Positions 1-64,000 of a DNA stretch of 64,000 nt are shown piece after piece. How positions within the stretch are numbered: position 1 is the stretch's first letter; every line of letters begins with the position of its first letter. Source of the stretch: Alphaproteobacteria bacterium (GTDB lineage: Bacteria > Pseudomonadota > Alphaproteobacteria > UBA2966). The translations under genes were made by a program, and so were the position numbers. Below the pieces are notes generated by a model. That model searched no databases. It was not told where the DNA came from and saw only the letters and a program-made list of their open reading frames with translations. The stretch lies in assembly GCA_021296255.1 (NCBI GenBank), contig JAGWAU010000005.1:158192-222191 (forward strand). Direction: 5' to 3'.

Positions 1-1
1 G

Positions 2-155
2 TTCGTGAAAAAGATCCCTGGTGGACGGTTCACGCCAGCGTTAGGCAACGCCACGCTATGCGGCGTCTGCGTCGAAACCGATGATTCGAGCGGATTCGCC
101 ACGTCCATAGCCCCCATCCGCATCGGCGGGCACCTCATACCCGCTGGGCCTGCTT
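2..155 (+). CDS. C-terminal end of an unrecognised protein (partial)
   Basis: An open frame enters from the left edge and runs for 50 codons to a TAG at 153-155. Its codon choice is GC-rich at third positions, like the neighbouring genes. The visible end reads as a mixed beta-type sequence with CGVCVETDD near the middle and RIGGHL close to the stop. I do not recognise the family. It is on the same strand as the yebC-ruv genes, which begin about 165 bases later, so it could be the last gene of an upstream unit. It could also be chance, since no start is in view. Confidence 0.4.
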
Positions 156-319
156 AGGCGCGGAGCAGTCAAAAATCCGCCACATTGCTCTCATAAATCG
201 ACGATTGTCGTCTCGTCCGACCGGTGGCGCATCTTCGGACCATCCCGGGAAATCCTGCTCCCTCCCACAATATTTGGTATATTTCCTGAAATTACCAACC
301 AAATACATGACGTGAATCG
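156..319. other. Intergenic leader before the yebC gene
   Basis: No gene is seen here. The stretch is more AT-rich near 268-306, just before the yebC-family start, which fits a promoter for the yebC-ruv transcript. No -35/-10 pair is convincing enough to call. Confidence 0.4.
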
Positions 320-1069
320 ATGGCAGGCCATTCACAATTCAAGAACATCATGTACCGCAAGGGCGCACAGGACGCTAGACGGTCCAAGCTGTTCTCCAAG
401 CTGGCGCGGGAGATTCAGGTCGCCGCGCGAACGGGAATGGCAGACCCGGAAATGAACTCCCGGCTTCGCGCGGCCGTCGCGGCCGCGCGGGCGGCCAACA
501 TGCCGAAGGACAATATCGAGCGGGCGATCAAGCGGGGTTCGACTGGTGAAGACGATGCGAATTACGAAGAGGTCCGATACGAGGGGTACGGGCCCGCGGG
601 CGTGGCCCTCATTGTCGAAGCCTTGACGGACAACCGCAACCGCACCGCGGCCGACGTGCGCTCGGCCTTCGGCAAATTCGGCGGAGTTCTGGGCGAAACG
701 GGAAGCGTCTCATTCATGTTCGATCGCGTGGGTTCGATCAACTACTTGCCAGAAGCGGCTTCCGAGGAGGAAATGCTTGAAGCCGCCATTGAAGCCGGTG
801 CAGGTGATTGCGAGACGACGGAGGATGGTCACGAGATCAATTGCGATCCCGACGACTTGAACGAGGTTCGGGACGCCTTGGAACGGCAGTTCGGGGCATC
901 GCAAAACGCGGGTTTGACGTGGAAGCCTCAGACGACGATCCCGGTCGACGAGTCTCAGGCGGGCTCGCTGATCAAGCTTCTCGAGACGCTCGAAGACAAC
1001 GACGACGTTCAGCGAGTGTCTGCGAATTTCGATATTCCCAAGGACGTTCTCGATCAGCTCGATGCCTGA
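320..1069 (+). CDS. yebC: YebC/PmpR-family protein
   Basis: 249 residues, the usual length of the YebC/TACO1 family. The diagnostic start [10 protein letters not shown] is present, followed by the K-rich basic helix ([16 protein letters not shown]). The acidic middle and the C-terminal region ending DVLDQLDA are also typical. Family members are DNA-binding transcriptional regulators (PmpR) or translation factors that relieve ribosome stalling; which role applies here cannot be told from sequence. It sits directly upstream of ruvC with a 30-base gap and is probably co-transcribed with ruvCAB, the common bacterial arrangement. The start is fixed by the conserved N-terminus, although the ribosome binding site is weak. 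Confidence 0.95.
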
Positions 1070-1099
1070 GGGGATGTACGGTCCGATCAGGGTTGCCCG

Positions 1100-1657
1100 A
1101 TGAGAATCATCGGAATCGATCCTGGATTGAGGCGCTCGGGCTGGGGCGTGATCGATGCGTCCGGCAATCAGCTGCGGCATGTCGCGAACGGTGTCGTGAC
1201 GTCGAGATCGGACGCCGAATTCTCGCAGCGGCTGCGCCAGCTGTTTGAAGGCATCACCACTGTCCTGGCGAGGTTTGAGCCTCGGGAAGCAGCGGTGGAA
1301 GAGACGTTCGTCAATCGCAATCCCGTCTCGACACTCAAGCTGGGGCAGGCCCGCGGTGTGACCTTGCTGGCACCGGCGATGCGCGGATTGCCCGTCGCCG
1401 AGTACCCGGCAAATCTCATAAAGAAGTCTATCGTCGGCGTGGGTCACGCCGCGAAGCAACAGATGCATATGATGGTGCGGACCTTGCTCGGTGGCGTCGC
1501 CATCGACAATTCCGATGCCGCCGATGCCCTGGCGGTAGCGATCTGCCACGCCCATCACCGCTCGACCCGGCAACGATGGATGCCATCGCCGCCGAAGCGA
1601 GCGTCGGGACGCCGGACTAGGGCGCGAACCGCGCCGGTCGTCGGGGGAGGCCCGTGA
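1100..1657 (+). CDS. ruvC: Crossover junction endodeoxyribonuclease RuvC
   Basis: 185 residues. RuvC is the dimeric nuclease that resolves Holliday junctions with RuvAB in the cytoplasm. The N-terminal IGIDPG carries the first catalytic Asp, VEETFVN near residue 70 the catalytic Glu, and [12 protein letters not shown] near 140 the C-terminal acidic pair. The last 25 residues are Arg/Pro-rich and variable, as in alphaproteobacterial homologues. ruvA follows with a one-base gap, so ruvC, ruvA and ruvB are translationally coupled. Confidence 0.97.
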
Positions 1658-1658
1658 G

Positions 1659-2270
1659 ATGATCGCATGGCTTCATGGCGTCCTGCGCCTGGCGGGAGAC
1701 GATCACGTTGTCGTCGACGTCGGCGGCGTCGGTTATCAGGTGTTCTGCTCGAGCCGGACCAGGAACGCCATGCCCCGCATCGGCGATTCCGTAACTCTCG
1801 AGATCGAAACGCATGTCCGCGAGGATCACATCCATTTGTTCGGGTTCTCCGAGACCTCCGAGCGTGACTGGTTTCGAAGACTTCAGACCGTGCAGGGGAT
1901 CGGTGCCCGGGTCGCTCTTGGAGTCCTGTCGGTGCTTTCCCCGGCGGATCTGTTCCGCGCGGTTGCCGCGCAAGACGACGTGCCGCTCACTCAGGCACCG
2001 GGTGTCGGACCGAGGCTCGCGGGCCGGGTCGTTGCCGAGCTGAAGGATAAGGTCCCGCAGTTGACGGTTGCCGTGGGTGCGGGCGACGCCATCGGGCCAC
2101 AGACCGAAAGGCCGGGCACTGAAACCGGTGACGCGGTCTCTGCGCTCGTCAATCTGGGTTATGGTCGTGCCGAGGCGTTCGGAGCCGTTGCCAGCGTGGC
2201 CTCGGCGCTCGGTGACGACACGTCGGTCGAAGCGCTGATCAAGGCAGGGTTGAAGGAGTTGGGGCGGTGA
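1659..2270 (+). CDS. ruvA: Holliday junction branch-migration subunit RuvA
   Basis: 203 residues, the normal length. An N-terminal OB-fold (MIAWLHGVL, then [10 protein letters not shown]) is followed by helix-hairpin-helix motifs ([14 protein letters not shown], and [20 protein letters not shown] near residues 110-135). A C-terminal three-helix domain ([14 protein letters not shown]) contacts RuvB. A GGAGG about 7 bases upstream supports this start. The stop overlaps the ruvB start in a GTGA, so the two are translationally coupled. Confidence 0.97.
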
Positions 2271-3316
2271 CGGACGAACGTGTCATTGCGGCGGATTTCG
2301 GTTCCGACGACGCCGTCGAAACGAGCCTCAGGCCTAGGGCACTGGATGAATTCATCGGACAACATTCCGTCCGCGAGAACCTGCGAGTGTTCGTCGACGC
2401 CGCACGTAGCCGTGGCGACGCCCTGGATCATGTCCTGTTCGTGGGCCCGCCGGGCCTCGGCAAGACGACCCTGGCGCAAATCATTGCCCGCGAGCTGAGG
2501 GTCGGCTTTCGGGCAACCTCGGGTCCCGTGGTCGCCCGGGCGGGAGACCTCGCTGCGATCTTGACCAACCTCGACCCGCGGGACGTTTTGTTCATCGACG
2601 AGATCCACAGACTGAGCCCGGTGGTCGAAGAGATCCTCTACCCGGCCATGGAGGACTTTCACCTCGACCTCATCATCGGCGAAGGCCCGGCGGCGCGTTC
2701 CGTACGTATCGATATGCCCGCGTTCACGCTGATCGGCGCCACGACCCGGTCGGGGTTGCTGACGACACCGCTTCGAGACCGTTTCGGGATCCATGCCCGG
2801 CTGGGCTTTTACGCGCTCGATGAGTTGCGAGAAATCGTCGAGCGGAGCGCACGTGTCCTGGACGTCGAAATCACCGGCGACGGGGCAATCGAAATCGCCA
2901 AACGCTCTCGCGGAACGCCCCGCGTGGCCGGTCGCCTCTTGCGAAGGGTCCGCGACTTCGCCACCGTAGAAGGGGTGACATCCATTGATCGGAACGTTGC
3001 CGACGGCGCTCTCGGTCGCCTCGACGTGGACGTCCGAGGCCTCGATGCCCTCGACCGCCGTTATCTCGCCCTCATCGCGGACCACTACGGCGGAGGCCCG
3101 GTGGGGGTCGACACTTTGGCGGCCGCGCTGAGCGAGCCGCGGGACACGATCGAAGAGATCATCGAGCCGTTCCTCATTCAACAGGGACTCGCCCAACGAA
3201 CGTCACGCGGGCGCATGCTCACGGCGTCCGGATTTGGGCACCTCGGCCTGCAAGCGCCGCAGCAGTTCCCGGCCCAGCTGGAACTGGTTGCCGAGGAGGA
3301 TGTCGAAGATGGTTGA
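2267..3316 (+). CDS. ruvB: Holliday junction DNA helicase RuvB
   Basis: 349 residues. RuvB is the AAA+ motor that drives branch migration on RuvA-bound junctions. Walker A is [11 protein letters not shown] near residue 65 and Walker B is LFIDEIHRL near 110. Sensor 1 is the GATTRSG region, and the arginine-finger and winged-helix domains follow ([19 protein letters not shown]-terminal [15 protein letters not shown]). It starts with GTG overlapping the ruvA stop. Its own stop codon lies inside the start region of ybgC. Confidence 0.98.
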
Positions 3317-3788
3317 TGGCCGTCCCGGCAGCGGCTGGCTGCAGGGTTCCGTGCACGTGCTGCCGTTGCGTGTTTACTGGGAGGACACCGACGGGACGGG
3401 CGCCGTGTACTACGCCAACTATCTGAAGTACGCCGAGCGCGCCCGTACCGATCTGCTGCGCCTTGCGGGAATCCAACAGAGTGCATTGCTCGAAGATGGC
3501 GACGTCACGTTCGCCGTGCGGCGTTGCGAAGTAGCTTACCTGGCGCCGGCGCGGCTCGACGACGAGTTGGAGGTCCACACCCGTCTCACCGACATTCGCG
3601 GCGCGTCGCTCCAAGCCGAGCAAATCGTCCGGCGGAATGGCACGGACTTGGTCAAGGCAATCGTGAATGTCGCGTGCCTCGACCGTTCCGGAAAGCCCCG
3701 GCGCCTGCCGGCACCCGTCAAGGAATCGCTCGCCGCCTTGCCACACTCGCGGCTGGGCGCAACCACCGTGGACAACACGACGAACTAG
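3309..3788 (+). CDS. ybgC: Acyl-CoA thioesterase YbgC, hotdog fold
   Basis: 159 residues from an ATG that overlaps the end of ruvB by 8 bases. The conserved YbgC/4-hydroxybenzoyl-CoA thioesterase motif is present near residues 20-40: [27 protein letters not shown] is broken here as [14 protein letters not shown] then [13 protein letters not shown], with the catalytic Asp in EDTD. An in-frame start 75 bases upstream would only add shadow sequence from ruvB. YbgC is a cytoplasmic thioesterase tied to phospholipid metabolism and is the standard first gene of the tol-pal operon. tolQ starts two bases after its stop. Confidence 0.95.
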
Positions 3789-3790
3789 GC

Positions 3791-4531
3791 ATGGAAAAAG
3801 AGGCAATTGACGCAGCTGTTCTGGCGGGCTCCGTGAGCGCTGCGGATCTTTCTTTGGTCGGTTTGTTTCTGCGCGCCGACGTCGTCGTGAAAGCTGTACT
3901 TCTCGTGTTGATCCTGGCTTCGTTCTGGTGCTGGGCGATCATCGTCGAAAAGATACTCAGGCTGCGCCGGTTGGTGGTGCAGGCAGACGACTTCGAAGAG
4001 TCTTTCTGGTCGGGAGGTTCGCTGGAGGACCTCTATGATCGTATTGGAGGGCAGCCGGATCACCCGATGGCCTTTTTGTTCGCGGCAGCCATGCGGGAAT
4101 GGCGGCGAAGCACCGCGGGAGGTGCCGGGAACGAACGAACCCTCCATGCCGGCATTCAAGACCGGATCGGACAGGTCATGCAACTGACCATGAACCGGGA
4201 GGTGGAGAATCTGGAGCGCTATCTGGGCTTTCTCGCCACGGTCGGATCGACCGCCCCTTTTATCGGATTGTTCGGGACGGTCTGGGGAATCATGAACAGC
4301 TTTCAGGCCATCGCCCTTACCAAGAATACGAGCTTGGCTGTCGTGGCTCCCGGTATTGCTGAAGCGCTGTTTGCCACGGCGTTGGGGCTGGTCGCGGCGA
4401 TTCCCGCAGTCGTTGCCTATAACAAGTTCTCGACCGATATTCTGCGCTATGCAAACCGCCTCGAGAGTTTCGCCGGAGAATTCTCGGCCATCCTCTCCCG
4501 TCAACTCGACGAGCACAGACAGGCGAACTGA
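3791..4531 (+). CDS. tolQ: Tol-Pal system inner-membrane protein TolQ
   Basis: 246 residues. TolQ forms the proton channel with TolR that energises TolA in envelope constriction. There are three membrane segments: one near residues 30-50 (AVLLVLILASFWCWAIIVE), and two in the MotA/ExbB core, with YLGFLATVGSTAPFIGLFGTVWGIM near 140-165 (quoted here as two joined parts, YLGFLATVGSTAPF and IGLFGTVWGIM) and IAEALFATALGLVAAIPAVVAY near 185-205 (IAEALFATALGL, VAAIPAVVAY). The ATG at 3791 is preferred over upstream in-frame starts, which read into ybgC. Its stop overlaps the tolR start (TGATGG). Confidence 0.97.
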   Translation: MEKEAIDAAVLAGSVSAADLSLVGLFLRADVVVKAVLLVLILASFWCWAIIVEKILRLRRLVVQADDFEESFWSGGSLEDLYDRIGGQPDHPMAFLFAAAMREWRRSTAGGAGNERTLHAGIQDRIGQVMQLTMNREVENLERYLGFLATVGSTAPFIGLFGTVWGIMNSFQAIALTKNTSLAVVAPGIAEALFATALGLVAAIPAVVAYNKFSTDILRYANRLESFAGEFSAILSRQLDEHRQAN

Positions 4532-4989
4532 TGGCGGTGGTGATCCAAGGTCGCCGTGGGCCTCGCCTTCGTGCGGGGCGCGACTTCAAGGTGATGAGCG
4601 AGATTAACGTCACGCCATTCGTCGACGTCATGCTGGTGCTGCTTGTCGTGTTCATGGTGACGGCCCCCCTGCTAACCGTCGGCGTTCAAGTTGATCTGCC
4701 CAAGACGAGGGCGGGGGTCATTCAAGGGCAGGACGAACCCCTCGCCGTGAGCATCGACGGACGGGGCCGGTTGTTCCTGCAAGAGACCGCCATAGAACTC
4801 GGTAACCTCGTCCCGAGATTGATTGCGATCTCCGGCAACAAGCCGGACATACGGATATTCGTGCGCGGCGACCGGAACGTTCCCTACGGGCGTGTCATGG
4901 AGGTCATGGGAACCATCAACCAGGCGGGCTTTTCGCGGGTGGCGCTCATCACGGCGAGATCCAACGTTTCAGGAGTGCGCGAGCAGTAG
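4531..4989 (+). CDS. tolR: Tol-Pal system protein TolR
   Basis: 152 residues, in the ExbD/TolR family. It has a short cytoplasmic head, one transmembrane helix (FVDVMLVLLVVFMVTAPLL near residues 30-48) with the proton-carrying Asp in FVDVML, and a periplasmic domain that binds peptidoglycan. It partners TolQ. The start overlaps the tolQ stop by one base, and tolA begins 6 bases after its stop. Confidence 0.97.
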   Translation: MAVVIQGRRGPRLRAGRDFKVMSEINVTPFVDVMLVLLVVFMVTAPLLTVGVQVDLPKTRAGVIQGQDEPLAVSIDGRGRLFLQETAIELGNLVPRLIAISGNKPDIRIFVRGDRNVPYGRVMEVMGTINQAGFSRVALITARSNVSGVREQ

Positions 4990-4995
4990 TGGACG

Positions 4996-5859
4996 GTGCG
5001 CAACGGGATTTTCATATCCGCCGTCATTCACATGGCGGTGTTGTGGATCAGTTTCGTGGGCCTGCCCGAGTGGTCGCGTTCGGACCCGGAACTCGTGGAG
5101 CAGCCTGTTATCGTCGAGCTCGTGACCATCTCCGAGGAAACCAGGGCGGCGCGTCCGAAGTCGGAACCGGTAAAAGAGGACAAGACGCCGCCGAACCCCC
5201 GACAAAAACCCCAGCCGCCAAAGCTGGTCGAGGCGCCACCGGCCTCCGCTGAGCCGGAGGCGGAGGTCGCCGTCGTCGTTCCCGAGACGAAACCCAGGCC
5301 CAAGCCCAAACCGCCAAAAAATGTTGCCAAACCCAAGCGTAAACCGAAGCCGCCGACAGGAAAGGTGGCCAAGGCGAAGCCCGAAGCGCCCAAGGACGCA
5401 AAATCGAAGAAGTACAAGTTCGATGCCGATCGGATTGCGGCGTTGATCGACAAGACACCTCGCAAGCGGTCGGCACCGGAAACGCCCGAAACCCCGAGGG
5501 TGCCGCCCAAGATCACGTCCCGGACCGCCCAGCCGTTGGCAGGGCAACCGTTGACATTGTCGGAAGTAGATGCTCTCAAAACGCAGATCGAGCGCTGCTG
5601 GATCGTTCAAGCCGGGGCACGCTACGCAGAGGATCTTGTCGTGACGATTCGTGTTTTCCTCAATCCGGACGGGTCCTTGCGTCGTGAGCCGCAGATCGTC
5701 GACGATGAGCGACTGGCTGGCGATCCGTTTTTCCGGGCGGCGGCGGAAAGTGCTATTCGTGCAGTTCTAAAATGCGAGCCGTTCAAAATGCCGTTCACCA
5801 AGTACCATCGCTGGCGCGAGATCGAGCTCACGTTCGACCCGAGGGAAATGCTCGGCTAG
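4996..5859 (+). CDS. tolA: Tol-Pal system protein TolA (energy-transducing)
   Basis: 287 residues from a GTG. There is an N-terminal membrane anchor ([19 protein letters not shown]). A long Pro/Lys/Glu-rich periplasm-spanning stretch follows at about residues 45-150 (repeats such as [10 protein letters not shown] and KPKRKPKPP). The C-terminal TolA/TonB-like domain (about 185-287) contains [11 protein letters not shown] and [13 protein letters not shown]. TolA links the TolQR motor to Pal and TolB. The anchor-linker-C-domain order and the operon position make the call firm. Confidence 0.95.
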
Positions 5860-5864
5860 TCGCC

Positions 5865-7223
5865 ATGCGTGTGTTGGCAACTCTCAAAGGCGCGGTCGCT
5901 CCGTTCTTGACGGCGGCCATCCTGCTCGTGGCCGCACCTGCGTCAGCCGTTCTCAGGATCGACATCACCCAGGGCGTGGTCGATCCGCTCCCCATCGCGA
6001 TAAGCGTATTTCACGCGGAGAACGAAGACGGCCAAAAGGCGGCGCGTGACATCGCGGATCTCGTCGCCCGTAACCTCGAGCGGTCGGGCCTTTTCCGGCC
6101 CATCGACCGCAGGGCGTTCATTCAGACACCGGCGGCGATGAAGGTGCAGCCCCGTTTCCCCGATTGGCGGGCGATCAACGCGCAGGCGCTGGTGACTGGC
6201 ACGACGACCAAGCTGGAGGACGGCAGGCTTCGTGTCGAATTCCGACTGTGGGACGTGTTCGCCGGTCAACAGATGACTGGACTGGCGTACTTCACCGCCT
6301 CTCCGAATTGGCGCCGTATCGCGCACCTGATCAGCGATGCGATTTACCAGCGGCTGACGGGGGAAGCCGGTTACTTCGACACGCGGATCGTGTATATCGC
6401 GGAAACCGGCCCGCAGATCGCACGGATCAAGCGGCTCGCGATCATGGATCAAGACGGTGCCCACAACCGCTTTCTGACGGACGGCGGCCACCTCGTCCTT
6501 ACCCCCCGGTTTTCGCCGACTTCGCAGGAGATCACGTACCTGTCCTATCGGCAGGGCACCCCGCGGGTATTCATCTACAACATCGATACCGGACAGCAGG
6601 AAGTCCTCGGTGACTTTCCGGGTATGACCTTCGCGCCTCGGTTCTCACCCGACGGCAACAAGGTCATCATGAGCTTCATCAGAGTCGACAACTCCGACAT
6701 CTACACGATGGATTTGCGAACCCGGCGGATAGCGCGGCTGACGCGGCACCCGGCAATTGACACGTCGCCGTCCTACTCCCCCGACGGCTCGCGAATCACG
6801 TTCAACTCGGACCGCGGCGGAAGCCAGCAGCTCTACGTGATGAACGTGGATGGCAGCAATGTTCACCGCATCAGTTTCGCTCGCGGCCGGTACGCGACGC
6901 CGGTGTGGTCGCCCCGTGGCGATCTCATTGCGTTCACCAAGTTCACCCAAGGTCGCTTCTTCATCGGCGTGATGCGCCCTGATGGCAGAGGCGAGCGTCT
7001 GCTGACGGAGAGCTTCCTTGACGAAGGACCCACTTGGGCCCCGAACGGCCGGGTCTTGATGTTCTTTCGGCAGCGGCCCACCCGGGACGACGGCTCAGGC
7101 GGAGAGACGACGCTCTATTCGGTCGATCTCACGGGCCACAACGAACGGCGTATCGTTACGCCGACGCAGGCATCCGATCCGGCTTGGTCACCGCTGAGTT
7201 CTCCGCCCCCCTTGATTCGGTAA
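5865..7223 (+). CDS. tolB: Tol-Pal system beta-propeller protein TolB
   Basis: 452 residues. TolB is the periplasmic protein that shuttles between TolA and Pal. A signal peptide is visible ([15 protein letters not shown], cleavage near residue 28). An alpha/beta N-terminal domain (about 30-170) and a WD40-like PD40 beta-propeller follow, with repeated blades such as [31 protein letters not shown] and [14 protein letters not shown]. The ATG at 5865 is chosen because it precedes the signal peptide; the in-frame start 93 bases earlier lies inside tolA. Confidence 0.97.
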
Positions 7224-7395
7224 AAGGGCACTATTATATTCGCCGCTGGAATCGTAAGAATCCCAGGGATTTACAGAATACCGGACCCTTCAAGAGGGAC
7301 CAAGCGCGGCTGCCGTATTTGCTGTGCGGATGTCGTGTTCTTCCGCTGTCTACTACGGTCTCCGCGCGTCGGAGTACATCGTGAAGGAGTTTTCG

Positions 7396-7938
7396 ATGCG
7401 TCTTAAGGCATTTACGGCAATTGCCGCACTCTTGTTCGCTGCTGCTTGCGCGACCGCGCCGGAGGAAAGTGGTGAGGCGTCCGGTACGGGTGGCGCGGTA
7501 ACGTCATCCACCCCCCAGCCCTCTCAAACCGCCAAGGTCGAAAGCAAACCTCAGCAAGTCGAGGAACAGGTAGGGCCCGAGCCCGGTTCTCACGCCGATC
7601 TCGTGGCTAACGTCGGTGATCGCGTTTTCTTCGATTTCGACAAGTTCGACTTGAAACCCGAGGCCCGAGACACCCTCGATCGTCAAGCCGCCTGGCTGAA
7701 GCAATATCCGCGCGTGACGGTGACGATCGAAGGGCATTGTGATGAGCGCGGGACGCGGGAATACAATTTGGCGCTCGGTCAACGGCGCGCGGCGGCCGTT
7801 CGCGATTATCTCGTCGCGCTCGGAGTTTCGGACTCACGAGTCGATGTCATCAGTTACGGCAAGGAGCGACCGGAGGTCGTGGGATCCAACGAAGCTGCGT
7901 GGGCGCAGAACCGGCGCGGGGTCACCACGATCAATTAG
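7396..7938 (+). CDS. pal: Peptidoglycan-associated lipoprotein Pal
   Basis: 180 residues. It has a lipoprotein signal with lipobox LFAAAC (Cys about residue 18), then a low-complexity linker. The OmpA-like peptidoglycan-binding domain covers about residues 70-180 and contains VFFDFDKFDLKPEARDTLD, VTIEGHCDERGTREYNLALG and the RAAAVRDYL helix. A GAAGGAG lies 8 bases upstream of the ATG at 7396, which settles the start. It is an outer-membrane lipoprotein and a partner of TolB and TolA. A strong hairpin follows the gene. Confidence 0.97.
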   Translation: MRLKAFTAIAALLFAAACATAPEESGEASGTGGAVTSSTPQPSQTAKVESKPQQVEEQVGPEPGSHADLVANVGDRVFFDFDKFDLKPEARDTLDRQAAWLKQYPRVTVTIEGHCDERGTREYNLALGQRRAAAVRDYLVALGVSDSRVDVISYGKERPEVVGSNEAAWAQNRRGVTTIN

Positions 7939-7963
7939 CTTCCAGTTCGCGATATCGCGCGTC

Positions 7964-8001
7964 CGAAGCCGCCCGCGGTCGCTGACCGCCGGGTGGCTTC
8001 G
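7964..8001 (+). terminator. Long hairpin after pal
   Basis: Two complementary arms (7964-7980 and 7984-8001) pair over about 17 bp, with one G-T pair and one bulged C, around a 3-base loop GCT. The outer seven pairs are CGAAGCC with GGCTTCG. Only a weak T-run follows (TCGTTTG). It fits a transcript end or processing site between pal and cpoB. Confidence 0.55.
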
Positions 8002-8136
8002 TCGTTTGACGTGATCGATTTAATCGGCGCAACCCGATTGACTTAATTTGGACAAAATCGTGCGCTGTCATGGAATTGAGCGCAGCATGGTGCGGTCGAG
8101 ATCGGTGCAAGCCGCCTCCGAAAACCCAAGTCCCCT

Positions 8137-9177
8137 ATGATGCAATCCGGTTCAAAACCAACTCTCGCGGCGGTGCGCCTGATCCTCTTGGTGCTGACCG
8201 GCCTCGTGCTGTCTGAACCGGTATCGGCTCAAGACAGTGAAGCGAGATCGTTGCGTGAGACGGTCGAACGCCTGCGCCAGGATATCGTGGATCTTCAACG
8301 TCAGGTGTACCGGGGTGAGGCCCCGGCAGCGCCTGGTCCGATTTCACCCCGGCAGGATCAGACGCAAGAAGGGGTGGGGATCGATGAACGGCGAGCCGCC
8401 GGCGCGCTGGTACGCGTGACCGCCCTTGAAGGCGAGCTTCGCGGCCTCACCGGCGAGATCGAAGAGATCAGGCACAAGGTCGATACGGCCGGCCGGCGAC
8501 TCGACAAGCTGGTCGAGGACGTTGATTTCCGACTGTCCGCCATCGAGCGCACCCTCGCCGAGGTGACGGCCATGGCGACCCAGGACGTAGCCCCGGCACA
8601 ATCCCGGACCGACACGCCGGCACCTGAGGCGGCCGGCTCAGGCGTGGTGCCCCAGGTTCCTGGTCCGTCAGGCCAGCCGGGCGTGCTGGGAACGATTCCC
8701 GTCGACCGGCTGCCCCCCCCAGGGAGCGCCGTGGAGACCGCATCCCCGACCCTGGCACGGCCCAAATCGCTGCTGCCGGAAGGGACTCCGGAAGAGCGTT
8801 ACGACTTTGCGCTGAGCCTGCTGCGGCTGCTCCGTTCCCAGGATCTCGTCAAGGCGGAACGGGCATTCGAGGAATTCCTGACAGCCCATGCCGATCACGA
8901 ACTCGCCGACAACGCCAGATACTGGCTTGCAGAATCCCATTACGTCCGCGAGGACTACAACCAAGCCGCCGCGGTCTTCGTGGAGAGCTACCAGACCTCT
9001 CCCACGGGCATCAAGGCTCCGGACAATCTGCTCAAGCTCGGCATGTCTCTGTCCCGCCTCGGTCGGGGTGATGAAGCTTGCGCAGCGTTCCAGGAACTCA
9101 ACGAGAAATTCCCGGATTCGGCTGACAGGATCAAGATGCGCAGCCAAAAGGAATGGCAAAAGGCCGGGTGCGAATAA
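8137..9177 (+). CDS. cpoB: Tol-Pal coordinator CpoB/YbgF
   Basis: 346 residues. A signal peptide ends near VSAQ. A coiled-coil segment follows (LRETVERLRQDIVDLQRQVY), then a Pro/Thr-rich linker. The C-terminal YbgF TPR region (about 215-345) reads RYDFALSLLRLL, FEEFLTAHADHELADNARYWLAESHY and FPDSADRIKMRSQKEW. It is the last gene of the tol-pal cluster and coordinates peptidoglycan synthesis with Tol function. It lies 198 bases after pal, beyond a hairpin, so it may have its own promoter. A second ATG is immediately adjacent to the first. Confidence 0.93.
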   Translation: MMQSGSKPTLAAVRLILLVLTGLVLSEPVSAQDSEARSLRETVERLRQDIVDLQRQVYRGEAPAAPGPISPRQDQTQEGVGIDERRAAGALVRVTALEGELRGLTGEIEEIRHKVDTAGRRLDKLVEDVDFRLSAIERTLAEVTAMATQDVAPAQSRTDTPAPEAAGSGVVPQVPGPSGQPGVLGTIPVDRLPPPGSAVETASPTLARPKSLLPEGTPEERYDFALSLLRLLRSQDLVKAERAFEEFLTAHADHELADNARYWLAESHYVREDYNQAAAVFVESYQTSPTGIKAPDNLLKLGMSLSRLGRGDEACAAFQELNEKFPDSADRIKMRSQKEWQKAGCE

Positions 9178-9192
9178 GGCGCCTCGATCGCC

Positions 9193-10554
9193 ATGAAGTA
9201 TGCTGACGACGAGCCCATCGGTGCACCCGAGTTCGAGGGACTGGTGCACTCGGTGGGGCCGTTCGCCTCGCCCCCCCGGGTGGCGGTGGCAACCTCCGGC
9301 GGCGTGGACAGCATCGCGCTATGCCTCCTGACTCATCGTTGGGCCTCGGCCCGCGGCGGCACATGCCGCGCCCTGGTTGTCGACCACGGCCTCCGTCCGG
9401 CGTCGGCCGGGGAATGCCATCGCGTCGTCGCGTGGTTGGCTCGCGGTGGGATCGAAGCGCACATCCTGGAATGGGCGGGGTGCAAGCCCATTCATGGAAT
9501 TCAGGAAGCGGCCCGCGAGGCACGCTATGAGCTCCTGTCGTCATGGTGCCGGGACCACGGGCTGCGCGATCTTCTGCTCGCCCACCATCGCGATGACCAG
9601 GCGGAAACGTTCCTCTTGAGACTTGGGTGCAAGAGCGGCTTGGACGGTCTCGCGGCCATGGCGGCGGTGTCGCGTCGAACCGACATTCGTGTGGTTCGCC
9701 CTCTGCTCGACATGCCAAAGGCGCGCCTCGTCGCTACCGTGAACGACCTTGGACATCCTTGGATCGAGGATCCGTCCAACAGGGATTCTAGGTTCGCTCG
9801 GTCGCGGATTCGCGGCCTCCTTCCGGCGTTGAATGCGGCCGGCGTTGCGGCACAGGGTATCGCCGTGTCGGCTCGTCGCCTGGGACGTGCCCGCGCCGCT
9901 CTCGAGCACTATGCATCGGAGCTGGTTCGGGATTGCGTGCAATCTCACGAAGCGGGATTCTGCTGGCTGGACCGGGACGCTCTGTTCGCGGCACCGGATG
10001 AGGTCGGGCTGCGCGTGCTATCGCGGGTCGTATCCGCCGTGGGGGCCCGTTCGGCGCCGCCCAGATATGACCGCTTGGAGCGGGCTTACACGGAAATCGC
10101 GAGCGGAAAGGCATCGAAAGGCCGTACCCTGGCGGGCTGTCGGATCATCGGTCGCACGGGGCGGCTGTTGATCTGCCGCGAGGCCCGTGGGGCGGGACAC
10201 TCCGTGACCCTTCACCCGGGCCAGAGCCGTCGCTGGGACGCGCGCTTTGACGTTCGGGTGGATGGCCACGCGCTTTCCGACCCCGAAAGGACCTGTGAGG
10301 TGCGTCGATTGGGTGTCGAGGGATGGCGAATTGTGATGGAGGATACTGAAACGCGCCTGCGAGCCCGTGATTCGGAGATTCCCGCCGCGGCGCACGCTAC
10401 GTTGCCGGCACTCTGGGATCACGTCGGGCTCGTCGACGTTCCGCACCTCGAATATCGTCGAAAAGGCTCCGGCCTGGCGCTTGACGCCAGATTCACTCCG
10501 GACCGGCCACTGGTATTTCCGCCGTTTTCAGGGAGCGTCCCTCTCTCCGGTTGA
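9193..10554 (+). CDS. tilS: tRNA(Ile)-lysidine synthase TilS
   Basis: 453 residues. TilS converts C34 of the CAU-anticodon tRNA-Ile to lysidine using ATP and lysine. The PP-loop SGGVDSIAL is near residue 35, and the second family motif (LLAHHRDDQAETFLLRLGCKSGL) is near 130-150. WIEDPSNRDSRFARSRIRGLLP is the family substrate-recognition segment. The C-terminal third is less conserved. In many Rhodospirillales-type genomes ftsH follows tilS closely; here about 14 kb of accessory DNA separates them. Confidence 0.95.
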   Translation: MKYADDEPIGAPEFEGLVHSVGPFASPPRVAVATSGGVDSIALCLLTHRWASARGGTCRALVVDHGLRPASAGECHRVVAWLARGGIEAHILEWAGCKPIHGIQEAAREARYELLSSWCRDHGLRDLLLAHHRDDQAETFLLRLGCKSGLDGLAAMAAVSRRTDIRVVRPLLDMPKARLVATVNDLGHPWIEDPSNRDSRFARSRIRGLLPALNAAGVAAQGIAVSARRLGRARAALEHYASELVRDCVQSHEAGFCWLDRDALFAAPDEVGLRVLSRVVSAVGARSAPPRYDRLERAYTEIASGKASKGRTLAGCRIIGRTGRLLICREARGAGHSVTLHPGQSRRWDARFDVRVDGHALSDPERTCEVRRLGVEGWRIVMEDTETRLRARDSEIPAAAHATLPALWDHVGLVDVPHLEYRRKGSGLALDARFTPDRPLVFPPFSGSVPLSG

Positions 10555-10573
10555 CTCTGCCGAAAGGAATTGA

Positions 10574-10602
10574 CGGGTTCATCTCCGCGCGGGCGGGGAA
10601 CA
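10574..10602 (+). repeat. Solitary type I-E-like CRISPR repeat
   Basis: These 29 bases resemble the type I-E consensus (GGTTCATCCCCGCG, then GGGCGGGGAACA), with T for C in CATCTCC. The central stem CTCCGC/GCGGGG still forms, using one G-T pair. No second copy is found one repeat-plus-spacer (about 61 bases) away on either side, and there are no cas genes in the window. It is either a leftover of a lost array or a chance match; the length and pairing favour a relic. Confidence 0.4.
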
Positions 10603-10650
10603 TATATCCCATACCGCCACGCCGGCCGGTCACCGGACATGCTTGTCCCC

Positions 10651-10790
10651 ATGCCCTTCAGGAAAGCCTCCTTGTCGAACGGGCGCGGCTCTCCCGACCG
10701 CTCTCCGGCGATCAGCGCATTTTGCAGCGCTTTGACCTTGGCTCGTGTTCCTCCAAGCAGCGCAGGACATGATCACGGCCGGCATCGAGC
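10651..10790 (-). pseudogene. ParD-type antitoxin relic
   Basis: Read leftwards, a frame gives KVKALQNALIAGERSGEP followed by RPFDKEAFLKGM. This is the characteristic C-terminal part of ParD/CopG-type antitoxins (consensus ALRxALxxGExSGExxPFDxxAF). The upstream helix (LRCLEEHE) is in a different frame, so at least one frameshift separates them. No start codon or ParE toxin gene is found. It is a decayed toxin-antitoxin remnant at the edge of the accessory block. Confidence 0.5.
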
Positions 10791-10983
10791 TGCCGGCGAT
10801 CCTTACTTGCAGGAAACCCCTTCAGCTACTCACCCAAGCAAGTGCCTCGCTTAACCGTTCGGTCATTTATTCTCCAAGGATATAATCGCCACGGACTTGA
10901 AGGTTGTCTGGGAAGTGTCGGCTTGAATGTCCGATCGTGTGACGCAACTTTCCCGGTAACGCTTGAGGCATCGGAGGAGCACT

Positions 10984-11352
10984 ATGATGAGGCTCTTGTT
11001 CATCACGGTCTTGGCCCTGGGCCTCACGGCTCCGACGGTCGGGACTCTGGCCCATCACGGCTGGTCGTGGACGACCGGCGGCAATATCGATCTGACCGGC
11101 ATTATCAAGACCGTCCGCCTGGGCAATCCCCACGGCATTCTGAAGATCGACGTGGAAGGCGACGAATGGACGGCCGAGGTCGGTCAGCCCTGGCGCAACG
11201 AACGCGCCGGCCTCAAGGACGGCGATCTGGCCGAAGGGGTCGAAATCCGGTTGATCGGTGAACCGGCCGACGATGTGTCGGAAAAACGGATTAAGGTGGA
11301 ACGGCTATTCCTGGGCAAACGCGAGTACATCCTTTACCCCGGGCGCGACTGA
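10984..11352 (+). CDS. Secreted DUF6152-type protein
   Basis: 122 residues from ATGATG at 10984, preceded by GGAGG; an in-frame start 21 bases upstream lacks a site. A signal peptide is clear (LLFITVLALGLTAPTVG, cleavage before the LAHHGW segment). The mature protein opens with AHHGWSWTTGG and continues with GIIKTVRLGNPHGILKI and WTAEVGQPWRNERAGL. This is the pattern of DUF6152 proteins (AHH start, NPH motif, P-W-R segment). The two His clusters suggest metal binding, but no function is established for the family. The next gene, a membrane protein, starts 4 bases after its stop, so they form a two-gene unit. Confidence 0.7.
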   Translation: MMRLLFITVLALGLTAPTVGTLAHHGWSWTTGGNIDLTGIIKTVRLGNPHGILKIDVEGDEWTAEVGQPWRNERAGLKDGDLAEGVEIRLIGEPADDVSEKRIKVERLFLGKREYILYPGRD

Positions 11353-11356
11353 GACC

Positions 11357-11827
11357 TTGGAGGCCCTGTTCGCGGCGCTCGAGGGGACGGCCTTGGCGCA
11401 GGCTCTGCGGGGTTCCCGCTGGGTCTATGCCGCAGTCAACACCGCGCACATCTTCGCAATCGCCCTGCTGATCGGGTCCGTCGTCCCGCTCAATCTGCGG
11501 CTTCTTGGTGTGTGGCGTGGTATCTCTCGTGAAGCGGTGGTGCGGGTCCTCGCGCCTGTTGCGGCAAGCGGGCTGACCCTTGCCCTGCTTACGGGACCGC
11601 TACTGTTCTCGGTCCGGGCGCGGGAATACAGTGGCATCGGATTCCTGCAGCTCAAGCTAACCTTCATCGCTGTCGGGGTCCTGTCTACGCTCGCTCTGTG
11701 CCGGGCCCACGGGTTCCTGCTCAAAGACGCCCCGCGCGCCAGCCTGGCCGGTCATGCCATCCTCTCAATGGTTTGCTGGCTGGGAGCACTCCTCTGTGGG
11801 CGATTGATCGCGTTCGCGGGGGACTGA
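11357..11827 (+). CDS. DUF6644/DUF2214-like integral membrane protein
   Basis: 156 residues from a TTG just after the preceding gene. Four hydrophobic segments can be seen: VNTAHIFAIALLIGSVVPLN, VLAPVAASGLTLALLTGPLL, KLTFIAVGVLSTLALC and AILSMVCWLGALLCGRLIAF. His residues near the ends of the helices (NTAHIF, RAHGF) resemble haem-coordinating small membrane proteins. The family usually sits next to DUF6152 or cytochrome genes. The start is uncertain, as no strong ribosome site is seen and translation may be coupled. The exact function is unknown. Confidence 0.6.
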   Translation: MEALFAALEGTALAQALRGSRWVYAAVNTAHIFAIALLIGSVVPLNLRLLGVWRGISREAVVRVLAPVAASGLTLALLTGPLLFSVRAREYSGIGFLQLKLTFIAVGVLSTLALCRAHGFLLKDAPRASLAGHAILSMVCWLGALLCGRLIAFAGD

Positions 11828-11829
11828 GG

Positions 11830-12012
11830 TCAATATCTTTCGGCCGGCATGAACGTCCCTGTTCCATGCAAGCGAGCAAACGGCGACCAACTTTCAGAGC
11901 GGGTGAGCGTATTCACGATACGGCCCGGGAACACCCAGGGATTGTTCGCCCTGCGTGGTGGTTCCTGAAGAATTTGGACTGCCATGGGCGGCAACTGGAA
12001 CCTTATCGGCAC
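11830..12012 (-). pseudogene. Tyrosine recombinase (phage integrase) fragment
   Basis: A 60-codon frame reads LPPMAVQILQEPPRRANN then PWVFPGR. This matches the catalytic-domain segment of tyrosine recombinases that lies before the HxLR box (pattern L..A..VL..LPR..GNPWVFPG). Sequence after VFPGR degenerates, and neither the HDLRH box nor the Tyr motif can be found. It overlaps the end of the peroxidase gene by 10 bases. I read it as the remnant of an integrase that once belonged to this accessory block. Confidence 0.5.
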
Positions 12013-13196
12013 AAGGCGTTTCCGGTTTTCTCTACGTATTCGTGAAGCGGTGTTTTTTCCGTCAGCGTTTTGAGAAAGGCAACGAGGTCGACCTGTTCGC
12101 GCGCGCTCAGGTCCAGACGGCGCAGGATCCGTTCGCCTCCGGCGTGCAGCCGTTCCTCGTCGATCGTCGAATAGTGGCGGGCGACATCGGCGAGCGTCTC
12201 AAGGCTGCCGGCATGCATATAGGGCGCGGTGAGCGCTACGTTGCGCAGGCCCGGCACCCGGAACTCGCCGAAGTTACTTTGGCGCAGACGGACATAGCGG
12301 GTCTTGGCGGCGGTGGAGCGTTGAGCATCGTCGTTGAAGCGGCCCAGCAAGGTGTACGGGCTCCGGCGCAATTTACGGATGCCGCCATGCCGGCCAGGAT
12401 CGACCCGGCCGGGTTTGATGAAATGCGGCACGCCGGCATCGGCGAACTCGCCGTTGGTAAAGGTCGGACCGAAATGGCAGAAGGCGCAGTTGCCCCGGCC
12501 CAAGAACAGGCGTAGGCCGCGCACGGCGGCGGCGGGATAGCGGGCTTGGCCGGCCGCATCGTTGCGTGCCAGGGCGTCGCGGAAATCATCGAACGGCGTG
12601 CGGCCGGTGACCTGGGTTTCCAAGAACGCCGCCAGCGCCTTGCCGAGATCGACGAAAATCCATGCGTCATCTGCGCCGGGCGCTACGCCGAAAGCGCGCC
12701 GGTAGCTGCAGGAAAGCTGCCGGTCGGAGCGGACCAGCCGCGCCGCGCCGCTGGGGCCGACGCCCATTTCACGGCCATCGAGCAGGGGCCGTAGGTTTTG
12801 CGCCCACAGCGTGTCCTGCGCGCCGTCCCAGCCGAACCAGCGGTTGAAGCGCAGGTTGAACAGGCTGGGCGGCCCGCGACTACGCGGCAGGCCGTCGGTC
12901 CAAGCCCGGTCCGGTGGGTGGCAAGTTGCGCAGGAGACCGCGCCAGAGAACGACAGGCGCGGATCGAAGAACAGCGCCCGACCGAAGGCGATGGCGGCTG
13001 GTTTGCCGGAAACCCGGTTGCTCGGATCGGGCCGCGAGGCCGGCGGCCACGGCCCGTGGCGCAGGATCCGACGTTCTTCTTCGGCAGTGAACTCGAGCGC
13101 TGGCGCCGACACCGAGATGCCTGAAAGTACAAAGATTACAATTATAAATCGCGACAGCCGGGAGGCGACGGACGCGCCGGAACGCCGGGGTGTCAC
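12003..13196 (-). CDS. Diheme cytochrome c peroxidase, MauG/MbnH type
   Basis: 397 residues with an N-terminal signal anchor (FIIVIFVLSGISVSAPALE). Two haem motifs are present: CATCH near residue 93 and CAFCH near 235. GKPAAIAFGRALFFDPRLS and ALTAPYMHAGSLETLADVARHY are typical of the bacterial cytochrome c peroxidase/MauG superfamily. Members are periplasmic; they either reduce hydrogen peroxide or, like MauG and MbnH, oxidise a partner protein. The GTG start overlaps the stop of the upstream small-protein gene (GTGA), so the two are coupled, which favours the partner-protein type of role. The third gene upstream is a Tat-exported amidohydrolase. Confidence 0.88.
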   Translation of the reverse strand: MTPRRSGASVASRLSRFIIVIFVLSGISVSAPALEFTAEEERRILRHGPWPPASRPDPSNRVSGKPAAIAFGRALFFDPRLSFSGAVSCATCHPPDRAWTDGLPRSRGPPSLFNLRFNRWFGWDGAQDTLWAQNLRPLLDGREMGVGPSGAARLVRSDRQLSCSYRRAFGVAPGADDAWIFVDLGKALAAFLETQVTGRTPFDDFRDALARNDAAGQARYPAAAVRGLRLFLGRGNCAFCHFGPTFTNGEFADAGVPHFIKPGRVDPGRHGGIRKLRRSPYTLLGRFNDDAQRSTAAKTRYVRLRQSNFGEFRVPGLRNVALTAPYMHAGSLETLADVARHYSTIDEERLHAGGERILRRLDLSAREQVDLVAFLKTLTEKTPLHEYVEKTGNALCR

Positions 13197-13603
13197 TCCA
13201 GCACCGTTTCAGCGGTCAGCTTCTCCCGGCCCGCCGCACCGCGGACATCCAGAATCAGCTGCCAGCGCCCCGGCATGTGGAACATCAGGCCTTCGGCCGT
13301 TCCGGACAAGCCGTTCAGGGTCACCGCGGGTCGGTAGTTCATGCCGTGCCGGTGGTCCGGCATCCAGCCGCGCACCCCGACTCGGCCGACAGGCGGCCCG
13401 CACAGATGGAAACGGATGGAAAAATGCGCGCCGACCGGGATGGCGGCGGGTTTCGATCGCCACCATGCCGTCCATAGCTCGCCGACAATTCTCGCGCCTC
13501 CGGTCCAGCCCTGCGGACGGGCGCAGGCCACCGCCTGGCCAGTCGCGAGGACGAGCGCAAGCGCGGCCGCCAGCGCTGGTCCGCCGAAGCACCACCGGGC
13601 CAT
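13193..13603 (-). CDS. Small secreted YtkA/FixH-like protein with HGM motif
   Basis: 136 residues with a signal peptide (ALAAALALVLATGQAVA). The mature part is a predicted beta-sandwich. It carries WMPDHRHGMNYRP near residues 80-92 and GLMFHMPGRWQLILDV near 105-120. The M-P-x-H-x-H-G-M and F-H-M-x-G-x-W pattern is shared with small periplasmic proteins of the YtkA-like/FixH type, where His and Met suggest copper binding. It overlaps the peroxidase gene by 4 bases, so it is a probable substrate or partner of that enzyme. I infer this from gene pairing; no enzyme activity is claimed. Confidence 0.6.
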   Translation of the reverse strand: MARWCFGGPALAAALALVLATGQAVACARPQGWTGGARIVGELWTAWWRSKPAAIPVGAHFSIRFHLCGPPVGRVGVRGWMPDHRHGMNYRPAVTLNGLSGTAEGLMFHMPGRWQLILDVRGAAGREKLTAETVLE

Positions 13604-13609
13604 CGTGCG

Positions 13610-14473
13610 CTAGCGCAGTTGCGCCAGGTGCGGCCGGATCATCGCCTCGCCGTTGCGCCAGGCGATTTTCTCGGCGAGGTCGGGCGGCAGGTCGGTCAGC
13701 CATTGCCTGGTCCAGTCGGCGTGCTCGACGACATAGTGCCAGCGCTCCGGTGTGAAGGTATCGGTGCCGACCATGACGCGGTCCGGGAAGTCGGCGAACA
13801 GGCTGCGCCAGTCGTCGTCGACCCGGCCGCCATAAGCGTGTTCGCTGCGGAAGGCCAGATCGGTCCACAGGTTCGCGTGCTTTCCGAGCATCGGGCCGAC
13901 GATATCCGGATCGACGAAGCCGGCATGGGCCCACAGCACCCGCGCTTCCGGCCATTGGGCAAAGATCCCGTCGACGGCACCGGCGTCCGAATGGGCGTGC
14001 AAGAGAAGATTGTGCTGCCGCGCCAGTTCGATCATGCGCCGCGGTACGGCCTTATCGGTTTGCGAGGCGAAGAGGTGGAATTCGCCGACCGCGACCCACT
14101 TGAAGCGCTTCAGACGGTCTTCAAGGAAGTCGATCACCGATGAATCGTCGATCCAGCTGTGGATTTCGCCGCGCCGACGATAGGGGCGCAGGCTGGGCAG
14201 GACAAGGTCAGGCGCCGCGGCGTGGAGCGCGCGGGTGCCGGCGTCGCCCGAGCTCGACACCAGCGCCCGCTTCAGCCCCGCCTTCTCCAAAATGGCGACA
14301 GCTTCGCCGGCGGAAAACCGATCGGCGGCGTCGTGGCTGAAATGGATATGAGCGTCGAAGATCGGCATCGGCGCGCCGACAGCGCGGGCCGCCGAGGGCA
14401 GCAGCACCGCGGCGGCCGAGGTTGCGAGAAAGTGACGGCGCGAAATTATCGCCGGGCTCCTTCCTGCTAGCAT
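13610..14473 (-). CDS. Tat-exported amidohydrolase-family protein
   Basis: 287 residues. The N-terminus carries a twin-arginine signal (SRRHFLATSAAAVLLPSAARA). The mature protein starts the amidohydrolase-2 TIM barrel with FDAHIHFSHDA (the HxH metal motif). It continues with GEFHLFA, LLLHAHSDAG, RVLWAHAGF and VMVGTDTFTPERW (the late Asp). So it is a periplasmic metal-dependent hydrolase or lactonase-like protein of unknown substrate. It is the first gene of a three-gene minus-strand unit; the small secreted protein starts 7 bases downstream. All three products are exported, pointing to a periplasmic process. Confidence 0.85.
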   Translation of the reverse strand: MLAGRSPAIISRRHFLATSAAAVLLPSAARAVGAPMPIFDAHIHFSHDAADRFSAGEAVAILEKAGLKRALVSSSGDAGTRALHAAAPDLVLPSLRPYRRRGEIHSWIDDSSVIDFLEDRLKRFKWVAVGEFHLFASQTDKAVPRRMIELARQHNLLLHAHSDAGAVDGIFAQWPEARVLWAHAGFVDPDIVGPMLGKHANLWTDLAFRSEHAYGGRVDDDWRSLFADFPDRVMVGTDTFTPERWHYVVEHADWTRQWLTDLPPDLAEKIAWRNGEAMIRPHLAQLR

Positions 14474-14761
14474 ACCCGAAACCTGTCACTCCCGACGGCT
14501 GCATGGCAAGCCCGCAGGCCACTTTCCCGATTGCGTCCTTCGGGACGACACTTCCCTGTGGCTCAGACCCTCATCGACGACCGTAAGCCGAACCGCCGCA
14601 TAGAGCTCCACCCCGTACATCCCCCGCCCCTCGCCGAAACAGACAAAAGGCCATGGATGGCACAATTTTGCGCCGCCGCGACCGGACCGCCCGGCCGCTA
14701 CCTGTGAAGCGTGATCGGGCCGCCGTTAACAGGTCCGAGCGTCTAGATGAGGGGCCGGCGT
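14474..14761. other. Gene-free stretch upstream of the Tat amidohydrolase operon
   Basis: About 290 bases with no convincing reading frame on either strand. It must contain the promoter of the minus-strand amidohydrolase-peroxidase operon, but I cannot place it. Confidence 0.4.
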
Positions 14762-14836
14762 GACCCCATCGTCTAGTCAGGTCCAGGACACGACCCCTTC
14801 AAGGTCGAGACACGAGCTCGAGTCCCGTTAGGGTCA
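14762..14836 (+). tRNA. tRNA-Glu (UUC)-like gene, somewhat degenerate
   Basis: The 75 bases fold as a cloverleaf. The acceptor is GACCCCA/TAGGGTC with one C-A mismatch, and the D arm is the tRNA-Glu type (GTCTAG ... AGGAC). The anticodon stem CGACC/GGTCG is perfect, with loop CCTTCAA, giving anticodon TTC. The T arm has one A-C mismatch and loop CTCGAGT instead of the canonical TTCGAAT. ACTA follows instead of ACCA. It may be a functional divergent tRNA or a pseudo-tRNA brought in with the accessory block; the two mismatches and the altered T-loop favour the latter. Confidence 0.5.
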
Positions 14837-15076
14837 CTAGACCATTTTCTTATTATATTTCAATGGATTATACCCGTTGACGCCAAACGGCAATCGAACC
14901 GGTGAGTTGACGGGTGTTCTGCCGTCCGCTTGAGCTCCGTTTTCGATCGTACCGGAAGAGGGGGCTGAGCTTCGACTTCTGGTCCTTAGCGGACTATCTT
15001 CCTTCGTCGAAGCCACCCTTTCCCACCACGACTAACGGTACTTAGAAGGTCGGGACTGAAGAATAGGGTATTTCCG
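14837..15076. other. Gene-free stretch after the tRNA-like sequence
   Basis: 240 bases with an AT-rich patch near 14843-14872 and no supported gene. Nothing else recognised. Confidence 0.4.
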
Positions 15077-15478
15077 TCAGAGCGCGGCGAAGCCCGCAGA
15101 GGCGACCTGTTCGTCCAACTGGGACTTTGCGCCGCTGACACCGATTGCACCCACCATCGTGCCGTCTCCTCGGCGTATGGGTAGCGCACCCTGCCAGGGG
15201 ATGAGTCGCCCGTTTTCCCTCATCGAGAGGGCTTGAAAGGTCGGCTGGCTCCAGCGTTCTGCAAGTTCTCCGCTGGGTGTATTCCAGGCCGCGGATGCGG
15301 CCGCCTTGCCCTCCGAAATGGGAACCGAACGCCAGAGCGCTCCGTCCATACGGTGTACGACGATGACATCGCCCCGTGGATCGAGGATCGATATTGCGAC
15401 TTTGATATTCAGTTTGTCGGCCTCGGCTCTGGCCGCCGAAGCCATGCGCACGGCTTCGTCCAGTGTCAACGGCTCCAT
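15077..15478 (-). CDS. GlcG/HbpS-family heme-binding-type protein
   Basis: 133 residues, the full length of the GlcG/HbpS family. It opens with LTLDEAVRMASAARAEADKL. The family core follows: VAISILDPRGDVIVVHRMDGA, KAAASAAWNTPSGEL, and GALPIRRGDGTMVGAIGVSG, ending DEQVASAGFAAL. Family members bind small ligands or haem and often accompany glycolate or alcohol catabolism genes; the specific role is unclear. It stands alone on the minus strand, divergent from the acyl-CoA dehydrogenase operon, and no promoter is evident. Confidence 0.85.
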   Translation of the reverse strand: MEPLTLDEAVRMASAARAEADKLNIKVAISILDPRGDVIVVHRMDGALWRSVPISEGKAAASAAWNTPSGELAERWSQPTFQALSMRENGRLIPWQGALPIRRGDGTMVGAIGVSGAKSQLDEQVASAGFAAL

Positions 15479-16034
15479 GACTCGTGTTCCTCCCGCTTAT
15501 TCTAATGAATGGAATGTTAGCGCACTCATGTTGGCTGCACGCGTTTTGACATGAACGAAGGCCAGGCCGGCAATGGCGGCTGGTGCCTCCTTGCTGGGGC
15601 CATGTTGTTTACAGCCCCGCAAGCCGGTCAAAGCCGCCGCATGAAGCTGTTCGACCCCAGGGGCCCACACGGCGGAGTAAGAACGTACCAGGGGTTCGGC
15701 AGCAGCTTGTTCGCGTGAGCCCACAGGCCCCACCCGCGCGCCGCGCGCAGCTGACCACCGGCAATGCCTGCAAAACATTTGGTTTTATTCTGCGGGTTGG
15801 AAGAGAACGTCATTGGACCTCAATGATCGCCGTCCGCCAGCACCGGAACACACTCCTGGTTGCTGGTGGACGGCTAAACGATGAACACGCCGGGCTGTGC
15901 CGAATGTTCGGAATAGATGGTGGGGAGTGAAGTATCGCTCCGCGCCGCATCTTCACGCAGAGACACCTCGTCCCTCCGCAAGATATCCTGTGCCGATATA
16001 ATCAGTCTGGTGGACGCACGTCAGGGAGCAGGGG
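15479..16034. other. Gene-free stretch between divergent genes
   Basis: 555 bases between the GlcG-type gene and the acyl-CoA dehydrogenase. Several frames of 60-115 codons are open, but none shows a recognisable family, plausible start site or neighbour-like codon use. Promoters for both flanking units must lie here. Confidence 0.4.
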
Positions 16035-17177
16035 GTGGATTTCAGTCTGTCGGAAGAACAGCGCCTGATGCTGGACGCGGTCGACGGCTTCGTTCGGCGG
16101 CATTTGCCGCCCGACGAGGTGCGCCGGCGCGATGTGGCCCACGAGCCGCCCGACGATCTGCTTCCCCGATTGGCCGAGCTCGGCATTCCAGGCTTACCCA
16201 TCCCAGAGCACTTCGGCGGGTTGGGACGGGACTGGGTAACCGTGGCTCTGGTTCAGGAGCGGTTCGCCCGCCACGCTGGGATGATGGCATCGCTGATCAA
16301 CCGTGTGGTGTGCTTCGGCGCTATGTCCATCTTGAAGCACGGAAGCGACGCGCAGAAGGACGCCCTACTGCCGAGAGTGGTCAAGGGGGAATTGTTGTTC
16401 TCGCTGGCTCTGAGCGAGCCCGGCGCGGGTAGCGATGCCGGAGCCTTGGTTACTTCTGCCAATCGTTCCGACGGCGGGTGGTGCATCAACGGACGGAAGA
16501 GCTGGGTCAGCGGCGCCGACACCTCCCACTACTTGGTCGCGGCGTGCCGGACGGAGCGTGGCAGCCGGGGAAGTGCGGGAGTGTCGATGTTCCTAGTGCC
16601 ACGCAACGCTCCAGGCATCAGCATGACGCCGTTGGAGAAGGTGGGGAACAACAGCCTCTCCTGTTGGGACGTCGGATTCGACGACGTGACGGTCGAGGGA
16701 GCCGCCCTTCTGGGAGAAGAAGGTTATGGATTTCCGCAGATGATGACGACGCTGCAGTACAGCCGCACTGGACAAGCCGCGAACGCCGTCGGCCAAGCGC
16801 AGGCGGCCGTCGATCTCGCGCTAGCTCATGCGTTGGAGCGAGAACAGTTTGGCAGGCCCATCGGCAAATTCCAGGTCATCCAACACCGCCTCGCCGATAT
16901 GCAGACCAGGGTCGATCAGGCACGGTGGATGCTTTACCACCTCGCTTGGCGCATCGCCAATGATCTCCCGTGCCGGAAGGAAGCGGCCCAGGCCAAGCTC
17001 GTCGCGAGCGAAGCGTTGCTTGAAGTGGCGCAACATGGAATGCAGATCATGGCCAGCGCGGGCTATTCAAGCGACAGTGACATGCAGCGCATCTGGCGCG
17101 ATTCCCGGCTCTACACGTTCGGTGAGGGGCCGAGCGAAATCCAGCGGGACCTGATCGCTGGCGAGATGGGACTGTAG
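16035..17177 (+). CDS. Acyl-CoA dehydrogenase family protein
   Basis: 380 residues, the normal family length, starting at a GTG after GGAGCAGG. Domain order is normal: the N-terminal helical domain (DFSLSEEQRLMLDAVDGFVRR); the FAD-binding beta domain with LALSEPGAGSDAGAL and WCINGRKSWVSGADTSHY; and the C-terminal helical domain (EREQFGRPIGKFQVIQHRLADM, MQIMASAGYSSDSDMQRIWRD, FGEGPSEIQRDLIA). It is an FAD enzyme that oxidises an acyl-CoA thioester at the alpha-beta bond and passes electrons to ETF. It is the first gene of a four-gene operon with an amidohydrolase, an acyl-CoA ligase and an isochorismatase-type hydrolase. Confidence 0.93.
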   Translation: MDFSLSEEQRLMLDAVDGFVRRHLPPDEVRRRDVAHEPPDDLLPRLAELGIPGLPIPEHFGGLGRDWVTVALVQERFARHAGMMASLINRVVCFGAMSILKHGSDAQKDALLPRVVKGELLFSLALSEPGAGSDAGALVTSANRSDGGWCINGRKSWVSGADTSHYLVAACRTERGSRGSAGVSMFLVPRNAPGISMTPLEKVGNNSLSCWDVGFDDVTVEGAALLGEEGYGFPQMMTTLQYSRTGQAANAVGQAQAAVDLALAHALEREQFGRPIGKFQVIQHRLADMQTRVDQARWMLYHLAWRIANDLPCRKEAAQAKLVASEALLEVAQHGMQIMASAGYSSDSDMQRIWRDSRLYTFGEGPSEIQRDLIAGEMGL

Positions 17178-17200
17178 AGGTAGGGTATGGTGCGATAGCC

Positions 17201-18073
17201 ATGACGGAGACAGCTTCCGACATCTGGGCCATCGACGCCGTGGCGGCGCTGTGGACGGAGGAAGCGAACCGGTACAGGCCACCGGAATTGCGCAGCTTCT
17301 TTGTCGACAAACTCGGTGTGACGGCAGAAACCTACGGCGGGATCTCCTTGTCCGAGATGCTGCGCCGTATGGATGCGGCCCGGATCGAGAAGGCCTTCCT
17401 GATTGCGGCCAGGAGCGGGTCGGCCACCGACCGCTATTCCTTCCACATCCCCTGCAAAGTCGTCGCCGACGCCGTACGGCGGCATCCAGACCGCTTCCAC
17501 GGCCTCGTCGGAATCGATCCCACGCAAGGGATGGTGGGTGTGCGGGAGCTCGAGCGCGCCGTCAACGATCTCGGTTTCATCGGAGCCCATTTCTATCCCC
17601 ATTGGTTCGAGCTGCCCCCGGATCACGCGCGGGTGTACCCGTTCTATGCCAAGTGCGTAGAACTAGATGTGCCGATTCAGATGCAGGTAGGACAGTCGCA
17701 CTTGTACCTGCCCGACGTCCCATTGCGTAGCGTCGGGCGGCCGGTCGCCCTCGACGCCGTGGCCTGCGACTTCCCCGAGCTCAAGCTGATAGGTATCCAC
17801 ATCGGGGTGCCGTGGACAGACGAGATGATCGCTATGGCCTGGAAGCACCCCAACGTCTTTATCGGCGCGGACGCCCATAGCCCAAAGTATTGGCCGCCTC
17901 AGTTCGTTCACTACCTGAATTCCTACGGTCAGGACAAAGTCATTTTCGGGACCGACTTTCCTGTCCTCGACTTCGAACGGACGCGGCGGGAAATTGATGC
18001 GTTGGAGCTCAAGCCACAGGTCTTGGAGAAGCTCTTGCGCAATAACGCCAGCAGGGTCTACGGACTCGCCTAA
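17201..18073 (+). CDS. Amidohydrolase-2 family protein (TIM barrel)
   Basis: 290 residues, cytoplasmic (no signal). The barrel shows PDRFHGLVGIDPTQGMVG, GFIGAHFYPHWF, ELKLIGIHIGVPW and KVIFGTDFPVLDF, which are the late barrel strands of the amidohydrolase-2/ACMSD superfamily with the His and the terminal Asp. The usual N-terminal HxH motif is not evident (it begins DIWAIDAVAALWTEE), so the metal site may be altered. It starts 23 bases after the acyl-CoA dehydrogenase stop and ends 15 bases before the ligase. Family members are decarboxylases or hydrolases of carboxylic acids; the substrate is unknown. Confidence 0.82.
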   Translation: MTETASDIWAIDAVAALWTEEANRYRPPELRSFFVDKLGVTAETYGGISLSEMLRRMDAARIEKAFLIAARSGSATDRYSFHIPCKVVADAVRRHPDRFHGLVGIDPTQGMVGVRELERAVNDLGFIGAHFYPHWFELPPDHARVYPFYAKCVELDVPIQMQVGQSHLYLPDVPLRSVGRPVALDAVACDFPELKLIGIHIGVPWTDEMIAMAWKHPNVFIGADAHSPKYWPPQFVHYLNSYGQDKVIFGTDFPVLDFERTRREIDALELKPQVLEKLLRNNASRVYGLA

Positions 18074-18088
18074 CGGACGGCGCGGGCC

Positions 18089-19591
18089 ATGTTCGGGAAC
18101 ATCGCAGAGCCTCTGGCGCATCACGCGGAGCGCAAGCCGGATCATCCAGCGCTGATGGCCGCCGACCGAACGGTCGACTACCGTGAGCTCGATGACTTGG
18201 TAAGTCGCACGGCGGCTTACCTGCGGGAAAGAGGCGCGGGTCCTGGAGATATCGTCGGCCTCGCTCTCGGGGACGGCATCGACCATGTGGTCGTCATGCT
18301 CGGCTTGGCGCGCGCCGGCGCCGTGATGCTTCCCCTGGACTGGCGCTGGTCCGCGGAGGAGAAATCCCGGGTCGCGCATTTCTTCAACGCCAAATCGGTT
18401 TTGACGGATGATTCCGAAGCCGGAATTCCCGGCGTCGACGAGTGGGTGGTCAACGATGCCTGGCATGAGGCGGTCGCCCGCTCGGAGCCGGCCCGCGATT
18501 TCCCGAGCGACGGCGAGGCCCCTCTCCTGCTTTCGCTGTCGTCGGGGACGACCGGACGACCCAAGGGCCCACTGCTCAGGCATCGCCAGATGATCCTCCG
18601 CTTCCAGTCGCAATGGGTGACTCTCGGCCTCAACGAGCACGACCGGTTTCTTTGCGCCACGCCCTTGTACTTCGGCGGAGCCCGGGGCTACACGCTTTCG
18701 TATCTGTTCATGGGTGGCACGGTCATGGTGTTTCCACCGCCTTACACACCGGAAGAACTGGTCGAGGCGGTTCGCAGTCGCGACGTATCAACGCTGTTTC
18801 TTGTCCCCACCCTGCTGCGGCGGCTGCTCCAGATACCTTGGGAGGGGAAACTTCTCATGCCGGGGCCGCGGCTGCTGATCAGCAGCGGTTCGAGCCTCTA
18901 CGCGGAAGAGCGCAATGCCGTGATGGAGCGGATCACCCCTCATTTCGTCAACGCGTTCAGCTCCACGGAGGGTGGTCCGGTGTCGCTGCTAACCCCCAGC
19001 CATCGGGGCAAGCACGCGGGCTCGGTGGGCCGACCGGTCTTCATGACCGAAGTCGAAATTGTCGACGACGACGGAAACAGGCTCGCTTCCGGCCAAACTG
19101 GCCGCATTCGTCAACGGTCCCCCTGGTTACCCGAGGGTTTCCACAACGATCCCGAGGAGACCGCGAAGGCATTCCGCGATGGCTGGTACTACACCGGCGA
19201 CCTCGGGCGGATGGAGGAGGACGGTTTTCTCTATCTGACCGGTCGCACCAAGGACATGATTATCCGAGGTGGCGTCAACATCTATCCCCCGGAAATCGAG
19301 GAGACCCTTCTGCAGCATGCGTCGGTGCGGGACGCCGCCGCAGTCGCCTGGCCGTCGCTGGAGTTCGGCGAAGAGATCGCGGCGTTCGTCGTGGCTGACG
19401 GTGCTGCTGACGAAGCGGTGTTGATCGGGCACTGCCGCCTCCGTCTCGCCCCCTACAAGGCGCCCCGACGGATTTTCTTCGTCGACGAACTGCCCCGGAA
19501 CCCTGGTGGGAAGGTGGTGAAGGCGAAGCTAGCCGAACGTCTTCCAGTCATCGGGGACGGGCCTGTAGGCCGCTCCGGAGCGACGCTGTGA
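18089..19591 (+). CDS. AMP-dependent acyl-CoA synthetase/ligase
   Basis: 500 residues, the typical length. The ATP-binding motif is LLSLSSGTTGRPKGPLLRH near residue 150. The A5 region is NAFSSTEGGPVSLL near 290, the A7 region YYTGDLGRMEEDGFLYLTGR, the A8 hinge DMIIRGGVNIYPPEIEETL, and the A10 lysine is in NPGGKVVKAKLAERL. The enzyme activates a carboxylic acid to its CoA thioester through an acyl-AMP. It most likely supplies the substrate for the acyl-CoA dehydrogenase two genes upstream. Its stop overlaps the isochorismatase start (GTGA). Confidence 0.93.
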   Translation: MFGNIAEPLAHHAERKPDHPALMAADRTVDYRELDDLVSRTAAYLRERGAGPGDIVGLALGDGIDHVVVMLGLARAGAVMLPLDWRWSAEEKSRVAHFFNAKSVLTDDSEAGIPGVDEWVVNDAWHEAVARSEPARDFPSDGEAPLLLSLSSGTTGRPKGPLLRHRQMILRFQSQWVTLGLNEHDRFLCATPLYFGGARGYTLSYLFMGGTVMVFPPPYTPEELVEAVRSRDVSTLFLVPTLLRRLLQIPWEGKLLMPGPRLLISSGSSLYAEERNAVMERITPHFVNAFSSTEGGPVSLLTPSHRGKHAGSVGRPVFMTEVEIVDDDGNRLASGQTGRIRQRSPWLPEGFHNDPEETAKAFRDGWYYTGDLGRMEEDGFLYLTGRTKDMIIRGGVNIYPPEIEETLLQHASVRDAAAVAWPSLEFGEEIAAFVVADGAADEAVLIGHCRLRLAPYKAPRRIFFVDELPRNPGGKVVKAKLAERLPVIGDGPVGRSGATL

Positions 19592-20214
19592 CAGGCGCGG
19601 GTTCCGGAGCCGGCCTTGCCGCCCTGCTTCTTGTGGACCTCCAAAAGGCCTTCTGTAGCGAGGACGGGACGGCCGCAAGGAACGGGCGGGACATCGCAAC
19701 TTGCCAGGAGGCTGCCCTTAAGTGTCTCGATCTAGTGGCCGCAGCACGGAAAGGGAACGTTCCCGTCATCTGGACGCGGATGGCGCTTCACTCGGACTAC
19801 TCGGATGGCGGGCTGATGATCAGAGAGATCATCCCGATGGTGAAGGCACGGGGCGGACTGCGCGAGGGTACGCCCGATTCGGACCTGATCCCGGAAGCGG
19901 CGATCGAAGCGCGCGATCACGTCGTAACCAAACAGCGCTATTCCGCGTTCGTCGGCACGAATATCGAGGTCGTCCTACGCTCCCTCGAGATAGGCACCCT
20001 GATCGTCGGCGGCGTGACAACGTCAATGTGCGTCGAGTCGACCGTCCGCGACGCGGCGCAGCGCGACTATCGAACGATCGTCGTGCGGGAGGCATGCGCC
20101 GACTGGGCGCGCGAGCGCCACGAACCGGCACTCGCGGCCATGGCATTCGGCTTCGCGCGCATCGTTTCGCTGGAGGAAGCCGCATCCGCGATCCGCGAGG
20201 GAAAGGCTCCGTGA
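19588..20214 (+). CDS. Isochorismatase-family cysteine hydrolase
   Basis: 208 residues from a GTG overlapping the ligase stop. The catalytic triad of the superfamily is visible: Asp in LLLVDLQKAFC, Lys in HVVTKQRYSAF, and Cys in GGVTTSMCVESTVRDA. Such enzymes cleave amide or ester bonds, for example N-carbamoylsarcosine, nicotinamide or related ureido compounds. With the upstream ligase and dehydrogenase it points to catabolism of an amide- or carbamoyl-bearing acid, but this is inference from context. Confidence 0.88.
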   Translation: MTGAGSGAGLAALLLVDLQKAFCSEDGTAARNGRDIATCQEAALKCLDLVAAARKGNVPVIWTRMALHSDYSDGGLMIREIIPMVKARGGLREGTPDSDLIPEAAIEARDHVVTKQRYSAFVGTNIEVVLRSLEIGTLIVGGVTTSMCVESTVRDAAQRDYRTIVVREACADWARERHEPALAAMAFGFARIVSLEEAASAIREGKAP

Positions 20215-20267
20215 AATATCTGCAAACGCTCGTGGAGCCGACGCGACGGCTGAGCGGGCCTTTCTAA
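20211..20267 (+). CDS. 18-codon ORF coupled to the isochorismatase gene
   Basis: A GTG overlaps the isochorismatase stop (GTGA) and opens an 18-codon frame, VKYLQTLVEPTRRLSGPF, ending TAA at 20265-20267. The overlap is the same type as between the preceding genes, so this may be the truncated start of a former fifth operon gene. Evidence is thin; chance is quite possible. Confidence 0.2.
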   Translation: MKYLQTLVEPTRRLSGPF

Positions 20268-20427
20268 GCGCCCAAAGCCATCATGCCTCAGAGTGTGATC
20301 TCCGGCTTCCGCAAGGCATGAGCTCACAACCATCGCGGGATTGATCAGGTGCTCGCATGAAGCGTAGTCGAAAAGGACCTACCGGGGTCGAGTTCGGTGA
20401 TCGGTCGGACCAGAGCGGGCGGCCTTG

Positions 20428-21726
20428 TCACAGAAAGTCGAGCGCTCGCGGTATGGTGAGGGTCAGCTCTGGAACGAATGCGATGAGCAGCAGGAGTACG
20501 AGTTCCGTCGCCAGAAAGGGCAGCACGGCAAGCGCAGTCTGGTCGAGCGTTGCGCGGGCGATCGGCGCCGCGATGAACAGGCACAACCCGACGGGCGGCG
20601 TTACCAGGCCAAGGAGGAGCCCCACCAGCAGGAACATGCCGAACTGAATGGGATGGAAACCCAGGCCATCGACCATGATGGGCATGAGCAGAGGCCCGAG
20701 GATGATCATGTTCACCAGTGCATCCATCAGCATGCCGATGAACAGATACAGGACGATGATCAGGAGGATGAGGACCACCCTCTCCCTTGAGATCGACAAG
20801 AGAATTTCCAGTATCTCCTGCGGCACCTTGTAGAACGCGAGGATGCGGCTGAAGACGACGGCGGTCGCGAGTATGAGCATGCACGATCCGGTGACCCGCG
20901 CTGCTGAGACAAGGGCATCGTTCAATTTTGAGTACGACAACGACCTGTACACGAACGCGCCGACGAGGGCCGCGTAACCTGCTGCTACCGCGCCCGCCTC
21001 CGTCGGGGTGAACACACCGGACAGGATTCCTCCCAGAAGGATAACCGGGATGAGCAGGGCCGGGAGCGCTTTGACAGTCGTCATCGTGGCGGGGACCACG
21101 CCCTGAAAGGGATGGACCTCGCCATAGTTATTGCGCACGCAGATCACATAGTTGGTCGCCATCAGGGCTAGGCCGATGAGAATGCCGGGAACGATGCCCG
21201 CGGCGAACAGGCCCCCGATGGAGATGTTGAGCTGGGCGCCGATGACGATGATCGGAATGCTGGGTGGGATGACGGGACCGACGATGGAGCTCGTCGCCGT
21301 GACGGCCGCGGAGAAAGCGGGAGGGAATTTCTCACGTATCATCGCCGGAATCAGAATCGGGCCAAGGGATGCCGTGTCCGCGATAGCTGATCCGGATATG
21401 CCGGCGAAGAACATACTGGTCACGATGTTCACGTGGCCCAGCCCGCCCCGGATCCAGCCGACCAGCGCATTCGCCACACCGACCAGTTTGTCGGTGATGT
21501 CCGCGCGGGTCAGGATCTCCCCGGTGAGAATGAACAGCGGCAGAGCGATCAACGCGCCGATGGAGACTCCGTCATACATCTCCATCATGAATGTCAGAAC
21601 GGGGATCCGCGTACCGGAGAAGAAAAAGAAAATATAAACGGCGAACCCGATGGCGAACGCGACCGGTATACCGAGCAGCAGAAACACGATGAACGGGAGA
21701 AGCATGTAGAGACCGACTAGATCCAT
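20428..21726 (-). CDS. dctM: TRAP transporter large permease, DctM type
   Basis: 432 residues with 12 or so hydrophobic segments. It is the large membrane subunit of a tripartite ATP-independent (sodium-driven) transporter. Recognisable parts are IGALIALPLFILTGEILTRA, GGLGHVNIVTSMFFAGISGSAIADTASLGPI (shown as GLGHVNIVTSMFFAGIS and GSAIADTASLGPI), SSIVGPVIPPSIPIIVIG and LVTPPVGLCLFIAAPIA. It follows the DctQ gene by about 33 bases. It is convergent with the acyl-CoA operon and may import that pathway's substrate. Confidence 0.95.
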   Translation of the reverse strand: MDLVGLYMLLPFIVFLLLGIPVAFAIGFAVYIFFFFSGTRIPVLTFMMEMYDGVSIGALIALPLFILTGEILTRADITDKLVGVANALVGWIRGGLGHVNIVTSMFFAGISGSAIADTASLGPILIPAMIREKFPPAFSAAVTATSSIVGPVIPPSIPIIVIGAQLNISIGGLFAAGIVPGILIGLALMATNYVICVRNNYGEVHPFQGVVPATMTTVKALPALLIPVILLGGILSGVFTPTEAGAVAAGYAALVGAFVYRSLSYSKLNDALVSAARVTGSCMLILATAVVFSRILAFYKVPQEILEILLSISRERVVLILLIIVLYLFIGMLMDALVNMIILGPLLMPIMVDGLGFHPIQFGMFLLVGLLLGLVTPPVGLCLFIAAPIARATLDQTALAVLPFLATELVLLLLIAFVPELTLTIPRALDFL

Positions 21727-21759
21727 GACCGAACCTCGCTCACGGTCTCTTCACCAGCC

Positions 21760-22284
21760 TCATTCGACGCCGAGGCTGCCCTGACGTTCGAAATGCTCCG
21801 CATCGTTTCGGCGGATCGCGAGGATGTCCTGGACGATCACGTTGATAGCGAAAACGATCATGAATCCGGCCGAGACCGGGATGACGTACTTCACCCAGAC
21901 TTCGTTGAAATCCATGCTCGCAGAGATGAGGTGGAACGGCGCCCGCACGTACTCGACTCCCAGGTGCAGGAACGCGATCAAGAACCCCAGTGGAACCAGC
22001 TTCACCAGCGTAAGCACGTAATATCGTGCCGGCGCGGGGATTAGGTTCACGAACGTGGGGACGTTTGTGTGTTGCCAGTACCGCATGACGATGGCGGCGC
22101 CCAAGAACCCGACCCAGACATTGAAGAAGGCGCTCAGTTCGACCGACCACAGCAAGGAATCGTTCAGGACGAAGCGGTAATAGATTCCCAGGATCGTGAT
22201 CACGACGATCCCGGCGACGAGCACGCTGACGATTGTCCGCGAGATCAGCTCGAGAACGGAAACCAATCGATGAAGGAGGTTCAT
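21760..22284 (-). CDS. dctQ: TRAP transporter small permease, DctQ type
   Basis: 174 residues from ATG at 22284 with GGAGG upstream; the longer frame above it is not coding-like. Four membrane helices can be seen (ISRTIVSVLVAGIVVITILG; SAFFNVWVGFLGAAIVMRYW; YVLTLVKLVPLGFLIAFLHL; YVIPVSAGFMIVFAINVIV). The Trp-rich SLLWSVELSAFFNVWVGFLG segment is typical of DctQ. It works with the DctM subunit encoded next to it. Confidence 0.93.
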   Translation of the reverse strand: MNLLHRLVSVLELISRTIVSVLVAGIVVITILGIYYRFVLNDSLLWSVELSAFFNVWVGFLGAAIVMRYWQHTNVPTFVNLIPAPARYYVLTLVKLVPLGFLIAFLHLGVEYVRAPFHLISASMDFNEVWVKYVIPVSAGFMIVFAINVIVQDILAIRRNDAEHFERQGSLGVE

Positions 22285-22323
22285 CCTATCCGTGTTCGGA
22301 CTTACGCGCGGGTGTCTGGTGGC

Positions 22324-22352
22324 GGGGAGTGCCTCATGTCGAGGTGCCCCCC
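22324..22352 (-). other. Imperfect stem-loop between dctP and dctQ
   Basis: Arms GGGG and CCTC-type segments pair over about 12 positions with a small internal loop, in the 91-base gap between the DctP stop and the DctQ start. A much stronger pair of palindromes sits in the same place in the second TRAP operon at 58.06-58.11 kb. Such intergenic stem-loops are known in TRAP operons, where they raise the ratio of binding protein to membrane subunits. Confidence 0.35.
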
Positions 22353-22375
22353 GGGTTGAAATCCATAGATCGCGC

Positions 22376-23449
22376 CTAACGCTGGGCCATGACCTTGTCG
22401 ACCATAGATTTGTCGATGCTCTTAACGGCATCTGACTCCCACACGGTTTCACCGGCCTTGCGCCACTCCTGGTATTCGGCCTCACTGGGTTTGTAGACGT
22501 CTACACCGTCCTGGCGTAGCTTGTCCTTGTACAGCTCCTCCCAGCCCCAGTCCTTCTTGTTGGCGATGTCCGAAGCCTCCTTGGCCGCCTCCATGAAAGC
22601 GTCCTGAAGCGCCTCGGGCATGGCCTCGTAGGTCTGCCGGTTCATGACCATCACGTTGACGGCCCACACCGCCCGAACTTCGGTCGCGTGCTTGAGTACC
22701 TCGAAGAAGTTGAAGCGGTGAGTCCAGTAGGGCTGCACATGGATTCCGTTGACCACGTTCTGCTGGATCGACGTGTAGGTCTCAAACCAATCGATGGGGG
22801 ACGGATTGCCGCCCCAGGAGCGAATCAGGCCGACATCCAGCGGCGAGGCCGTGGTCCGGAACTTCAGGCCCTGGACGTCGTTCGGCGTTATGAGTTTCCG
22901 CGTGTTGTTGGACAGCATCCGGAAACCTCCGCTCGTGCTCGCCGGAAGCACCTTGATGGTCCCGAGTTCATCTTCCATCTTCTTGGCGGTTTCCCACCAG
23001 GCATCCGAATGAATCACGCGCCAAGCGTGTTCCCAATCGTCGAGCAAGTACGGCAGGTCCATAAACTGCCAAAGTTTAGTCACCGTCGACCAGTTGCCGG
23101 TGGAGCCCGCCGCGATATCGATGAAACCCGTTTGGACCGTGAGCAACTGGCCACGGGTCGAGCCCATGGTGCCGTAGGGGTGGGTCACCATATCAATTTC
23201 CCAATCGAACCGCTCCTTGAGGATCTTTTCGATTGATGTCACCGCGATGTATTGGGGCTCATCTTCGCCGGCGCCCAGGGGCGCGATAATGGGGCGAAGG
23301 AATTGCTTGGTTCCGGCCGAGCGAACGATCGCTGGAAAGCCCGTGAGTCCGGCCGCCGCACCGGCAGCCACCACCGAGGACGCCTTCAGAACCTGGCGTC
23401 GCGAAACCAAAGAGTTCCCTGAATTTTTCGGAGAGTCAGCACGTCTCAT
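22376..23449 (-). CDS. dctP: TRAP transporter substrate-binding protein, DctP type
   Basis: 357 residues from ATG at 23449 after GGAGG. It has a twin-arginine signal (SRRQVLKASSVVAAGAAAG, cleavage near VRSAG), which is frequent in TRAP binding proteins. The DctP fold is shown by LWQFMDLPYLLDDWEHAWRV, GFRMLSNNTRKLITPNDVQG, LKFRTTASPLDVGLIRSWGG and YTSIQQNVVNGI. The conserved Arg in LKFRTT is expected to bind the carboxylate of the ligand. It is first in the dctPQM operon; the ligand is unknown, probably an organic acid. Confidence 0.94.
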   Translation of the reverse strand: MRRADSPKNSGNSLVSRRQVLKASSVVAAGAAAGLTGFPAIVRSAGTKQFLRPIIAPLGAGEDEPQYIAVTSIEKILKERFDWEIDMVTHPYGTMGSTRGQLLTVQTGFIDIAAGSTGNWSTVTKLWQFMDLPYLLDDWEHAWRVIHSDAWWETAKKMEDELGTIKVLPASTSGGFRMLSNNTRKLITPNDVQGLKFRTTASPLDVGLIRSWGGNPSPIDWFETYTSIQQNVVNGIHVQPYWTHRFNFFEVLKHATEVRAVWAVNVMVMNRQTYEAMPEALQDAFMEAAKEASDIANKKDWGWEELYKDKLRQDGVDVYKPSEAEYQEWRKAGETVWESDAVKSIDKSMVDKVMAQR

Positions 23450-23567
23450 GGTTGAATCCTCCCTGCCCGTGCACCGCATGGAGGCTGGTGGGCTGTCGCG
23501 AGATCGGTTTGACTCTCACCCGCCCCCTGCAAGGATGATAGGACTGCGCCGGGGGAAAGTAAACGCG

Positions 23568-24567
23568 GTGTCCTAGTTCAGGATATATGAGACGGTGAGG
23601 TTTCCTGGTCTATTGGTTGGGCAAGGTACCCAGCCGGGGTTTGTCCGCCAAGGGCTTGGTGTGGTCTGAAGGTGTTGAACTCGTCGGCGAAGGCGTCGAG
23701 CCACCGGTTGATATCGTCGAGGTTGTCGGTGAGCAGGTCCCATGTGGCGTAGAACTCGTAGCGCCAAGTGCCGTTGTCGCGTTCGACATGTCCGTTGAGG
23801 TCGGGTGATCTGGGCGGCAGTTTGAAGAGTTCGATGCCGCGTCGTTGACATGCGCTCTCGAACTCGACCTTGAACTCCGACCCGCCGTCGATCTGGATGG
23901 CGTGGATGGGGAAGGGCATGTCGGGCTGGAGTTTGTCGAGGAATTGTTTGGCGTTGCAGGCGGTGGCGCGTCGCCAGGCCTGGGCGCAGGTCCACTTTGC
24001 CACCGGGTCGCAGGCAGTGAACTGCTTGACGGTGAGGCGGCCGTGGCTGGACGAGGCGGTGAGGGTGTCGAGCTGGACGATCTCGCCGAAGGTTGTAGGT
24101 TTACGGCCCTCAGGCAGGCGCCGGGCGTGGGGTCGTGTGCGGGCGGTACGGGGACCTTTGCAGCGCAGGGTCGGCACCGGCGTGACCGCGCCCTGGTCCC
24201 TCAACGTCTTCAGGATGCGGCCTGCGGTGCTCTCGCTGACTGGCCAACCCTTGCGGCGCAACAAGACCACCAGCTTGGCCTTGCCCCATATCGGGTAGTC
24301 GGCGCGCATCTGTCGCACCGCCGCGAGCAGTGTTGGCGGCCAGTCTGGCCGGCGCACTCGTCACGGCCGGCGCGAGCGCGCTTCGCGGTGCTTCTCCCAG
24401 CGCTAGAGGGTGGCGCGTGACACGCCCGCCGCGGCCGTCGCCTCGGCGGCGCTCAAACCCTTGTCTCAAGCGCGGCGCCAGCGGGCGCCCGACATGAGGC
24501 CACCAGCAGTCAGTTTAGCGATATGATGAGGGTAGGGCTTCGGTGGGGCCGAAGCAAACTAAGACAC
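23568..24567 (-). mobile_element. IS481-type insertion sequence, inactivated
   Basis: About 1.0 kb bounded by imperfect terminal inverted repeats. The left end (GTGTCCTAGTT at 23568) and the right end read inward (GTGTCTTAGTT, ending at 24567) agree at 10 of 11 positions; a few outer bases also match. Inside is one transposase frame with in-frame stops. No clear target-site duplication is visible. The size, the single DDE transposase and the ends fit the IS481 group. It lies between the TRAP operon and ftsH, at the right edge of the accessory block. Confidence 0.65.
23578..24495 (-). pseudogene. IS481-family transposase with three in-frame stops
   Basis: The C-terminal two thirds (24357-23578, 259 codons) are open. 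They carry an integrase-core DDE domain: Asp in VQLDTLTAS, Asp in IQIDGGSEFK, and Glu in GHVERDNGTWRYEF, then FNTFRPHQALGGQTPAGYL. Reading on upstream in the same frame from 24495, the N-terminal helix-turn-helix (KGLSAAEATAAAGVSRATL) is interrupted. The stops are TGA at 24466-24468, TAG at 24403-24405 and TGA at 24361-24363. The two TGA codons look like single C-to-T changes at Arg codons. The element should be unable to make full-length transposase. Confidence 0.8.
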
Positions 24568-24790
24568 GGCGTCGCTATTTGGGACAGTACCCAACTCGCG
24601 ACTTGTAGCGACATTGATGTCGTTTCCGGTTGTCTCAGCGGAGACTCCCCCTATTTAATAGAAGGGAGATGGAAAGGCGGGACCGCGTAGAGCGATAGTC
24701 CGCAATCCTCACTGCCACGGGACAGCGTTCCCGAAGCAATGTATGTTGTGATACGTGGGGCGAGACGCCGCCCTCGAGCGAGGAAGACGG

Positions 24791-26722
<1,932 letters not shown>

Positions 26723-26751
26723 ATTCGGCACCGACCTTGGGGAATGCGGCC

Positions 26752-27915
26752 GTGCCCGACTCCCCTGACCTCCCCTCAAGACTTGAGCCAGGCGTTGCGG
26801 TTTACCTGCGTCCTCATCCGGTTTTTCCGCGGGCCCAAGCCGCTCTGGCGCCGGATCGTTCTCGCACGTTGCCGCTGACCGGTGGCGCCCATGTCTTTTC
26901 CGGCTGCGAAGTCCTGATCCGCGAAGGGAACGATGTCCGTGCCGGCCTCGCCGATTTTTCGCAGATCGATCGCTGGAAGAGGTCCCTGAGTGAAGCTCAC
27001 GGCCGGGCGGTCGATGAGCAGTTAGACCGGCTGACACGTGCTCCACCGACTCTGACTGGAGTTCCCGGCGGCCGACCGCGGATCATGGGCGTCGTCAACG
27101 TGACCCCCGACAGCTTTTACGCGGGAAGCCGGATTGCCTCCGTATCGGCCGCGGTCGATGTGGCCCGGGAGATGGTAGAAGCCGGTGCCGACGTCATTGA
27201 TGTCGGTGGCGAGTCGACGCGCCCCGGGGGTGCGCTACCGGTCGGCGTGGACGAGGAGATTTCGCGCGTCATTCCGGTGATCCGGGCGTTGGCCGGCCTG
27301 TCGGTATCGATTTCCGTCGATACGCGGCACGCGCGGGTCATGATGGAAGGCGTGGCCGCCGGAGCTTCCATGATCAACGACATCAGCGCCTTGACCGGCG
27401 AGGGGAGTTTGGAAGCCGCAGCCGCGGCGAATGTCCCGGTGGTCCTCATGCACTGTCCCGCCGAATTCTCGGCCATGCACCGGCAGACGAGCTACGATCA
27501 TGTCGCGCTCGATGCCTTCGACTGGCTGGCGGAGCGGATCGAGATCTGCGGGTCGGCCGGCCTGCCGCGTGAACGCCTGATCGTCGATCCGGGAATCGGA
27601 TTCGCGAAGCAGGCACCGCAAAGCGCCGCCGTTCTGGCGCGGGTGTCCCTGTTCCATGCGCTTGGATGTCCGGTGCTGGTGGGTGCCTCGCGCAAGAGCT
27701 TCATCGGGCGTTTGGCGGGGGGCGATACCGCCGACGACCGACTCCCGGGATCCTTGGCGGCCGCGTTGTGGGCGCAGAATCAGGGCGTCCAGATGTTGCG
27801 CGTTCACGACGTGGCCGAAACCCGCCAGGCGACTGTCCTCCAGGCGGCGATCGACGCCCACCTGACAGAGGAGACACGACCATTTCACTGTACAAGGACA
27901 CCCCCTGCGGACTAG
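26752..27915 (+). CDS. folP: Dihydropteroate synthase with N-terminal extension
   Basis: About 387 residues from a GTG preceded by GGGGA; a TTG 15 bases upstream is the alternative. The catalytic TIM barrel starts only near residue 108 with [16 protein letters not shown]. The pterin-site motifs [29 protein letters not shown] and the late [15 protein letters not shown] are all present. It condenses p-aminobenzoate with the pterin diphosphate in folate synthesis. The first ~105 residues (with [16 protein letters not shown]) are not part of the usual ~280-residue enzyme; their role is unknown. The start follows ftsH by 29 bases. Confidence 0.93.
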
Positions 27916-28000
27916 AAAGCCAACCGATCCTTCAATTCGATCCGCGACCGGATCGAAGCCGACACTCCGTAGTCCGACGCAGGGTCCGGAGAAATTGCCG

Positions 28001-29347
28001 ATGGCGCCGAAGTACTTCGGGACTGACGGAATTCGCGGCACGGCCAACGAATGGCCGATGACGGCTGACGTGGCCTTGGCCGTTGGCAAGGCGACGGGCA
28101 GCCAGTTCCTCCGCGGCGAGCATCGGCATCGAGTCGTTATCGGCAAGGATACCCGGCTTTCCGGCTACATGATCGAGTCGGCACTCACTGCGGGCTTCAT
28201 TGCGGTCGGCATGGATGTGACCCTGGTCGGACCCATGCCCACGCCTGCGGTGGCCATGCTAACCCGATCGCTCAGAGCGGATCTGGGTGTGGTCATCTCC
28301 GCCTCCCACAACCCGTACCAGGACAATGGAATCAAGTTGTTCGGTCCGGATGGATACAAGTTGTCCGACGAGGTCGAGGAGCAGATCGAAGCGCGGTTGG
28401 GCGCGGGCGGAGAAGGCGGCATGGCGCCGTCGGGGGGACTCGGACGCGCCAACCGCCTCGACGACGTCGAAGGACGCTATATCGAATTCGCCAAGAACAC
28501 GTTTCCCAAGGAACGGACCCTCGACGGCGTGAAGGTGGTCGTCGACTGCGCCAACGGCGCGGCCTACAGCGTCGCGCCGACCGTCCTTTGGGAACTCGGC
28601 GCTACGGTCATCCCCCTGGGCGTCTCACCGGACGGTACCAACATCAACGACGGCTGCGGTTCCACCTCGCCGGAGGCGATGTGCAGTCAGGTTGTTGCCC
28701 ACGGCGCCGATATCGGGATGGCCCTGGATGGGGATGCGGACCGGGTCGTGCTTGCCGACGAACGAGGGGAATTGCTTGACGGTGATCAGCTGATGGCATT
28801 GGTTGCCACCCACTGGCAAGCGGCGAAGCGGCTGGCGTCGGACACGATCGTCGCCACCGTGATGTCCAATCTTGGCCTGGAACGGTATCTGTCGGAACGA
28901 GGACTGAAGCTGGAGCGCATGCCGGTCGGCGACCGTTACGTCGTCGAGCACATGCGCGAACACCGACACAACGTAGGCGGCGAGCAGTCGGGCCACATCA
29001 TTCTGAGCGATTTCAACACCACCGGTGACGGATTGATCGCTGCGCTGCAGGCGCTCGCCGTCTTTGTCGAGACTGGAAAACCCGTGAGTGAGGCCGGACG
29101 CCTGTTCGTCCCGTTTCCCCAGGTGTTGCGCAACGTTTCCGTGAACGGTGATCGTCCCATGGAGGACGAAAAGGTCCGGCAAGCCGTCGACGACGGCCGG
29201 GCGCGACTCGGTTCATCCGGTCGTATCGTCGTGCGCAAGTCGGGAACCGAACCCGTCCTTCGCGTCATGGCTGAAGGCGAAGACGGTCGTCTGGTTGACG
29301 AGATCGTCGAGGAGATCGTGTCGGCGGTGAGTCACGCGTCGAATTGA
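28001..29347 (+). CDS. glmM: Phosphoglucosamine mutase GlmM
   Basis: 448 residues, the usual length. It interconverts glucosamine-6-phosphate and glucosamine-1-phosphate for UDP-GlcNAc synthesis. It opens with [20 protein letters not shown]. The phosphoserine loop is [19 protein letters not shown] near residue 100. The metal loop is LDGDADRV near 245, the sugar-binding loop GGEQSGHI near 327, and the phosphate-binding loop [16 protein letters not shown] near the end. A GGAG 8 bases before the ATG at 28001 decides against the TTG six bases earlier. The order ftsH-folP-glmM is the common one. Confidence 0.97.
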
Positions 29348-29363
29348 GAGCGGCGGAGGTGCC

Positions 29364-30167
29364 ATGGAAGGTCGAGTGCTCATAGTCGCGGGATCCGACT
29401 CGGGTGGTGGCGCTGGCCTGCAGGCGGACATCAAGACCGTCACGGCTCTGGGAGGCTACGCCGCCACGGCGGTAACCGCCCTGACCTCGCAGAACACCGT
29501 GGGCGTTCATGAGATCCACGACGTTCCCGCATCATTCGTGGCGAGCCAGATGAAAAGCGTCATGGATGACATCGGTGCCGACTGCATCAAGACTGGAATG
29601 CTCCACACGCGGGAAGTTATCGACACCGTCGTGGATTTTTACGAGAGCCGGGCCTCCCACGTTCCGCTGGTGGTCGATCCGGTCATGGTGGCCAAGGACG
29701 GTACGCGATTGATCCGGCGGGACACCGGCGAGACCCTGAAGGCACGCCTGATCCCCAGGGCCGCTCTGATCACGCCCAACATCCCGGAGGCCGTCACGCT
29801 GACGGGGTCGCCCATCTCATCTCCCGACGAGATGGAGCATGTGGCGGCCATGCTGCTGACACTCGGACCCAAGGCGGTACTGCTGAAGGGCGGGCACCTT
29901 GAGGGCGATGTCGTCCGGGACCTCTATGTCACGGAGCGGGACATGGAGGTCCTTGAATCCCCCCGAATCAGGACGCGCCACACCCACGGCACCGGATGCA
30001 CGCTCGCGTCGGCCGTGTCGGTGGGCATCGCTCAGGGGTTGACGGTACGTGACGCGGTCGTGCGGGGGCGGAAGTACTTGCGCGCGGCGATCGAGACGGC
30101 GCCCGGCTACGGTGAGGGACACGGCCCCCTCAACCATGCGCACACGGTGGAACTCGATCCGGCGTGA
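29364..30167 (+). CDS. thiD: Hydroxymethylpyrimidine/phosphomethylpyrimidine kinase ThiD
   Basis: 267 residues with GGAGG 5 bases upstream. It is a ribokinase-fold enzyme that phosphorylates HMP and HMP-P in thiamine synthesis. Family motifs are LIVAGSDSGGGAGLQADIKT at the N-terminus, TAVTALTSQNTVGV, VDPVMVAKDGTRLI, and the C-terminal anion hole and catalytic Asp region RTRHTHGTGCTLASAVS. The first codons read MEGRVLIVAGS. It lies 16 bases after glmM and is likely co-transcribed. No TPP riboswitch is seen. Confidence 0.95.
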   Translation: MEGRVLIVAGSDSGGGAGLQADIKTVTALGGYAATAVTALTSQNTVGVHEIHDVPASFVASQMKSVMDDIGADCIKTGMLHTREVIDTVVDFYESRASHVPLVVDPVMVAKDGTRLIRRDTGETLKARLIPRAALITPNIPEAVTLTGSPISSPDEMEHVAAMLLTLGPKAVLLKGGHLEGDVVRDLYVTERDMEVLESPRIRTRHTHGTGCTLASAVSVGIAQGLTVRDAVVRGRKYLRAAIETAPGYGEGHGPLNHAHTVELDPA

Positions 30168-30228
30168 ATGTTCCTTACGCGCTCACGACGATCCAAGGGG
30201 TACGCGTCGGAATGATGAGAGGCAGGGA

Positions 30229-31284
30229 ATGGCACATCGCGTTGCGGTGATCGCAGGAGACGGCATCGGCAAGGAAGTCATGCCGGAGGGCATCCGGGCG
30301 ATGGAGGCGGCCGGTAAGCGGTTCGGCGTTGAGTTCTCTTGGACCGAACTCGACTGGAGCTGTGAGCTGTACACGTCGACCGGCACCATGAAGCCTGAAG
30401 ACTGGCGGGATACCCTTGCGGCTTGCGATGCGATTTACTTGGGCGCCGTGGGGTACCCGGGGGTCCCCGACCATGTTTCGCTGTGGGGCCTCCTGATCCC
30501 GATCCGGCGGGCGTTCAACCAATATGCCAACGTTCGTCCCGTCAAGTTGTTCGAGGGAATTACACCCCCCGTTCGCGACCGTTTCCCCGGTGAGATCGAC
30601 ATGGTCATCGTGCGGGAAAACGTCGAAGGCGAATATTCCCAGATCGGTGGCCGGCTGTACGCGGGCACCGACCACGAACTCGTGACCCAGGAGACCGTAT
30701 TCACGCGTACCGGCGTTGACCGCATCATGCGCTACGCCTTCGACCTTGCCCGCACGCGTTCGCGCAAACACGTCACGTCCGCGACCAAGTCGAATGGGAT
30801 CATTCATACGATGCCGTTTTGGGACGAGCGGTTCGACGTCATCCGAGCCGACTATCCCGACGTCACGACGGACCAATACCACATCGATATTCTCACCGCG
30901 CATTTCGTCCAACATCCGGACTGGTTCGATGTCGTCGTCGGCAGCAACCTCTTCGGCGACATCCTTTCCGATCTCGGGCCTGCGGTCGTGGGAGGCATCG
31001 GCATCGCGCCCAGCGCCAACCTCAATCCCGAGAGTGAGGCACCTTCGATGTTTGAGCCGGTGCACGGCTCGGCACCTGATATCGCCGGACAGGGGATCGC
31101 GAATCCGATCGCACAGATCTGGTCCGGAGCCATGATGCTGCGGCACTTGGGGCATGCGGACGCCGCCCAGGCCGTCGAGTCCGCAATCGAGGCGGTATTG
31201 GCCGGAGGCAAGGCGATCACGCCGGACCTCGGCGGAACGGCGAATACGGCCGAGGTGGGCAAGGCGATCGCGGAAGCGATTTAA
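30229..31284 (+). CDS. Tartrate dehydrogenase/isopropylmalate-dehydrogenase-like enzyme
   Basis: 351 residues of the beta-hydroxyacid oxidative decarboxylase family. The start at 30229 (GGCAGGGA upstream, reading MAHRVAVIAGDGIGKEVMPE) replaces a frame that begins 180 bases earlier inside thiD. The family motifs are IVRENVEGEYSQIGGRLYAG, VTSATKSNGIIHTMPFWDE, NLFGDILSDLGPAVVGGIGI and FEPVHGSAPDIAGQGIANP. The substrate-specificity loop (DWSCELYTSTG and WGLLIPIRRAFNQYANVRPV) fits the tartrate/D-malate dehydrogenase branch better than LeuB. It uses NAD and a divalent metal. No metabolic partner genes are adjacent. Confidence 0.9.
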   Translation: MAHRVAVIAGDGIGKEVMPEGIRAMEAAGKRFGVEFSWTELDWSCELYTSTGTMKPEDWRDTLAACDAIYLGAVGYPGVPDHVSLWGLLIPIRRAFNQYANVRPVKLFEGITPPVRDRFPGEIDMVIVRENVEGEYSQIGGRLYAGTDHELVTQETVFTRTGVDRIMRYAFDLARTRSRKHVTSATKSNGIIHTMPFWDERFDVIRADYPDVTTDQYHIDILTAHFVQHPDWFDVVVGSNLFGDILSDLGPAVVGGIGIAPSANLNPESEAPSMFEPVHGSAPDIAGQGIANPIAQIWSGAMMLRHLGHADAAQAVESAIEAVLAGGKAITPDLGGTANTAEVGKAIAEAI

Positions 31285-31434
31285 GCGCTTCTCGAAGGCC
31301 GCAAGGCCGTAGAGACGGATTCGTCGTTGCAAGAGAACTACGGGGAATGACGGCGCGGCGCGCGGCGGCGTGGCCCCGCCGCATGTCAAAGAGGGTCGAA
31401 CCCACGGAGTCGAGTCCGCGACCGCCCGCAATGC

Positions 31435-32568
31435 TCACAACGTGCTCTCCAGGACTTCGAACAGCCTGTCGACATCTTCCGCATCGTTGTACAGATGAGG
31501 CGTGACCCGCATCGAGGTGCCCCGCACGCTGACGTGGACGCCCGCGGCGGACAGCCTGCCCACCAGACCTTCCGGCATCCCGTTCGGAAACCGGATTCCG
31601 AGAAAATGGCCGGCCCGCTGGTCGTCTGGCCGGCTGATCAGCCCCAGCGATTGCGCGCGCGCCGCTATTCCCCTGGTAAGTCCGCCGAGCGTCGCGGCGA
31701 TCTGATCGATACCCCAGTCGGCGATCAGTTCGAGGGATGCCCTGGCGGCCGGCATCAGCGCGAAATTGGACCGCTCGCCGACATCGAAGCGTCGGGCGCC
31801 GGGCTGGAACGTGTCCCGGTAGTTCACCAGGCCGGCGAAATCCTCCGAGTTCTCCCTGCCGATCCACGTTTGCTCGAGAGGTCGTCCGTCGTGGTAGTCC
31901 GGCGAAATGTAGATGAAACCGAGACTGTAGGGTCCGAGCAGCCACTTGTAGCAGGCGGATACGAGGAAATCGGGCCGAACGCGTCCGATGTCGAGCGGCA
32001 ACGCGCCAAGCGATTGGGTGGCATCGATGACGAGCGCGGCCCCGCTCTCCCGGCAGGCATCCGACACCCGTTCGAGGTCGATGAGACCGCCGTCGGTCCA
32101 CAGGCAGTTGGGGACGGCGACCACCGCCGTTTCGGCGTCGATGGCGCTCATGACGGCCGCCGCCCAGTCCCCGTCATGGGGTGGCGGGATCGTGACGACG
32201 GACCCCTTCCGGTCGGCGGCCAGTCGGCGCCACGGGTAAACATTGGACGGGAACTGTTCCGCTAGAGTAATGACGGTTTGTCCCTTTCGGAAGGCGACGT
32301 TGGCGGCGGCAATCCCGATGCCGTAGCTGACGGACGGGACGACCGCGATGTCCTCCGCTGTCGCGCCGATCAGGCCGGCGAACAGGTTTCGAGTCGCTTC
32401 CGCTTCCGTGAAGAAATCCAGCGGCGTGAGCTCCCAGGGCCTTGATTTCCGTGCCATGCCGGCTTGGCCCGCGGCACGTGTAGCAGAGGGGATCGGTGAG
32501 ATGTAAGCGCAATTGAGATACGCCACCTCGCGGGGAATGTCGAAGAGGTGACGCTGGCACGGGATCAT
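31435..32568 (-). CDS. Class V aminotransferase (PLP enzyme)
   Basis: About 377 residues if the internal Met (MIPCQRHLF) is the start; a GTG or further upstream start is possible. It is fold type I. The PLP-binding region is VIDATQSLGALPLDIGRVRPDF followed by CYKWLLGPYSLGFIYIS, which contains the Schiff-base Lys. VPSVSYGIGIAAANVAF and RVTPHLYNDAEDVDRL are also typical. The family includes cysteine desulfurases, kynureninase and isopenicillin-N epimerase-like proteins; the specificity is not clear. It is the first of several minus-strand genes, downstream of the threonine aldolase gene. Confidence 0.85.
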   Translation of the reverse strand: MIPCQRHLFDIPREVAYLNCAYISPIPSATRAAGQAGMARKSRPWELTPLDFFTEAEATRNLFAGLIGATAEDIAVVPSVSYGIGIAAANVAFRKGQTVITLAEQFPSNVYPWRRLAADRKGSVVTIPPPHDGDWAAAVMSAIDAETAVVAVPNCLWTDGGLIDLERVSDACRESGAALVIDATQSLGALPLDIGRVRPDFLVSACYKWLLGPYSLGFIYISPDYHDGRPLEQTWIGRENSEDFAGLVNYRDTFQPGARRFDVGERSNFALMPAARASLELIADWGIDQIAATLGGLTRGIAARAQSLGLISRPDDQRAGHFLGIRFPNGMPEGLVGRLSAAGVHVSVRGTSMRVTPHLYNDAEDVDRLFEVLESTL

Positions 32569-32763
32569 GGGCGCGTTGCACTTCACGATATCGGGAGCGC
32601 GCGCCACCAAGCCACGGGTGCGGCGCTCATGTCAACGAATCCCGTGGAGAGCCGGTACGGCCGGCAGGTTCTGCTCCGCCATATCCGTCCTCACCCTGTC
32701 CCGTTCCCTGCGCCGGGGGAACCCAGGCACGTCGAAGGTTTGAATTCGGCGTCTTCGGCAAAG

Positions 32764-33822
32764 CTACTCCGCAGCTTCCGCGGCGAGTCGCTCGGCTGCA
32801 GCGACGAACCCGTCGACCTCGTTCCCGGTCGTGTTGAACGCCGTGACGAGACGCAGCACCGGCGAAGCGCGCCCACCCCAGCGATGAAAGCCAAATCCCA
32901 GGTCGGACAACCCCACGATGACGGACTCCGGCACCCGCGGAAAGACCTCGTTGGCCTCGACTGGATGCACGATCTCGATGCCGGAGATGGCCGACAAGCC
33001 TTCCGACAACCGCTGCGCCATGGCGTTGGCCCGGCCGGCATAGCGCAGCCACAAGCCGTCCGCCACGTAAGCGGCGAGCTGAGCCGAGACGTAGCGCATC
33101 TTCGAGAACAGATGGCCCCCTCGCTTGCGCCGGTACTTGAAGGTTTCGGCGAGCTCCGGGCGGAAGAAGACCGCGGCTTCCGCCGCCATCCCGCCGTTCT
33201 TGGTCGCCCCGAAGGACAGCACGTCGACGCCCGCACGCCAAGTGATAGCGGCCGGCGCGCATCTCAGGTACGCGACCGAATTGGCGAACCGTGCGCCGTC
33301 CATGTGGAGCCCCAGATCGAACCGTCGCGCGACCTCGGCGATGGCGGCGACATCGTCGGGCCGATAGGACGTCCCGTTTTCGGTCGCCTGCGAGAGACTG
33401 ACCGCGGCGGGCTGCACGTGATGCTCGAACCCCAGGGTCAGACCTTCGAGCTTTTCCGACAGATTCGCAGCCGACAGCCTGCCGTGATCTCCCGGTAACG
33501 TCACCAATTTGGCGCCCGTGTAAAACTCCGGCGCACCGCATTCGTCTTCCTCGATGTGGGCGTTCTCGTGGCAGTAGATGGCACCGCAAGGCGGTGTGAG
33601 CATGGAGAGCGACAACACGTTCGCCGCCGTACCGGTGGCGACGGGAAATACCAGGACCTTCGTCTCGAAAAGCTCCGAGAATTTCGCCGAAAGCTCGGCG
33701 CTGACATCGTCCGCGCCGTACGGCAATGCCTGGCCCGCATTAGCCGCGAGAATCGCCTCCATGATCTCCGGCGCCACCGGCGCGGTGTTGTCGCTGGCGA
33801 AGTCGGCCGGCGCATGCGTCAC
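32764..33822 (-). CDS. Low-specificity threonine aldolase family protein
   Basis: 352 residues from a GTG at 33822 preceded by GGAGGAAGG; the open frame extends farther up but without signals. It is a PLP fold-type I beta-eliminating lyase. It shows FASDNTAPVAPEIMEAIL, the HIEEDECGAPEFYTGAKL region, LGLHMDGARFANSVAYL (the Asp that binds the PLP nitrogen) and LSFGATKNGGMAAEA (the PLP Lys). It cleaves threonine or allo-threonine to glycine and acetaldehyde. The Arg in VLRLVTAFNTT is typical of the C-terminal domain. Confidence 0.9.
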   Translation of the reverse strand: MTHAPADFASDNTAPVAPEIMEAILAANAGQALPYGADDVSAELSAKFSELFETKVLVFPVATGTAANVLSLSMLTPPCGAIYCHENAHIEEDECGAPEFYTGAKLVTLPGDHGRLSAANLSEKLEGLTLGFEHHVQPAAVSLSQATENGTSYRPDDVAAIAEVARRFDLGLHMDGARFANSVAYLRCAPAAITWRAGVDVLSFGATKNGGMAAEAAVFFRPELAETFKYRRKRGGHLFSKMRYVSAQLAAYVADGLWLRYAGRANAMAQRLSEGLSAISGIEIVHPVEANEVFPRVPESVIVGLSDLGFGFHRWGGRASPVLRLVTAFNTTGNEVDGFVAAAERLAAEAAE

Positions 33823-33906
33823 GGAAACCTTCCTCCCCGTTCGGTCAGGCGATGTCCACGAGGTTCTAGCACGGACCACCATCCGCGCCATGCGTTCTCG
33901 CGCGTG

Positions 33907-34404
33907 TCAAAGTTCCGAATCGCCGCCTTCCAAGGGCCTTCGGCCGGAGATCGCTGTCGAATCGGAGGTGATCAAGGGAACTTCGACGAACCGGGTTTCG
34001 TCTCCCTCCGCCACGAGGACGTGCGCAGTGCTTTGAACGAACTGCCCTTTCCGGACTCCGACGATGAGCCAGACCAGATCCGGCTCCCAGGCCGCGTCCA
34101 GGTCGCGGGGCGAGGGCCGGGCCGGGCCGTCCGGGTGGGAATGGTAGATCCCCACCACGCCCCGGCCGCTTCCCCTGAGGGCACGCTGCAGGCGAAGGCG
34201 GAGAGCCGGATCGACCTCGAACCGGCGCGCGGGCTCCTCCGCGAGGTTCTCGCTCTCGTGGACACCGTCGACCTGCACGACACCCGCCTCCTCGGCTCCC
34301 GATAGAAGGCCGCAGCACTCCTCCGGGTAAGCGGCCTCGGCGAAGCCGACGATGACTTGCAGATCCTCGGCCGCCAGTCGGACCGTGGTCGGAATGCGAC
34401 TCAA
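33907..34404 (-). CDS. M67/JAMM (Mov34/MPN) metallopeptidase family protein
   Basis: 165 residues. The zinc JAMM motif is complete: the upstream Glu in YPEECCGLLSG, then GIYHSHPDGPARPSPRDLDAAW with H-x-H and the Ser-x7-Asp pattern. Bacterial members cleave isopeptide or thiocarboxylate-linked ubiquitin-like proteins, or act on small sulfur carriers; no such carrier gene is adjacent. It starts with a TTG that overlaps the stop of the upstream gene (TTGA), which argues for that start over the long frame upstream. Function in this strain is unassigned. Confidence 0.82.
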   Translation of the reverse strand: MSRIPTTVRLAAEDLQVIVGFAEAAYPEECCGLLSGAEEAGVVQVDGVHESENLAEEPARRFEVDPALRLRLQRALRGSGRGVVGIYHSHPDGPARPSPRDLDAAWEPDLVWLIVGVRKGQFVQSTAHVLVAEGDETRFVEVPLITSDSTAISGRRPLEGGDSEL

Positions 34405-34754
34405 GGGGACCCGCGAACCTCGAACTCGCCGAGACGGGCACCGGTCACGGTATCGAGCACGATGATCCGATGCGCACCCTCGGACATTTCCAGACGAACG
34501 AACAAGCGGTCCCCTTCGGCGATCATGTCCACGATGCGGCTGCCGCGGGGCACGTCGAGCGTCCGTGTTCCGAATCCGGAGCTCGGCGCGGCATCGGACG
34601 CGACGACCTCGATGGCGGGCCCGACCGGTTGGTCCCCTCCCCACCCGGTACTTGCGCGTTGGAAAATCGTGACGACGACGACGGCGGTACCGATGATGAT
34701 CACGACGCCCATGGCGATGACCAAGAACTTGAGGGCGCGTAAGCTGTCGGTCAT
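34401..34754 (-). CDS. Small membrane-anchored protein, DUF6476-like
   Basis: 117 residues from ATG at 34754. It has a short basic head, one transmembrane helix (FLVIAMGVVIIIGTAVVVV near residues 9-28) and a probable periplasmic domain that looks like a single beta-propeller blade (RTLDVPRGSRIVDMIAEGD, RIIVLDTVTGARLGEF). It matches my memory of DUF6476 proteins of Rhodospirillales and Rhodobacterales. It is divergent from rluD and overlaps the JAMM gene. Function unknown. Confidence 0.7.
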   Translation of the reverse strand: MTDSLRALKFLVIAMGVVIIIGTAVVVVTIFQRASTGWGGDQPVGPAIEVVASDAAPSSGFGTRTLDVPRGSRIVDMIAEGDRLFVRLEMSEGAHRIIVLDTVTGARLGEFEVRGSP

Positions 34755-34790
34755 TGTCGATCGCCGCCCGCCGGACCTGCCGCCTTTACG

Positions 34791-35774
34791 ATGGAAACAC
34801 TCCCCGCGCCGGAATTCGAGACGCACGTGGTCGCCGTCGATGCGGCAACGGCCGGCCTGCGCCTCGACCGCGTGCTGGCGTCCGCCCTCCCCGACCTGTC
34901 GCGCATGCGCATCAAGGCGCTCATCCAGGCGGGCCTCGTCAGTCGCGGGGAGGCGACGATATCGGAGCCCTCATACCGGGTCAAACCGGGAGAATCCTAT
35001 ACCGTTTCCGTCCCGCCGGCCTCCGATCCGTCCCCTCGAGGCCAGCGCATACCGCTTCGCATCCTGCATGAAGACGACGAGCTCATCATCGTCGACAAGC
35101 CGGCTGGTTTGGTTGTGCATCCGGCGCCCGGCAATCCGGACCGGACCCTGGTCAACGCGCTGGTCCATCACTGCGGCGACTCCCTGTCGGGGATCGGCGG
35201 CGTGCGCCGTCCCGGGATCGTGCACCGCCTGGACAAGGAAACGAGCGGTTTGATGGTCGCCGCCAAGAGCGACCGCGCGCACGCTGCGCTCGCCAAGCAG
35301 TTCGCCGAGCGCACCGTCGAACGCGCCTATCTGGCGGTCGTCTGGGGGGTGCCCCGACCGCTGCGGGGCGAGATCGAGGCCCCGATCGGACGCCATCCCC
35401 GAAACCGCCGCAGGATGGCCGTGGTTGAACGGGCGGGCAAGCAGGCGCTGACCCGATACCGGGTGCAGCGGCAGCTTGCCGCGGGGGCCAGCGTCGTGCA
35501 TTGCAGGCTGGCGACGGGCCGTACGCATCAAATCCGCGTGCACCTGGCACACATCGGACACCCCGTGGTCGGCGATAGATTGTATGGCCGGGCCAGGCAC
35601 GTTGCCGGGGCCGCGGCGAATGCCCAAGCCATTGTCCGGGCCTTCGACCGCCAGGCGTTGCACGCCGGGCTTCTGGGTTTCTCGCACCCGAGGACCGGGC
35701 GACCCGTCAGGTTCGAATCGGAATTGCCCGTTGAGATGAAAGAATTGATTGGTGTATTGGAAGCGCCCAAGTGA
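34791..35774 (+). CDS. rluD: RluA/RluD-family pseudouridine synthase
   Basis: 327 residues. An N-terminal S4 RNA-binding domain ([21 protein letters not shown], near residues 25-70) is followed by the catalytic domain. It contains the RluA signature [19 protein letters not shown], with the catalytic Asp in [29 protein letters not shown] is near 245 and [13 protein letters not shown] near the end. This RluD type modifies 23S rRNA uridines in helix 69. The neighbour rpoH is the usual one in alphaproteobacteria. Naming it rluD rather than rluC rests on S4-domain type and context. Confidence 0.88.
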
Positions 35775-35882
35775 AGACTCCGGATCGCCGCACCATGGCG
35801 CCTGACGGCGCGCCCGGGCCCGGACACACTTTGGTCACGATTTCGGGTTAGGACGGCGATCCGTCGACCGGAACGAACACCC

Positions 35883-35910
35883 TTGGACGGCGTTCACGCA
35901 CACGGAATAT
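35883..35910 (+). promoter_or_regulatory. Possible promoter for rpoH
   Basis: TTGGAC (35883-35888) and GAATAT (35905-35910) are spaced 16 bases apart and end 26 bases before the rpoH start. The fit to the housekeeping consensus is moderate. Confidence 0.3.
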
Positions 35911-35936
35911 CGACGGATTACGAAAAGCGTACGACC

Positions 35937-36818
35937 ATGGCGAAGAACCTGATACCCGTCGTCTCTCCGGAGGTCGGCCTTTCACGCTATCTCCGGGAAA
36001 TTCGTGACTTCCCCATGCTGGATGCGGAAGAGGAGTACGTCCTTGCCAAACGCTGGCGCGAGCACGATGACGTCGAATCAGCCCACACCCTCGTGACCAG
36101 CCACCTTCGCCTCGTGGCCAAGATCGCCATGGGATACCGCGGCTACGGACTTCCCGTCGGCGAATTGATCGCCGAGGGCAATATCGGCCTGATGCAGGCG
36201 GTGAAGCGGTTCGAGCCGGACAAGGGCTTTCGTCTCGCGACCTACGCCATGTGGTGGATCCGGGCATCGATCCAGGAATACATCCTGCGATCCTGGTCGC
36301 TCGTCAAGATGGGCACGACGACGGCGCAGAAGAAGCTGTTCTTCAATCTGCGTAGGCTGAAGGGACAGTTGCAAGCGATCGAAGAGGGCGATCTTCATCC
36401 GGAAACCGTCAAGACCATCGCCGACAAGCTGGACGTTTCCGAGGACGATGTCGTGCAGATGAACCGCCGCTTGGCTGGCGCCGATCACTCTCTGAATGCT
36501 CCCATGCGTGTCGATGGAGAGGGGGAGTGGCAGGACTGGCTGGTCGACGACACCCCCGATCAGGAGACGGTCTTCGGCGAAGCCGAGGAGATGGGCAAGC
36601 GGCGTGACCTGTTGGCCGACGCCATGCAGACCCTCAACGACCGCGAACGTCGGATTCTCACTGAACGCCGCCTGAAGGACGATCCCAGCACGCTCGAGGA
36701 TCTCAGCAAGGAATTCGGCGTCAGCCGGGAACGCGTGCGCCAGATCGAAGTGCGCGCTTTCGAAAAACTCCAGAAAACGATCCGCAATGCGCAGATCGAT
36801 GCGAATATGGGGGGTTAG
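35937..36818 (+). CDS. rpoH: Heat-shock sigma factor RpoH (sigma-32)
   Basis: 293 residues. Region 1.2/2 begins with LSRYLREIRDFPMLDAEEEY. Region 2.1-2.4 is HTLVTSHLRLVAKIAMGYRG, LIAEGNIGLMQAVKRFEP and GFRLATYAMWWIRASIQEYI. The RpoH box AQKKLFFNLRRLKGQLQA near residue 135 distinguishes it from other group 2-3 sigma factors. Region 4 ends with LSKEFGVSRERVRQIEVRAF. The ATG at 35937 follows the conserved start MAKNLIPVVSPE; an upstream TTG adds unconserved residues. It directs heat-shock transcription; FtsH (also in this window) is the known protease that degrades it. Confidence 0.97.
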   Translation: MAKNLIPVVSPEVGLSRYLREIRDFPMLDAEEEYVLAKRWREHDDVESAHTLVTSHLRLVAKIAMGYRGYGLPVGELIAEGNIGLMQAVKRFEPDKGFRLATYAMWWIRASIQEYILRSWSLVKMGTTTAQKKLFFNLRRLKGQLQAIEEGDLHPETVKTIADKLDVSEDDVVQMNRRLAGADHSLNAPMRVDGEGEWQDWLVDDTPDQETVFGEAEEMGKRRDLLADAMQTLNDRERRILTERRLKDDPSTLEDLSKEFGVSRERVRQIEVRAFEKLQKTIRNAQIDANMGG

Positions 36819-37135
36819 GAGCGGTCCCGGTCAGCCGGAATCTCTTCACTGCGGCCCAACCTGAGACCCGCCCGCGCGAAGCCGAAACTCCTCACAGCAA
36901 TGAAACGTGCGGCGAGTTCGGAGCATAGCGACCAATAGCCGCCGTCGTGGAAACGTCGGGCACGCCTGCGAACGTCACGTTCCCAACATGCCAACGCGCA
37001 CACGAGGAGGTTTCACGCCGGTTTAGCCTCCAGGGCGGGCATGCATCTCGCGAACCGGTCCTGTGACCATATCCGACATCGCTTGGTGCCTACCGAGAAC
37101 CTCTTGCAAACCCGTGCCTCCGTGGCGCGGAGGCC
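36819..37135. other. Gene-free stretch between rpoH and purA
   Basis: About 317 bases, convergent from both sides. A 62-codon minus-strand frame is open but unrecognised and without a good start site. The only clear signal is the hairpin just past the purA stop. Confidence 0.4.
37116..37134 (-). terminator. Hairpin after purA
   Basis: GCCTCC (37116-37121) and GGAGGC (37129-37134) pair perfectly around a 7-base loop, beginning 2 bases past the purA stop. The T-rich tail is weak (GGGTTTG). A likely transcript end for the serC-serA-hisZ-purA run. Confidence 0.4.
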
Positions 37136-38425
37136 TTAGCCGTCGAAGGGGTCCCGCACGACGATCGTATCGTCCCGCTCGGGACTCGTGGACACGAGAG
37201 CGACGGGCATGGAGATCAATTCCTCGATGCGCCGGATGTACTTGACGGCGGTGGCGGGCAGATCGGCCCAGCTCCGCGCGCCCCGGGTGCTCTCGCTCCA
37301 TCCCTCCATGGTTTCATAGACGGGTTCGACCGCGGCCTGTTCGGCGGCGCCCGACGGCAGGTGGGACAAGGAATGGTTGCCCAGACGATACCCGGTGCAC
37401 ACCTTGATCTCGTCAAGCCCGTCGAGGACATCCAGTTTTGTTAGCACGATGCCGTCGATGCCGCCGACTTTCGCGGCTTGGCCGACCATGACGGCGTCGA
37501 ACCAGCCGCAGCGCCGCGCGCGCCCGGTAACGGTGCCAAACTCCCGGCCCCGCTCGCCGAGGCCTTTGCCGATCTCGTCGTCGAGTTCCGTCGGGAAGGG
37601 GCCGGAGCCCACCCGGGTCGTGTAAGCCTTGGCGATCCCCAGCACGTAGTCGACGGCACCGGCCCCCGCCCCCGTTCCCGTCACGGCTTGCCCGGCAACC
37701 GTGTTGGATGAGGTCACGTACGGATAGGTGCCATGATCGACGTCCAGCATGATCCCCTGGGCGCCCTCGAAGAGGATCCGCTTGCCGGCGCGGCGAGCCT
37801 CGTCGAGCACGCGCCACACGACGTCGACAAACGGGCTGATACGTTCGGCGACACCGGCAAGGTCGGCCAGCAATGCCTGGCGATCAATGGCACCGGCACC
37901 GAATCCCCGGCGCAAGACGTCGTGGTGGGCAAGCAAGGCGTCGACCCGTGATTCCAGTGCATCGCGGTCTCTCAGGTCGCAGACTCGCACGCCGCGACGC
38001 CCGATCTTGTCCTCATAGCAGGGTCCGATGCCCCGGCGCGTGGTGCCGATCGCCTTGCCGCCTTGGGCCTCTTCCCGCAACACGTCCAGGTCCCGGTGCA
38101 ACGGCAGGATCAGATTGGCGTTCTCCGCGATCCTCAGGTTGTCGGGCGTGACGTGGACACCCTGCGAGCCAAGCCTATCGATTTCCTCGAGCAGCGCCCA
38201 GGGATCGACGACGACCCCGTTGCCGATGATGGACAGTTTGTTCTGGACCACGCCCGACGGGAGTAGGCTCAACTTGTACGTCACGCCGTCGATGACCAAC
38301 GTGTGACCGGCATTGTGGCCGCCTTGAAACCGTACGACGATGTCCGCGCGCTGGCTCAGCCAGTCTACGATCTTTCCCTTGCCCTCGTCGCCCCATTGAG
38401 ACCCAACGACCGCTACGTTCGCCAT
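37136..38425 (-). CDS. purA: Adenylosuccinate synthetase
   Basis: 429 residues, the standard length. It makes adenylosuccinate from IMP, aspartate and GTP in purine synthesis. The N-terminal [19 protein letters not shown] carries the catalytic Asp and P-loop-like element. [17 protein letters not shown] is the IMP site with the catalytic His. [23 protein letters not shown] ([19 protein letters not shown]) and [14 protein letters not shown] are also conserved. It follows hisZ on the minus strand by 36 bases, an arrangement common in alphaproteobacteria. Confidence 0.97.
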
Positions 38426-38461
38426 CTCGTATTCATCCTGTACCGGAAGATCGAGAGCGTA

Positions 38462-39601
38462 TCATGTCACTTCGACCACGTCGTCATCCCGGAGGATGTG
38501 ACTGCACCGAAGGCGGCGGGCTTCGGCGGTGTCGTCATCGCCGGCGGACAGCGCCTGCAGGGTTCGCCACCCGTCCGCGCGAAGCTGCGCGGACGTCTCC
38601 GGAGACGTTCCGTGGGGAACGTAGACAAGGCGATCGGGATGTGGCGCGGGCAGCGCCCGGACGAGCGCGTCCATGAACAGGGTGCATCCCGTCGCCGATT
38701 CACCGGTGTCGAGCTCGTAGCGCCCGCCCCGCCCGATCTCGCTGTGGACCCGCGGCGTGAAGACGGTGAAGCTGACGCCGGTCTGATACTCCATGCCCCG
38801 GAACTCCACCGGATCGACCGTCAAGCCGAGACCGGGTGCCGCTGCCGCCACGCGATCGACCGTCTGTTCCAGTTCGCCGCACATGCGCTTCGTTCGGCCG
38901 GAGAGCGGCAGCGCATTCAGGCGGCTGATCGCGTCACCTGCGGGACCTGCGGCCTCCAGAAGCGCCGTCAACAGCGCCTGCGCGTCCTCGCCAAGGCCGG
39001 ACAGGGCAGCCGGGTCCTTGCGATCGAGCGCGACCCTCGCCCGTCGCGCTTCTTCCTCGGCGAGACCGATCTCCCGGCAAATCGCGGGCACGAGGGTGGG
39101 CAGGGACAGATCGATGCTGATGTCGGATATGCCGACGGCCTCGAGCGCCTCCGCGGCAAGAACGACCACTTCCACATCGGCGCCGGGCGCCGGCGCGCCG
39201 ATGAGCTCTACCCCCACCTGGACGAACTGCCGCTCCGGCCGCAGCTGAGTCCCCCGCACGCGCAAGACGTGGCCCGCGTAGGACAAGCGAAGGGGACGGG
39301 GCGTTTGGGCCAGCCTGGTTGCGGCGATACGCGCGATCTGCGGCGTGATGTCCGCCCGCAATCCCATCATCCGCTGTGAAACGGGATCCATGAGGCGGAA
39401 GGTTTGCGGCGATACCGCCTCTCCCGGACCATCCAGCAGGCTTTGCTCGAATTCCACCAAGGGGGGATCGACCCGCTCGTATGCGTTGGCATGGAAGACC
39501 CCGAGCAGTCGGTCGACGGCGCGCGCTTCCGCGCCCGCCTCCGGGGGCAAGGCGTCCCGCAATCCGTTGGGCAAAAGCGATCGTGGCGGCGATTCGTTCA
39601 T
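38462..39601 (-). CDS. hisZ: ATP phosphoribosyltransferase regulatory subunit HisZ
   Basis: 379 residues from ATG at 39601 (MNESPPRSLLPNGLRDALPP); 17 upstream codons are unconserved. It is a paralogue of histidyl-tRNA synthetase without the aminoacylation function. It has the class II core: LPNGLRDALPPEAGAEARA, FRLMDPVSQRMMGLRADITP with the Arg of motif 2, and a C-terminal YQTGVSFTVF and GRGGRYE. HisZ is required with the short form of HisG for the first step of histidine synthesis; hisG itself is not in the window. Confidence 0.92.
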   Translation of the reverse strand: MNESPPRSLLPNGLRDALPPEAGAEARAVDRLLGVFHANAYERVDPPLVEFEQSLLDGPGEAVSPQTFRLMDPVSQRMMGLRADITPQIARIAATRLAQTPRPLRLSYAGHVLRVRGTQLRPERQFVQVGVELIGAPAPGADVEVVVLAAEALEAVGISDISIDLSLPTLVPAICREIGLAEEEARRARVALDRKDPAALSGLGEDAQALLTALLEAAGPAGDAISRLNALPLSGRTKRMCGELEQTVDRVAAAAPGLGLTVDPVEFRGMEYQTGVSFTVFTPRVHSEIGRGGRYELDTGESATGCTLFMDALVRALPAPHPDRLVYVPHGTSPETSAQLRADGWRTLQALSAGDDDTAEARRLRCSHILRDDDVVEVT

Positions 39602-39667
39602 GGATTGGAACTCCAGTCGAAAAACCCGGTCACCGCGCCCCGTTCCCGGCACGCGGGAACGTCGGAA

Positions 39668-41248
39668 TCAATCGAAACGCAGGGCTCTGACCTGCTTGAC
39701 GTGCGACAGCTCTCGAAGCCGAGCCAGGACGCCTTCCTCGATGGCGTCGTCTACCGCAATGAGGGCCAGCGCGTCTCCTCCGAGACAGGCGCGACCGAGA
39801 TGAAACGTCGCGATGTTCACGCCGGCGTCGCCCAAGGTCGTGCCGAGACTTCCAATGATTCCGGGTTTGTCCTCGTTGCTGAGAAATATCACATGTTCCC
39901 CGAGCTCGGCCTCGACCTTGATGCCGTCGATGTCCACGACGCGGGGGTTCTGGTCGGAGAACAACGTTCCCGAGACGTCGTGGACCAGGTCTTCCGTCTC
40001 GACGATCAACCGGATCAGCGTCTGGTAGTCGCTCGCCACCTCGATGGTCACCTCGCGCACGACGATGTTCCGTTCGCGTGCGATCACGGGAGCATTCACC
40101 ATGTTCACGGTCTCGAGTTGCTGGGCGAGCAGCCCCTCGAGAGCGATCGACGTGAGAGGTTTCGTGTTGAGGGCGGTCACCGCGCCGGAATACTCGATCG
40201 TCACGGATCGCAGTCCCGTTTCCACGAGCTGGCCGACGAGTCGCCCAAGCTGGCTGGCCAGCGCCATATACGGCCTGAGTTTGGGCGCGTCTTCCGCGGA
40301 AACCGCCGGCATATTCAACGCGTTGCTTACCGCTCCGTGCAACAAATAGTCCGACATCTGCTCGGCGATCTGAACCGCCACGTTTTCCTGCGCCTCCGTC
40401 GTCGAGGCGCCGAGATGCGGCGTGGCGACCAGGCCGTCAAGCCCGAACAAGGGACTCTCCCGCGCCGGCTCTTCCGCGAACACGTCCAACGCGGCACCTG
40501 CCAGATGACCGCTCGCCAACGCCTCCTTCAATGCTTCCTCGACGATCAGTCCGCCGCGGGCGCAGTTGATCAATCGCGCGCCGACCTTCATCTTGGCGAG
40601 TGCCTCGGCATCGATCACACGGCGCGTGGCGTCGGTCAGCGGAGCATGAAGCGAGACGAAATCGGCCCGTCGGAGAAGTTCGTCGAGGTCCGTCTTCTCC
40701 ACGCCCAGCTCTACCGCCCGTTCCGCAGAGAGATAAGGGTCGTACGCGAGTACCTTCATCCTCAGGCCCTGCGCACGGTCGGCGACGATCGATCCGACGT
40801 TGCCGCATCCGAGGATGCCGAGCGTCTTGCCGGCGACCTCGACTCCGAGGAACCTCGATTTTTCCCATCTGCCGGCCCGGGTCGACCGGTCCGCCTGAGG
40901 GATGTGGCGTGCCAACGCCAGCATCATGGCGATGGCGTGCTCGGCGGTGGTGATCGAGTTCCCGAACGGCGCGTTCATGACCACCACGCCCCTGGCAGTC
41001 GCCGCGGGCACATCGATGTTGTCGATGCCGATGCCCGCCCGGCCGATGACCCTCAGGTTTCGACCGGCGGCGATGACATCCGCCGCAAGCCTGGTCGCCG
41101 ACCGGACGGCGATGCCGTCGTAGCCGGAAATCACCTCCCGCAACCGCTCGGCATCGAGGTCGAAGCACTCATCCACCTCTACGCCGCGGTCGCGAAATAT
41201 GGCGGCGGCGCGTGGGCTCATGCGATCGGAAATCAGGACTTTCACCAT
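39668..41248 (-). CDS. serA: D-3-phosphoglycerate dehydrogenase SerA
   Basis: 526 residues, the long form. An NAD-binding D-2-hydroxyacid dehydrogenase domain contains VIGRAGIGIDNIDVPAATA, TLGILGCGNVGSIVADRAQG and INCARGGLIVEEAL; the catalytic Arg, Glu and His positions are in place. After residue ~320 come an intervening domain and a C-terminal ACT domain (HVIFLSNEDKPGIIGSLG, then TFHLGRACLGGDALALI), the serine-binding regulatory site. It catalyses the first committed step of serine synthesis. serC lies immediately upstream with a 22-base gap. Confidence 0.96.
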   Translation of the reverse strand: MVKVLISDRMSPRAAAIFRDRGVEVDECFDLDAERLREVISGYDGIAVRSATRLAADVIAAGRNLRVIGRAGIGIDNIDVPAATARGVVVMNAPFGNSITTAEHAIAMMLALARHIPQADRSTRAGRWEKSRFLGVEVAGKTLGILGCGNVGSIVADRAQGLRMKVLAYDPYLSAERAVELGVEKTDLDELLRRADFVSLHAPLTDATRRVIDAEALAKMKVGARLINCARGGLIVEEALKEALASGHLAGAALDVFAEEPARESPLFGLDGLVATPHLGASTTEAQENVAVQIAEQMSDYLLHGAVSNALNMPAVSAEDAPKLRPYMALASQLGRLVGQLVETGLRSVTIEYSGAVTALNTKPLTSIALEGLLAQQLETVNMVNAPVIARERNIVVREVTIEVASDYQTLIRLIVETEDLVHDVSGTLFSDQNPRVVDIDGIKVEAELGEHVIFLSNEDKPGIIGSLGTTLGDAGVNIATFHLGRACLGGDALALIAVDDAIEEGVLARLRELSHVKQVRALRFD

Positions 41249-41270
41249 GGGACGGCTCGCGTTCGGAACG

Positions 41271-42434
41271 TCACGTCGCGCGGGAGAACGCCGCTTTCAC
41301 CTCGGCATAGGCCCAGTCGAGCCAGGGCATCAGAGCCTCGAGGTCTTCCCGATCGACCGTGGCGCCTGCCCAGATCCTCAGTCCGGGAGGCGCCTCGCGA
41401 TGTCCCGCGACGTCGAAGGCGACGTTCTCGCCCGCGAGCAGCGCGGCGATCCGTCTGGGCACGGCGGCCTGCTCGTCGACCGGCAGCTCCGCAAACCAGG
41501 GCTCTACGAACCCGAGGCAGACGGATGTCGACGAACGGGTCTCGGGCGCCGCGGCGAGGTAGTCCACCCAGGGGGTCGCATCGACCCAATCGGCGATCAC
41601 CGCGCCGTTGGCCCGGGTCCGGGCCACGAGACCGTCGAAACCGCCGACGGATTCCGCCCACGCCAGGGCATCGAGCATGTCCTCGACACACAACATCGAG
41701 GGCGTGTTGATCGTTTCTCCAACGAAAATCCCTTCGTTGAGTTTGCCCCCCGCGGTCAACCGGAAGATCTTGGGAAGCGGCCAGGTTGGAACGTGGGACT
41801 CGAGCCGCTCCACGGCGCGCGGACCGAGAACCAGCATGCCGTGCCCGGCCTCGCCGCCCAGGGCCTTCTGCCAGGAAAAGGTAACGACGTCGAGCTTTTC
41901 CCAGGGCAGGGGCATCGCGAACGCCGCGGACGTCGCGTCACAGACGGTGAGGCCCTTTCGATCGGGGGCGATCCAGCGGTCGTGGGGGACGACGACCCCC
42001 GAGGTCGTGCCGTTCCACACGAAAACGACGTCGCGATCGCAATCGACTTCGCCGAGATCGGGCAACTCGCCGTAATCGGCCTTGAGCACGCGGACGTCCT
42101 CCAGAGGCAGCTGGCCGACGATGTCCTTGACCCACTCGCGTCCGAAGTTCTCCCAGGCGAGAACGTCGACGCCCCGACTCCCCAGGAGCGACCACAGCGC
42201 CATCTCGACGGCGCCGGTGTCCGATGCCGGCACGATTCCGATGCGGTAGGCGTCCGGTACCCGCAGGACCGCCCGCGTCCCGTCGATGACCTGTTTGAGC
42301 TTGGCCTTGCCGTCCGCGGACCGGTGCGAACGTCCGAGTGCGGCATCATTGAGAACGGCCGGCGTCCAACCCGGCCGCTTTGCGCACGGCCCCGACGAGA
42401 ATTGGGGCCGACGCGGACGTGCGTTCGGTTTCAT
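41271..42434 (-). CDS. serC: Phosphoserine aminotransferase SerC
   Basis: 387 residues. It converts 3-phosphohydroxypyruvate to phosphoserine, using PLP. It opens with [21 protein letters not shown], the long alphaproteobacterial form. The PLP lysine lies in [21 protein letters not shown] near residue 197. [17 protein letters not shown] and [13 protein letters not shown] (the Asp that pairs with the PLP ring nitrogen) are also clear. serA follows. A hairpin in the leader overlaps the ribosome binding site. Confidence 0.95.
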
Positions 42435-42436
42435 TC

Positions 42437-42454
42437 CTCTTCCTTCCAGAAGAG
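42437..42454 (-). promoter_or_regulatory. Leader hairpin masking the serC ribosome site
   Basis: CTCTTC (42437-42442) and GAAGAG (42449-42454) pair perfectly around a 6-base loop. The 3' arm on the minus strand is the GGAAGAG ribosome site 3 bases before the ATG. Alphaproteobacterial serC leaders are known to carry a structured RNA (the serC motif) with a hairpin over the ribosome site. I see one clear hairpin, and the second is only weakly supported. Confidence 0.4.
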
Positions 42455-42599
42455 CTGCAACCCGTTGGGGGGTCGTGGCCCGCCGCGGAGATAATCGTCC
42501 CCAGCGCGAAAGTCAATGCGAACCCCCGTGGCGGAGAATCGGCGTCGGACCCGGACGAGCGACGACGCGGGGTGCGAAACCGATTCTCCCCACGTGCGA

Positions 42600-43115
42600 T
42601 CAGGCCCCCGAGGGCGGATCCGACGAACTGCCTCGGAGACGTTTGCCCAGCGCCGCCAGGGCCTCCCGCAACGCGGGGTCGCGGGTCCGGGCGAGGCGGG
42701 CGTCGATCCCGTCCGGCTGCTCCTCGCCGGGACGATCGTCCTCCGCCGGCGCGGGTTGCGCTGCGGAGGACTCCGGCGCCGTTCCGATCTCGTGCTGGGA
42801 CAGCCGGACGGCGCCGATCGCGCGGTAACCGAAATAGGTATTGACCCGTTCGATGACCAGAGGGGTCATGTGCTGGAGCTCCGTCGCCCGCGCGCTTTCG
42901 ACGCGCACGTGAAGCACGCCGGGTTCCGCCTGCCGGGTCGGATAGGAGATACGCTGCGGCGCGCTCGCGCGAGACAGTTCCTCGCCGACGATGGCGGCCC
43001 ACCGCCTGACGATCTCGGTGTGGACGAAGCCGCGCTTGCGCAGCGCCGGGTCGGTGATCTTGCCGATGACGCGTCCCAGGCGCCGCGGACCCCGGCGTTC
43101 ACGTTTGTCGGTCAT
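42600..43115 (-). CDS. DUF721/DciA-like protein
   Basis: 171 residues from ATG at 43115. The DUF721 core is at about residues 25-110: LRKRGFVHTEIVRRWAAIVG, GVLHVRVESARATELQHM and NTYFGYRAIGAVRLS. DciA-type proteins load the replicative helicase DnaB in bacteria that lack DnaC. The N-terminus is basic (DKRERRGPRRLGR) and the last 60 residues are acidic and low-complexity. It is divergent from mutY by 87 bases, a frequent neighbour in alphaproteobacteria. Confidence 0.8.
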   Translation of the reverse strand: MTDKRERRGPRRLGRVIGKITDPALRKRGFVHTEIVRRWAAIVGEELSRASAPQRISYPTRQAEPGVLHVRVESARATELQHMTPLVIERVNTYFGYRAIGAVRLSQHEIGTAPESSAAQPAPAEDDRPGEEQPDGIDARLARTRDPALREALAALGKRLRGSSSDPPSGA

Positions 43116-43202
43116 GCGGTCATCTTGAGCGAGAACCGCTTTCCCGTCATGCGAAAACAAACTGTGGTTAACTGAACGGACTCGGACTCCATCGGGATCG
43201 AC

Positions 43203-44258
43203 GTGCGCCTCTCCACGAAGCTCTTGAAGTGGTATGACCGGCACCGCCGCGACCTACCGTGGCGTGCCCCGCCGGGCGTCCGTCCCGACCCCTATCGCGT
43301 CTGGTTGAGCGAGATCATGCTCCAGCAGACGACCGTGCCGACGGTCGTGCCCTACTTCCAGGCCTTTCTCGCGCGCTGGCCCACCGTGGCGAACCTCGCC
43401 GCGGCGGACCTCGACGACGTGCTCGCCGCCTGGGCCGGTCTCGGCTACTACGCGCGAGCCCGCAACCTCCATGAATGCGCGCGAACCGTCGCGGCCGCCG
43501 GAGGGCGGTTCCCCGAAACGGAATCCGAGCTCAGGGCATTGCCGGGTATCGGCCCTTACACGGCGGGGGCCATCGCGGCCATCGCCTTCGGCGTCCCGGT
43601 CGCCGCCGTGGACGGCAACGCCGAGCGGGTGATCACCCGCTTCTATGGCATCGAGGCCCCCTTGCCGGATGCTAAGGCGCGGGTGCGGGACCTGAACCAG
43701 GAACTCGTGCCCGGAAACCGTCCCGGCGATTTCGTGCAGGCCTTGATGGACCTCGGCGCTACCGTCTGTACGCCCGGCCGTCCCGCGTGTGACCGCTGTC
43801 CCTGGGGGGCCGATTGTGCCGCGAGACGGAAAGGGATCGCCGGGGACCTGCCGCGCAAGGCCCCCCGGCCCGATCGTCCGCTGCGGCATGCGACGGCTTT
43901 TTGGGCGGCCGACGCGGACGGGCGCGTTCTGCTGCGCCGGCGCCCGCCGTCGGGATTGCTCGGGGGCATGACGGAGGTTCCTTCGACTCCCTGGACGGAC
44001 CGGCCCTGGACGGTGGCCGCGGCACGCGGGCACGCGCCCCTGCGCGCCCGCTGGAAACGCGTACCGGGCGTCGTGACCCACGGCTTTACCCATTTCCGGA
44101 TCGAGTTTCACCTGCTCCGCGCCCGTGTGGCGCGTCCGCCGGAGAGCCTCCGCTCCGAGGCGTTCTGGTGTCCGTTGTCGGAGCTCGATCGACAGGCCCT
44201 GCCGACCCTCATGCGGAAGCTCGTGCGGCACGCGCTCGAACGCAGCCGCGGCGCATAA
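43203..44258 (+). CDS. mutY: Adenine DNA glycosylase MutY
   Basis: 351 residues from a GTG. MutY removes adenine paired with 8-oxoguanine. The helix-hairpin-helix is LRALPGIGPYTAGAIAAIAF with the catalytic region VDGNAERVITRFYGI. The [4Fe-4S] cluster motif is C-x6-C-x2-C-x5-C (CTPGRPACDRCPWGADC). A C-terminal NUDIX-like domain follows (VLLRRRPPSGLLGGMTEVPS, then WKRVPGVVTHGFTHFRIEFH). After this gene the usual order ends and the second accessory region begins. Confidence 0.96.
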   Translation: MRLSTKLLKWYDRHRRDLPWRAPPGVRPDPYRVWLSEIMLQQTTVPTVVPYFQAFLARWPTVANLAAADLDDVLAAWAGLGYYARARNLHECARTVAAAGGRFPETESELRALPGIGPYTAGAIAAIAFGVPVAAVDGNAERVITRFYGIEAPLPDAKARVRDLNQELVPGNRPGDFVQALMDLGATVCTPGRPACDRCPWGADCAARRKGIAGDLPRKAPRPDRPLRHATAFWAADADGRVLLRRRPPSGLLGGMTEVPSTPWTDRPWTVAAARGHAPLRARWKRVPGVVTHGFTHFRIEFHLLRARVARPPESLRSEAFWCPLSELDRQALPTLMRKLVRHALERSRGA

Positions 44259-44380
44259 GGTCGGCGCCCGGGACCTCCCGCCGCAGGGAATCGGAAGTCA
44301 CGTGCGGGCGGTTGCGGAGAAACCGCTGAAGACATAATTTTCTGTCCGAAATTTGAACCCGCCAACCAGACGAGAGTCCG

Positions 44381-45778
44381 ATGAGTCCCGCAGCACTCGC
44401 TGAAACCGCCTACGATGCGCAATCTGGCGCAAGTCCCGCCCGGAGGATCGGCGTCATCGGCGCGGGCGCGTCGGGGCTGTGCGCGGCAAAACACCTGCTC
44501 GAGGTCGGCCTCGACGTCACGGTCTTCGAGATCGGCACCCAGGTCGGCGGTCTGTGGTGCTACATGAACGACAGCGGGCGCTCCTCCGCCTATCGTACGC
44601 TCCACATCAATACCGCCAAGAACGTGACCAATTTCAGCGATTTCCTCTTTGCCGAGGAAGTTCAGCGCTTTCCCAGCCACGAGGACATGTACGCCTACCT
44701 GAAGAGCTACGCGGAGCACTTCGGCGTGACGGAGCATATCCGCTTCAATTCCGAGGTCACCGAGCTGATCCCGCTGTTCGAACCCGGCAAGCAGGATCCG
44801 AAGTGGCGGATCACCACGGTCGACGGCGACGAGCATGTCTTCGACGCCGTTTGCGTCTGCACCGGCCACCTGACCAAGCCGGTGCACGTGCCGGAGTTCC
44901 GGAACGGCTTCACCGGCACGTACATGCATTCCCACGACTACAAGGAGCCCGAGTCGATGGTCGGCAAGCGGGTCTGCGTCGTCGGGATCGGCAATTCCGC
45001 GGTGGACGTCGCCAGCGACATCTGCGTCAACGCCAGGCGCTGCGTTCTGGTCGCCCGTTCCGGCGTCTGGATCGCCCCCAAGATGGTGTTCGGCGTGGCG
45101 TTCACGGACCTCACGGACTGGTTCATGAAACCCTGGATGCCCGCTTGGTTGCGCAAGAGGCTTCTCGTCTTTCTCATCTGGTGCGTCCACGGCAAGCCGG
45201 AACGACTGGGTCTGCCGCCGGTGATCGAACGGGTCCACGCCACGAGCAGCGGCACCGTCGTCAACGACATCGCCTACCGGCGCATCGAGGTGAAGCACGG
45301 CGTCGACCGCATCGAGGGCCGTAAAATTCGCTTCACGGACGGCACGTCGGACGAATTCGACATTCTCGTCGCCGCGACCGGTTATCTGATCGACCTGCCG
45401 TTCCTGTCCGAGGAAATCGTGCCGCGCGCCAACAACCGCATCCGGCTCTGGAAGCGGGTGATCCCGCCGGAATGGCCCGGTCTGTACTTCGTGGGCATGC
45501 TCAACGTGGTGTCCCACTCGAACCTCTGGGCCTACGAGCACCAAGTCCGCTGGCTGCGCGAATTCATCCTCGGCAACGCCGCGACGCCGTCGGTCGAGGA
45601 GATGAACCGCGACAACGACGCCAAGGACAGTTACATCGCCGAGGAGTTCAAGCGGACGATCCGCCACACCATCGAGGAGGAGCCGATCCGGTATTTCCCG
45701 GAGCTCAGGAAGGCCCTGAAGGCGGCCAAGCGCCGGGCTCGTCGCCGCGGCCGCGGGAGAGGCGCCAACGACGCCTGA
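44381..45778 (+). CDS. Flavin-containing monooxygenase
   Basis: 465 residues, a class B FAD/NADPH monooxygenase of the FMO or Baeyer-Villiger type. The FAD site is IGVIGAGASGLCAAKHLLEV near residue 25. The FMO fingerprint FTGTYMHSHDY near 180 (F-x-G-x3-H-x3-Y) is followed by the NADPH site VCVVGIGNSAVDVASDIC. The hinge motif FDILVAATGYLIDLPFL lies near 330. Such enzymes oxygenate N, S or keto groups of small substrates. It is 122 bases after mutY and precedes the regulator locus; the substrate is unknown. Confidence 0.92.
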   Translation: MSPAALAETAYDAQSGASPARRIGVIGAGASGLCAAKHLLEVGLDVTVFEIGTQVGGLWCYMNDSGRSSAYRTLHINTAKNVTNFSDFLFAEEVQRFPSHEDMYAYLKSYAEHFGVTEHIRFNSEVTELIPLFEPGKQDPKWRITTVDGDEHVFDAVCVCTGHLTKPVHVPEFRNGFTGTYMHSHDYKEPESMVGKRVCVVGIGNSAVDVASDICVNARRCVLVARSGVWIAPKMVFGVAFTDLTDWFMKPWMPAWLRKRLLVFLIWCVHGKPERLGLPPVIERVHATSSGTVVNDIAYRRIEVKHGVDRIEGRKIRFTDGTSDEFDILVAATGYLIDLPFLSEEIVPRANNRIRLWKRVIPPEWPGLYFVGMLNVVSHSNLWAYEHQVRWLREFILGNAATPSVEEMNRDNDAKDSYIAEEFKRTIRHTIEEEPIRYFPELRKALKAAKRRARRRGRGRGANDA

Positions 45779-46138
45779 TCACTTGCAGGCAAACTCTGCT
45801 CTCGACCAGCCGCTGCTACACCGCCGCCGGCGTCGCTGTCAGAGCCGCAGCCAGTATGAGCAGACCGAGGATTGCCGCAGGAATGTTCGAAACGCCCTCC
45901 CGAGATCGAGATGACATCGGCACGCCTCCCTCGGTTCGACCGTAAGGCAGGCGAAAGGCGATCAGGCTGATGCACGTTAGTGCGTCTCGGACAGTCGGGT
46001 CGGCAGCCGGGCGCGGGAAGGGATGGTTCGACGGGAAGAGCGCGGCCACATGAGGCCTTCGGTTCCGCTGCTCCCGGTGATTGTGGGACCCGCGACCTTG
46101 CCGTAGGTTAGGCGTGCCTGATCTCTCGGGAGGGCGAG
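45779..46138. other. Gene-poor stretch between the monooxygenase and the FNR-type gene
   Basis: 360 bases. A possible minus-strand small membrane protein is listed separately. No FNR box (TTGAT-N4-ATCAA) could be seen upstream of the regulator gene. Confidence 0.45.
45816..45917 (-). CDS. Possible 33-residue small membrane protein
   Basis: ATG at 45917 is preceded by GGGAGG at 8 bases. The 33-codon product starts MSSRSREGVSNIP and continues as one hydrophobic segment (AAILGLLILAAALTATP). A short basic head followed by a single helix is typical of bacterial small membrane proteins. It is only supported by the ribosome site and composition, and is too short to be assigned to a family. Confidence 0.45.
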   Translation of the reverse strand: MSSRSREGVSNIPAAILGLLILAAALTATPAAV

Positions 46139-46894
46139 GTGGCTGGCCAGCGAACGGCGGGAACGAAGCCCGGGGATTTCTGTGCGCAATGCGGGGTGCG
46201 CAACCAAGCCGTGTGCGCCCCGCTCGACATCGATGAACTGGCCGTCGTCGAGTCGTTCCGCAGCGGTGTGCGCGCTGTCCCGGCCGGCGCCGAGTTGTTC
46301 GCCCAGGGAGAGGTCAATACCCGGGTCTACACCCTCCTGGAGGGGTGGGCGATGCTCTACGAGACGCTTGAGGATGGACGACGGCAGATCATGGAGTTTT
46401 GCCTTCCCGGAGCCTTCCTGGGGTTTCAGATCGACCCCGAGAGGCCGATCGCCTACACGGCGCAGGCGATCAGCGACATTCGCGTCTGCACCTTTCCCCG
46501 CAAGGGGCTGGAAGAGTTGTTTCACGAGAAACCCGACATGTCCTTCCGCATGGCCTGTATCGCGACGCGCGAGCAGAACTTCGCCTTCCAGCATCTCACC
46601 AGCGTCGGCCGCCGGACCGCGCAGGAGCGCGTGGCCAATCTCCTGCTCGAACTGTTCCTGCGGATCCGGTTGACGTCGCCGGACGGGGCCGGGCATGCGA
46701 TCCGACTGCCCCTCACGCAGGAGCACATCGGAGACGCACTGGGTCTGACGTCGGTCCACGTCAACCGCACGCTTCGGGCGTTGCGCGAGGACGGCATCCT
46801 GACGGTCAGGGACGGCGTGTTGCGGATCATGGATGCGGACCGGCTTGTGGAAATCGCCGGTTACGATCCCAAGGTGCACGAACCCCGCACCTGA
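46139..46894 (+). CDS. FNR-type transcriptional regulator (Crp/Fnr family)
   Basis: 251 residues from a GTG after GGGAGGGCGAGG. Cysteines at 15, 18 and 26 (C-x2-C-x7-C) plus C117 (VCTFPRKG) match the four [4Fe-4S] ligands of alphaproteobacterial FnrN/FnrL, so oxygen sensing is likely. The cyclic-nucleotide-type beta-barrel is near residues 45-125, and the C-terminal helix-turn-helix reads HIGDALGLTSVHVNRTLRAL. It precedes the DUF1116-Rieske-UxaA genes and may control them, though no matching box was found. Confidence 0.88.
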   Translation: MAGQRTAGTKPGDFCAQCGVRNQAVCAPLDIDELAVVESFRSGVRAVPAGAELFAQGEVNTRVYTLLEGWAMLYETLEDGRRQIMEFCLPGAFLGFQIDPERPIAYTAQAISDIRVCTFPRKGLEELFHEKPDMSFRMACIATREQNFAFQHLTSVGRRTAQERVANLLLELFLRIRLTSPDGAGHAIRLPLTQEHIGDALGLTSVHVNRTLRALREDGILTVRDGVLRIMDADRLVEIAGYDPKVHEPRT

Positions 46895-46968
46895 CCGGTC
46901 GTCTCCGCGAAGCAAGACTTCGAAGGGAGTGCTTCCGAACGTCCTGCCGATCACGACGCCGAGGGCCC

Positions 46969-48222
46969 ATGGCCGACATCGATCGAACCGCCGCCAACCG
47001 GGAAGCCTTTGACCGTCTGTGTGCCGCCGACCCGGTGCTCGTGGATGTCCGGCCCGCAGGAGAGGTTCTCCCGGGAATGACCGCCGGCACCGTCCTCACG
47101 TCCGGACCTCCGATGGCCTGGGGAGACTACGTGGGCGGGCAACGGGATGCCGTGATCGGCGGCGCGCTCTTCGAAGGCCTCGCGGCGAGCCGCGAGGAGG
47201 CCGACGCCAAACTCGCCGGCGGCGAGATCCAGGTCGACGGCTGCCACGACCATGGCTGCGTCGGTTCGCTGGCCGGGATCTATACCGCCTCCATGCCCGT
47301 GTTCGTGGTGCAGAACCGCACTCACGGCAACGCCGGCTACTGCAACATGTACGAGGGCACCAACCCGCGGCGCCTCAACTACGGCGTCTACGACGAGGGC
47401 GTGCGCGAGCGTCTGCTGTTCGTGCAGGACGTGGTCGCGCCAGTGATCGCCGAGGCCGTCCGCACGAGCGGCGGCATACCGCTGAAGCCGCTGATGCGGC
47501 GCGGGCTTCACATGGGCGATGAGCTGCACAGCCGGAACACCGCCACCTCGCTGCTCTTCACCCGCGAGCTCTTTCCCTACCTGCTGCGCATGGACTCCGC
47601 GGACAGGGAGGCCGTGGAGCGGACGGTGCAGGCGCTTACGGAGGATCATTATTTCTTCCTCCGCCTCTCCATGGCCGCCGCCAAGTGCACCGCCGATGCC
47701 GCCGCCGGCGTCGACGGCGCCAGCGTCGTGACCGCCATGGCCTTCAACTGCCGGAACTTCGCCATCCGTGTGAGCGGGCTCGGCAACGCCTGGTTTGCCG
47801 GGCCCCACGCCACCGTCCGGGCGAAGCTGTTCGACGGACACACGGAGGACGAGATCGCGTGGATGGGAGGCGAGAGCCCGATCGCCGAGACCGTCGGGCT
47901 CGGCGGCTTCGCCCAGGCCGCGGCCTTTCCCTTGCAGCGGTACCAGGGAGGCTCAGCCGAGGCGATGGTCGAACGGAACCTCGAGATGTACGAGATCACC
48001 GTCGGCGAGAACCCGGACTATCACATCCCCTATCTCGGCTATCGCGGCACGCCTACCGGAATCGATATCGTGCGCGTCGTCGAGACGAGAATCCTGCCGG
48101 CTATGGACATCGGCATCGCGGGGCGCGACGGCGGCCAGATCGGCGCCGGCGTCGTCCGAGCGCCGATCGAATGCTTCGAAGCCGCCCTCGCCGCATACCG
48201 CGGCCGCTACGGCGGCACGTAA
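46969..48222 (+). CDS. DUF1116 family protein (YlbE/AllG-like)
   Basis: 417 residues from ATG at 46969; the much longer frame upstream is a shadow of the regulator gene. DUF1116 signatures are TAGTVLTSGPPMAWGDYVGG, VDGCHDHGCVGSLAGIYTAS, HGNAGYCNMYEGTNPRRLNY, LMRRGLHMGDELHSRNTATS and GGESPIAETVGLGGFAQAAA. The best-known member, E. coli YlbE (AllG), forms oxamate carbamoyltransferase with AllF (FdrA) and AllH. No AllF- or AllH-like gene is next to this one, so it may act alone or with other partners. Confidence 0.85.
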   Translation: MADIDRTAANREAFDRLCAADPVLVDVRPAGEVLPGMTAGTVLTSGPPMAWGDYVGGQRDAVIGGALFEGLAASREEADAKLAGGEIQVDGCHDHGCVGSLAGIYTASMPVFVVQNRTHGNAGYCNMYEGTNPRRLNYGVYDEGVRERLLFVQDVVAPVIAEAVRTSGGIPLKPLMRRGLHMGDELHSRNTATSLLFTRELFPYLLRMDSADREAVERTVQALTEDHYFFLRLSMAAAKCTADAAAGVDGASVVTAMAFNCRNFAIRVSGLGNAWFAGPHATVRAKLFDGHTEDEIAWMGGESPIAETVGLGGFAQAAAFPLQRYQGGSAEAMVERNLEMYEITVGENPDYHIPYLGYRGTPTGIDIVRVVETRILPAMDIGIAGRDGGQIGAGVVRAPIECFEAALAAYRGRYGGT

Positions 48223-48239
48223 GCGCTGCCCTCGGAACC

Positions 48240-48350
48240 AATCCGAACACACTCCCGCCCGCCCCTCCCCCGCAAGGGGAAGGGAGCAAAGGGGTGGATT
48301 CGGAGACGTCGCCGGGCCGCCCTCCGGCGGTTCCAGCCGAACTGGAACCG
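48240..48350. repeat. Palindromic intergenic elements
   Basis: Two hairpin-forming segments lie between the DUF1116 and Rieske genes. One is a C-rich/G-rich arm pair around 48261-48288 (CCCCTCCCCCGC ... AAGGGGAAGGG). The second is a perfect 9-bp stem CGGTTCCAG/CTGGAACCG with loop CCGAA at 48328-48350. They resemble dispersed palindromic repeats of alphaproteobacteria, and could also be transcript processing sites. Confidence 0.4.
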
Positions 48351-48487
48351 CACTAGGCATGACCCTTGTCGATCCGATATCATTTTCCTTGGGACTGTCG
48401 CGGCGACCCTCGGGGGCCGAAGGTCCGACCCGGCTTTGCGAAATCGTTGCACTCGCGTTCCATCGGTCATCTGGGAGAGAAATCGAC

Positions 48488-49903
48488 ATGAGCAAGGACA
48501 GGCCCGTCCACATTCCTTACGGCGCCTACTACAAAACAGAGATACCGGCGCACGATCCGGAACTTACCCACACGGGTCCCGGCACGCCGATGGGTGAGCT
48601 CATGCGCAAGCACTGGCAGCCGGTCTGCATGTCGGAACAGCTCACCGACGTTCCGCTCGCCATCCGCATCATGAGCGAGGACCTCGTCGCCTTCCGCGAC
48701 CGCTCGGGCCGCGTCGGCGTCCTGCAGCGCCACTGCAGCCACCGCGGCACGTCGCTCGAGTACGGCATCATCCAGCCCAAGGGCATCCGCTGCTGCTACC
48801 ACGGCTGGGTCTACGACATCGACGGCACCATCCTCGAGATGCCGGCGGAGCCCGAGGACAGCAGGATCTACGAGACCGTCTATCACGGGGCCTATCCGGC
48901 GTTCGAGCGCGACGGGCTGGTGTTCGCCTACATGGGGCCGCCCGAGGAGAAGCCGGAATTCCCCGACTACGACACCTATCACCGGCCCGACGGCAACAAG
49001 CTTCTGCCCATGTCGATCTTCAGCCCCTGCAACTGGCTGCAGGTCTGCGAGAACATCATGGACCACCTCCACGTCGGCACCCTGCACAACCCGCAGATGA
49101 TGACGGTCGAGGGCGTGAACGCCTCCGAGATCGAAGGCATGGACTACGCGGCGCCCATGGGCTTCACCGAGCGGCCGGCGCTCGATTGGGAACCGACCCG
49201 CGGCGGAAACGGCATGTGCTTCATCGCCAGCCGGCGCAATCCCGACCAGCGGACGGTGTGGGTCCGCATCGTCGAAACCATCTTTCCGAATTACCTGCAG
49301 ATCGGCTGCACGTTTCCTTCGGCGCGGACGTCGCGGCGTTCGCAAACCGTGTGGACGCGCTGGCACGTTCCCGTCGACGACGAGAACATGCTGGTCCTCG
49401 GCTGGCGCCACTTCAACGACGAAGTCGACCCGCTCCGCCTCGGAAAGGAAGAGGAGGTCGGATACGAAAAGCTCGACTTTCTCGGCGGCGTCGTGGGCAA
49501 TCGCACTTACGAGGAAGGCCAGCGCGCGCCCGGCGACTACGAGGCGCTGATCGGCCAGCGCGCCATCGCCATCCACGATTACGAGAACCCGGGTTCCGCT
49601 GACGCCGGGGTTTACATGTGCCGCAAACTCCTGCGCGAATGCGTCCGCGGGAACACGCCGCCGCACGAATCGCTGGAGATCAACGGGAGCGGGAGGAACA
49701 GGCTCCACACTTACACCCAGGATTCCGTGATGAACGTGCCTTCCGAGCCGGGCAAGGACGATCTGGAGTTGATGCGTCGCGTGGGCCAGCAGGTCTTCGT
49801 GATCATGCAGGAAGGCGACGACGTCCCCAGCGCCAACCGCGAGGAGCACATCCGCGCTCGCTTCGACGACTTGGACGGTGGCTATCTCGAGGCGGCGGAA
49901 TAG
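48488..49903 (+). CDS. Rieske non-haem iron oxygenase, alpha subunit
   Basis: 471 residues from ATG at 48488. The [2Fe-2S] Rieske site is C-S-H ... C-Y-H (LQRHCSHRGTSLEYG, then RCCYHGWVYD) near residues 85-110. The mononuclear iron site is ENIMDHLHVGTLH near 195-207, with H-x4-H after the Asp. The catalytic domain is of the phthalate dioxygenase/LigX-like type. It hydroxylates or demethylates an aromatic or other ring, with electrons from a reductase not encoded next to it; the Rieske ferredoxin at 59.16 kb is a possible distant partner. It lies 265 bases after the DUF1116 gene. Confidence 0.93.
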   Translation: MSKDRPVHIPYGAYYKTEIPAHDPELTHTGPGTPMGELMRKHWQPVCMSEQLTDVPLAIRIMSEDLVAFRDRSGRVGVLQRHCSHRGTSLEYGIIQPKGIRCCYHGWVYDIDGTILEMPAEPEDSRIYETVYHGAYPAFERDGLVFAYMGPPEEKPEFPDYDTYHRPDGNKLLPMSIFSPCNWLQVCENIMDHLHVGTLHNPQMMTVEGVNASEIEGMDYAAPMGFTERPALDWEPTRGGNGMCFIASRRNPDQRTVWVRIVETIFPNYLQIGCTFPSARTSRRSQTVWTRWHVPVDDENMLVLGWRHFNDEVDPLRLGKEEEVGYEKLDFLGGVVGNRTYEEGQRAPGDYEALIGQRAIAIHDYENPGSADAGVYMCRKLLRECVRGNTPPHESLEINGSGRNRLHTYTQDSVMNVPSEPGKDDLELMRRVGQQVFVIMQEGDDVPSANREEHIRARFDDLDGGYLEAAE

Positions 49904-50030
49904 GAGACGCGCGCCTGACCGGGGTCATGTTGGAGGGTGACGCTTGCCGCGGCATGGAGCGGCAGGAATCCGTCGCGCGGCGTTTCAAGGACGCCCAGGC
50001 GGGACTCGCCGTCTAGTCCGAGCCAGAATC

Positions 50031-51374
50031 GTGCAACGCGACGACCGCGGCCTGGAACTGACGACGTCGAGCGCCAGCGCCGCCGAGGCGTTGAGCCGCG
50101 CGGCCGCGAGTCTCGTCAGTCACAGGTTGGACACCATGGCTCACGTGAACGCGGCGCTGGAGGCAGACCCCGGCTGCGTGCTGGCGCGCGTCATGAAGGG
50201 CCTGCTCGTCGTCGGCGTCCGACTGCCGCATCGCTATCCGGAAGCGCAAGCCGAATTGGATGCCGCGGAAGCGGCGAGCGGCGGCGCCAACGAGCGGGAA
50301 AAGGGCTACCTGGCGGCGCTCTCGGCCTTGATCCGCGGCCGCACCCTGGATGCGGTCAGCCATTACGAGATGATCCTGGCAGCTAATCCTCGCGACCTGC
50401 TGGCCCATCGCCTGGCCCAGTTCGAGTTGTTCTGGATCGGCGAGTCCGTGTGGATGCGCAATATCGTCGAGCGCGGCGCACCGACCTGGTCCGCCGACGT
50501 GCCCGGTTTCAGCGCGTTTCAGGCGATGCGCGCCTTCGGCTGCGAGGAGAACGGCCTCTACGCCGACGCCGAACGGTACGGGCGTGACGCGGTGGAGCGC
50601 GACCCCACGAACGGCTGGGGCGCGCACGCGGTCGCCCATGTCATGGAGATGCAGGGACGCCACGAGGACGGCATCGCCTGGCTCGATGGCCTCAAGGACC
50701 ATTGGGCGGAACTCAACAACTTCGTGCATCACTTGTGGTGGCACCGCAGCCTGTTCCACCTGCTGCGGGGTGAGTTCGGCACGGTCCTGGAGATCTACGA
50801 CCGCGACATCCGCAATCCCGAGGCACCGCTGATCAAGGCCAATCCCGGTCATTACGGCGATTTTCAGAATGCCGTCGACCTGTTGAAGCATCTCGACATG
50901 TACGGGTACGACATCGGCGACCGTTGGGAGGCGGTAGCCGATCTCGCCGAAGATCGTATCGGCAACCATGCCGCGCCGCTCTCCAGTGCCCATGTCGCGA
51001 CCGCCTTGGCGGCGGCCGGCCGCGACGCGGCCCTGGAAGCCTACCTGACGGCTCTGCGGGGCTACGCGTCCATGGACGAGACCAACAACGCGGCCCGCGT
51101 TCGCTCGGCGGTCCTGCCGGCGGCGGAGGGAGCCATCGCGCACCAGCGCGGCGACCATGAAGCGGTGCTGGGAAACCTGCTGCCGGCGCGGCACAGCCTG
51201 TGGCAGATCGGCGGCAGCCACGCCCAGCGCAATCTGTTTACGCAGATCCTGGCCGATTCGGCGCAGCGCTTGGGGCGAGAGCACGTCGTCGATATGCTGC
51301 TGGAAGAGATGGCCCAAACCGGGTTCGCGCATCCCGCGGAGCGTCTTCGCCCTCCGGGCGCGAGGATGCATTGA
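50031..51374 (+). CDS. TTC38-like tetratricopeptide repeat protein
   Basis: About 447 residues from GTG at 50031 (the region upstream is not conserved-looking). The protein is a helical TPR array. It contains GWGAHAVAHVMEMQGRHEDG, NNFVHHLWWHRSLFHLLRGE and VLEIYDRDI, the pattern of the TTC38 family. HAVAH and HHLWWH place five His residues in two clusters, unusual for a pure scaffold and possibly a metal site. The family function is unknown. It follows the Rieske gene by 127 bases. Confidence 0.75.
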   Translation: MQRDDRGLELTTSSASAAEALSRAAASLVSHRLDTMAHVNAALEADPGCVLARVMKGLLVVGVRLPHRYPEAQAELDAAEAASGGANEREKGYLAALSALIRGRTLDAVSHYEMILAANPRDLLAHRLAQFELFWIGESVWMRNIVERGAPTWSADVPGFSAFQAMRAFGCEENGLYADAERYGRDAVERDPTNGWGAHAVAHVMEMQGRHEDGIAWLDGLKDHWAELNNFVHHLWWHRSLFHLLRGEFGTVLEIYDRDIRNPEAPLIKANPGHYGDFQNAVDLLKHLDMYGYDIGDRWEAVADLAEDRIGNHAAPLSSAHVATALAAAGRDAALEAYLTALRGYASMDETNNAARVRSAVLPAAEGAIAHQRGDHEAVLGNLLPARHSLWQIGGSHAQRNLFTQILADSAQRLGREHVVDMLLEEMAQTGFAHPAERLRPPGARMH

Positions 51375-51417
51375 GGACCCGCCTTACCGGGCTCACGACG
51401 ATCGCGAGGAGCGGACC

Positions 51418-51561
51418 ATGACCGTCGACCGTGAACTGGAGGTTCGGGACAAGCCCGCCGGGATTCTGCGCCGGCCGGTGGGGGAGCCTCGGGCCTGGAC
51501 GCGGGACAGTCTCGACCATGGCGCCCTCGACGCCGCGGAATCCGGAGCGTCGGTCGCGTGA
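51418..51561 (+). CDS. 47-residue ORF, possibly a truncated oxygenase start
   Basis: ATG at 51418 follows GAGGAGCGG. The product ends ...GALDAAESGASVA at a TGA that overlaps the next gene's GTG start (GTGA). The segment PAGILRRPVGEPRAWTRDSL resembles the N-terminus of TauD/TfdA-type dioxygenases, but nothing else of that fold follows. It could be a gene remnant or a leader that couples translation. Confidence 0.35.
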   Translation: MTVDRELEVRDKPAGILRRPVGEPRAWTRDSLDHGALDAAESGASVA

Positions 51562-51839
51562 CCTCTGCCAGCGCCGCGATCGACGCCATCGCCGTCGACA
51601 CGAGCGACAACGTCGCGACCTGTCTTCACGCCGTCGAGGCCGGCGCGGATGTCTCGGTCAAGTCGGGGCCGGACGTCATCACCGTGACGGCCGCCGACGC
51701 CATCCCGCGCGGCCACAAGATCGCGCTCGAGGAGATCGCCCGCGGCGATGCCGTCCGCAAGTACGGCGAGGTCATCGGCAAGGCGTCCACCGCGATCGCA
51801 CCGGGCCAACACGTCCACACCCACAACCTCGTCGACTAG
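51558..51839 (+). CDS. UxaA-type lyase small (SAF) subunit
   Basis: 93 residues from a GTG, matching the SAF domain of the altronate/galactarate dehydratase and sulfolactate sulfo-lyase (SuyA) small subunits: DNVATCLHAVEAGADVSV, ITVTAADAIPRGHKIALEEI, ARGDAVRKYGEVIGKASTAI, APGQHVHTHNLVD. The large subunit is encoded 60 bases downstream. The pair forms an iron-dependent hydro- or sulfo-lyase for a sugar acid or similar hydroxy acid; the exact substrate is not determined. Confidence 0.85.
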   Translation: MTSASAAIDAIAVDTSDNVATCLHAVEAGADVSVKSGPDVITVTAADAIPRGHKIALEEIARGDAVRKYGEVIGKASTAIAPGQHVHTHNLVD

Positions 51840-51899
51840 GCTGGTGAGAGCGATGGTTCCATTCGTTGCGGAACGAACGGCGCGGGAGGCGTGAGCCCC

Positions 51900-53057
51900 A
51901 TGTTCCATGGTTATCCGCGCAGCGACGGGTCCGCCGGCATCCGGAACACCGTCGGCGTCATCGCGCTGATGGACAACGTCAACGGCATCGCCCGCAAGAT
52001 CGCCGGGAACGTCCGCGGCACCGAGCTCGTCACCGACCTCTTCGGCCGCAAGCTGATCGGGCTCAACCACGAAATGCGCCTCAAGGCGATCCGCGGCATG
52101 GCCACGAACCCGAATCTCGGCGGCGTGATCCTGGTGACGCTCCACGGTGTCTCCGCCGAGACGTTCGCCGAGCCCATCGCCGCGGCGGGCAAGGACGTGG
52201 AGTGTGTCGTCTATCAGGACATCGGCGGCACGCTCCGCACCATCGAACAGGGCACGCTGATCGCCGCGAAGATGGCCAAGAAGGTGTCCGGCGTGCAGCG
52301 CAGCGAGCAGCCGCTCTCCAGGCTCGTCATGGGGGTCGAGTGCGGCGGCTCCGACTTCTCGAGCGGCATCGCCGGGAATCCCGCCCTCGGCCACGCCGCG
52401 GACCTGCTCATGGAAGCCGGCGGCTCGGTCGTGCTGTCGGAGACCGCCGAGATCATGGGGGCCGAACACCTCATGGCCGAGCGTGCCGTCGACGACAAGA
52501 CGGCTTCCGGCATCGTCGACGCCATCGCCGAGATGGAGGAGCTGGCCCGCCGGGCGGGTGTCCCCGACATCCGCCGCGGCAATCCTTCGGCCGACAACAT
52601 CAAGGGCGGCCTGACGACGCTCGCGGAAAAGTCCCTCGGCGCGGTCAAGAAAGGCGGCAGCAAACCCCTCCAGGGCGTCGTGGGGTACTGCGACCCGGTC
52701 ATCCCCGATCCGCCCGGTTTTTATTTCATGAGCACGCCGTCGCCGGCCTGCGAGTCGATGACGGGCCTGGCGGCCGGCGGGGCCCAGATCATCGGGTTCA
52801 ACACCGGCCTCGGGCAGCCCTCGGCGCATCCGTTCGTCCCCACGGTCAAGATCAGCGGCAACCCGGCGACCGCCGGGACCGCGCCGGACGACCTGGACGT
52901 CTCGGTGAGCGGCATCCTGACCGGAGAGATCTCGATCGAGGAAGGCGGCCGGCGCATCTACGAGGAAATCCTCGCCGTCGCCAACGGCAAGGCCACCTAC
53001 ACGGAACTTTTCGGTACCGGACAATCCACCATCGGCATCGCCGGCGCGAGCTTTTAG
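51900..53057 (+). CDS. UxaA-family hydro-lyase large subunit
   Basis: 385 residues. ATG at 51900 is chosen because GGGAGG lies 10 bases upstream; the GTG at 51891 is too close to that site. The family opening is FHGYPRSDGSAGIRNTVGVI. It continues with VECGGSDFSSGIAGNPALGH, a conserved Cys-Gly-Gly-Ser-Asp signature, then GNPSADNIKGGLTTLAEKSL, MTGLAAGGAQIIGFNTGLGQ and PTVKISGN. It belongs with altronate dehydratase and SuyB. Without sugar-acid or sulfonate genes alongside, specificity cannot be assigned. Confidence 0.9.
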   Translation: MFHGYPRSDGSAGIRNTVGVIALMDNVNGIARKIAGNVRGTELVTDLFGRKLIGLNHEMRLKAIRGMATNPNLGGVILVTLHGVSAETFAEPIAAAGKDVECVVYQDIGGTLRTIEQGTLIAAKMAKKVSGVQRSEQPLSRLVMGVECGGSDFSSGIAGNPALGHAADLLMEAGGSVVLSETAEIMGAEHLMAERAVDDKTASGIVDAIAEMEELARRAGVPDIRRGNPSADNIKGGLTTLAEKSLGAVKKGGSKPLQGVVGYCDPVIPDPPGFYFMSTPSPACESMTGLAAGGAQIIGFNTGLGQPSAHPFVPTVKISGNPATAGTAPDDLDVSVSGILTGEISIEEGGRRIYEEILAVANGKATYTELFGTGQSTIGIAGASF

Positions 53058-53135
53058 CACAGATCGCGTTTCGACGGATTGACGTTTGGGCCACCGCCAC
53101 GATCGGCGGAGAATGCCGGAGCGGCCGGGGAAACT

Positions 53136-53903
53136 TCAGTAGATGGTCACGCCGCTGTCGACCGAAATGACCTGGCCCGTGGTGATCTCGGACTCGTCCG
53201 AGGCCAGGTAGACCGCCATGTTGGCGACGTGGATGGGCTGCCCGGGTCCGAGCAGATGCTGGTCCGCAAGGCTCTGCAGGTCGGGGGAAATCTCGAGAAA
53301 CTTCTTCACTCTCTCGGAGAGCGTGATCGAGGGCGCGATGGCGTTGACGCGGACCCTACCCGGCGCGTACTGCACGGCGAGCGAGCGGGTCAGCGCCGCC
53401 ACGCCGCCCTTCGCTGCCGTGTACGAATCCCGCCCCAGCACGGCCATCAGCGCTACGTTCGAGGACATGTTGATGACCGAGCCGCCGCCGGACTTCTCGA
53501 TCGCCGGGATGCCGTACTTGCAGCAGAGGAAGGTGCCGAACAGATCGAGCTTGATGCAGCGCCAGAACTCCTCGTCGCTCACTTCCGTCACCGAACCGTC
53601 CTCCGGGGTCGATCCGCCGGCCAGGTTGTAGAGCACGTGGAGCCCGCCATAGCGGTCCACGGCCGTGTCGACCACGTTCCTGACGCTGTCGTGCTCGGTG
53701 ACGTCGAGCTCGACGAAGATCGCGTCGCCGCCGTTGTTGCCGGCGGCTTCCTTGGCTTTTGCTGCCACCTCGGCGCCGAGCTCCCGGTTGATGTCGCCGA
53801 CGACGACCCGCGCGCCTTCCTCCGCGAAGCGAACGGCCGTCGCCCCGCCGATTCCGCCGCCGCCCCCGGTAAGCAGGGCGACCTTTCCCGTCAATCGCAT
53901 CAT
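53136..53903 (-). CDS. Short-chain dehydrogenase/reductase
   Basis: 255 residues, classical SDR. The cofactor site is ALLTGGGGGIGGATAVRF near residue 10, with VVVGDINRE (Asp, so NAD is favoured). NLAGGSTPEDG is near 90, and the catalytic YxxxK is RDSYTAAKGGVAAL with Ser in MSSNVALM. The C-terminal GPGQPIHVANMAVYLASDES and GQVISVDSGVTIY are typical of family members acting on alcohols of secondary metabolites or sugars. It is convergent with the UxaA genes and transcribed from the 53.9 kb divergent region. Confidence 0.92.
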   Translation of the reverse strand: MMRLTGKVALLTGGGGGIGGATAVRFAEEGARVVVGDINRELGAEVAAKAKEAAGNNGGDAIFVELDVTEHDSVRNVVDTAVDRYGGLHVLYNLAGGSTPEDGSVTEVSDEEFWRCIKLDLFGTFLCCKYGIPAIEKSGGGSVINMSSNVALMAVLGRDSYTAAKGGVAALTRSLAVQYAPGRVRVNAIAPSITLSERVKKFLEISPDLQSLADQHLLGPGQPIHVANMAVYLASDESEITTGQVISVDSGVTIY

Positions 53904-54248
53904 GATCCGCGCTCCAGCGTTCGGCTATCGCAAAGTTCGATTCAAAACTCTTTTATATCAACAGGTTAAGGGAGATCAACGATCGCTCGGGTCGGCTCAC
54001 GTCCGGACCCGCGAGACCCGCCCGGCGTTCGCCGTGAGGCGGCCGGTCCCGACGAGGTTGGGGTAGGCCCCTTGGGCAGATAGGTGCGGCAACAGAGGAT
54101 CGGTGACCCGACGGAATCTTGCCCAAAGCGCGGCTACGCGGCTACACATACTGAAGAACCGCGATACAATCACCATGATCGGACTCGAGTCTCGAAATTT
54201 GCCTATCCTATGTATCGTGACGAAGGGTCTTTGACCGGAGGACATGCT
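53904..54248. other. Divergent intergenic region
   Basis: 345 bases between the minus-strand SDR and the plus-strand oxygenase start. It has an AT-rich patch at 53937-53965 (TTTTATATCAAC) that may hold the SDR promoter. No gene is seen. Confidence 0.4.
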
Positions 54249-55526
54249 TTGAAACCGCACGAAACCATCGAGGATCACGTTGCCACGGATGAGGAGGCAT
54301 GTTCGTCGGTCTATGTGCCGCCTCTCCAACTCACGGAAGGACGGCCCCCGCCCATCGCAGCGAATGGCGGATTGTCTTACATGTCATTCGATCGGGACGG
54401 AGATGCGGGAACAGGCGCGGCGATCGAAGCGGCGCTCGACCAGATTGCCGAAGGGCATGCGAAAGCGTTTATCGATTGGATCGAAAGCGCCCCCCAGGGA
54501 CCCATCGAGACCAAGTGGGGCCTTGGATTCCGTGAGTATGAGGACTGCCTCGACTATATTCTGGCGAACAAGATCGAAGCCCCTGAAGGCGGCCTGGCGC
54601 TTCCGCTGCGCTACACTGTCTACGAGCGACCGTCCTACTCCATCGTGTCGTCCAACTCGCTCTGGCAGGATCCGGCGCGCGAGGCCGAGGCGAAGCTGTT
54701 GGGCGAGGCCGAAGAGTACAACCGGAGTCGCAGCCTCTACTTCCCGCAGGTGGTGCGCGATGGGCGGCGCATCGGAGAGTACTATCCCGGCCTATCGGTC
54801 GACAGCCCCGAATGTATGGACAAGCTTGGCGTCTCCCTGGCCCACCTCGAGTCCAGTTGCAGGAACTTCTACGATTCGGCGGAGGTGGAACGTGTGTTCT
54901 ACCCGGAGATCGAGAAGCTCCTTCTGGAGTTTTTCCCGGATGCCACCGATGCGCTCGTCTACAACCACGACGTCTTCGACAAGGATTATCAGGGCGACCG
55001 CACGGAAGACCAGGACGCCAAAAACCCGGGCGTGAACGCCAGCTACGTCAACCTCGTGCACAACGACCTGAACGACAACAGCGGCCGCGTGCGCTGCCGC
55101 GAGCTGCTGACGATGAATCTGCGGAACTTCGGGCGCGAGCAGCATTACACGGAGGCGGAGGCCGAAGCGAAGATGTCGCGGCGCTTCATGTCGCTCAACC
55201 TCGCCAAGCCGATGGAGACCGTGGGTCAGTTCCCCTTCGTGCTGTGCGCCTGGCCCTCTTTCGCCGACCAGCCCTACATCACGAACTATCGCATCTACGA
55301 CGACCGCGTCGGTGAGACCACTCGCTTCACCTACCGCCCCGATCACGAGTGGTACTGGTTTCCCCGGCAGAAGCCGACCGAGGTCTCGATGCTCAAGTGC
55401 TACGACTCCGTCACCGATGGCTCCGTATCGCGCTGGTCCTTCCACACGGCTTGCATCGACCCGACCGCGCCCGCCGACGCGCCCTGCCGCAAGAACGTCG
55501 TGGTCCGCTCCTACGTCTTCTTCTGA
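54249..55526 (+). CDS. CmcJ/NvfI-like non-haem iron oxygenase
   Basis: About 425 residues from a TTG with GGAGG 9 bases upstream; the open frame continues 55 codons further but without signals. The C-terminal half fits the CmcJ/NvfI/GA4-desaturase group of Fe(II)/2-oxoglutarate-type enzymes. It shows NASYVNLVHNDLNDNSGRVR (possible H-x-D ligands), PFVLCAWPSFADQPYI, HEWYWFPRQKPTEVSMLKCY, DSVTDGSVSRWSFHTACIDP and VRSYVFF. The N-terminal ~150 residues are less recognisable. In characterised members the reactions are hydroxylation or desaturation in secondary metabolism. It stands alone between the SDR and the TRAP genes. Confidence 0.7.
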   Translation: MKPHETIEDHVATDEEACSSVYVPPLQLTEGRPPPIAANGGLSYMSFDRDGDAGTGAAIEAALDQIAEGHAKAFIDWIESAPQGPIETKWGLGFREYEDCLDYILANKIEAPEGGLALPLRYTVYERPSYSIVSSNSLWQDPAREAEAKLLGEAEEYNRSRSLYFPQVVRDGRRIGEYYPGLSVDSPECMDKLGVSLAHLESSCRNFYDSAEVERVFYPEIEKLLLEFFPDATDALVYNHDVFDKDYQGDRTEDQDAKNPGVNASYVNLVHNDLNDNSGRVRCRELLTMNLRNFGREQHYTEAEAEAKMSRRFMSLNLAKPMETVGQFPFVLCAWPSFADQPYITNYRIYDDRVGETTRFTYRPDHEWYWFPRQKPTEVSMLKCYDSVTDGSVSRWSFHTACIDPTAPADAPCRKNVVVRSYVFF

Positions 55527-56084
55527 GAGCCCCGCGCTTTACGCGGCTTCCGGGCATCGGCACGGGAAGCGGCGATGAGTTGCACGCGCCACGGCGCAAG
55601 GCGCGGCTGGGCGAGATCGAACGTCCCGAGACCGTCGCGATGACCGCAACGGTGCCGGAGATGCCCGTGCGCTGGGAGGCCGACGAGACGGTCTGCGCGG
55701 CCGCGATCCGTCTCGCGCTGGCCCATCGGCTCGGCGCGGCGCTGGTGACGCTGACGGACTACGCGCGGACAGGATGCTGACAGTCGGGCGATCCGCTTCA
55801 TGGGTCGGCTGAGGTCGCCGAATTTTTTCATCGCACGGCAGGCTATCCTTGTCCTGCCAGTGCTGCGTGGGTCCGCAAGCGCATGACTGTGCGTACGAAA
55901 TCCTCTACCGGAACCGTTCGACGCCAGTGGACCGGCGGTTCAAATCGGGCCTTACGGAATTGTGTTGCGGGGGCCCGCAACCACCGAGACCGACATTTGA
56001 TCGAAGTTCCGGTTTGATCTGTCGCATCGAATATCGGCGGTTAACTCGCGCCGTCTCGCTTCCCGCCAATCGCGCTTCGTTCGA
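55527..56084. other. Gene-free stretch with possible gene relic
   Basis: 558 bases between the oxygenase and the dctM stop. A frame at 55600-55780 reads ATVPEMPVRWEADETVCAAA and ends TDYARTGC, with coding-like codon use. It may be the C-terminal end of a lost protein. No family is recognised and no start belongs to it. The rest shows nothing. Confidence 0.3.
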
Positions 56085-57389
56085 TTACGCGATCCCCAGG
56101 ACCAGCCTCGGCAGGATGAGCGAGAGTTCAGGGATGAATGTGACGATGAGTACCATCGGAAGGTGGCCGAACGTCAGGAGCTTTATGGTCGGCATGAAGT
56201 ACTTGTCCAGCGTGAGCTTGCTCACTCCCGCCGCCATGTAGAGCATCGGTGCACAGGGCGGGGAGACGTTCCCAAGACCCAGATTGGTGCCGACGATGGC
56301 CGCGAAATGGATCGGGTGCACGCCGATCTCCGTTGCCACCGGCAACAGGACGATTGCCGCAAGGACGCTGCCCGAAACGTCATCCACGATCATCCCGATC
56401 AACAGCAGGATCACGTTGATGATGAGCAGCGCGAGGATCCGGTTCTCGGTCAACGCGACCAGCGCGTCGGCCACCTCCTTGGGGACCTGCTGGAGAATCA
56501 TCGCGCGACTCATCACGAACAGGAAGAACAGCACGGCGACGATCGATCCGGTGGTAATCGCCGCGCGGGCGATGGTCGAGGGGAAGTTTCTGAACGTGAG
56601 CCCGCGATAGATCAGGAACCCGATGGCAAGCGCGAAGACCAGCGCAATGGCGGCGGCCTCGGTCGGCGTGGCAATGCCGGAGTAGATGGTCCCGAGGATG
56701 ATGACCGGCATCAGCAGCGCCCAGAAGGCTTCCTTGCCGGTTCGGCCGACCCGCCTCACCGCCTGCGGCAGGGAAATCCGCTCTTCGACGGTGATCGTGT
56801 CGACCTTTCTCAGGAACAGGAAGTTAAGGCCGACATAAACGAGGGTCAGGATGGCGCCCGGGATAACGGTCGACAGGAACGCCGCACCTACGGAGATCCC
56901 CCCGGTCACCGCGAAGACGATCATCGGGATCGAGGGCGGGATCATCAGCGCGAGGACCGACGAACAGGCGACCAGCGCGGTGGCGTGGCCGGCCGGGTAT
57001 CCTTCCTTGATCATGCGCGGGATCATGATCTGGCCGATCGCCGCGATGGCGGCCGACGACGAGCCGGAGATCGCCCCGAACAGCGCGCAGGTCACCACCG
57101 TCACCGCTCCGAGCCCGCCCTTGAGCCGGCCGATGAAGGCGTTGACGAAGGCGAGAAGGCGGTCCGAGATCCCGCCCTGTGCCATCAGCGTCCCGGCCAT
57201 GACGAACAGGGGCAAGGCGAGCAGGGCGAAGCTCGAGGTGGTCTGGTAGGCGTAGGGGATGAGGAATGACACGTCCGATCCCGACCAGACGCCGAAGACC
57301 AGCGCGCCTATCCCGAAGGCGAAGGCGATCGGCATCTCTGCGAGCAACAGTAGGACGATGAGCGCGAGGGAGATCACGAAGGCCAGCAT
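56085..57389 (-). CDS. dctM: TRAP transporter large permease, DctM type (second system)
   Basis: 434 residues from ATG at 57389, overlapping nothing but separated from dctQ by only 2 bases. It has multiple membrane helices, LLALPLFVMAGTLMAQGGIS, GGLGAVTVVTCALFGAISGS, AALVACSSVLALMIPPSIPM-type segments (TALVACSSVLALMIPP) and GLGNVSPPCAPMLYMAAGVS. It is the ion-coupled large subunit of a second DctPQM system, distinct from that at 20.4-23.4 kb. Confidence 0.95.
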   Translation of the reverse strand: MLAFVISLALIVLLLLAEMPIAFAFGIGALVFGVWSGSDVSFLIPYAYQTTSSFALLALPLFVMAGTLMAQGGISDRLLAFVNAFIGRLKGGLGAVTVVTCALFGAISGSSSAAIAAIGQIMIPRMIKEGYPAGHATALVACSSVLALMIPPSIPMIVFAVTGGISVGAAFLSTVIPGAILTLVYVGLNFLFLRKVDTITVEERISLPQAVRRVGRTGKEAFWALLMPVIILGTIYSGIATPTEAAAIALVFALAIGFLIYRGLTFRNFPSTIARAAITTGSIVAVLFFLFVMSRAMILQQVPKEVADALVALTENRILALLIINVILLLIGMIVDDVSGSVLAAIVLLPVATEIGVHPIHFAAIVGTNLGLGNVSPPCAPMLYMAAGVSKLTLDKYFMPTIKLLTFGHLPMVLIVTFIPELSLILPRLVLGIA

Positions 57390-57391
57390 GG

Positions 57392-58036
57392 CTATTCCCC
57401 CGTCTCCTCGCGCAGGTGGATGACGAGGTCGACCGCTTGGTTTACAGCCTGGAGCACCATGTACAACGCGGTGCCGATGAAGCCGATGATGAGGGACGCC
57501 GACCACCAGCCCTTGGGCCAGCGCATGTAGGAGCTGAGCCGGCCGGTCTGGATCTCGAACAGGGCGTAGTTGATAGCGAAGTAACCGAACAGCACGCAGG
57601 CTGCGATGCCGAGCATGGTCATGGCGAGCCGGACCGCGCGTATCGCGTTCCGGTTCGCCACCACCATGGTCAGGATGCCGCCATGTATGTGCTCGCCGTT
57701 ACGCGTCACATAGGCGATGCCGAGGAAGTAGAACCAAGCGCCGAACAGGAGCGAGAGCTCCTCGATGCCGACGAAGGGCGATGCGAAGACGTATCGGAGC
57801 ACCACCTGGGTGAACATCAGGGCAGCGAGACAGAGCCCGAACGCGATGATCAAGACGTAAAATATCCGCTCGAAAACCGCTTCGATGGCGATCAGCGGCC
57901 GCAGTCTCTCCGCCAGCGCGCCCTCCGGGATCGCTGTCAGATGCGGCGGCGGCTCCGGGGATGTGAGCTCAGGATCGTAGATAAAGGAGTCCGCGCTGAC
58001 TGGCGGGCGCGGGTGCTGTTCCGATTTCCTGTCCAT
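57392..58036 (-). CDS. dctQ: TRAP transporter small permease, DctQ type (second system)
   Basis: 214 residues. An N-terminal extension of about 45 residues rich in Pro and Glu (PELTSPEPPPHLTAIPEG) precedes the four helices: IFYVLIIAFGLCLAALMFTQ, LSLLFGAWFYFLGIAYVTRN, RLAMTMLGIAACVLFGYFAI and SLIIGFIGTALYMVLQAV. It works with the DctM protein encoded next to it. The gap to the DctP gene (77 bases) contains two strong palindromes. Confidence 0.93.
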   Translation of the reverse strand: MDRKSEQHPRPPVSADSFIYDPELTSPEPPPHLTAIPEGALAERLRPLIAIEAVFERIFYVLIIAFGLCLAALMFTQVVLRYVFASPFVGIEELSLLFGAWFYFLGIAYVTRNGEHIHGGILTMVVANRNAIRAVRLAMTMLGIAACVLFGYFAINYALFEIQTGRLSSYMRWPKGWWSASLIIGFIGTALYMVLQAVNQAVDLVIHLREETGE

Positions 58037-58058
58037 CTCCGCGCCTCGTGCTCAATGG

Positions 58059-58107
58059 ACCGCCCGGGCGCCTCGGCGCCCGGGCGGTTTGCCGGGACGC
58101 GTCCCGG
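58059..58107 (-). promoter_or_regulatory. Twin perfect palindromes between dctP and dctQ
   Basis: Arms at 58059-58072 and 58075-58088 are perfectly complementary over 14 bp (ACCGCCCGGGCGCC with GGCGCCCGGGCGGT). A second 16-base perfect palindrome CCGGGACGCGTCCCGG follows at 58092-58107. On the minus strand they lie just after the dctP stop. TRAP operons are known to carry a stem-loop here that favours the binding-protein message; this pair fits that role, or a partial terminator. Confidence 0.6.
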
Positions 58108-58113
58108 TTCACA

Positions 58114-59127
58114 CTACTTGACGCCGACGATCTTCCGGATCTTGTCCATTGTCGCCTTGCCGACGACGGACTCCATCTTCGGCCACTCCTTGTCGTAGAC
58201 GATCTGCTTGGCGGCGCTCATCTGCGCGTCGTTCAGTTCGACGACCTTAATGCCGGCGTCGCGCGCCTTTTGCAGGAACTCGTTGCTCTTGCGCTCCGCC
58301 TCCTCCCAGGACCAGGCGATGGTCTTGTCGGCCGCGGCCTGCAACGCGGAGCGCACGTCGGCCGGGAGCCCGTCCCACCACTTCTTGTTGACCAGCCAGA
58401 AGGCGACCTCGAAATAGTCGTTGGTGAGGATGTTTGCCTCCAGCACGTCGCGCAGCGTGTAGGTCTCGACCGCGGTCGAAAACGAACGCGCATCCACGGT
58501 GCCGAGCTGTAGGGCGGTATGAACCTCGGAGAGCGGAATCGGAACCGCCGCGAAGCCCAAGCTGTTGAAACGGTCGACGGCGATCGAAAGCCCTGGCACC
58601 CGGATCTTCATGCCCTTGGGATCACCGGGATAGTTGAGGGGCAACTTGCCGACGCCCTTGCGGATCACTACCGAGCCGAAATCGGTCGGGATGATGCCGA
58701 CGGCATGCAGGCCGAGATCGCCCAGCATGTCATTGTAGACCCCGAGCATGCCGGCGCCTGGGCCGTATAGCTTCTTCGCGTCTTTCCAGTCGGACACGAT
58801 GTAGCCCAGATAGATGAGGTCTAGGCGCTTGTCGAAGTCGGACGACGCCCAGGTCAGGGTCATCGGAACGACGCCCTGCATCGATTGCTCGAACAATGAT
58901 GTCCAGTCGCCCAGATCGCCGCCCGGGTGATAGGCGATCGAGATCTTCTTGTTGCCCTTCAACTGCGACAAGAAGCGTTGCGAGAGCGCGTGGAACACGT
59001 GATCGGTGTTCATGGCGTGGGCGAAGATGAACTTCTCCTTCGCCTGTGCCGGCATCGCCGCTCCGGCCGCCGCAATAGCCGCGACGGCCAGACCGAGGAT
59101 TAGCCATTTTCTCAGCGGGTTTTGCAT
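58114..59127 (-). CDS. dctP: TRAP transporter substrate-binding protein, DctP type (second system)
   Basis: 337 residues from ATG at 59127 with AAGGAGA upstream; the longer frame is a shadow. It has a Sec signal peptide (LILGLAVAAIAAAGAAMPAQA). DctP features are KFIFAHAMNTDHVFHALSQR, IAYHPGGDLGDWTSLFEQSM, MKIRVPGLSIAVDRFNSLGF (with the ligand Arg in KIRVPG) and WEEAERKSNEFLQKARDAG. The ligand is unknown. It follows the Rieske ferredoxin gene by 29 bases and is likely in the same operon. Confidence 0.94.
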   Translation of the reverse strand: MQNPLRKWLILGLAVAAIAAAGAAMPAQAKEKFIFAHAMNTDHVFHALSQRFLSQLKGNKKISIAYHPGGDLGDWTSLFEQSMQGVVPMTLTWASSDFDKRLDLIYLGYIVSDWKDAKKLYGPGAGMLGVYNDMLGDLGLHAVGIIPTDFGSVVIRKGVGKLPLNYPGDPKGMKIRVPGLSIAVDRFNSLGFAAVPIPLSEVHTALQLGTVDARSFSTAVETYTLRDVLEANILTNDYFEVAFWLVNKKWWDGLPADVRSALQAAADKTIAWSWEEAERKSNEFLQKARDAGIKVVELNDAQMSAAKQIVYDKEWPKMESVVGKATMDKIRKIVGVK

Positions 59128-59156
59128 AGTTGTCTCCTTGTTTAAGACACACGAAT

Positions 59157-59501
59157 TCAGGGCGATTCCCAGTTCTCCTCTTCCTTGCGGTAACCGACCT
59201 GCACATAGACCTGTCCGTTCTCCGTCTTGACCGGGTAGGTGTTGAGTTCCTCGTAGGGCGGCGGCGAGACCACCTTGCCGGAGCGGATGTCGAAGCGGCC
59301 CTGGTGCAGCGGGCACTCGATGACGTGCCCCGTGAGCAGCCCTTGCTCGAGATGCGTCGCCTTGTGGGTGCACATGCCGTCGGTGCAATAGAATCCGTCC
59401 TCGGCGTTGTAGATCGCGTAGGTTCGGCCCCCGTGGTCCCAGCGGATGAGGTCCTCTTCGTCGATCTCGTCACAGGCGCAGGCGTGAATCCAATCGGCCA
59501 T
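59157..59501 (-). CDS. Rieske-type [2Fe-2S] ferredoxin
   Basis: 114 residues from ATG at 59501. The cluster motif is C-T-H ... C-P-L-H (GMCTHKATHLEQGLL, then ECPLHQGRFD) near residues 44-66. The ending SPPPYEELNTYPVKTENGQ is typical of ferredoxins of ring-hydroxylating and membrane hydroxylase systems. It lies 10 bases after the PanB-like gene. The three-gene run of desaturase, PanB-like and ferredoxin suggests it donates electrons to the membrane oxygenase encoded just upstream. Confidence 0.92.
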   Translation of the reverse strand: MADWIHACACDEIDEEDLIRWDHGGRTYAIYNAEDGFYCTDGMCTHKATHLEQGLLTGHVIECPLHQGRFDIRSGKVVSPPPYEELNTYPVKTENGQVYVQVGYRKEEENWESP

Positions 59502-59511
59502 CGTCACACCC

Positions 59512-60354
59512 TCACGACGCGAAGACCGGGCGCGCATCCAGCGCCTCGACCAGCTTTTCGTGCTCGCCCGGCAGCATCGAGACCGAGGTCGTCGCGTCGG
59601 GATAGCCGCCGTCCATGACCGCTTCCCGGTATTCACGGAGCGCGCGCCGGCGCTCCTCGACGATCCGCCGGCACAGCGCCGACAGGTCCGCGAACGCCCT
59701 GGCGTGGCCGGGAGGCCGTTCCGACTCGCCGCAGATATCGACCAGGAACATGAAGATCACGTCGCCCGTCGGGCCGGCGCCGATCGAGTGAGTTACTAGC
59801 TTCGATCGCGGAGAGATCGCGGAGAGCGCCTCGGCGGCCACGCACTCGACCTCGGCCGCGTAGGCGCCGGCATCCTCGAGCCGGCGAAAATCCTCGGCGA
59901 GCTCAAGGGCTTCTTCCGCCGTCTTGCCGACGATGCGGAGCCCGCCGCGCCAGGTGGAAAGCCTGGGTACCAGACCGAGATGGCCTTGCACCGCCAGACC
60001 CTCCTGCGCCAGCATCTCGACCGTTTGCAGGCTGCGCGGCGTGTAGACCGCATCGGCCCCGACCTCGGCCGCTCTGACCGCCGCGCGCAGGATGTCGTCC
60101 GGCGTCTGGTGCGCCGTCATCGGCAGGTCGGCGATGGTGAACGTCTCGGGCGCGCCGGCGCGAACCGCCGGGAAGTCGACATCCGAGGTGTTCAGCACGT
60201 CGATGCCGACCGCTTCGCAGGCCGCCGCCTCTTCCTCGGTGGCCGGGCAGGTCTGGCAGAGTCTGGTCTTGCCCTTGAGCGCGATCATGTCGGCGACGGT
60301 GAAATTGCGCGTCGCCGGCTTGCCACCATAGCTGTAGATGCGCTTGCGCTTCAC
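59512..60354 (-). CDS. Divergent PanB-like protein (ketopantoate hydroxymethyltransferase fold)
   Basis: 280 residues from a GTG overlapping the desaturase stop (GTGA). The order of PanB motifs is kept: LPMTAHQTPDDILRAAVRAA, LAVQGHLGLVPRLSTWRGGL, AYAAEVECVAAEALSAISPR and LVTHSIGAGPTGDVIFMFL. The typical metal-binding VGDSLG is replaced by LNTSDVDF, and the typical KLEGG catalytic segment by VYTPRS. It therefore has the PanB/PEP-mutase barrel but probably not the PanB reaction. The early CQTCPATEEEAAACEA adds three nearby Cys. The real substrate is unknown; lyase or aldolase chemistry is a guess. Confidence 0.75.
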   Translation of the reverse strand: MKRKRIYSYGGKPATRNFTVADMIALKGKTRLCQTCPATEEEAAACEAVGIDVLNTSDVDFPAVRAGAPETFTIADLPMTAHQTPDDILRAAVRAAEVGADAVYTPRSLQTVEMLAQEGLAVQGHLGLVPRLSTWRGGLRIVGKTAEEALELAEDFRRLEDAGAYAAEVECVAAEALSAISPRSKLVTHSIGAGPTGDVIFMFLVDICGESERPPGHARAFADLSALCRRIVEERRRALREYREAVMDGGYPDATTSVSMLPGEHEKLVEALDARPVFAS

Positions 60355-61466
60355 TGCATCGTCGCCCTTGCGATCGTCGAATAGCCGCCGCCCTCGGTGA
60401 TCATGTGAGGCGCCTGGCGGATCCAGGCGGCCTTGGTGCGGCGCCCGAGCGATCGCCGGATCACCACCCAGAGGAGATCGAGATTGGTGCGCCAGAAGCC
60501 GGGATCGGGCTCCGGGGTCTGGTCTGCCACCTCTCCGTGCAGCGCCGGCAGCGAATAGAACGGCACCTGCGGGTAGAGGTGGTGCTCGATGTGGTTGTTC
60601 ATGTTGAGGTAGAGGAACCGCCCCACCCGATCCGTTCGGAAGCTCCGCGTGCTCTCGACGATCGAGGGCGAGTCCTCCTGCATCTCGGCGTGCTGGACGA
60701 TGTTGAACATCAGCATGATCGGGCCGCCGAGCAGCCGCGGCAGCACGTAGAACCAGAGCGGCCACAGGACGCCGGCGGTGATCGCCCCGGCGAGGCCGAG
60801 ATAGACGAGTGCGAACAGGCGCGCGTTGCGCGTCATCTTGGACAGCTCGGCGGCCGGCGACACCTCGCGCATCAGGCGCGTGTAGCGCCTGGTCGCGAGC
60901 TGCCAAAGCACGCGGCCCTGGAACCGGTGCACCGAGAGGCCGCTGATGTCGTAGAGCCAGCCCCTGAAGTCGAGCGGCGTGTCGAACGGCATCTGGCTGT
61001 CGAGGCCGACAAACCAGGTGTGGGTGTGGTGGTTTGTGTGGGTGTAGCGCCGGTGCAGCGGCTCCTCGCCGTAAAGCAGCGAGGTGAACCAGAACACGGT
61101 CTCGTTGAGCCAGCGTGTCCGGAACGCCGTCCCGTGCGCGGTCTCGTGGCTCAGCGCGTAGGACGGGACCGACATCGCCACGCCGAAGACGAACATCGCC
61201 GGCCAGACCCAGACCGTGCCCAGCGTGCACCAGACCCCGATACCGGTGATCGCCAGCGCGGCACCCCAGATAGCCAGATAGATCAACCCGGGCGCATTGC
61301 TGCGGCGCGCCAGCGCCTTCAACCGCTTGCGGTCGATCCCGATACCGGTCGACGCGGCGTTTGTGACGACGCTACCCGTGGCCTTGCTGTATGCCGCCCG
61401 GGCCGGGCATGGCGGGGCCGGGCTCTCAGCGCGGTCGCCAACGGCGATGTGCATTGGGGTGTCCAT
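60351..61466 (-). CDS. Membrane fatty-acid-desaturase-type di-iron oxygenase
   Basis: 371 residues. Four or so membrane helices (LIYLAIWGAALAITGIGVW; VWPAMFVFGVAMSVPSYALS) surround three His boxes: HETAH near residue 110, HTNHH near 145 and HIEHH near 310. A further QHAEM is near 260. This is the di-iron site of desaturases, beta-carotene hydroxylases and alkane/xylene monooxygenases. The neighbouring ferredoxin suits it as electron donor. The reaction (desaturation or hydroxylation) and substrate are open. Its start lies 3 bases after the ilvD remnant's stop. Confidence 0.92.
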   Translation of the reverse strand: MDTPMHIAVGDRAESPAPPCPARAAYSKATGSVVTNAASTGIGIDRKRLKALARRSNAPGLIYLAIWGAALAITGIGVWCTLGTVWVWPAMFVFGVAMSVPSYALSHETAHGTAFRTRWLNETVFWFTSLLYGEEPLHRRYTHTNHHTHTWFVGLDSQMPFDTPLDFRGWLYDISGLSVHRFQGRVLWQLATRRYTRLMREVSPAAELSKMTRNARLFALVYLGLAGAITAGVLWPLWFYVLPRLLGGPIMLMFNIVQHAEMQEDSPSIVESTRSFRTDRVGRFLYLNMNNHIEHHLYPQVPFYSLPALHGEVADQTPEPDPGFWRTNLDLLWVVIRRSLGRRTKAAWIRQAPHMITEGGGYSTIARATMQ

Positions 61467-61469
61467 CGC

Positions 61470-61978
61470 CTAGCGGGGCATCACCGCCCCTTCTGAGGCG
61501 GGCGCCACGGTGTCCGCGTAGTGCTTGCGATAGCCACGCGCGATCCGGGGAAGCATGGGCGAGTACCGGCTCCGGTGCTCCTCCAGCACCTCGGGAGCCA
61601 CCAGTAGATCCAGCTTGCGGCGAGGTCGCGGCTCGGCAGAACGTAGCGCATGCCGACGGAGGCGAAGGTCTCTGAGTCGGTGACGTGGAAGGTGTTGAAC
61701 TCGCAGGGCGTGCCGCCGGCCATGCGGATGCCCGCTTTGACCGCGTCCCCCACCTGCCGAAGATGGATGTTCTCGGGCGAGAACTCCTGGCAGGTGTTGA
61801 CCACTGCGATCATCGGCCGCTCGAACTCCTCGTCGATCAGCCCGGCGCCCTTGGCCCAAGCGCGCTGCAGCGAGCGTTCGATCTCGAGATATTGTTCGTC
61901 GCTCCGCACGACCGCCCCCCGGAAATTCCCGATCCGAGGAAGCGGCGGCCGCACGGTCCGCCTCCTCGCTCGATGCAA
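61470..61978 (-). pseudogene. Internally deleted IlvD/Edd-family dehydratase
   Basis: The first ~105 codons are a normal IlvD/Edd N-terminus: FERPMIAVVNTCQEFSPENI, GGTPCEFNTFHVTDSET, then GMRYVLPSRD. Near 61617-61625 the sequence jumps, in another frame, to the family's extreme C-terminus (LDLLVAPEVLEEHRSRYSPM, LPRIARGYRKHYADTV), ending MPR and a stop 3 bases before the desaturase start. The roughly 420 missing residues contain the [2Fe-2S]-binding Cys and Mg-site residues. It cannot be active. Either a real deletion or an assembly error explains it. Confidence 0.8.
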
Positions 61979-62017
61979 GTGCTAGCGAGCCTATGGCGGG
62001 TCCGAACGGGCTCCTAT

Positions 62018-62045
62018 ATACAGTCAGAAAATGAATTACATACAG
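62018..62045 (+). promoter_or_regulatory. Direct repeats in the MocR divergent promoter region
   Basis: ATACAG occurs at 62018-62023 and again at 62040-62045, 22 bases apart (two helical turns), in the 72-base gap between the divergent ilvD remnant and the MocR-type regulator. MocR/PdxR proteins bind direct repeats in their own divergent promoters, so this is a candidate operator. The TATA-rich centre could also be the promoter. Confidence 0.4.
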
Positions 62046-62050
62046 AAGGC

Positions 62051-63598
62051 ATGAGTTCCGCCGCCCCGGACAGCCAGCCGGGCGCGGTCGGGTACAGGGG
62101 GGAAGCTCCGGTGTATGAAAACATGATCGCGATCGACCGCGAGTCCCCGGAGAGCATCCAGAAGCAGATCCGGCGCCAGATCGCGATCGGCATCGTCAAT
62201 CGCCAATACCCGCTGCATCGCCCGCTGCCGTCGATTCGCCAGCTATCGACGGAGCTGAAGGTGAGCGTGACCACGGTCGCGCTGGCCTATGACGGGCTCA
62301 AGCAGGACGGCTTCGTGGAGTCTAGGAACCGCTCGGGCTTCTTCATCAACCCGGACGTTCTCACCGATCCGGGCCACGCGCTGACGCCGGACGCAACGGC
62401 TGAGCTGGCGGCCCCGCGCGACAGGATCGACTACCGCGCGTTCTTCAGGGACCGCAGCTTCGACCTCCAGCACGTGGCGAAGCCCGCAGATTGCCTGGTC
62501 CGGTACCGCTATCCCTTCGTATGCGGGCTGATAGACCCGTCGCTCTTCCCGATCCAAAGCTGGCGCGAATGCGTGCGTGATTCCGTGAATGTCGTCGAGG
62601 TCCGCAACTGGGCCGCAGATTATTCGAACACCGACGATCAGATGCTGATCGAACAGCTCATCCAGCGCGTGCTCTCGAAACGCGGCATCGTCGCGCACCC
62701 CGACGAGGTCCTGGTCACCGTCGGCGGTCAACAGGCCCTCTATCTGGCCATCCGGCTGCTGCTCTCGCCGGGGGAAATCATCGGTGTCGAGGACCCGGGC
62801 TATCCGGATGCCATCAACATGGCGAGCATGGAGCGCGTGCGTGTGCGACGACTCCCGGTCGACCGGGACGGGCTGGTGCTGTCCGACGCGCTGAACGACT
62901 GTAAGTGTCTGTTCGTCACCCCGACCCACCAGTTTCCGACGACCGTCACCATGCCGCTCGATCGAAAACTCGAACTGCTGGAGATCACCAAGCGGAACGG
63001 CCAGTTCGTGATCGAGGACGACTACGAATCCGACATCAGCTTCGACCTGACCCCGCCGCAGGCGCTGAAGGGCCTCGATGGCTGGGGCAACGTCATCTAT
63101 ATCGGCACCCTCTCCAAGTCCCTGATGCCCGGGCTGCGCATTGGCTACCTGGTTGCGGATCGGGAGTTCATCCGGGAAGCGCGGGCGCTCCGCCACCATC
63201 TCATTCGCCACCCACCGGTGAACAACCAGCGGAGCGTAGCGCTGTTCCTCCAACGAGGCTATTTCGACCGCTTCGTCGCCAACCTGACGAAGATCTACAG
63301 ACAGCGATGCGCGGCGATGCACGATGCGCTCGAGTTCCATTTTCCGGGGGCTTCGGCCAAACCGGAATACGGCGGTGCGATCATCTGGCTTCGCCTGCCG
63401 GAGGAGTCGGATGCGGACATCCTGCGCGATCTGGTCGAGGCCGACGGCGTGTTCTTCGAGACCGGCGGTTTCACCTTCTCGGACGAAAAAAACAACCGCA
63501 ACCACATCCGACTGGGATATTCGGTGATCGGCGAGTCCCTTATTTCGGAAGGGATCGAAAAAATCGCCAAGGCGGTTCCGCAGGCGCATTCGGGTTGA
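62051..63598 (+). CDS. MocR/PdxR-type transcriptional regulator (GntR-aminotransferase)
   Basis: 515 residues from ATG at 62051; a longer frame upstream is a shadow. The N-terminal GntR winged helix (SIQKQIRRQIAIGIVNRQYP, then PSIRQLSTELKVSVTTVALA) covers about residues 35-105. A class I aminotransferase domain follows, with VTVGGQQALYLAIRLLLSPG, EDPGYPDAINMASMERVRV, VTPTHQFPTTVTMPLDRKL, FVIEDDYESDISFDL and IYIGTLSKSLMPGLRIGYLV (PLP Lys in TLSKSL). It binds PLP as effector and regulates transcription. It is divergent from the minus-strand operon and is the probable regulator of it. Confidence 0.93.
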   Translation: MSSAAPDSQPGAVGYRGEAPVYENMIAIDRESPESIQKQIRRQIAIGIVNRQYPLHRPLPSIRQLSTELKVSVTTVALAYDGLKQDGFVESRNRSGFFINPDVLTDPGHALTPDATAELAAPRDRIDYRAFFRDRSFDLQHVAKPADCLVRYRYPFVCGLIDPSLFPIQSWRECVRDSVNVVEVRNWAADYSNTDDQMLIEQLIQRVLSKRGIVAHPDEVLVTVGGQQALYLAIRLLLSPGEIIGVEDPGYPDAINMASMERVRVRRLPVDRDGLVLSDALNDCKCLFVTPTHQFPTTVTMPLDRKLELLEITKRNGQFVIEDDYESDISFDLTPPQALKGLDGWGNVIYIGTLSKSLMPGLRIGYLVADREFIREARALRHHLIRHPPVNNQRSVALFLQRGYFDRFVANLTKIYRQRCAAMHDALEFHFPGASAKPEYGGAIIWLRLPEESDADILRDLVEADGVFFETGGFTFSDEKNNRNHIRLGYSVIGESLISEGIEKIAKAVPQAHSG

Positions 63599-63832
63599 TG
63601 TGGCCACATGGGTCGGGCGCGAGGTTGCAGCCAGAGCGAGCGTGAAGCCCGTCATTGCTGTATCCGAGATGCCGCCTGACCCGCCGAAGGTTGCCGCGCA
63701 GAATGTTTTGTTCTGCCTCTCAATCTCTCCGGTTCGCATGCACTTGCGGCGTTCTTTCCCTTCCGCTAGCGGCAGAGCGTGAGACGCCTGATTGGCAGCG
63801 GTCAACATTACCGGCCCATCTGCTTGCCGCAG
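63599..63832. other. Gene-free stretch before the Fic gene
   Basis: About 234 bases with no supported gene on either strand. Confidence 0.4.
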
Positions 63833-63873
63833 CCCAACATGTCGATATATCTTCTCTGTATCGACATGTTGGG
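63833..63873. promoter_or_regulatory. Perfect 15-bp inverted repeat upstream of the Fic gene
   Basis: CCCAACATGTCGATA at 63833-63847 and its exact complement TATCGACATGTTGGG at 63859-63873 flank an 11-base spacer. The half-site ATCGACATG reappears at 63900-63908, overlapping the start codon. It may be an operator for an autoregulated gene, or a transcript hairpin. Confidence 0.55.
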
Positions 63874-63905
63874 AACACGTGTCGACGGCAGCAGGATACA
63901 TCGAC

Positions 63906-64000
63906 ATGGCGTTCGATCCCAATCGACCCTTCAATGACCTTCCAAACCTGCCGCCGGCTTCGGAAACCGAGACAAAGGCCATTCTTCGGAGTTGCATTGC
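63906..64000 (+). CDS. Fic-family protein, N-terminal part (cut by window edge)
   Basis: ATG at 63906 opens a frame that runs off the window after 31 codons. The start FDPNRPFNDLPNLPPASE followed by TETKAILRSCIA is the well-known N-terminus of Fic/DOC-domain proteins (FDPNxPYNDLPxLPP-ETKAVLK pattern). The catalytic HPFxxGNGR motif is out of view. Fic proteins AMPylate or otherwise modify protein targets; a frequent type is a self-regulated toxin-antitoxin-like enzyme. Confidence 0.75.
   Translation, partial: MAFDPNRPFNDLPNLPPASETETKAILRSCI

Follow-up and report, generated by a model that had tools for sequence, protein, structure and literature searches.

What does a DUF1116 (AllG-family) protein do when it is encoded between an FNR-like regulator and a Rieske oxygenase, in a genome in which neither AllF nor AllH is found? 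The question is raised by a locus within the 64,000-nucleotide stretch of DNA analyzed here (the window), which belongs to an alphaproteobacterium (GCA_021296255.1, contig JAGWAU010000005.1). To our knowledge, DUF1116 has one characterized member, which is active only together with two other proteins. Oxamate carbamoyltransferase (OXTCase) interconverts oxalurate plus Pi and oxamate plus carbamoyl phosphate, and the E. coli enzyme, AllFGH, needs all three of its genes (PMC11326118). Every gene named in the initial annotation of the locus is there, on the forward strand, within the following arrangement:

44381-45778, + strand: flavin monooxygenase-like protein (PF00743, E=6e-69), a resident gene flanking the insert on its left
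45781-48431: stretch of 2.65 kb carrying the FNR-like and AllG2 genes, missing at the equivalent site of the congener G385
46139-46894, + strand: Crp/Fnr-family regulator whose cysteines are spaced as in FnrL and whose recognition helix reads SVHVNR
46969-48222, + strand: DUF1116/AllG-family protein of the AllG2 clade (PF06545, E=4e-76; tree; fold of 3CLQ)
48223-48487, + strand: non-coding gap of 265 bp that contains a weak sigma-70-like site (48354-48383)
48488-49903, + strand: Rieske oxygenase alpha subunit (PF00355 and a weak LigXa_C match), a resident gene
about 50031-51374, + strand: TPR-like protein (sub-threshold TPR matches only), whose gene accompanies that of the Rieske protein throughout the genus
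51558-51839, + strand: small subunit, with a SAF domain (PF08666), of a UxaA-type lyase
51891-53057, + strand: UxaA/galactarate-dehydratase-type (GD_AH) large subunit (PF20629/PF04295)

The TPR protein had been labeled 'TTC38-like', a name that its weak, sub-threshold TPR matches do not bear out; the large lyase subunit has 6U7L as its nearest solved structure.

The initial annotation had described a DUF1116 protein unaccompanied by AllF and AllH, and this description holds genome-wide. AllH (PF11392) gave no match in the 97%-complete genome, with a positive E. coli control, and AllF was not found in it either, the best match of canonical AllF being a SucD-type protein at 30%; the five Ligase_CoA (PF00549) matches of the genome resemble SucCD-type genes. 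Of the features that define an AllFGH system, the AllG/DUF1116 subunit is present, by both profile and fold match, and AllF, AllH and partner linkage in relatives are not. An ordinary AllFGH complex encoded elsewhere in the genome was rejected, since AllH and AllF were not found. A second, distant DUF1116 paralogue, overlooked in the initial annotation, lies on another contig (C87).

The window protein is a clear member of its family, scoring 255.7 bits against PF06545 (gathering threshold 27), and its predicted fold matches 3CLQ, an uncharacterized DUF1116 protein from Enterococcus faecalis V583 with which it has this fold in common, at a TM-score of 0.95, an rmsd of 1.4 and 38% identity; Foldseek found no DUF1116 fold relatives other than 3CLQ. 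In a tree that included E. coli AllG and ten AllF-linked AllGs, all of which fell outside, the AllG2 proteins formed one clade (72/72 non-redundant sequences, SH-aLRT 100, on a long stem), in which the window protein is the sister of its Defluviicoccus counterpart (support 97, 82% identity). E. coli AllG (YlbE), the subunit of AllFGH (PMC11326118), likewise belongs to PF06545 and has 55 near-invariant positions in common with AllG2, but AllG2 is a separate clade with fixed differences at 16 positions, and neither its genome here nor any of 83 loci carries AllF or AllH. Seven of the 16 switched residues (T44, G57, S100, N137, R232, C261 and E302) lie where canonical AllG and the more distant AllG3 agree, and the residues G183-D184-H187-R189 are retained throughout the alignment of the three groups. 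Judged by its sequences, AllG2 is an undescribed branch of the little-studied DUF1116/AllG family.

The AllG3 of genome G213 has a setting of its own: its gene overlaps a Rieske gene by 10 nt, in a run that encodes Rieske, ALDH, amidase and formamidase proteins together with N-methylglutamate-synthase-type and GMAS-type genes. A homarine catabolic pathway has reportedly been described by Ferrer-Gonzalez et al. in 2026 (doi 10.1038/s41564-026-02313-7; cited in PMC13390433). The likeness, which serves as a lead only, lies in the LigXa-type Rieske, ALDH, amidase and N-methylglutamate-type genes that adjoin AllG3; it belongs to AllG3 and not to AllG2. Homarine was not adopted as the pathway of the window, as the resemblance concerns the distant AllG3 locus.

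Gene neighborhoods separate AllG2 from canonical AllG. Eighty-three AllG2 loci were compared with ten canonical loci, a glutamine synthetase-like (GS-like) ligase being scored when it lay within 5 kb. Such a ligase was present at 69 of the 83 AllG2 loci and a Rieske gene at 19, with AllF, AllH and carbamate kinase at none; the canonical loci carried AllF (10/10), AllH (7/10) and carbamate kinase (6/10), and no GS-like gene (0/10). On the tree, linkage to the ligase changes about three times and linkage to the Rieske gene about eight, and the DUF1116-Rieske adjacency, for which the initial annotation had proposed a neighborhood search, is in this sense recurrent. Many AllG2 loci have divergent rather than operonic arrangements. 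Strains that can be grown in the laboratory, such as Gordonia namibiensis NBRC 108229 and Rhodococcus koreensis DSM 44498, carry AllG2 next to a GS-like gene. The YEAP motif of true glutamine synthetase was found in just one of the 48 ligase partners with a readable motif; the alphaproteobacterial partners pass TIGR03105, with the glutamate-methylamine ligase 9QUR as nearest solved relative. The actinobacterial partner tested (L117) is divergent and fails this model, so that substrates may differ among lineages.

APC permeases, peptidase C26 and glutaminase also recur beside AllG2, and these are typical of pathways in which amines are gamma-glutamylated. The neighbors of AllG2 (GS-like, APC, C26, glutaminase, FMO) are like those of such pathways, among them the glutamate-methylamine ligase, Streptomyces GlnA3/GlnA4-type and PuuABCD systems, for which a literature search found no DUF1116 protein. 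Unlike a gamma-glutamylation module, the window locus has no ligase, the closest GS-like protein of the genome reaching 39%; the ligase is also missing from the loci of Defluviicoccus, which holds the closest AllG2 relatives and in which a VanA-type Rieske gene adjoins AllG2.

A job different from that of canonical AllG is probable, given that AllG2 lacks the known partners and usually stands beside amine-glutamylating enzymes. We see about an even chance that AllG2 works without AllF and AllH, as a candidate free-standing enzyme in the catabolism of organic amines or other nitrogen compounds and not as an OXTCase subunit. In such a scheme an oxygenase (Rieske, FMO or PhyH, depending on the lineage) would first oxidize an organic nitrogen compound, AllG2, as a soluble enzyme, would then act on a C-N bond of an amide, ureide or acyl-amine, and the GS-like ligase, where present, would capture the freed amine as a gamma-glutamyl amide. 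In the window genome and in Defluviicoccus, where no ligase lies nearby, we propose that the amine may be used otherwise. More tentatively, and with less confidence than doubt, AllG2 could be a subfamily of stand-alone DUF1116 enzymes whose C-N bond reaction, as yet undescribed, belongs to the oxidative catabolism of amines or N-heterocycles; in Actinomycetota, Pseudomonadota and Chloroflexota alike, it would have gamma-glutamyl-amide ligases as partners. The amine-pathway reading draws on gene linkage, and linkage is not chemistry.

Whether AllG2 is tied to its present neighbors in the window genome is a separate matter, on which two congeners, G385 and G386, are informative. The flavin monooxygenase-like gene and MutY are collinear in both; in G385 the flavin monooxygenase and Rieske genes are 122 bp apart, a gap that the FNR-like and DUF1116 genes fill to 2.65 kb in the window (borders: window 45780 at position 9765 of L166, window 48432 at position 9887). 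Neither gene of the insert was found in the two congeners, and four further genomes of the family have no AllG2-type DUF1116. The Rieske-TPR pair is retained in the congeners although the FNR-like and AllG2 genes are absent there, with Rieske orthologues at 87-88% and adjoining TPR-like orthologues at 85% and 76%. The resident core is the Rieske-TPR pair; UxaA is common only to G386, where the large subunit (91%) lies next to the Rieske block, G385 having just a 44% relative. The insert has no terminal direct repeats of at least 9 bp, and its GC content (65-69% against 64%) does not set it apart. A recent gain ahead of an unrelated oxygenase gene is favored by the site being empty in G385, by the kinship with Defluviicoccus and by the lack of such a gene in the four further family genomes; the FNR-like and AllG2 genes could instead have been lost from the two congeners.

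A recent arrival might also be a chance passenger, with a role unconnected to the adjoining oxygenase genes, an explanation that we regard as somewhat unlikely. No two of the three genus members are alike at the insertion site, and Rieske adjacency says little within the genus, as its genomes hold 18-40 Rieske matches each; with 33 related matches in the 4.25 Mb of the window genome, a Rieske neighbor by chance is fairly likely. Nevertheless, the reading frame is intact, close to that of Defluviicoccus and conserved at its key residues, and in the nearest relatives, too, AllG2 and a Rieske gene are immediate neighbors. In the window genome, AllG2 might be functionally tied to the adjoining Rieske-TPR-UxaA genes.

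Another reading joins AllG2 and the GS-like protein in a two-part enzyme: an acyl phosphate would be formed by the ligase, and AllG2 would transfer its acyl group to an acceptor that is a poor nucleophile. This would be analogous to the handling of carbamoyl phosphate and oxamate by AllFGH and its dependence on three genes (PMC11326118), and the AllG2-GS pairing mirrors that of AllG and AllF; however, the group formed by the window and Defluviicoccus lacks the ligase and GS-type ligases work singly elsewhere, which leaves the idea improbable.

The initial annotation had favored an FNR-linked functional locus, and we consider it very unlikely that an oxygen-regulated operon exists here in which the FNR-type protein controls Rieske, DUF1116 and UxaA enzymes acting sequentially on one compound. 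The single strand, the Rieske adjacency that recurs across lineages and the regulator's cysteines C15, C18, C26 and C117, which match the four cluster-ligand cysteines of FNR-type sensors and are accompanied by others at 88 and 140, speak for it. C15 is absent from the regulator's closest homologue, however, and the protein falls short of the FnrL equivalog (137.9 bits against a cut-off of 300). FNR recognizes TTGAT-N4-ATCAA sites through an E..SR helix; the SVHVNR helix is not of this type, the locus has no FNR-box-like site (TTGAY-N4-RTCAA, at most one mismatch), and the search gave sites in no higher number than chance. No FNR homologue was found at any of the other AllG2 loci screened for one. 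The 265-bp gap ahead of the Rieske gene means that it and AllG2 are not tightly coupled, and FNR-Rieske-DUF1116-UxaA is not a conserved unit, its order being broken in the congeners and UxaA unlinked from Rieske-TPR in G385. What stands of the earlier interpretation is the DUF1116 protein without AllF and AllH and its recurrence beside Rieske genes. That AllG2 remains a subunit of an oxamate or other carbamoyltransferase and recruits unrelated partners encoded elsewhere is highly improbable, for despite the identical fold and common positions, its 16 switched residues and the lack of AllF and AllH in the genome, and of these and carbamate kinase at the 83 loci, argue against it.

In many mycobacterial, rhodococcal and soil-bacterial clusters, a gene labeled 'oxamate carbamoyltransferase subunit AllG' has very likely been misannotated. 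The AllG2 clade, partnerless but mostly found beside a GS-like ligase, offers a concrete handle on the role of the DUF1116 fold.

All of the genes named in the initial annotation were found on the + strand through the window sequence and domain searches.

Genes of the window locus
46139-46894, + strand: Crp/Fnr-type regulator (FNR), cysteines 15, 18, 26 and 117
46969-48222, + strand: DUF1116/AllG (PF06545) protein
following, + strand: Rieske oxygenase, then TPR-like protein
following, + strand: split pair SAF and UxaA

A possible 47-aa reading frame immediately 5' of the SAF gene (51419-51561, +) may, judging by its sequence, represent the truncated 5' part of an oxygenase gene, and shortly downstream of the locus lie a CmcJ/NvfI-family oxidoreductase (54084-55526, +) and a TRAP transporter (DctM, DctQ, DctP; 56085-59388, -). 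The initial annotation had called for a search elsewhere in the genome for AllF and AllH, the partners of canonical AllG, and neither is present in the 4.25-Mb, 97%-complete assembly: AllH is missing, the top match to canonical AllF is a SucD-type protein (30%), and the Ligase_CoA matches resemble SucCD-type genes. At one SucD locus (L011, on contig C39) the adjoining gene, in the expected SucC position (5091-6284), occupies two neighbouring frames (116 and 278 aa), which is a frameshift or an assembly error. The genome also carries, on contig C87, a second DUF1116 gene very different from the window copy.

When an alignment of close relatives was used to scan public bacterial genomes, it recovered 78 loci; class-wide matches were added to these. 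In the resulting tree, 72 non-redundant sequences form one clade (support 100), here termed AllG2, which excludes E. coli AllG and ten AllG sequences linked to AllF; the window protein groups with Defluviicoccus (97). AllF, AllH and carbamate kinase are encoded near none of 83 AllG2 genes, while a glutamine-synthetase-like (GS) ligase gene lies within 5 kb in 69 of these loci, a neighbour expected by chance for approximately 2% of genes, as estimated from the seven GS-like matches in the window genome. Ten canonical AllG loci hold AllF in 10 cases, AllH in 7, carbamate kinase in 6 and GS in none. Rieske genes occur near AllG2 in 19 of the 83 loci (within 5 kb in 15), and since GS linkage requires approximately 3 changes on the tree and Rieske linkage approximately 8, the pairing with GS is probably old, and Rieske genes probably became neighbours later, on repeated occasions. 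The small clade of the window and Defluviicoccus has no GS neighbour; in Defluviicoccus a VanA-type Rieske gene mostly adjoins AllG2. Further frequent neighbours include amino-acid permeases, GntR regulators, SDRs, peptidase C26, glutaminase, alpha/beta hydrolases and flavin monooxygenase-like genes (FMOs). At one contig end (L053, G007:C432), AllG2 adjoins N-methylglutamate-synthase-type genes and a ligase resembling glutamate-methylamine ligase (GMAS), which links it to methylamine-type metabolism.

The alphaproteobacterial partner ligases tested exceed the TIGR03105 cut-off; the Actinobacterial one tested is more divergent and fails it. Among solved structures, the nearest to one partner is glutamate-methylamine ligase. 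True glutamine synthetases carry a YEAP motif, which only one of 48 partners with a readable motif retains; loss of the motif's glutamate is typical of amine-using ligases.

The AlphaFold model of AllG2 is confident (pLDDT 95.1), and the only PDB entry found to share its fold (TM 0.95) is 3CLQ, a DUF1116 protein of Enterococcus faecalis that is itself uncharacterised. Residues G183-D184-H187-R189, common to all three DUF1116 groups, are kept. Sixteen fixed differences separate AllG2 from canonical AllG, seven of which (T44, G57, S100, N137, R232, C261 and E302) are switches where canonical AllG agrees with the distant AllG3 group; the simplest reading of these substitutions would be an altered active site.

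The proposal of a linked FNR-Rieske-DUF1116-UxaA locus is not supported by comparison with two congeners, G385 and G386, and the locus is a mosaic. The order MutY, FMO, Rieske, TPR is common to the window and G385 (Rieske 88% and TPR 85% at the protein level), but the alignment ends are separated by 122 bp in G385 and by 2652 bp, containing FNR and AllG2, in the window. In G386 the corresponding gap is occupied by two unrelated genes that run the other way, and additional Rieske genes lie downstream, together with a PhyH-like gene and with UxaA (91%); the G385 locus has no UxaA orthologue, and only a 44% relative exists elsewhere in that genome. No AllG2-type DUF1116 was found in either congener or in four other family genomes, the sole DUF1116 match in each congener being of the C87 type. 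For the regulator, neither congener gives a match at E<=1e-20, and relatives in two other family genomes reach only 33-35%. Because both genes are absent from the congeners, and the G385 site is empty while MutY-FMO-Rieske-TPR remain, FNR and AllG2 most likely came in as a single insert; no direct repeats were found at its ends, and its GC content is not unusual. The suggested control by FNR is likewise unsupported: the locus contains no FNR-box-like site, the recognition helix is not of the FNR type, and the regulator scores under the FnrL cut-off.

The Rieske neighbour in the window genome is weak evidence, since such genes are so numerous in the genus: a search with the window protein gives 33, 18 and 40 matches (some fragmentary) in the three genomes of the genus, each of ~4 Mb, and 0-2 in the four other family genomes searched. 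By our estimate, approximately one gene in ten in the window genome would have a Rieske gene within 5 kb by chance. The genus shows an expansion of LigXa-type Rieske oxygenases, with window-genome examples at C32:141991, C44:69132, C53:13415 and C87:13617. Tandem copies 53-64% identical to that of the window share one G386 contig (L183, G386:C29:1-14000), and three overlapping or adjacent pieces (50%, 83% and 51% to the window copy) at ~6841-9467 in L185 (G000:C77:9000-18704) are a degraded array or an assembly artefact.

A parallel case is provided by AllG3, the group to which the C87 copy belongs along with genes from genomes G213 and G303. In G213, the AllG3 gene and a LigXa-type Rieske gene share 10 nt, and they are accompanied by aldehyde dehydrogenase, amidase, formamidase-family, reductase, N-methylglutamate-synthase-type and GMAS-type genes, a set that looks similar to the published homarine pathway, as known here by citation only. 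DUF1116 without AllF and AllH thus recurs beside oxygenases and glutamate-amine ligases. Loci of the AllG3 group comprise L008 (G000:C87:11500-31000), L179, L180, L148 and L149; in the genus, genes for an ABC transporter, for amidases and for a pair of small paralogues lie beside AllG3, and Rieske genes are close by.

The DUF1116 family is already known; the AllG2 branch and its ligase partner appear undescribed, and amine ligases are not tied to DUF1116, in the literature searched, which did not extend to subscription papers. AllG2 is a separate clade, missing its partners and linked to GS, that keeps the fold, carries fixed residue switches and is inserted in the window. It may be a free-standing enzyme that acts on a C-N bond following an oxygenase step, and the amine set free would then be captured by the GS-like ligase, where this ligase is present.
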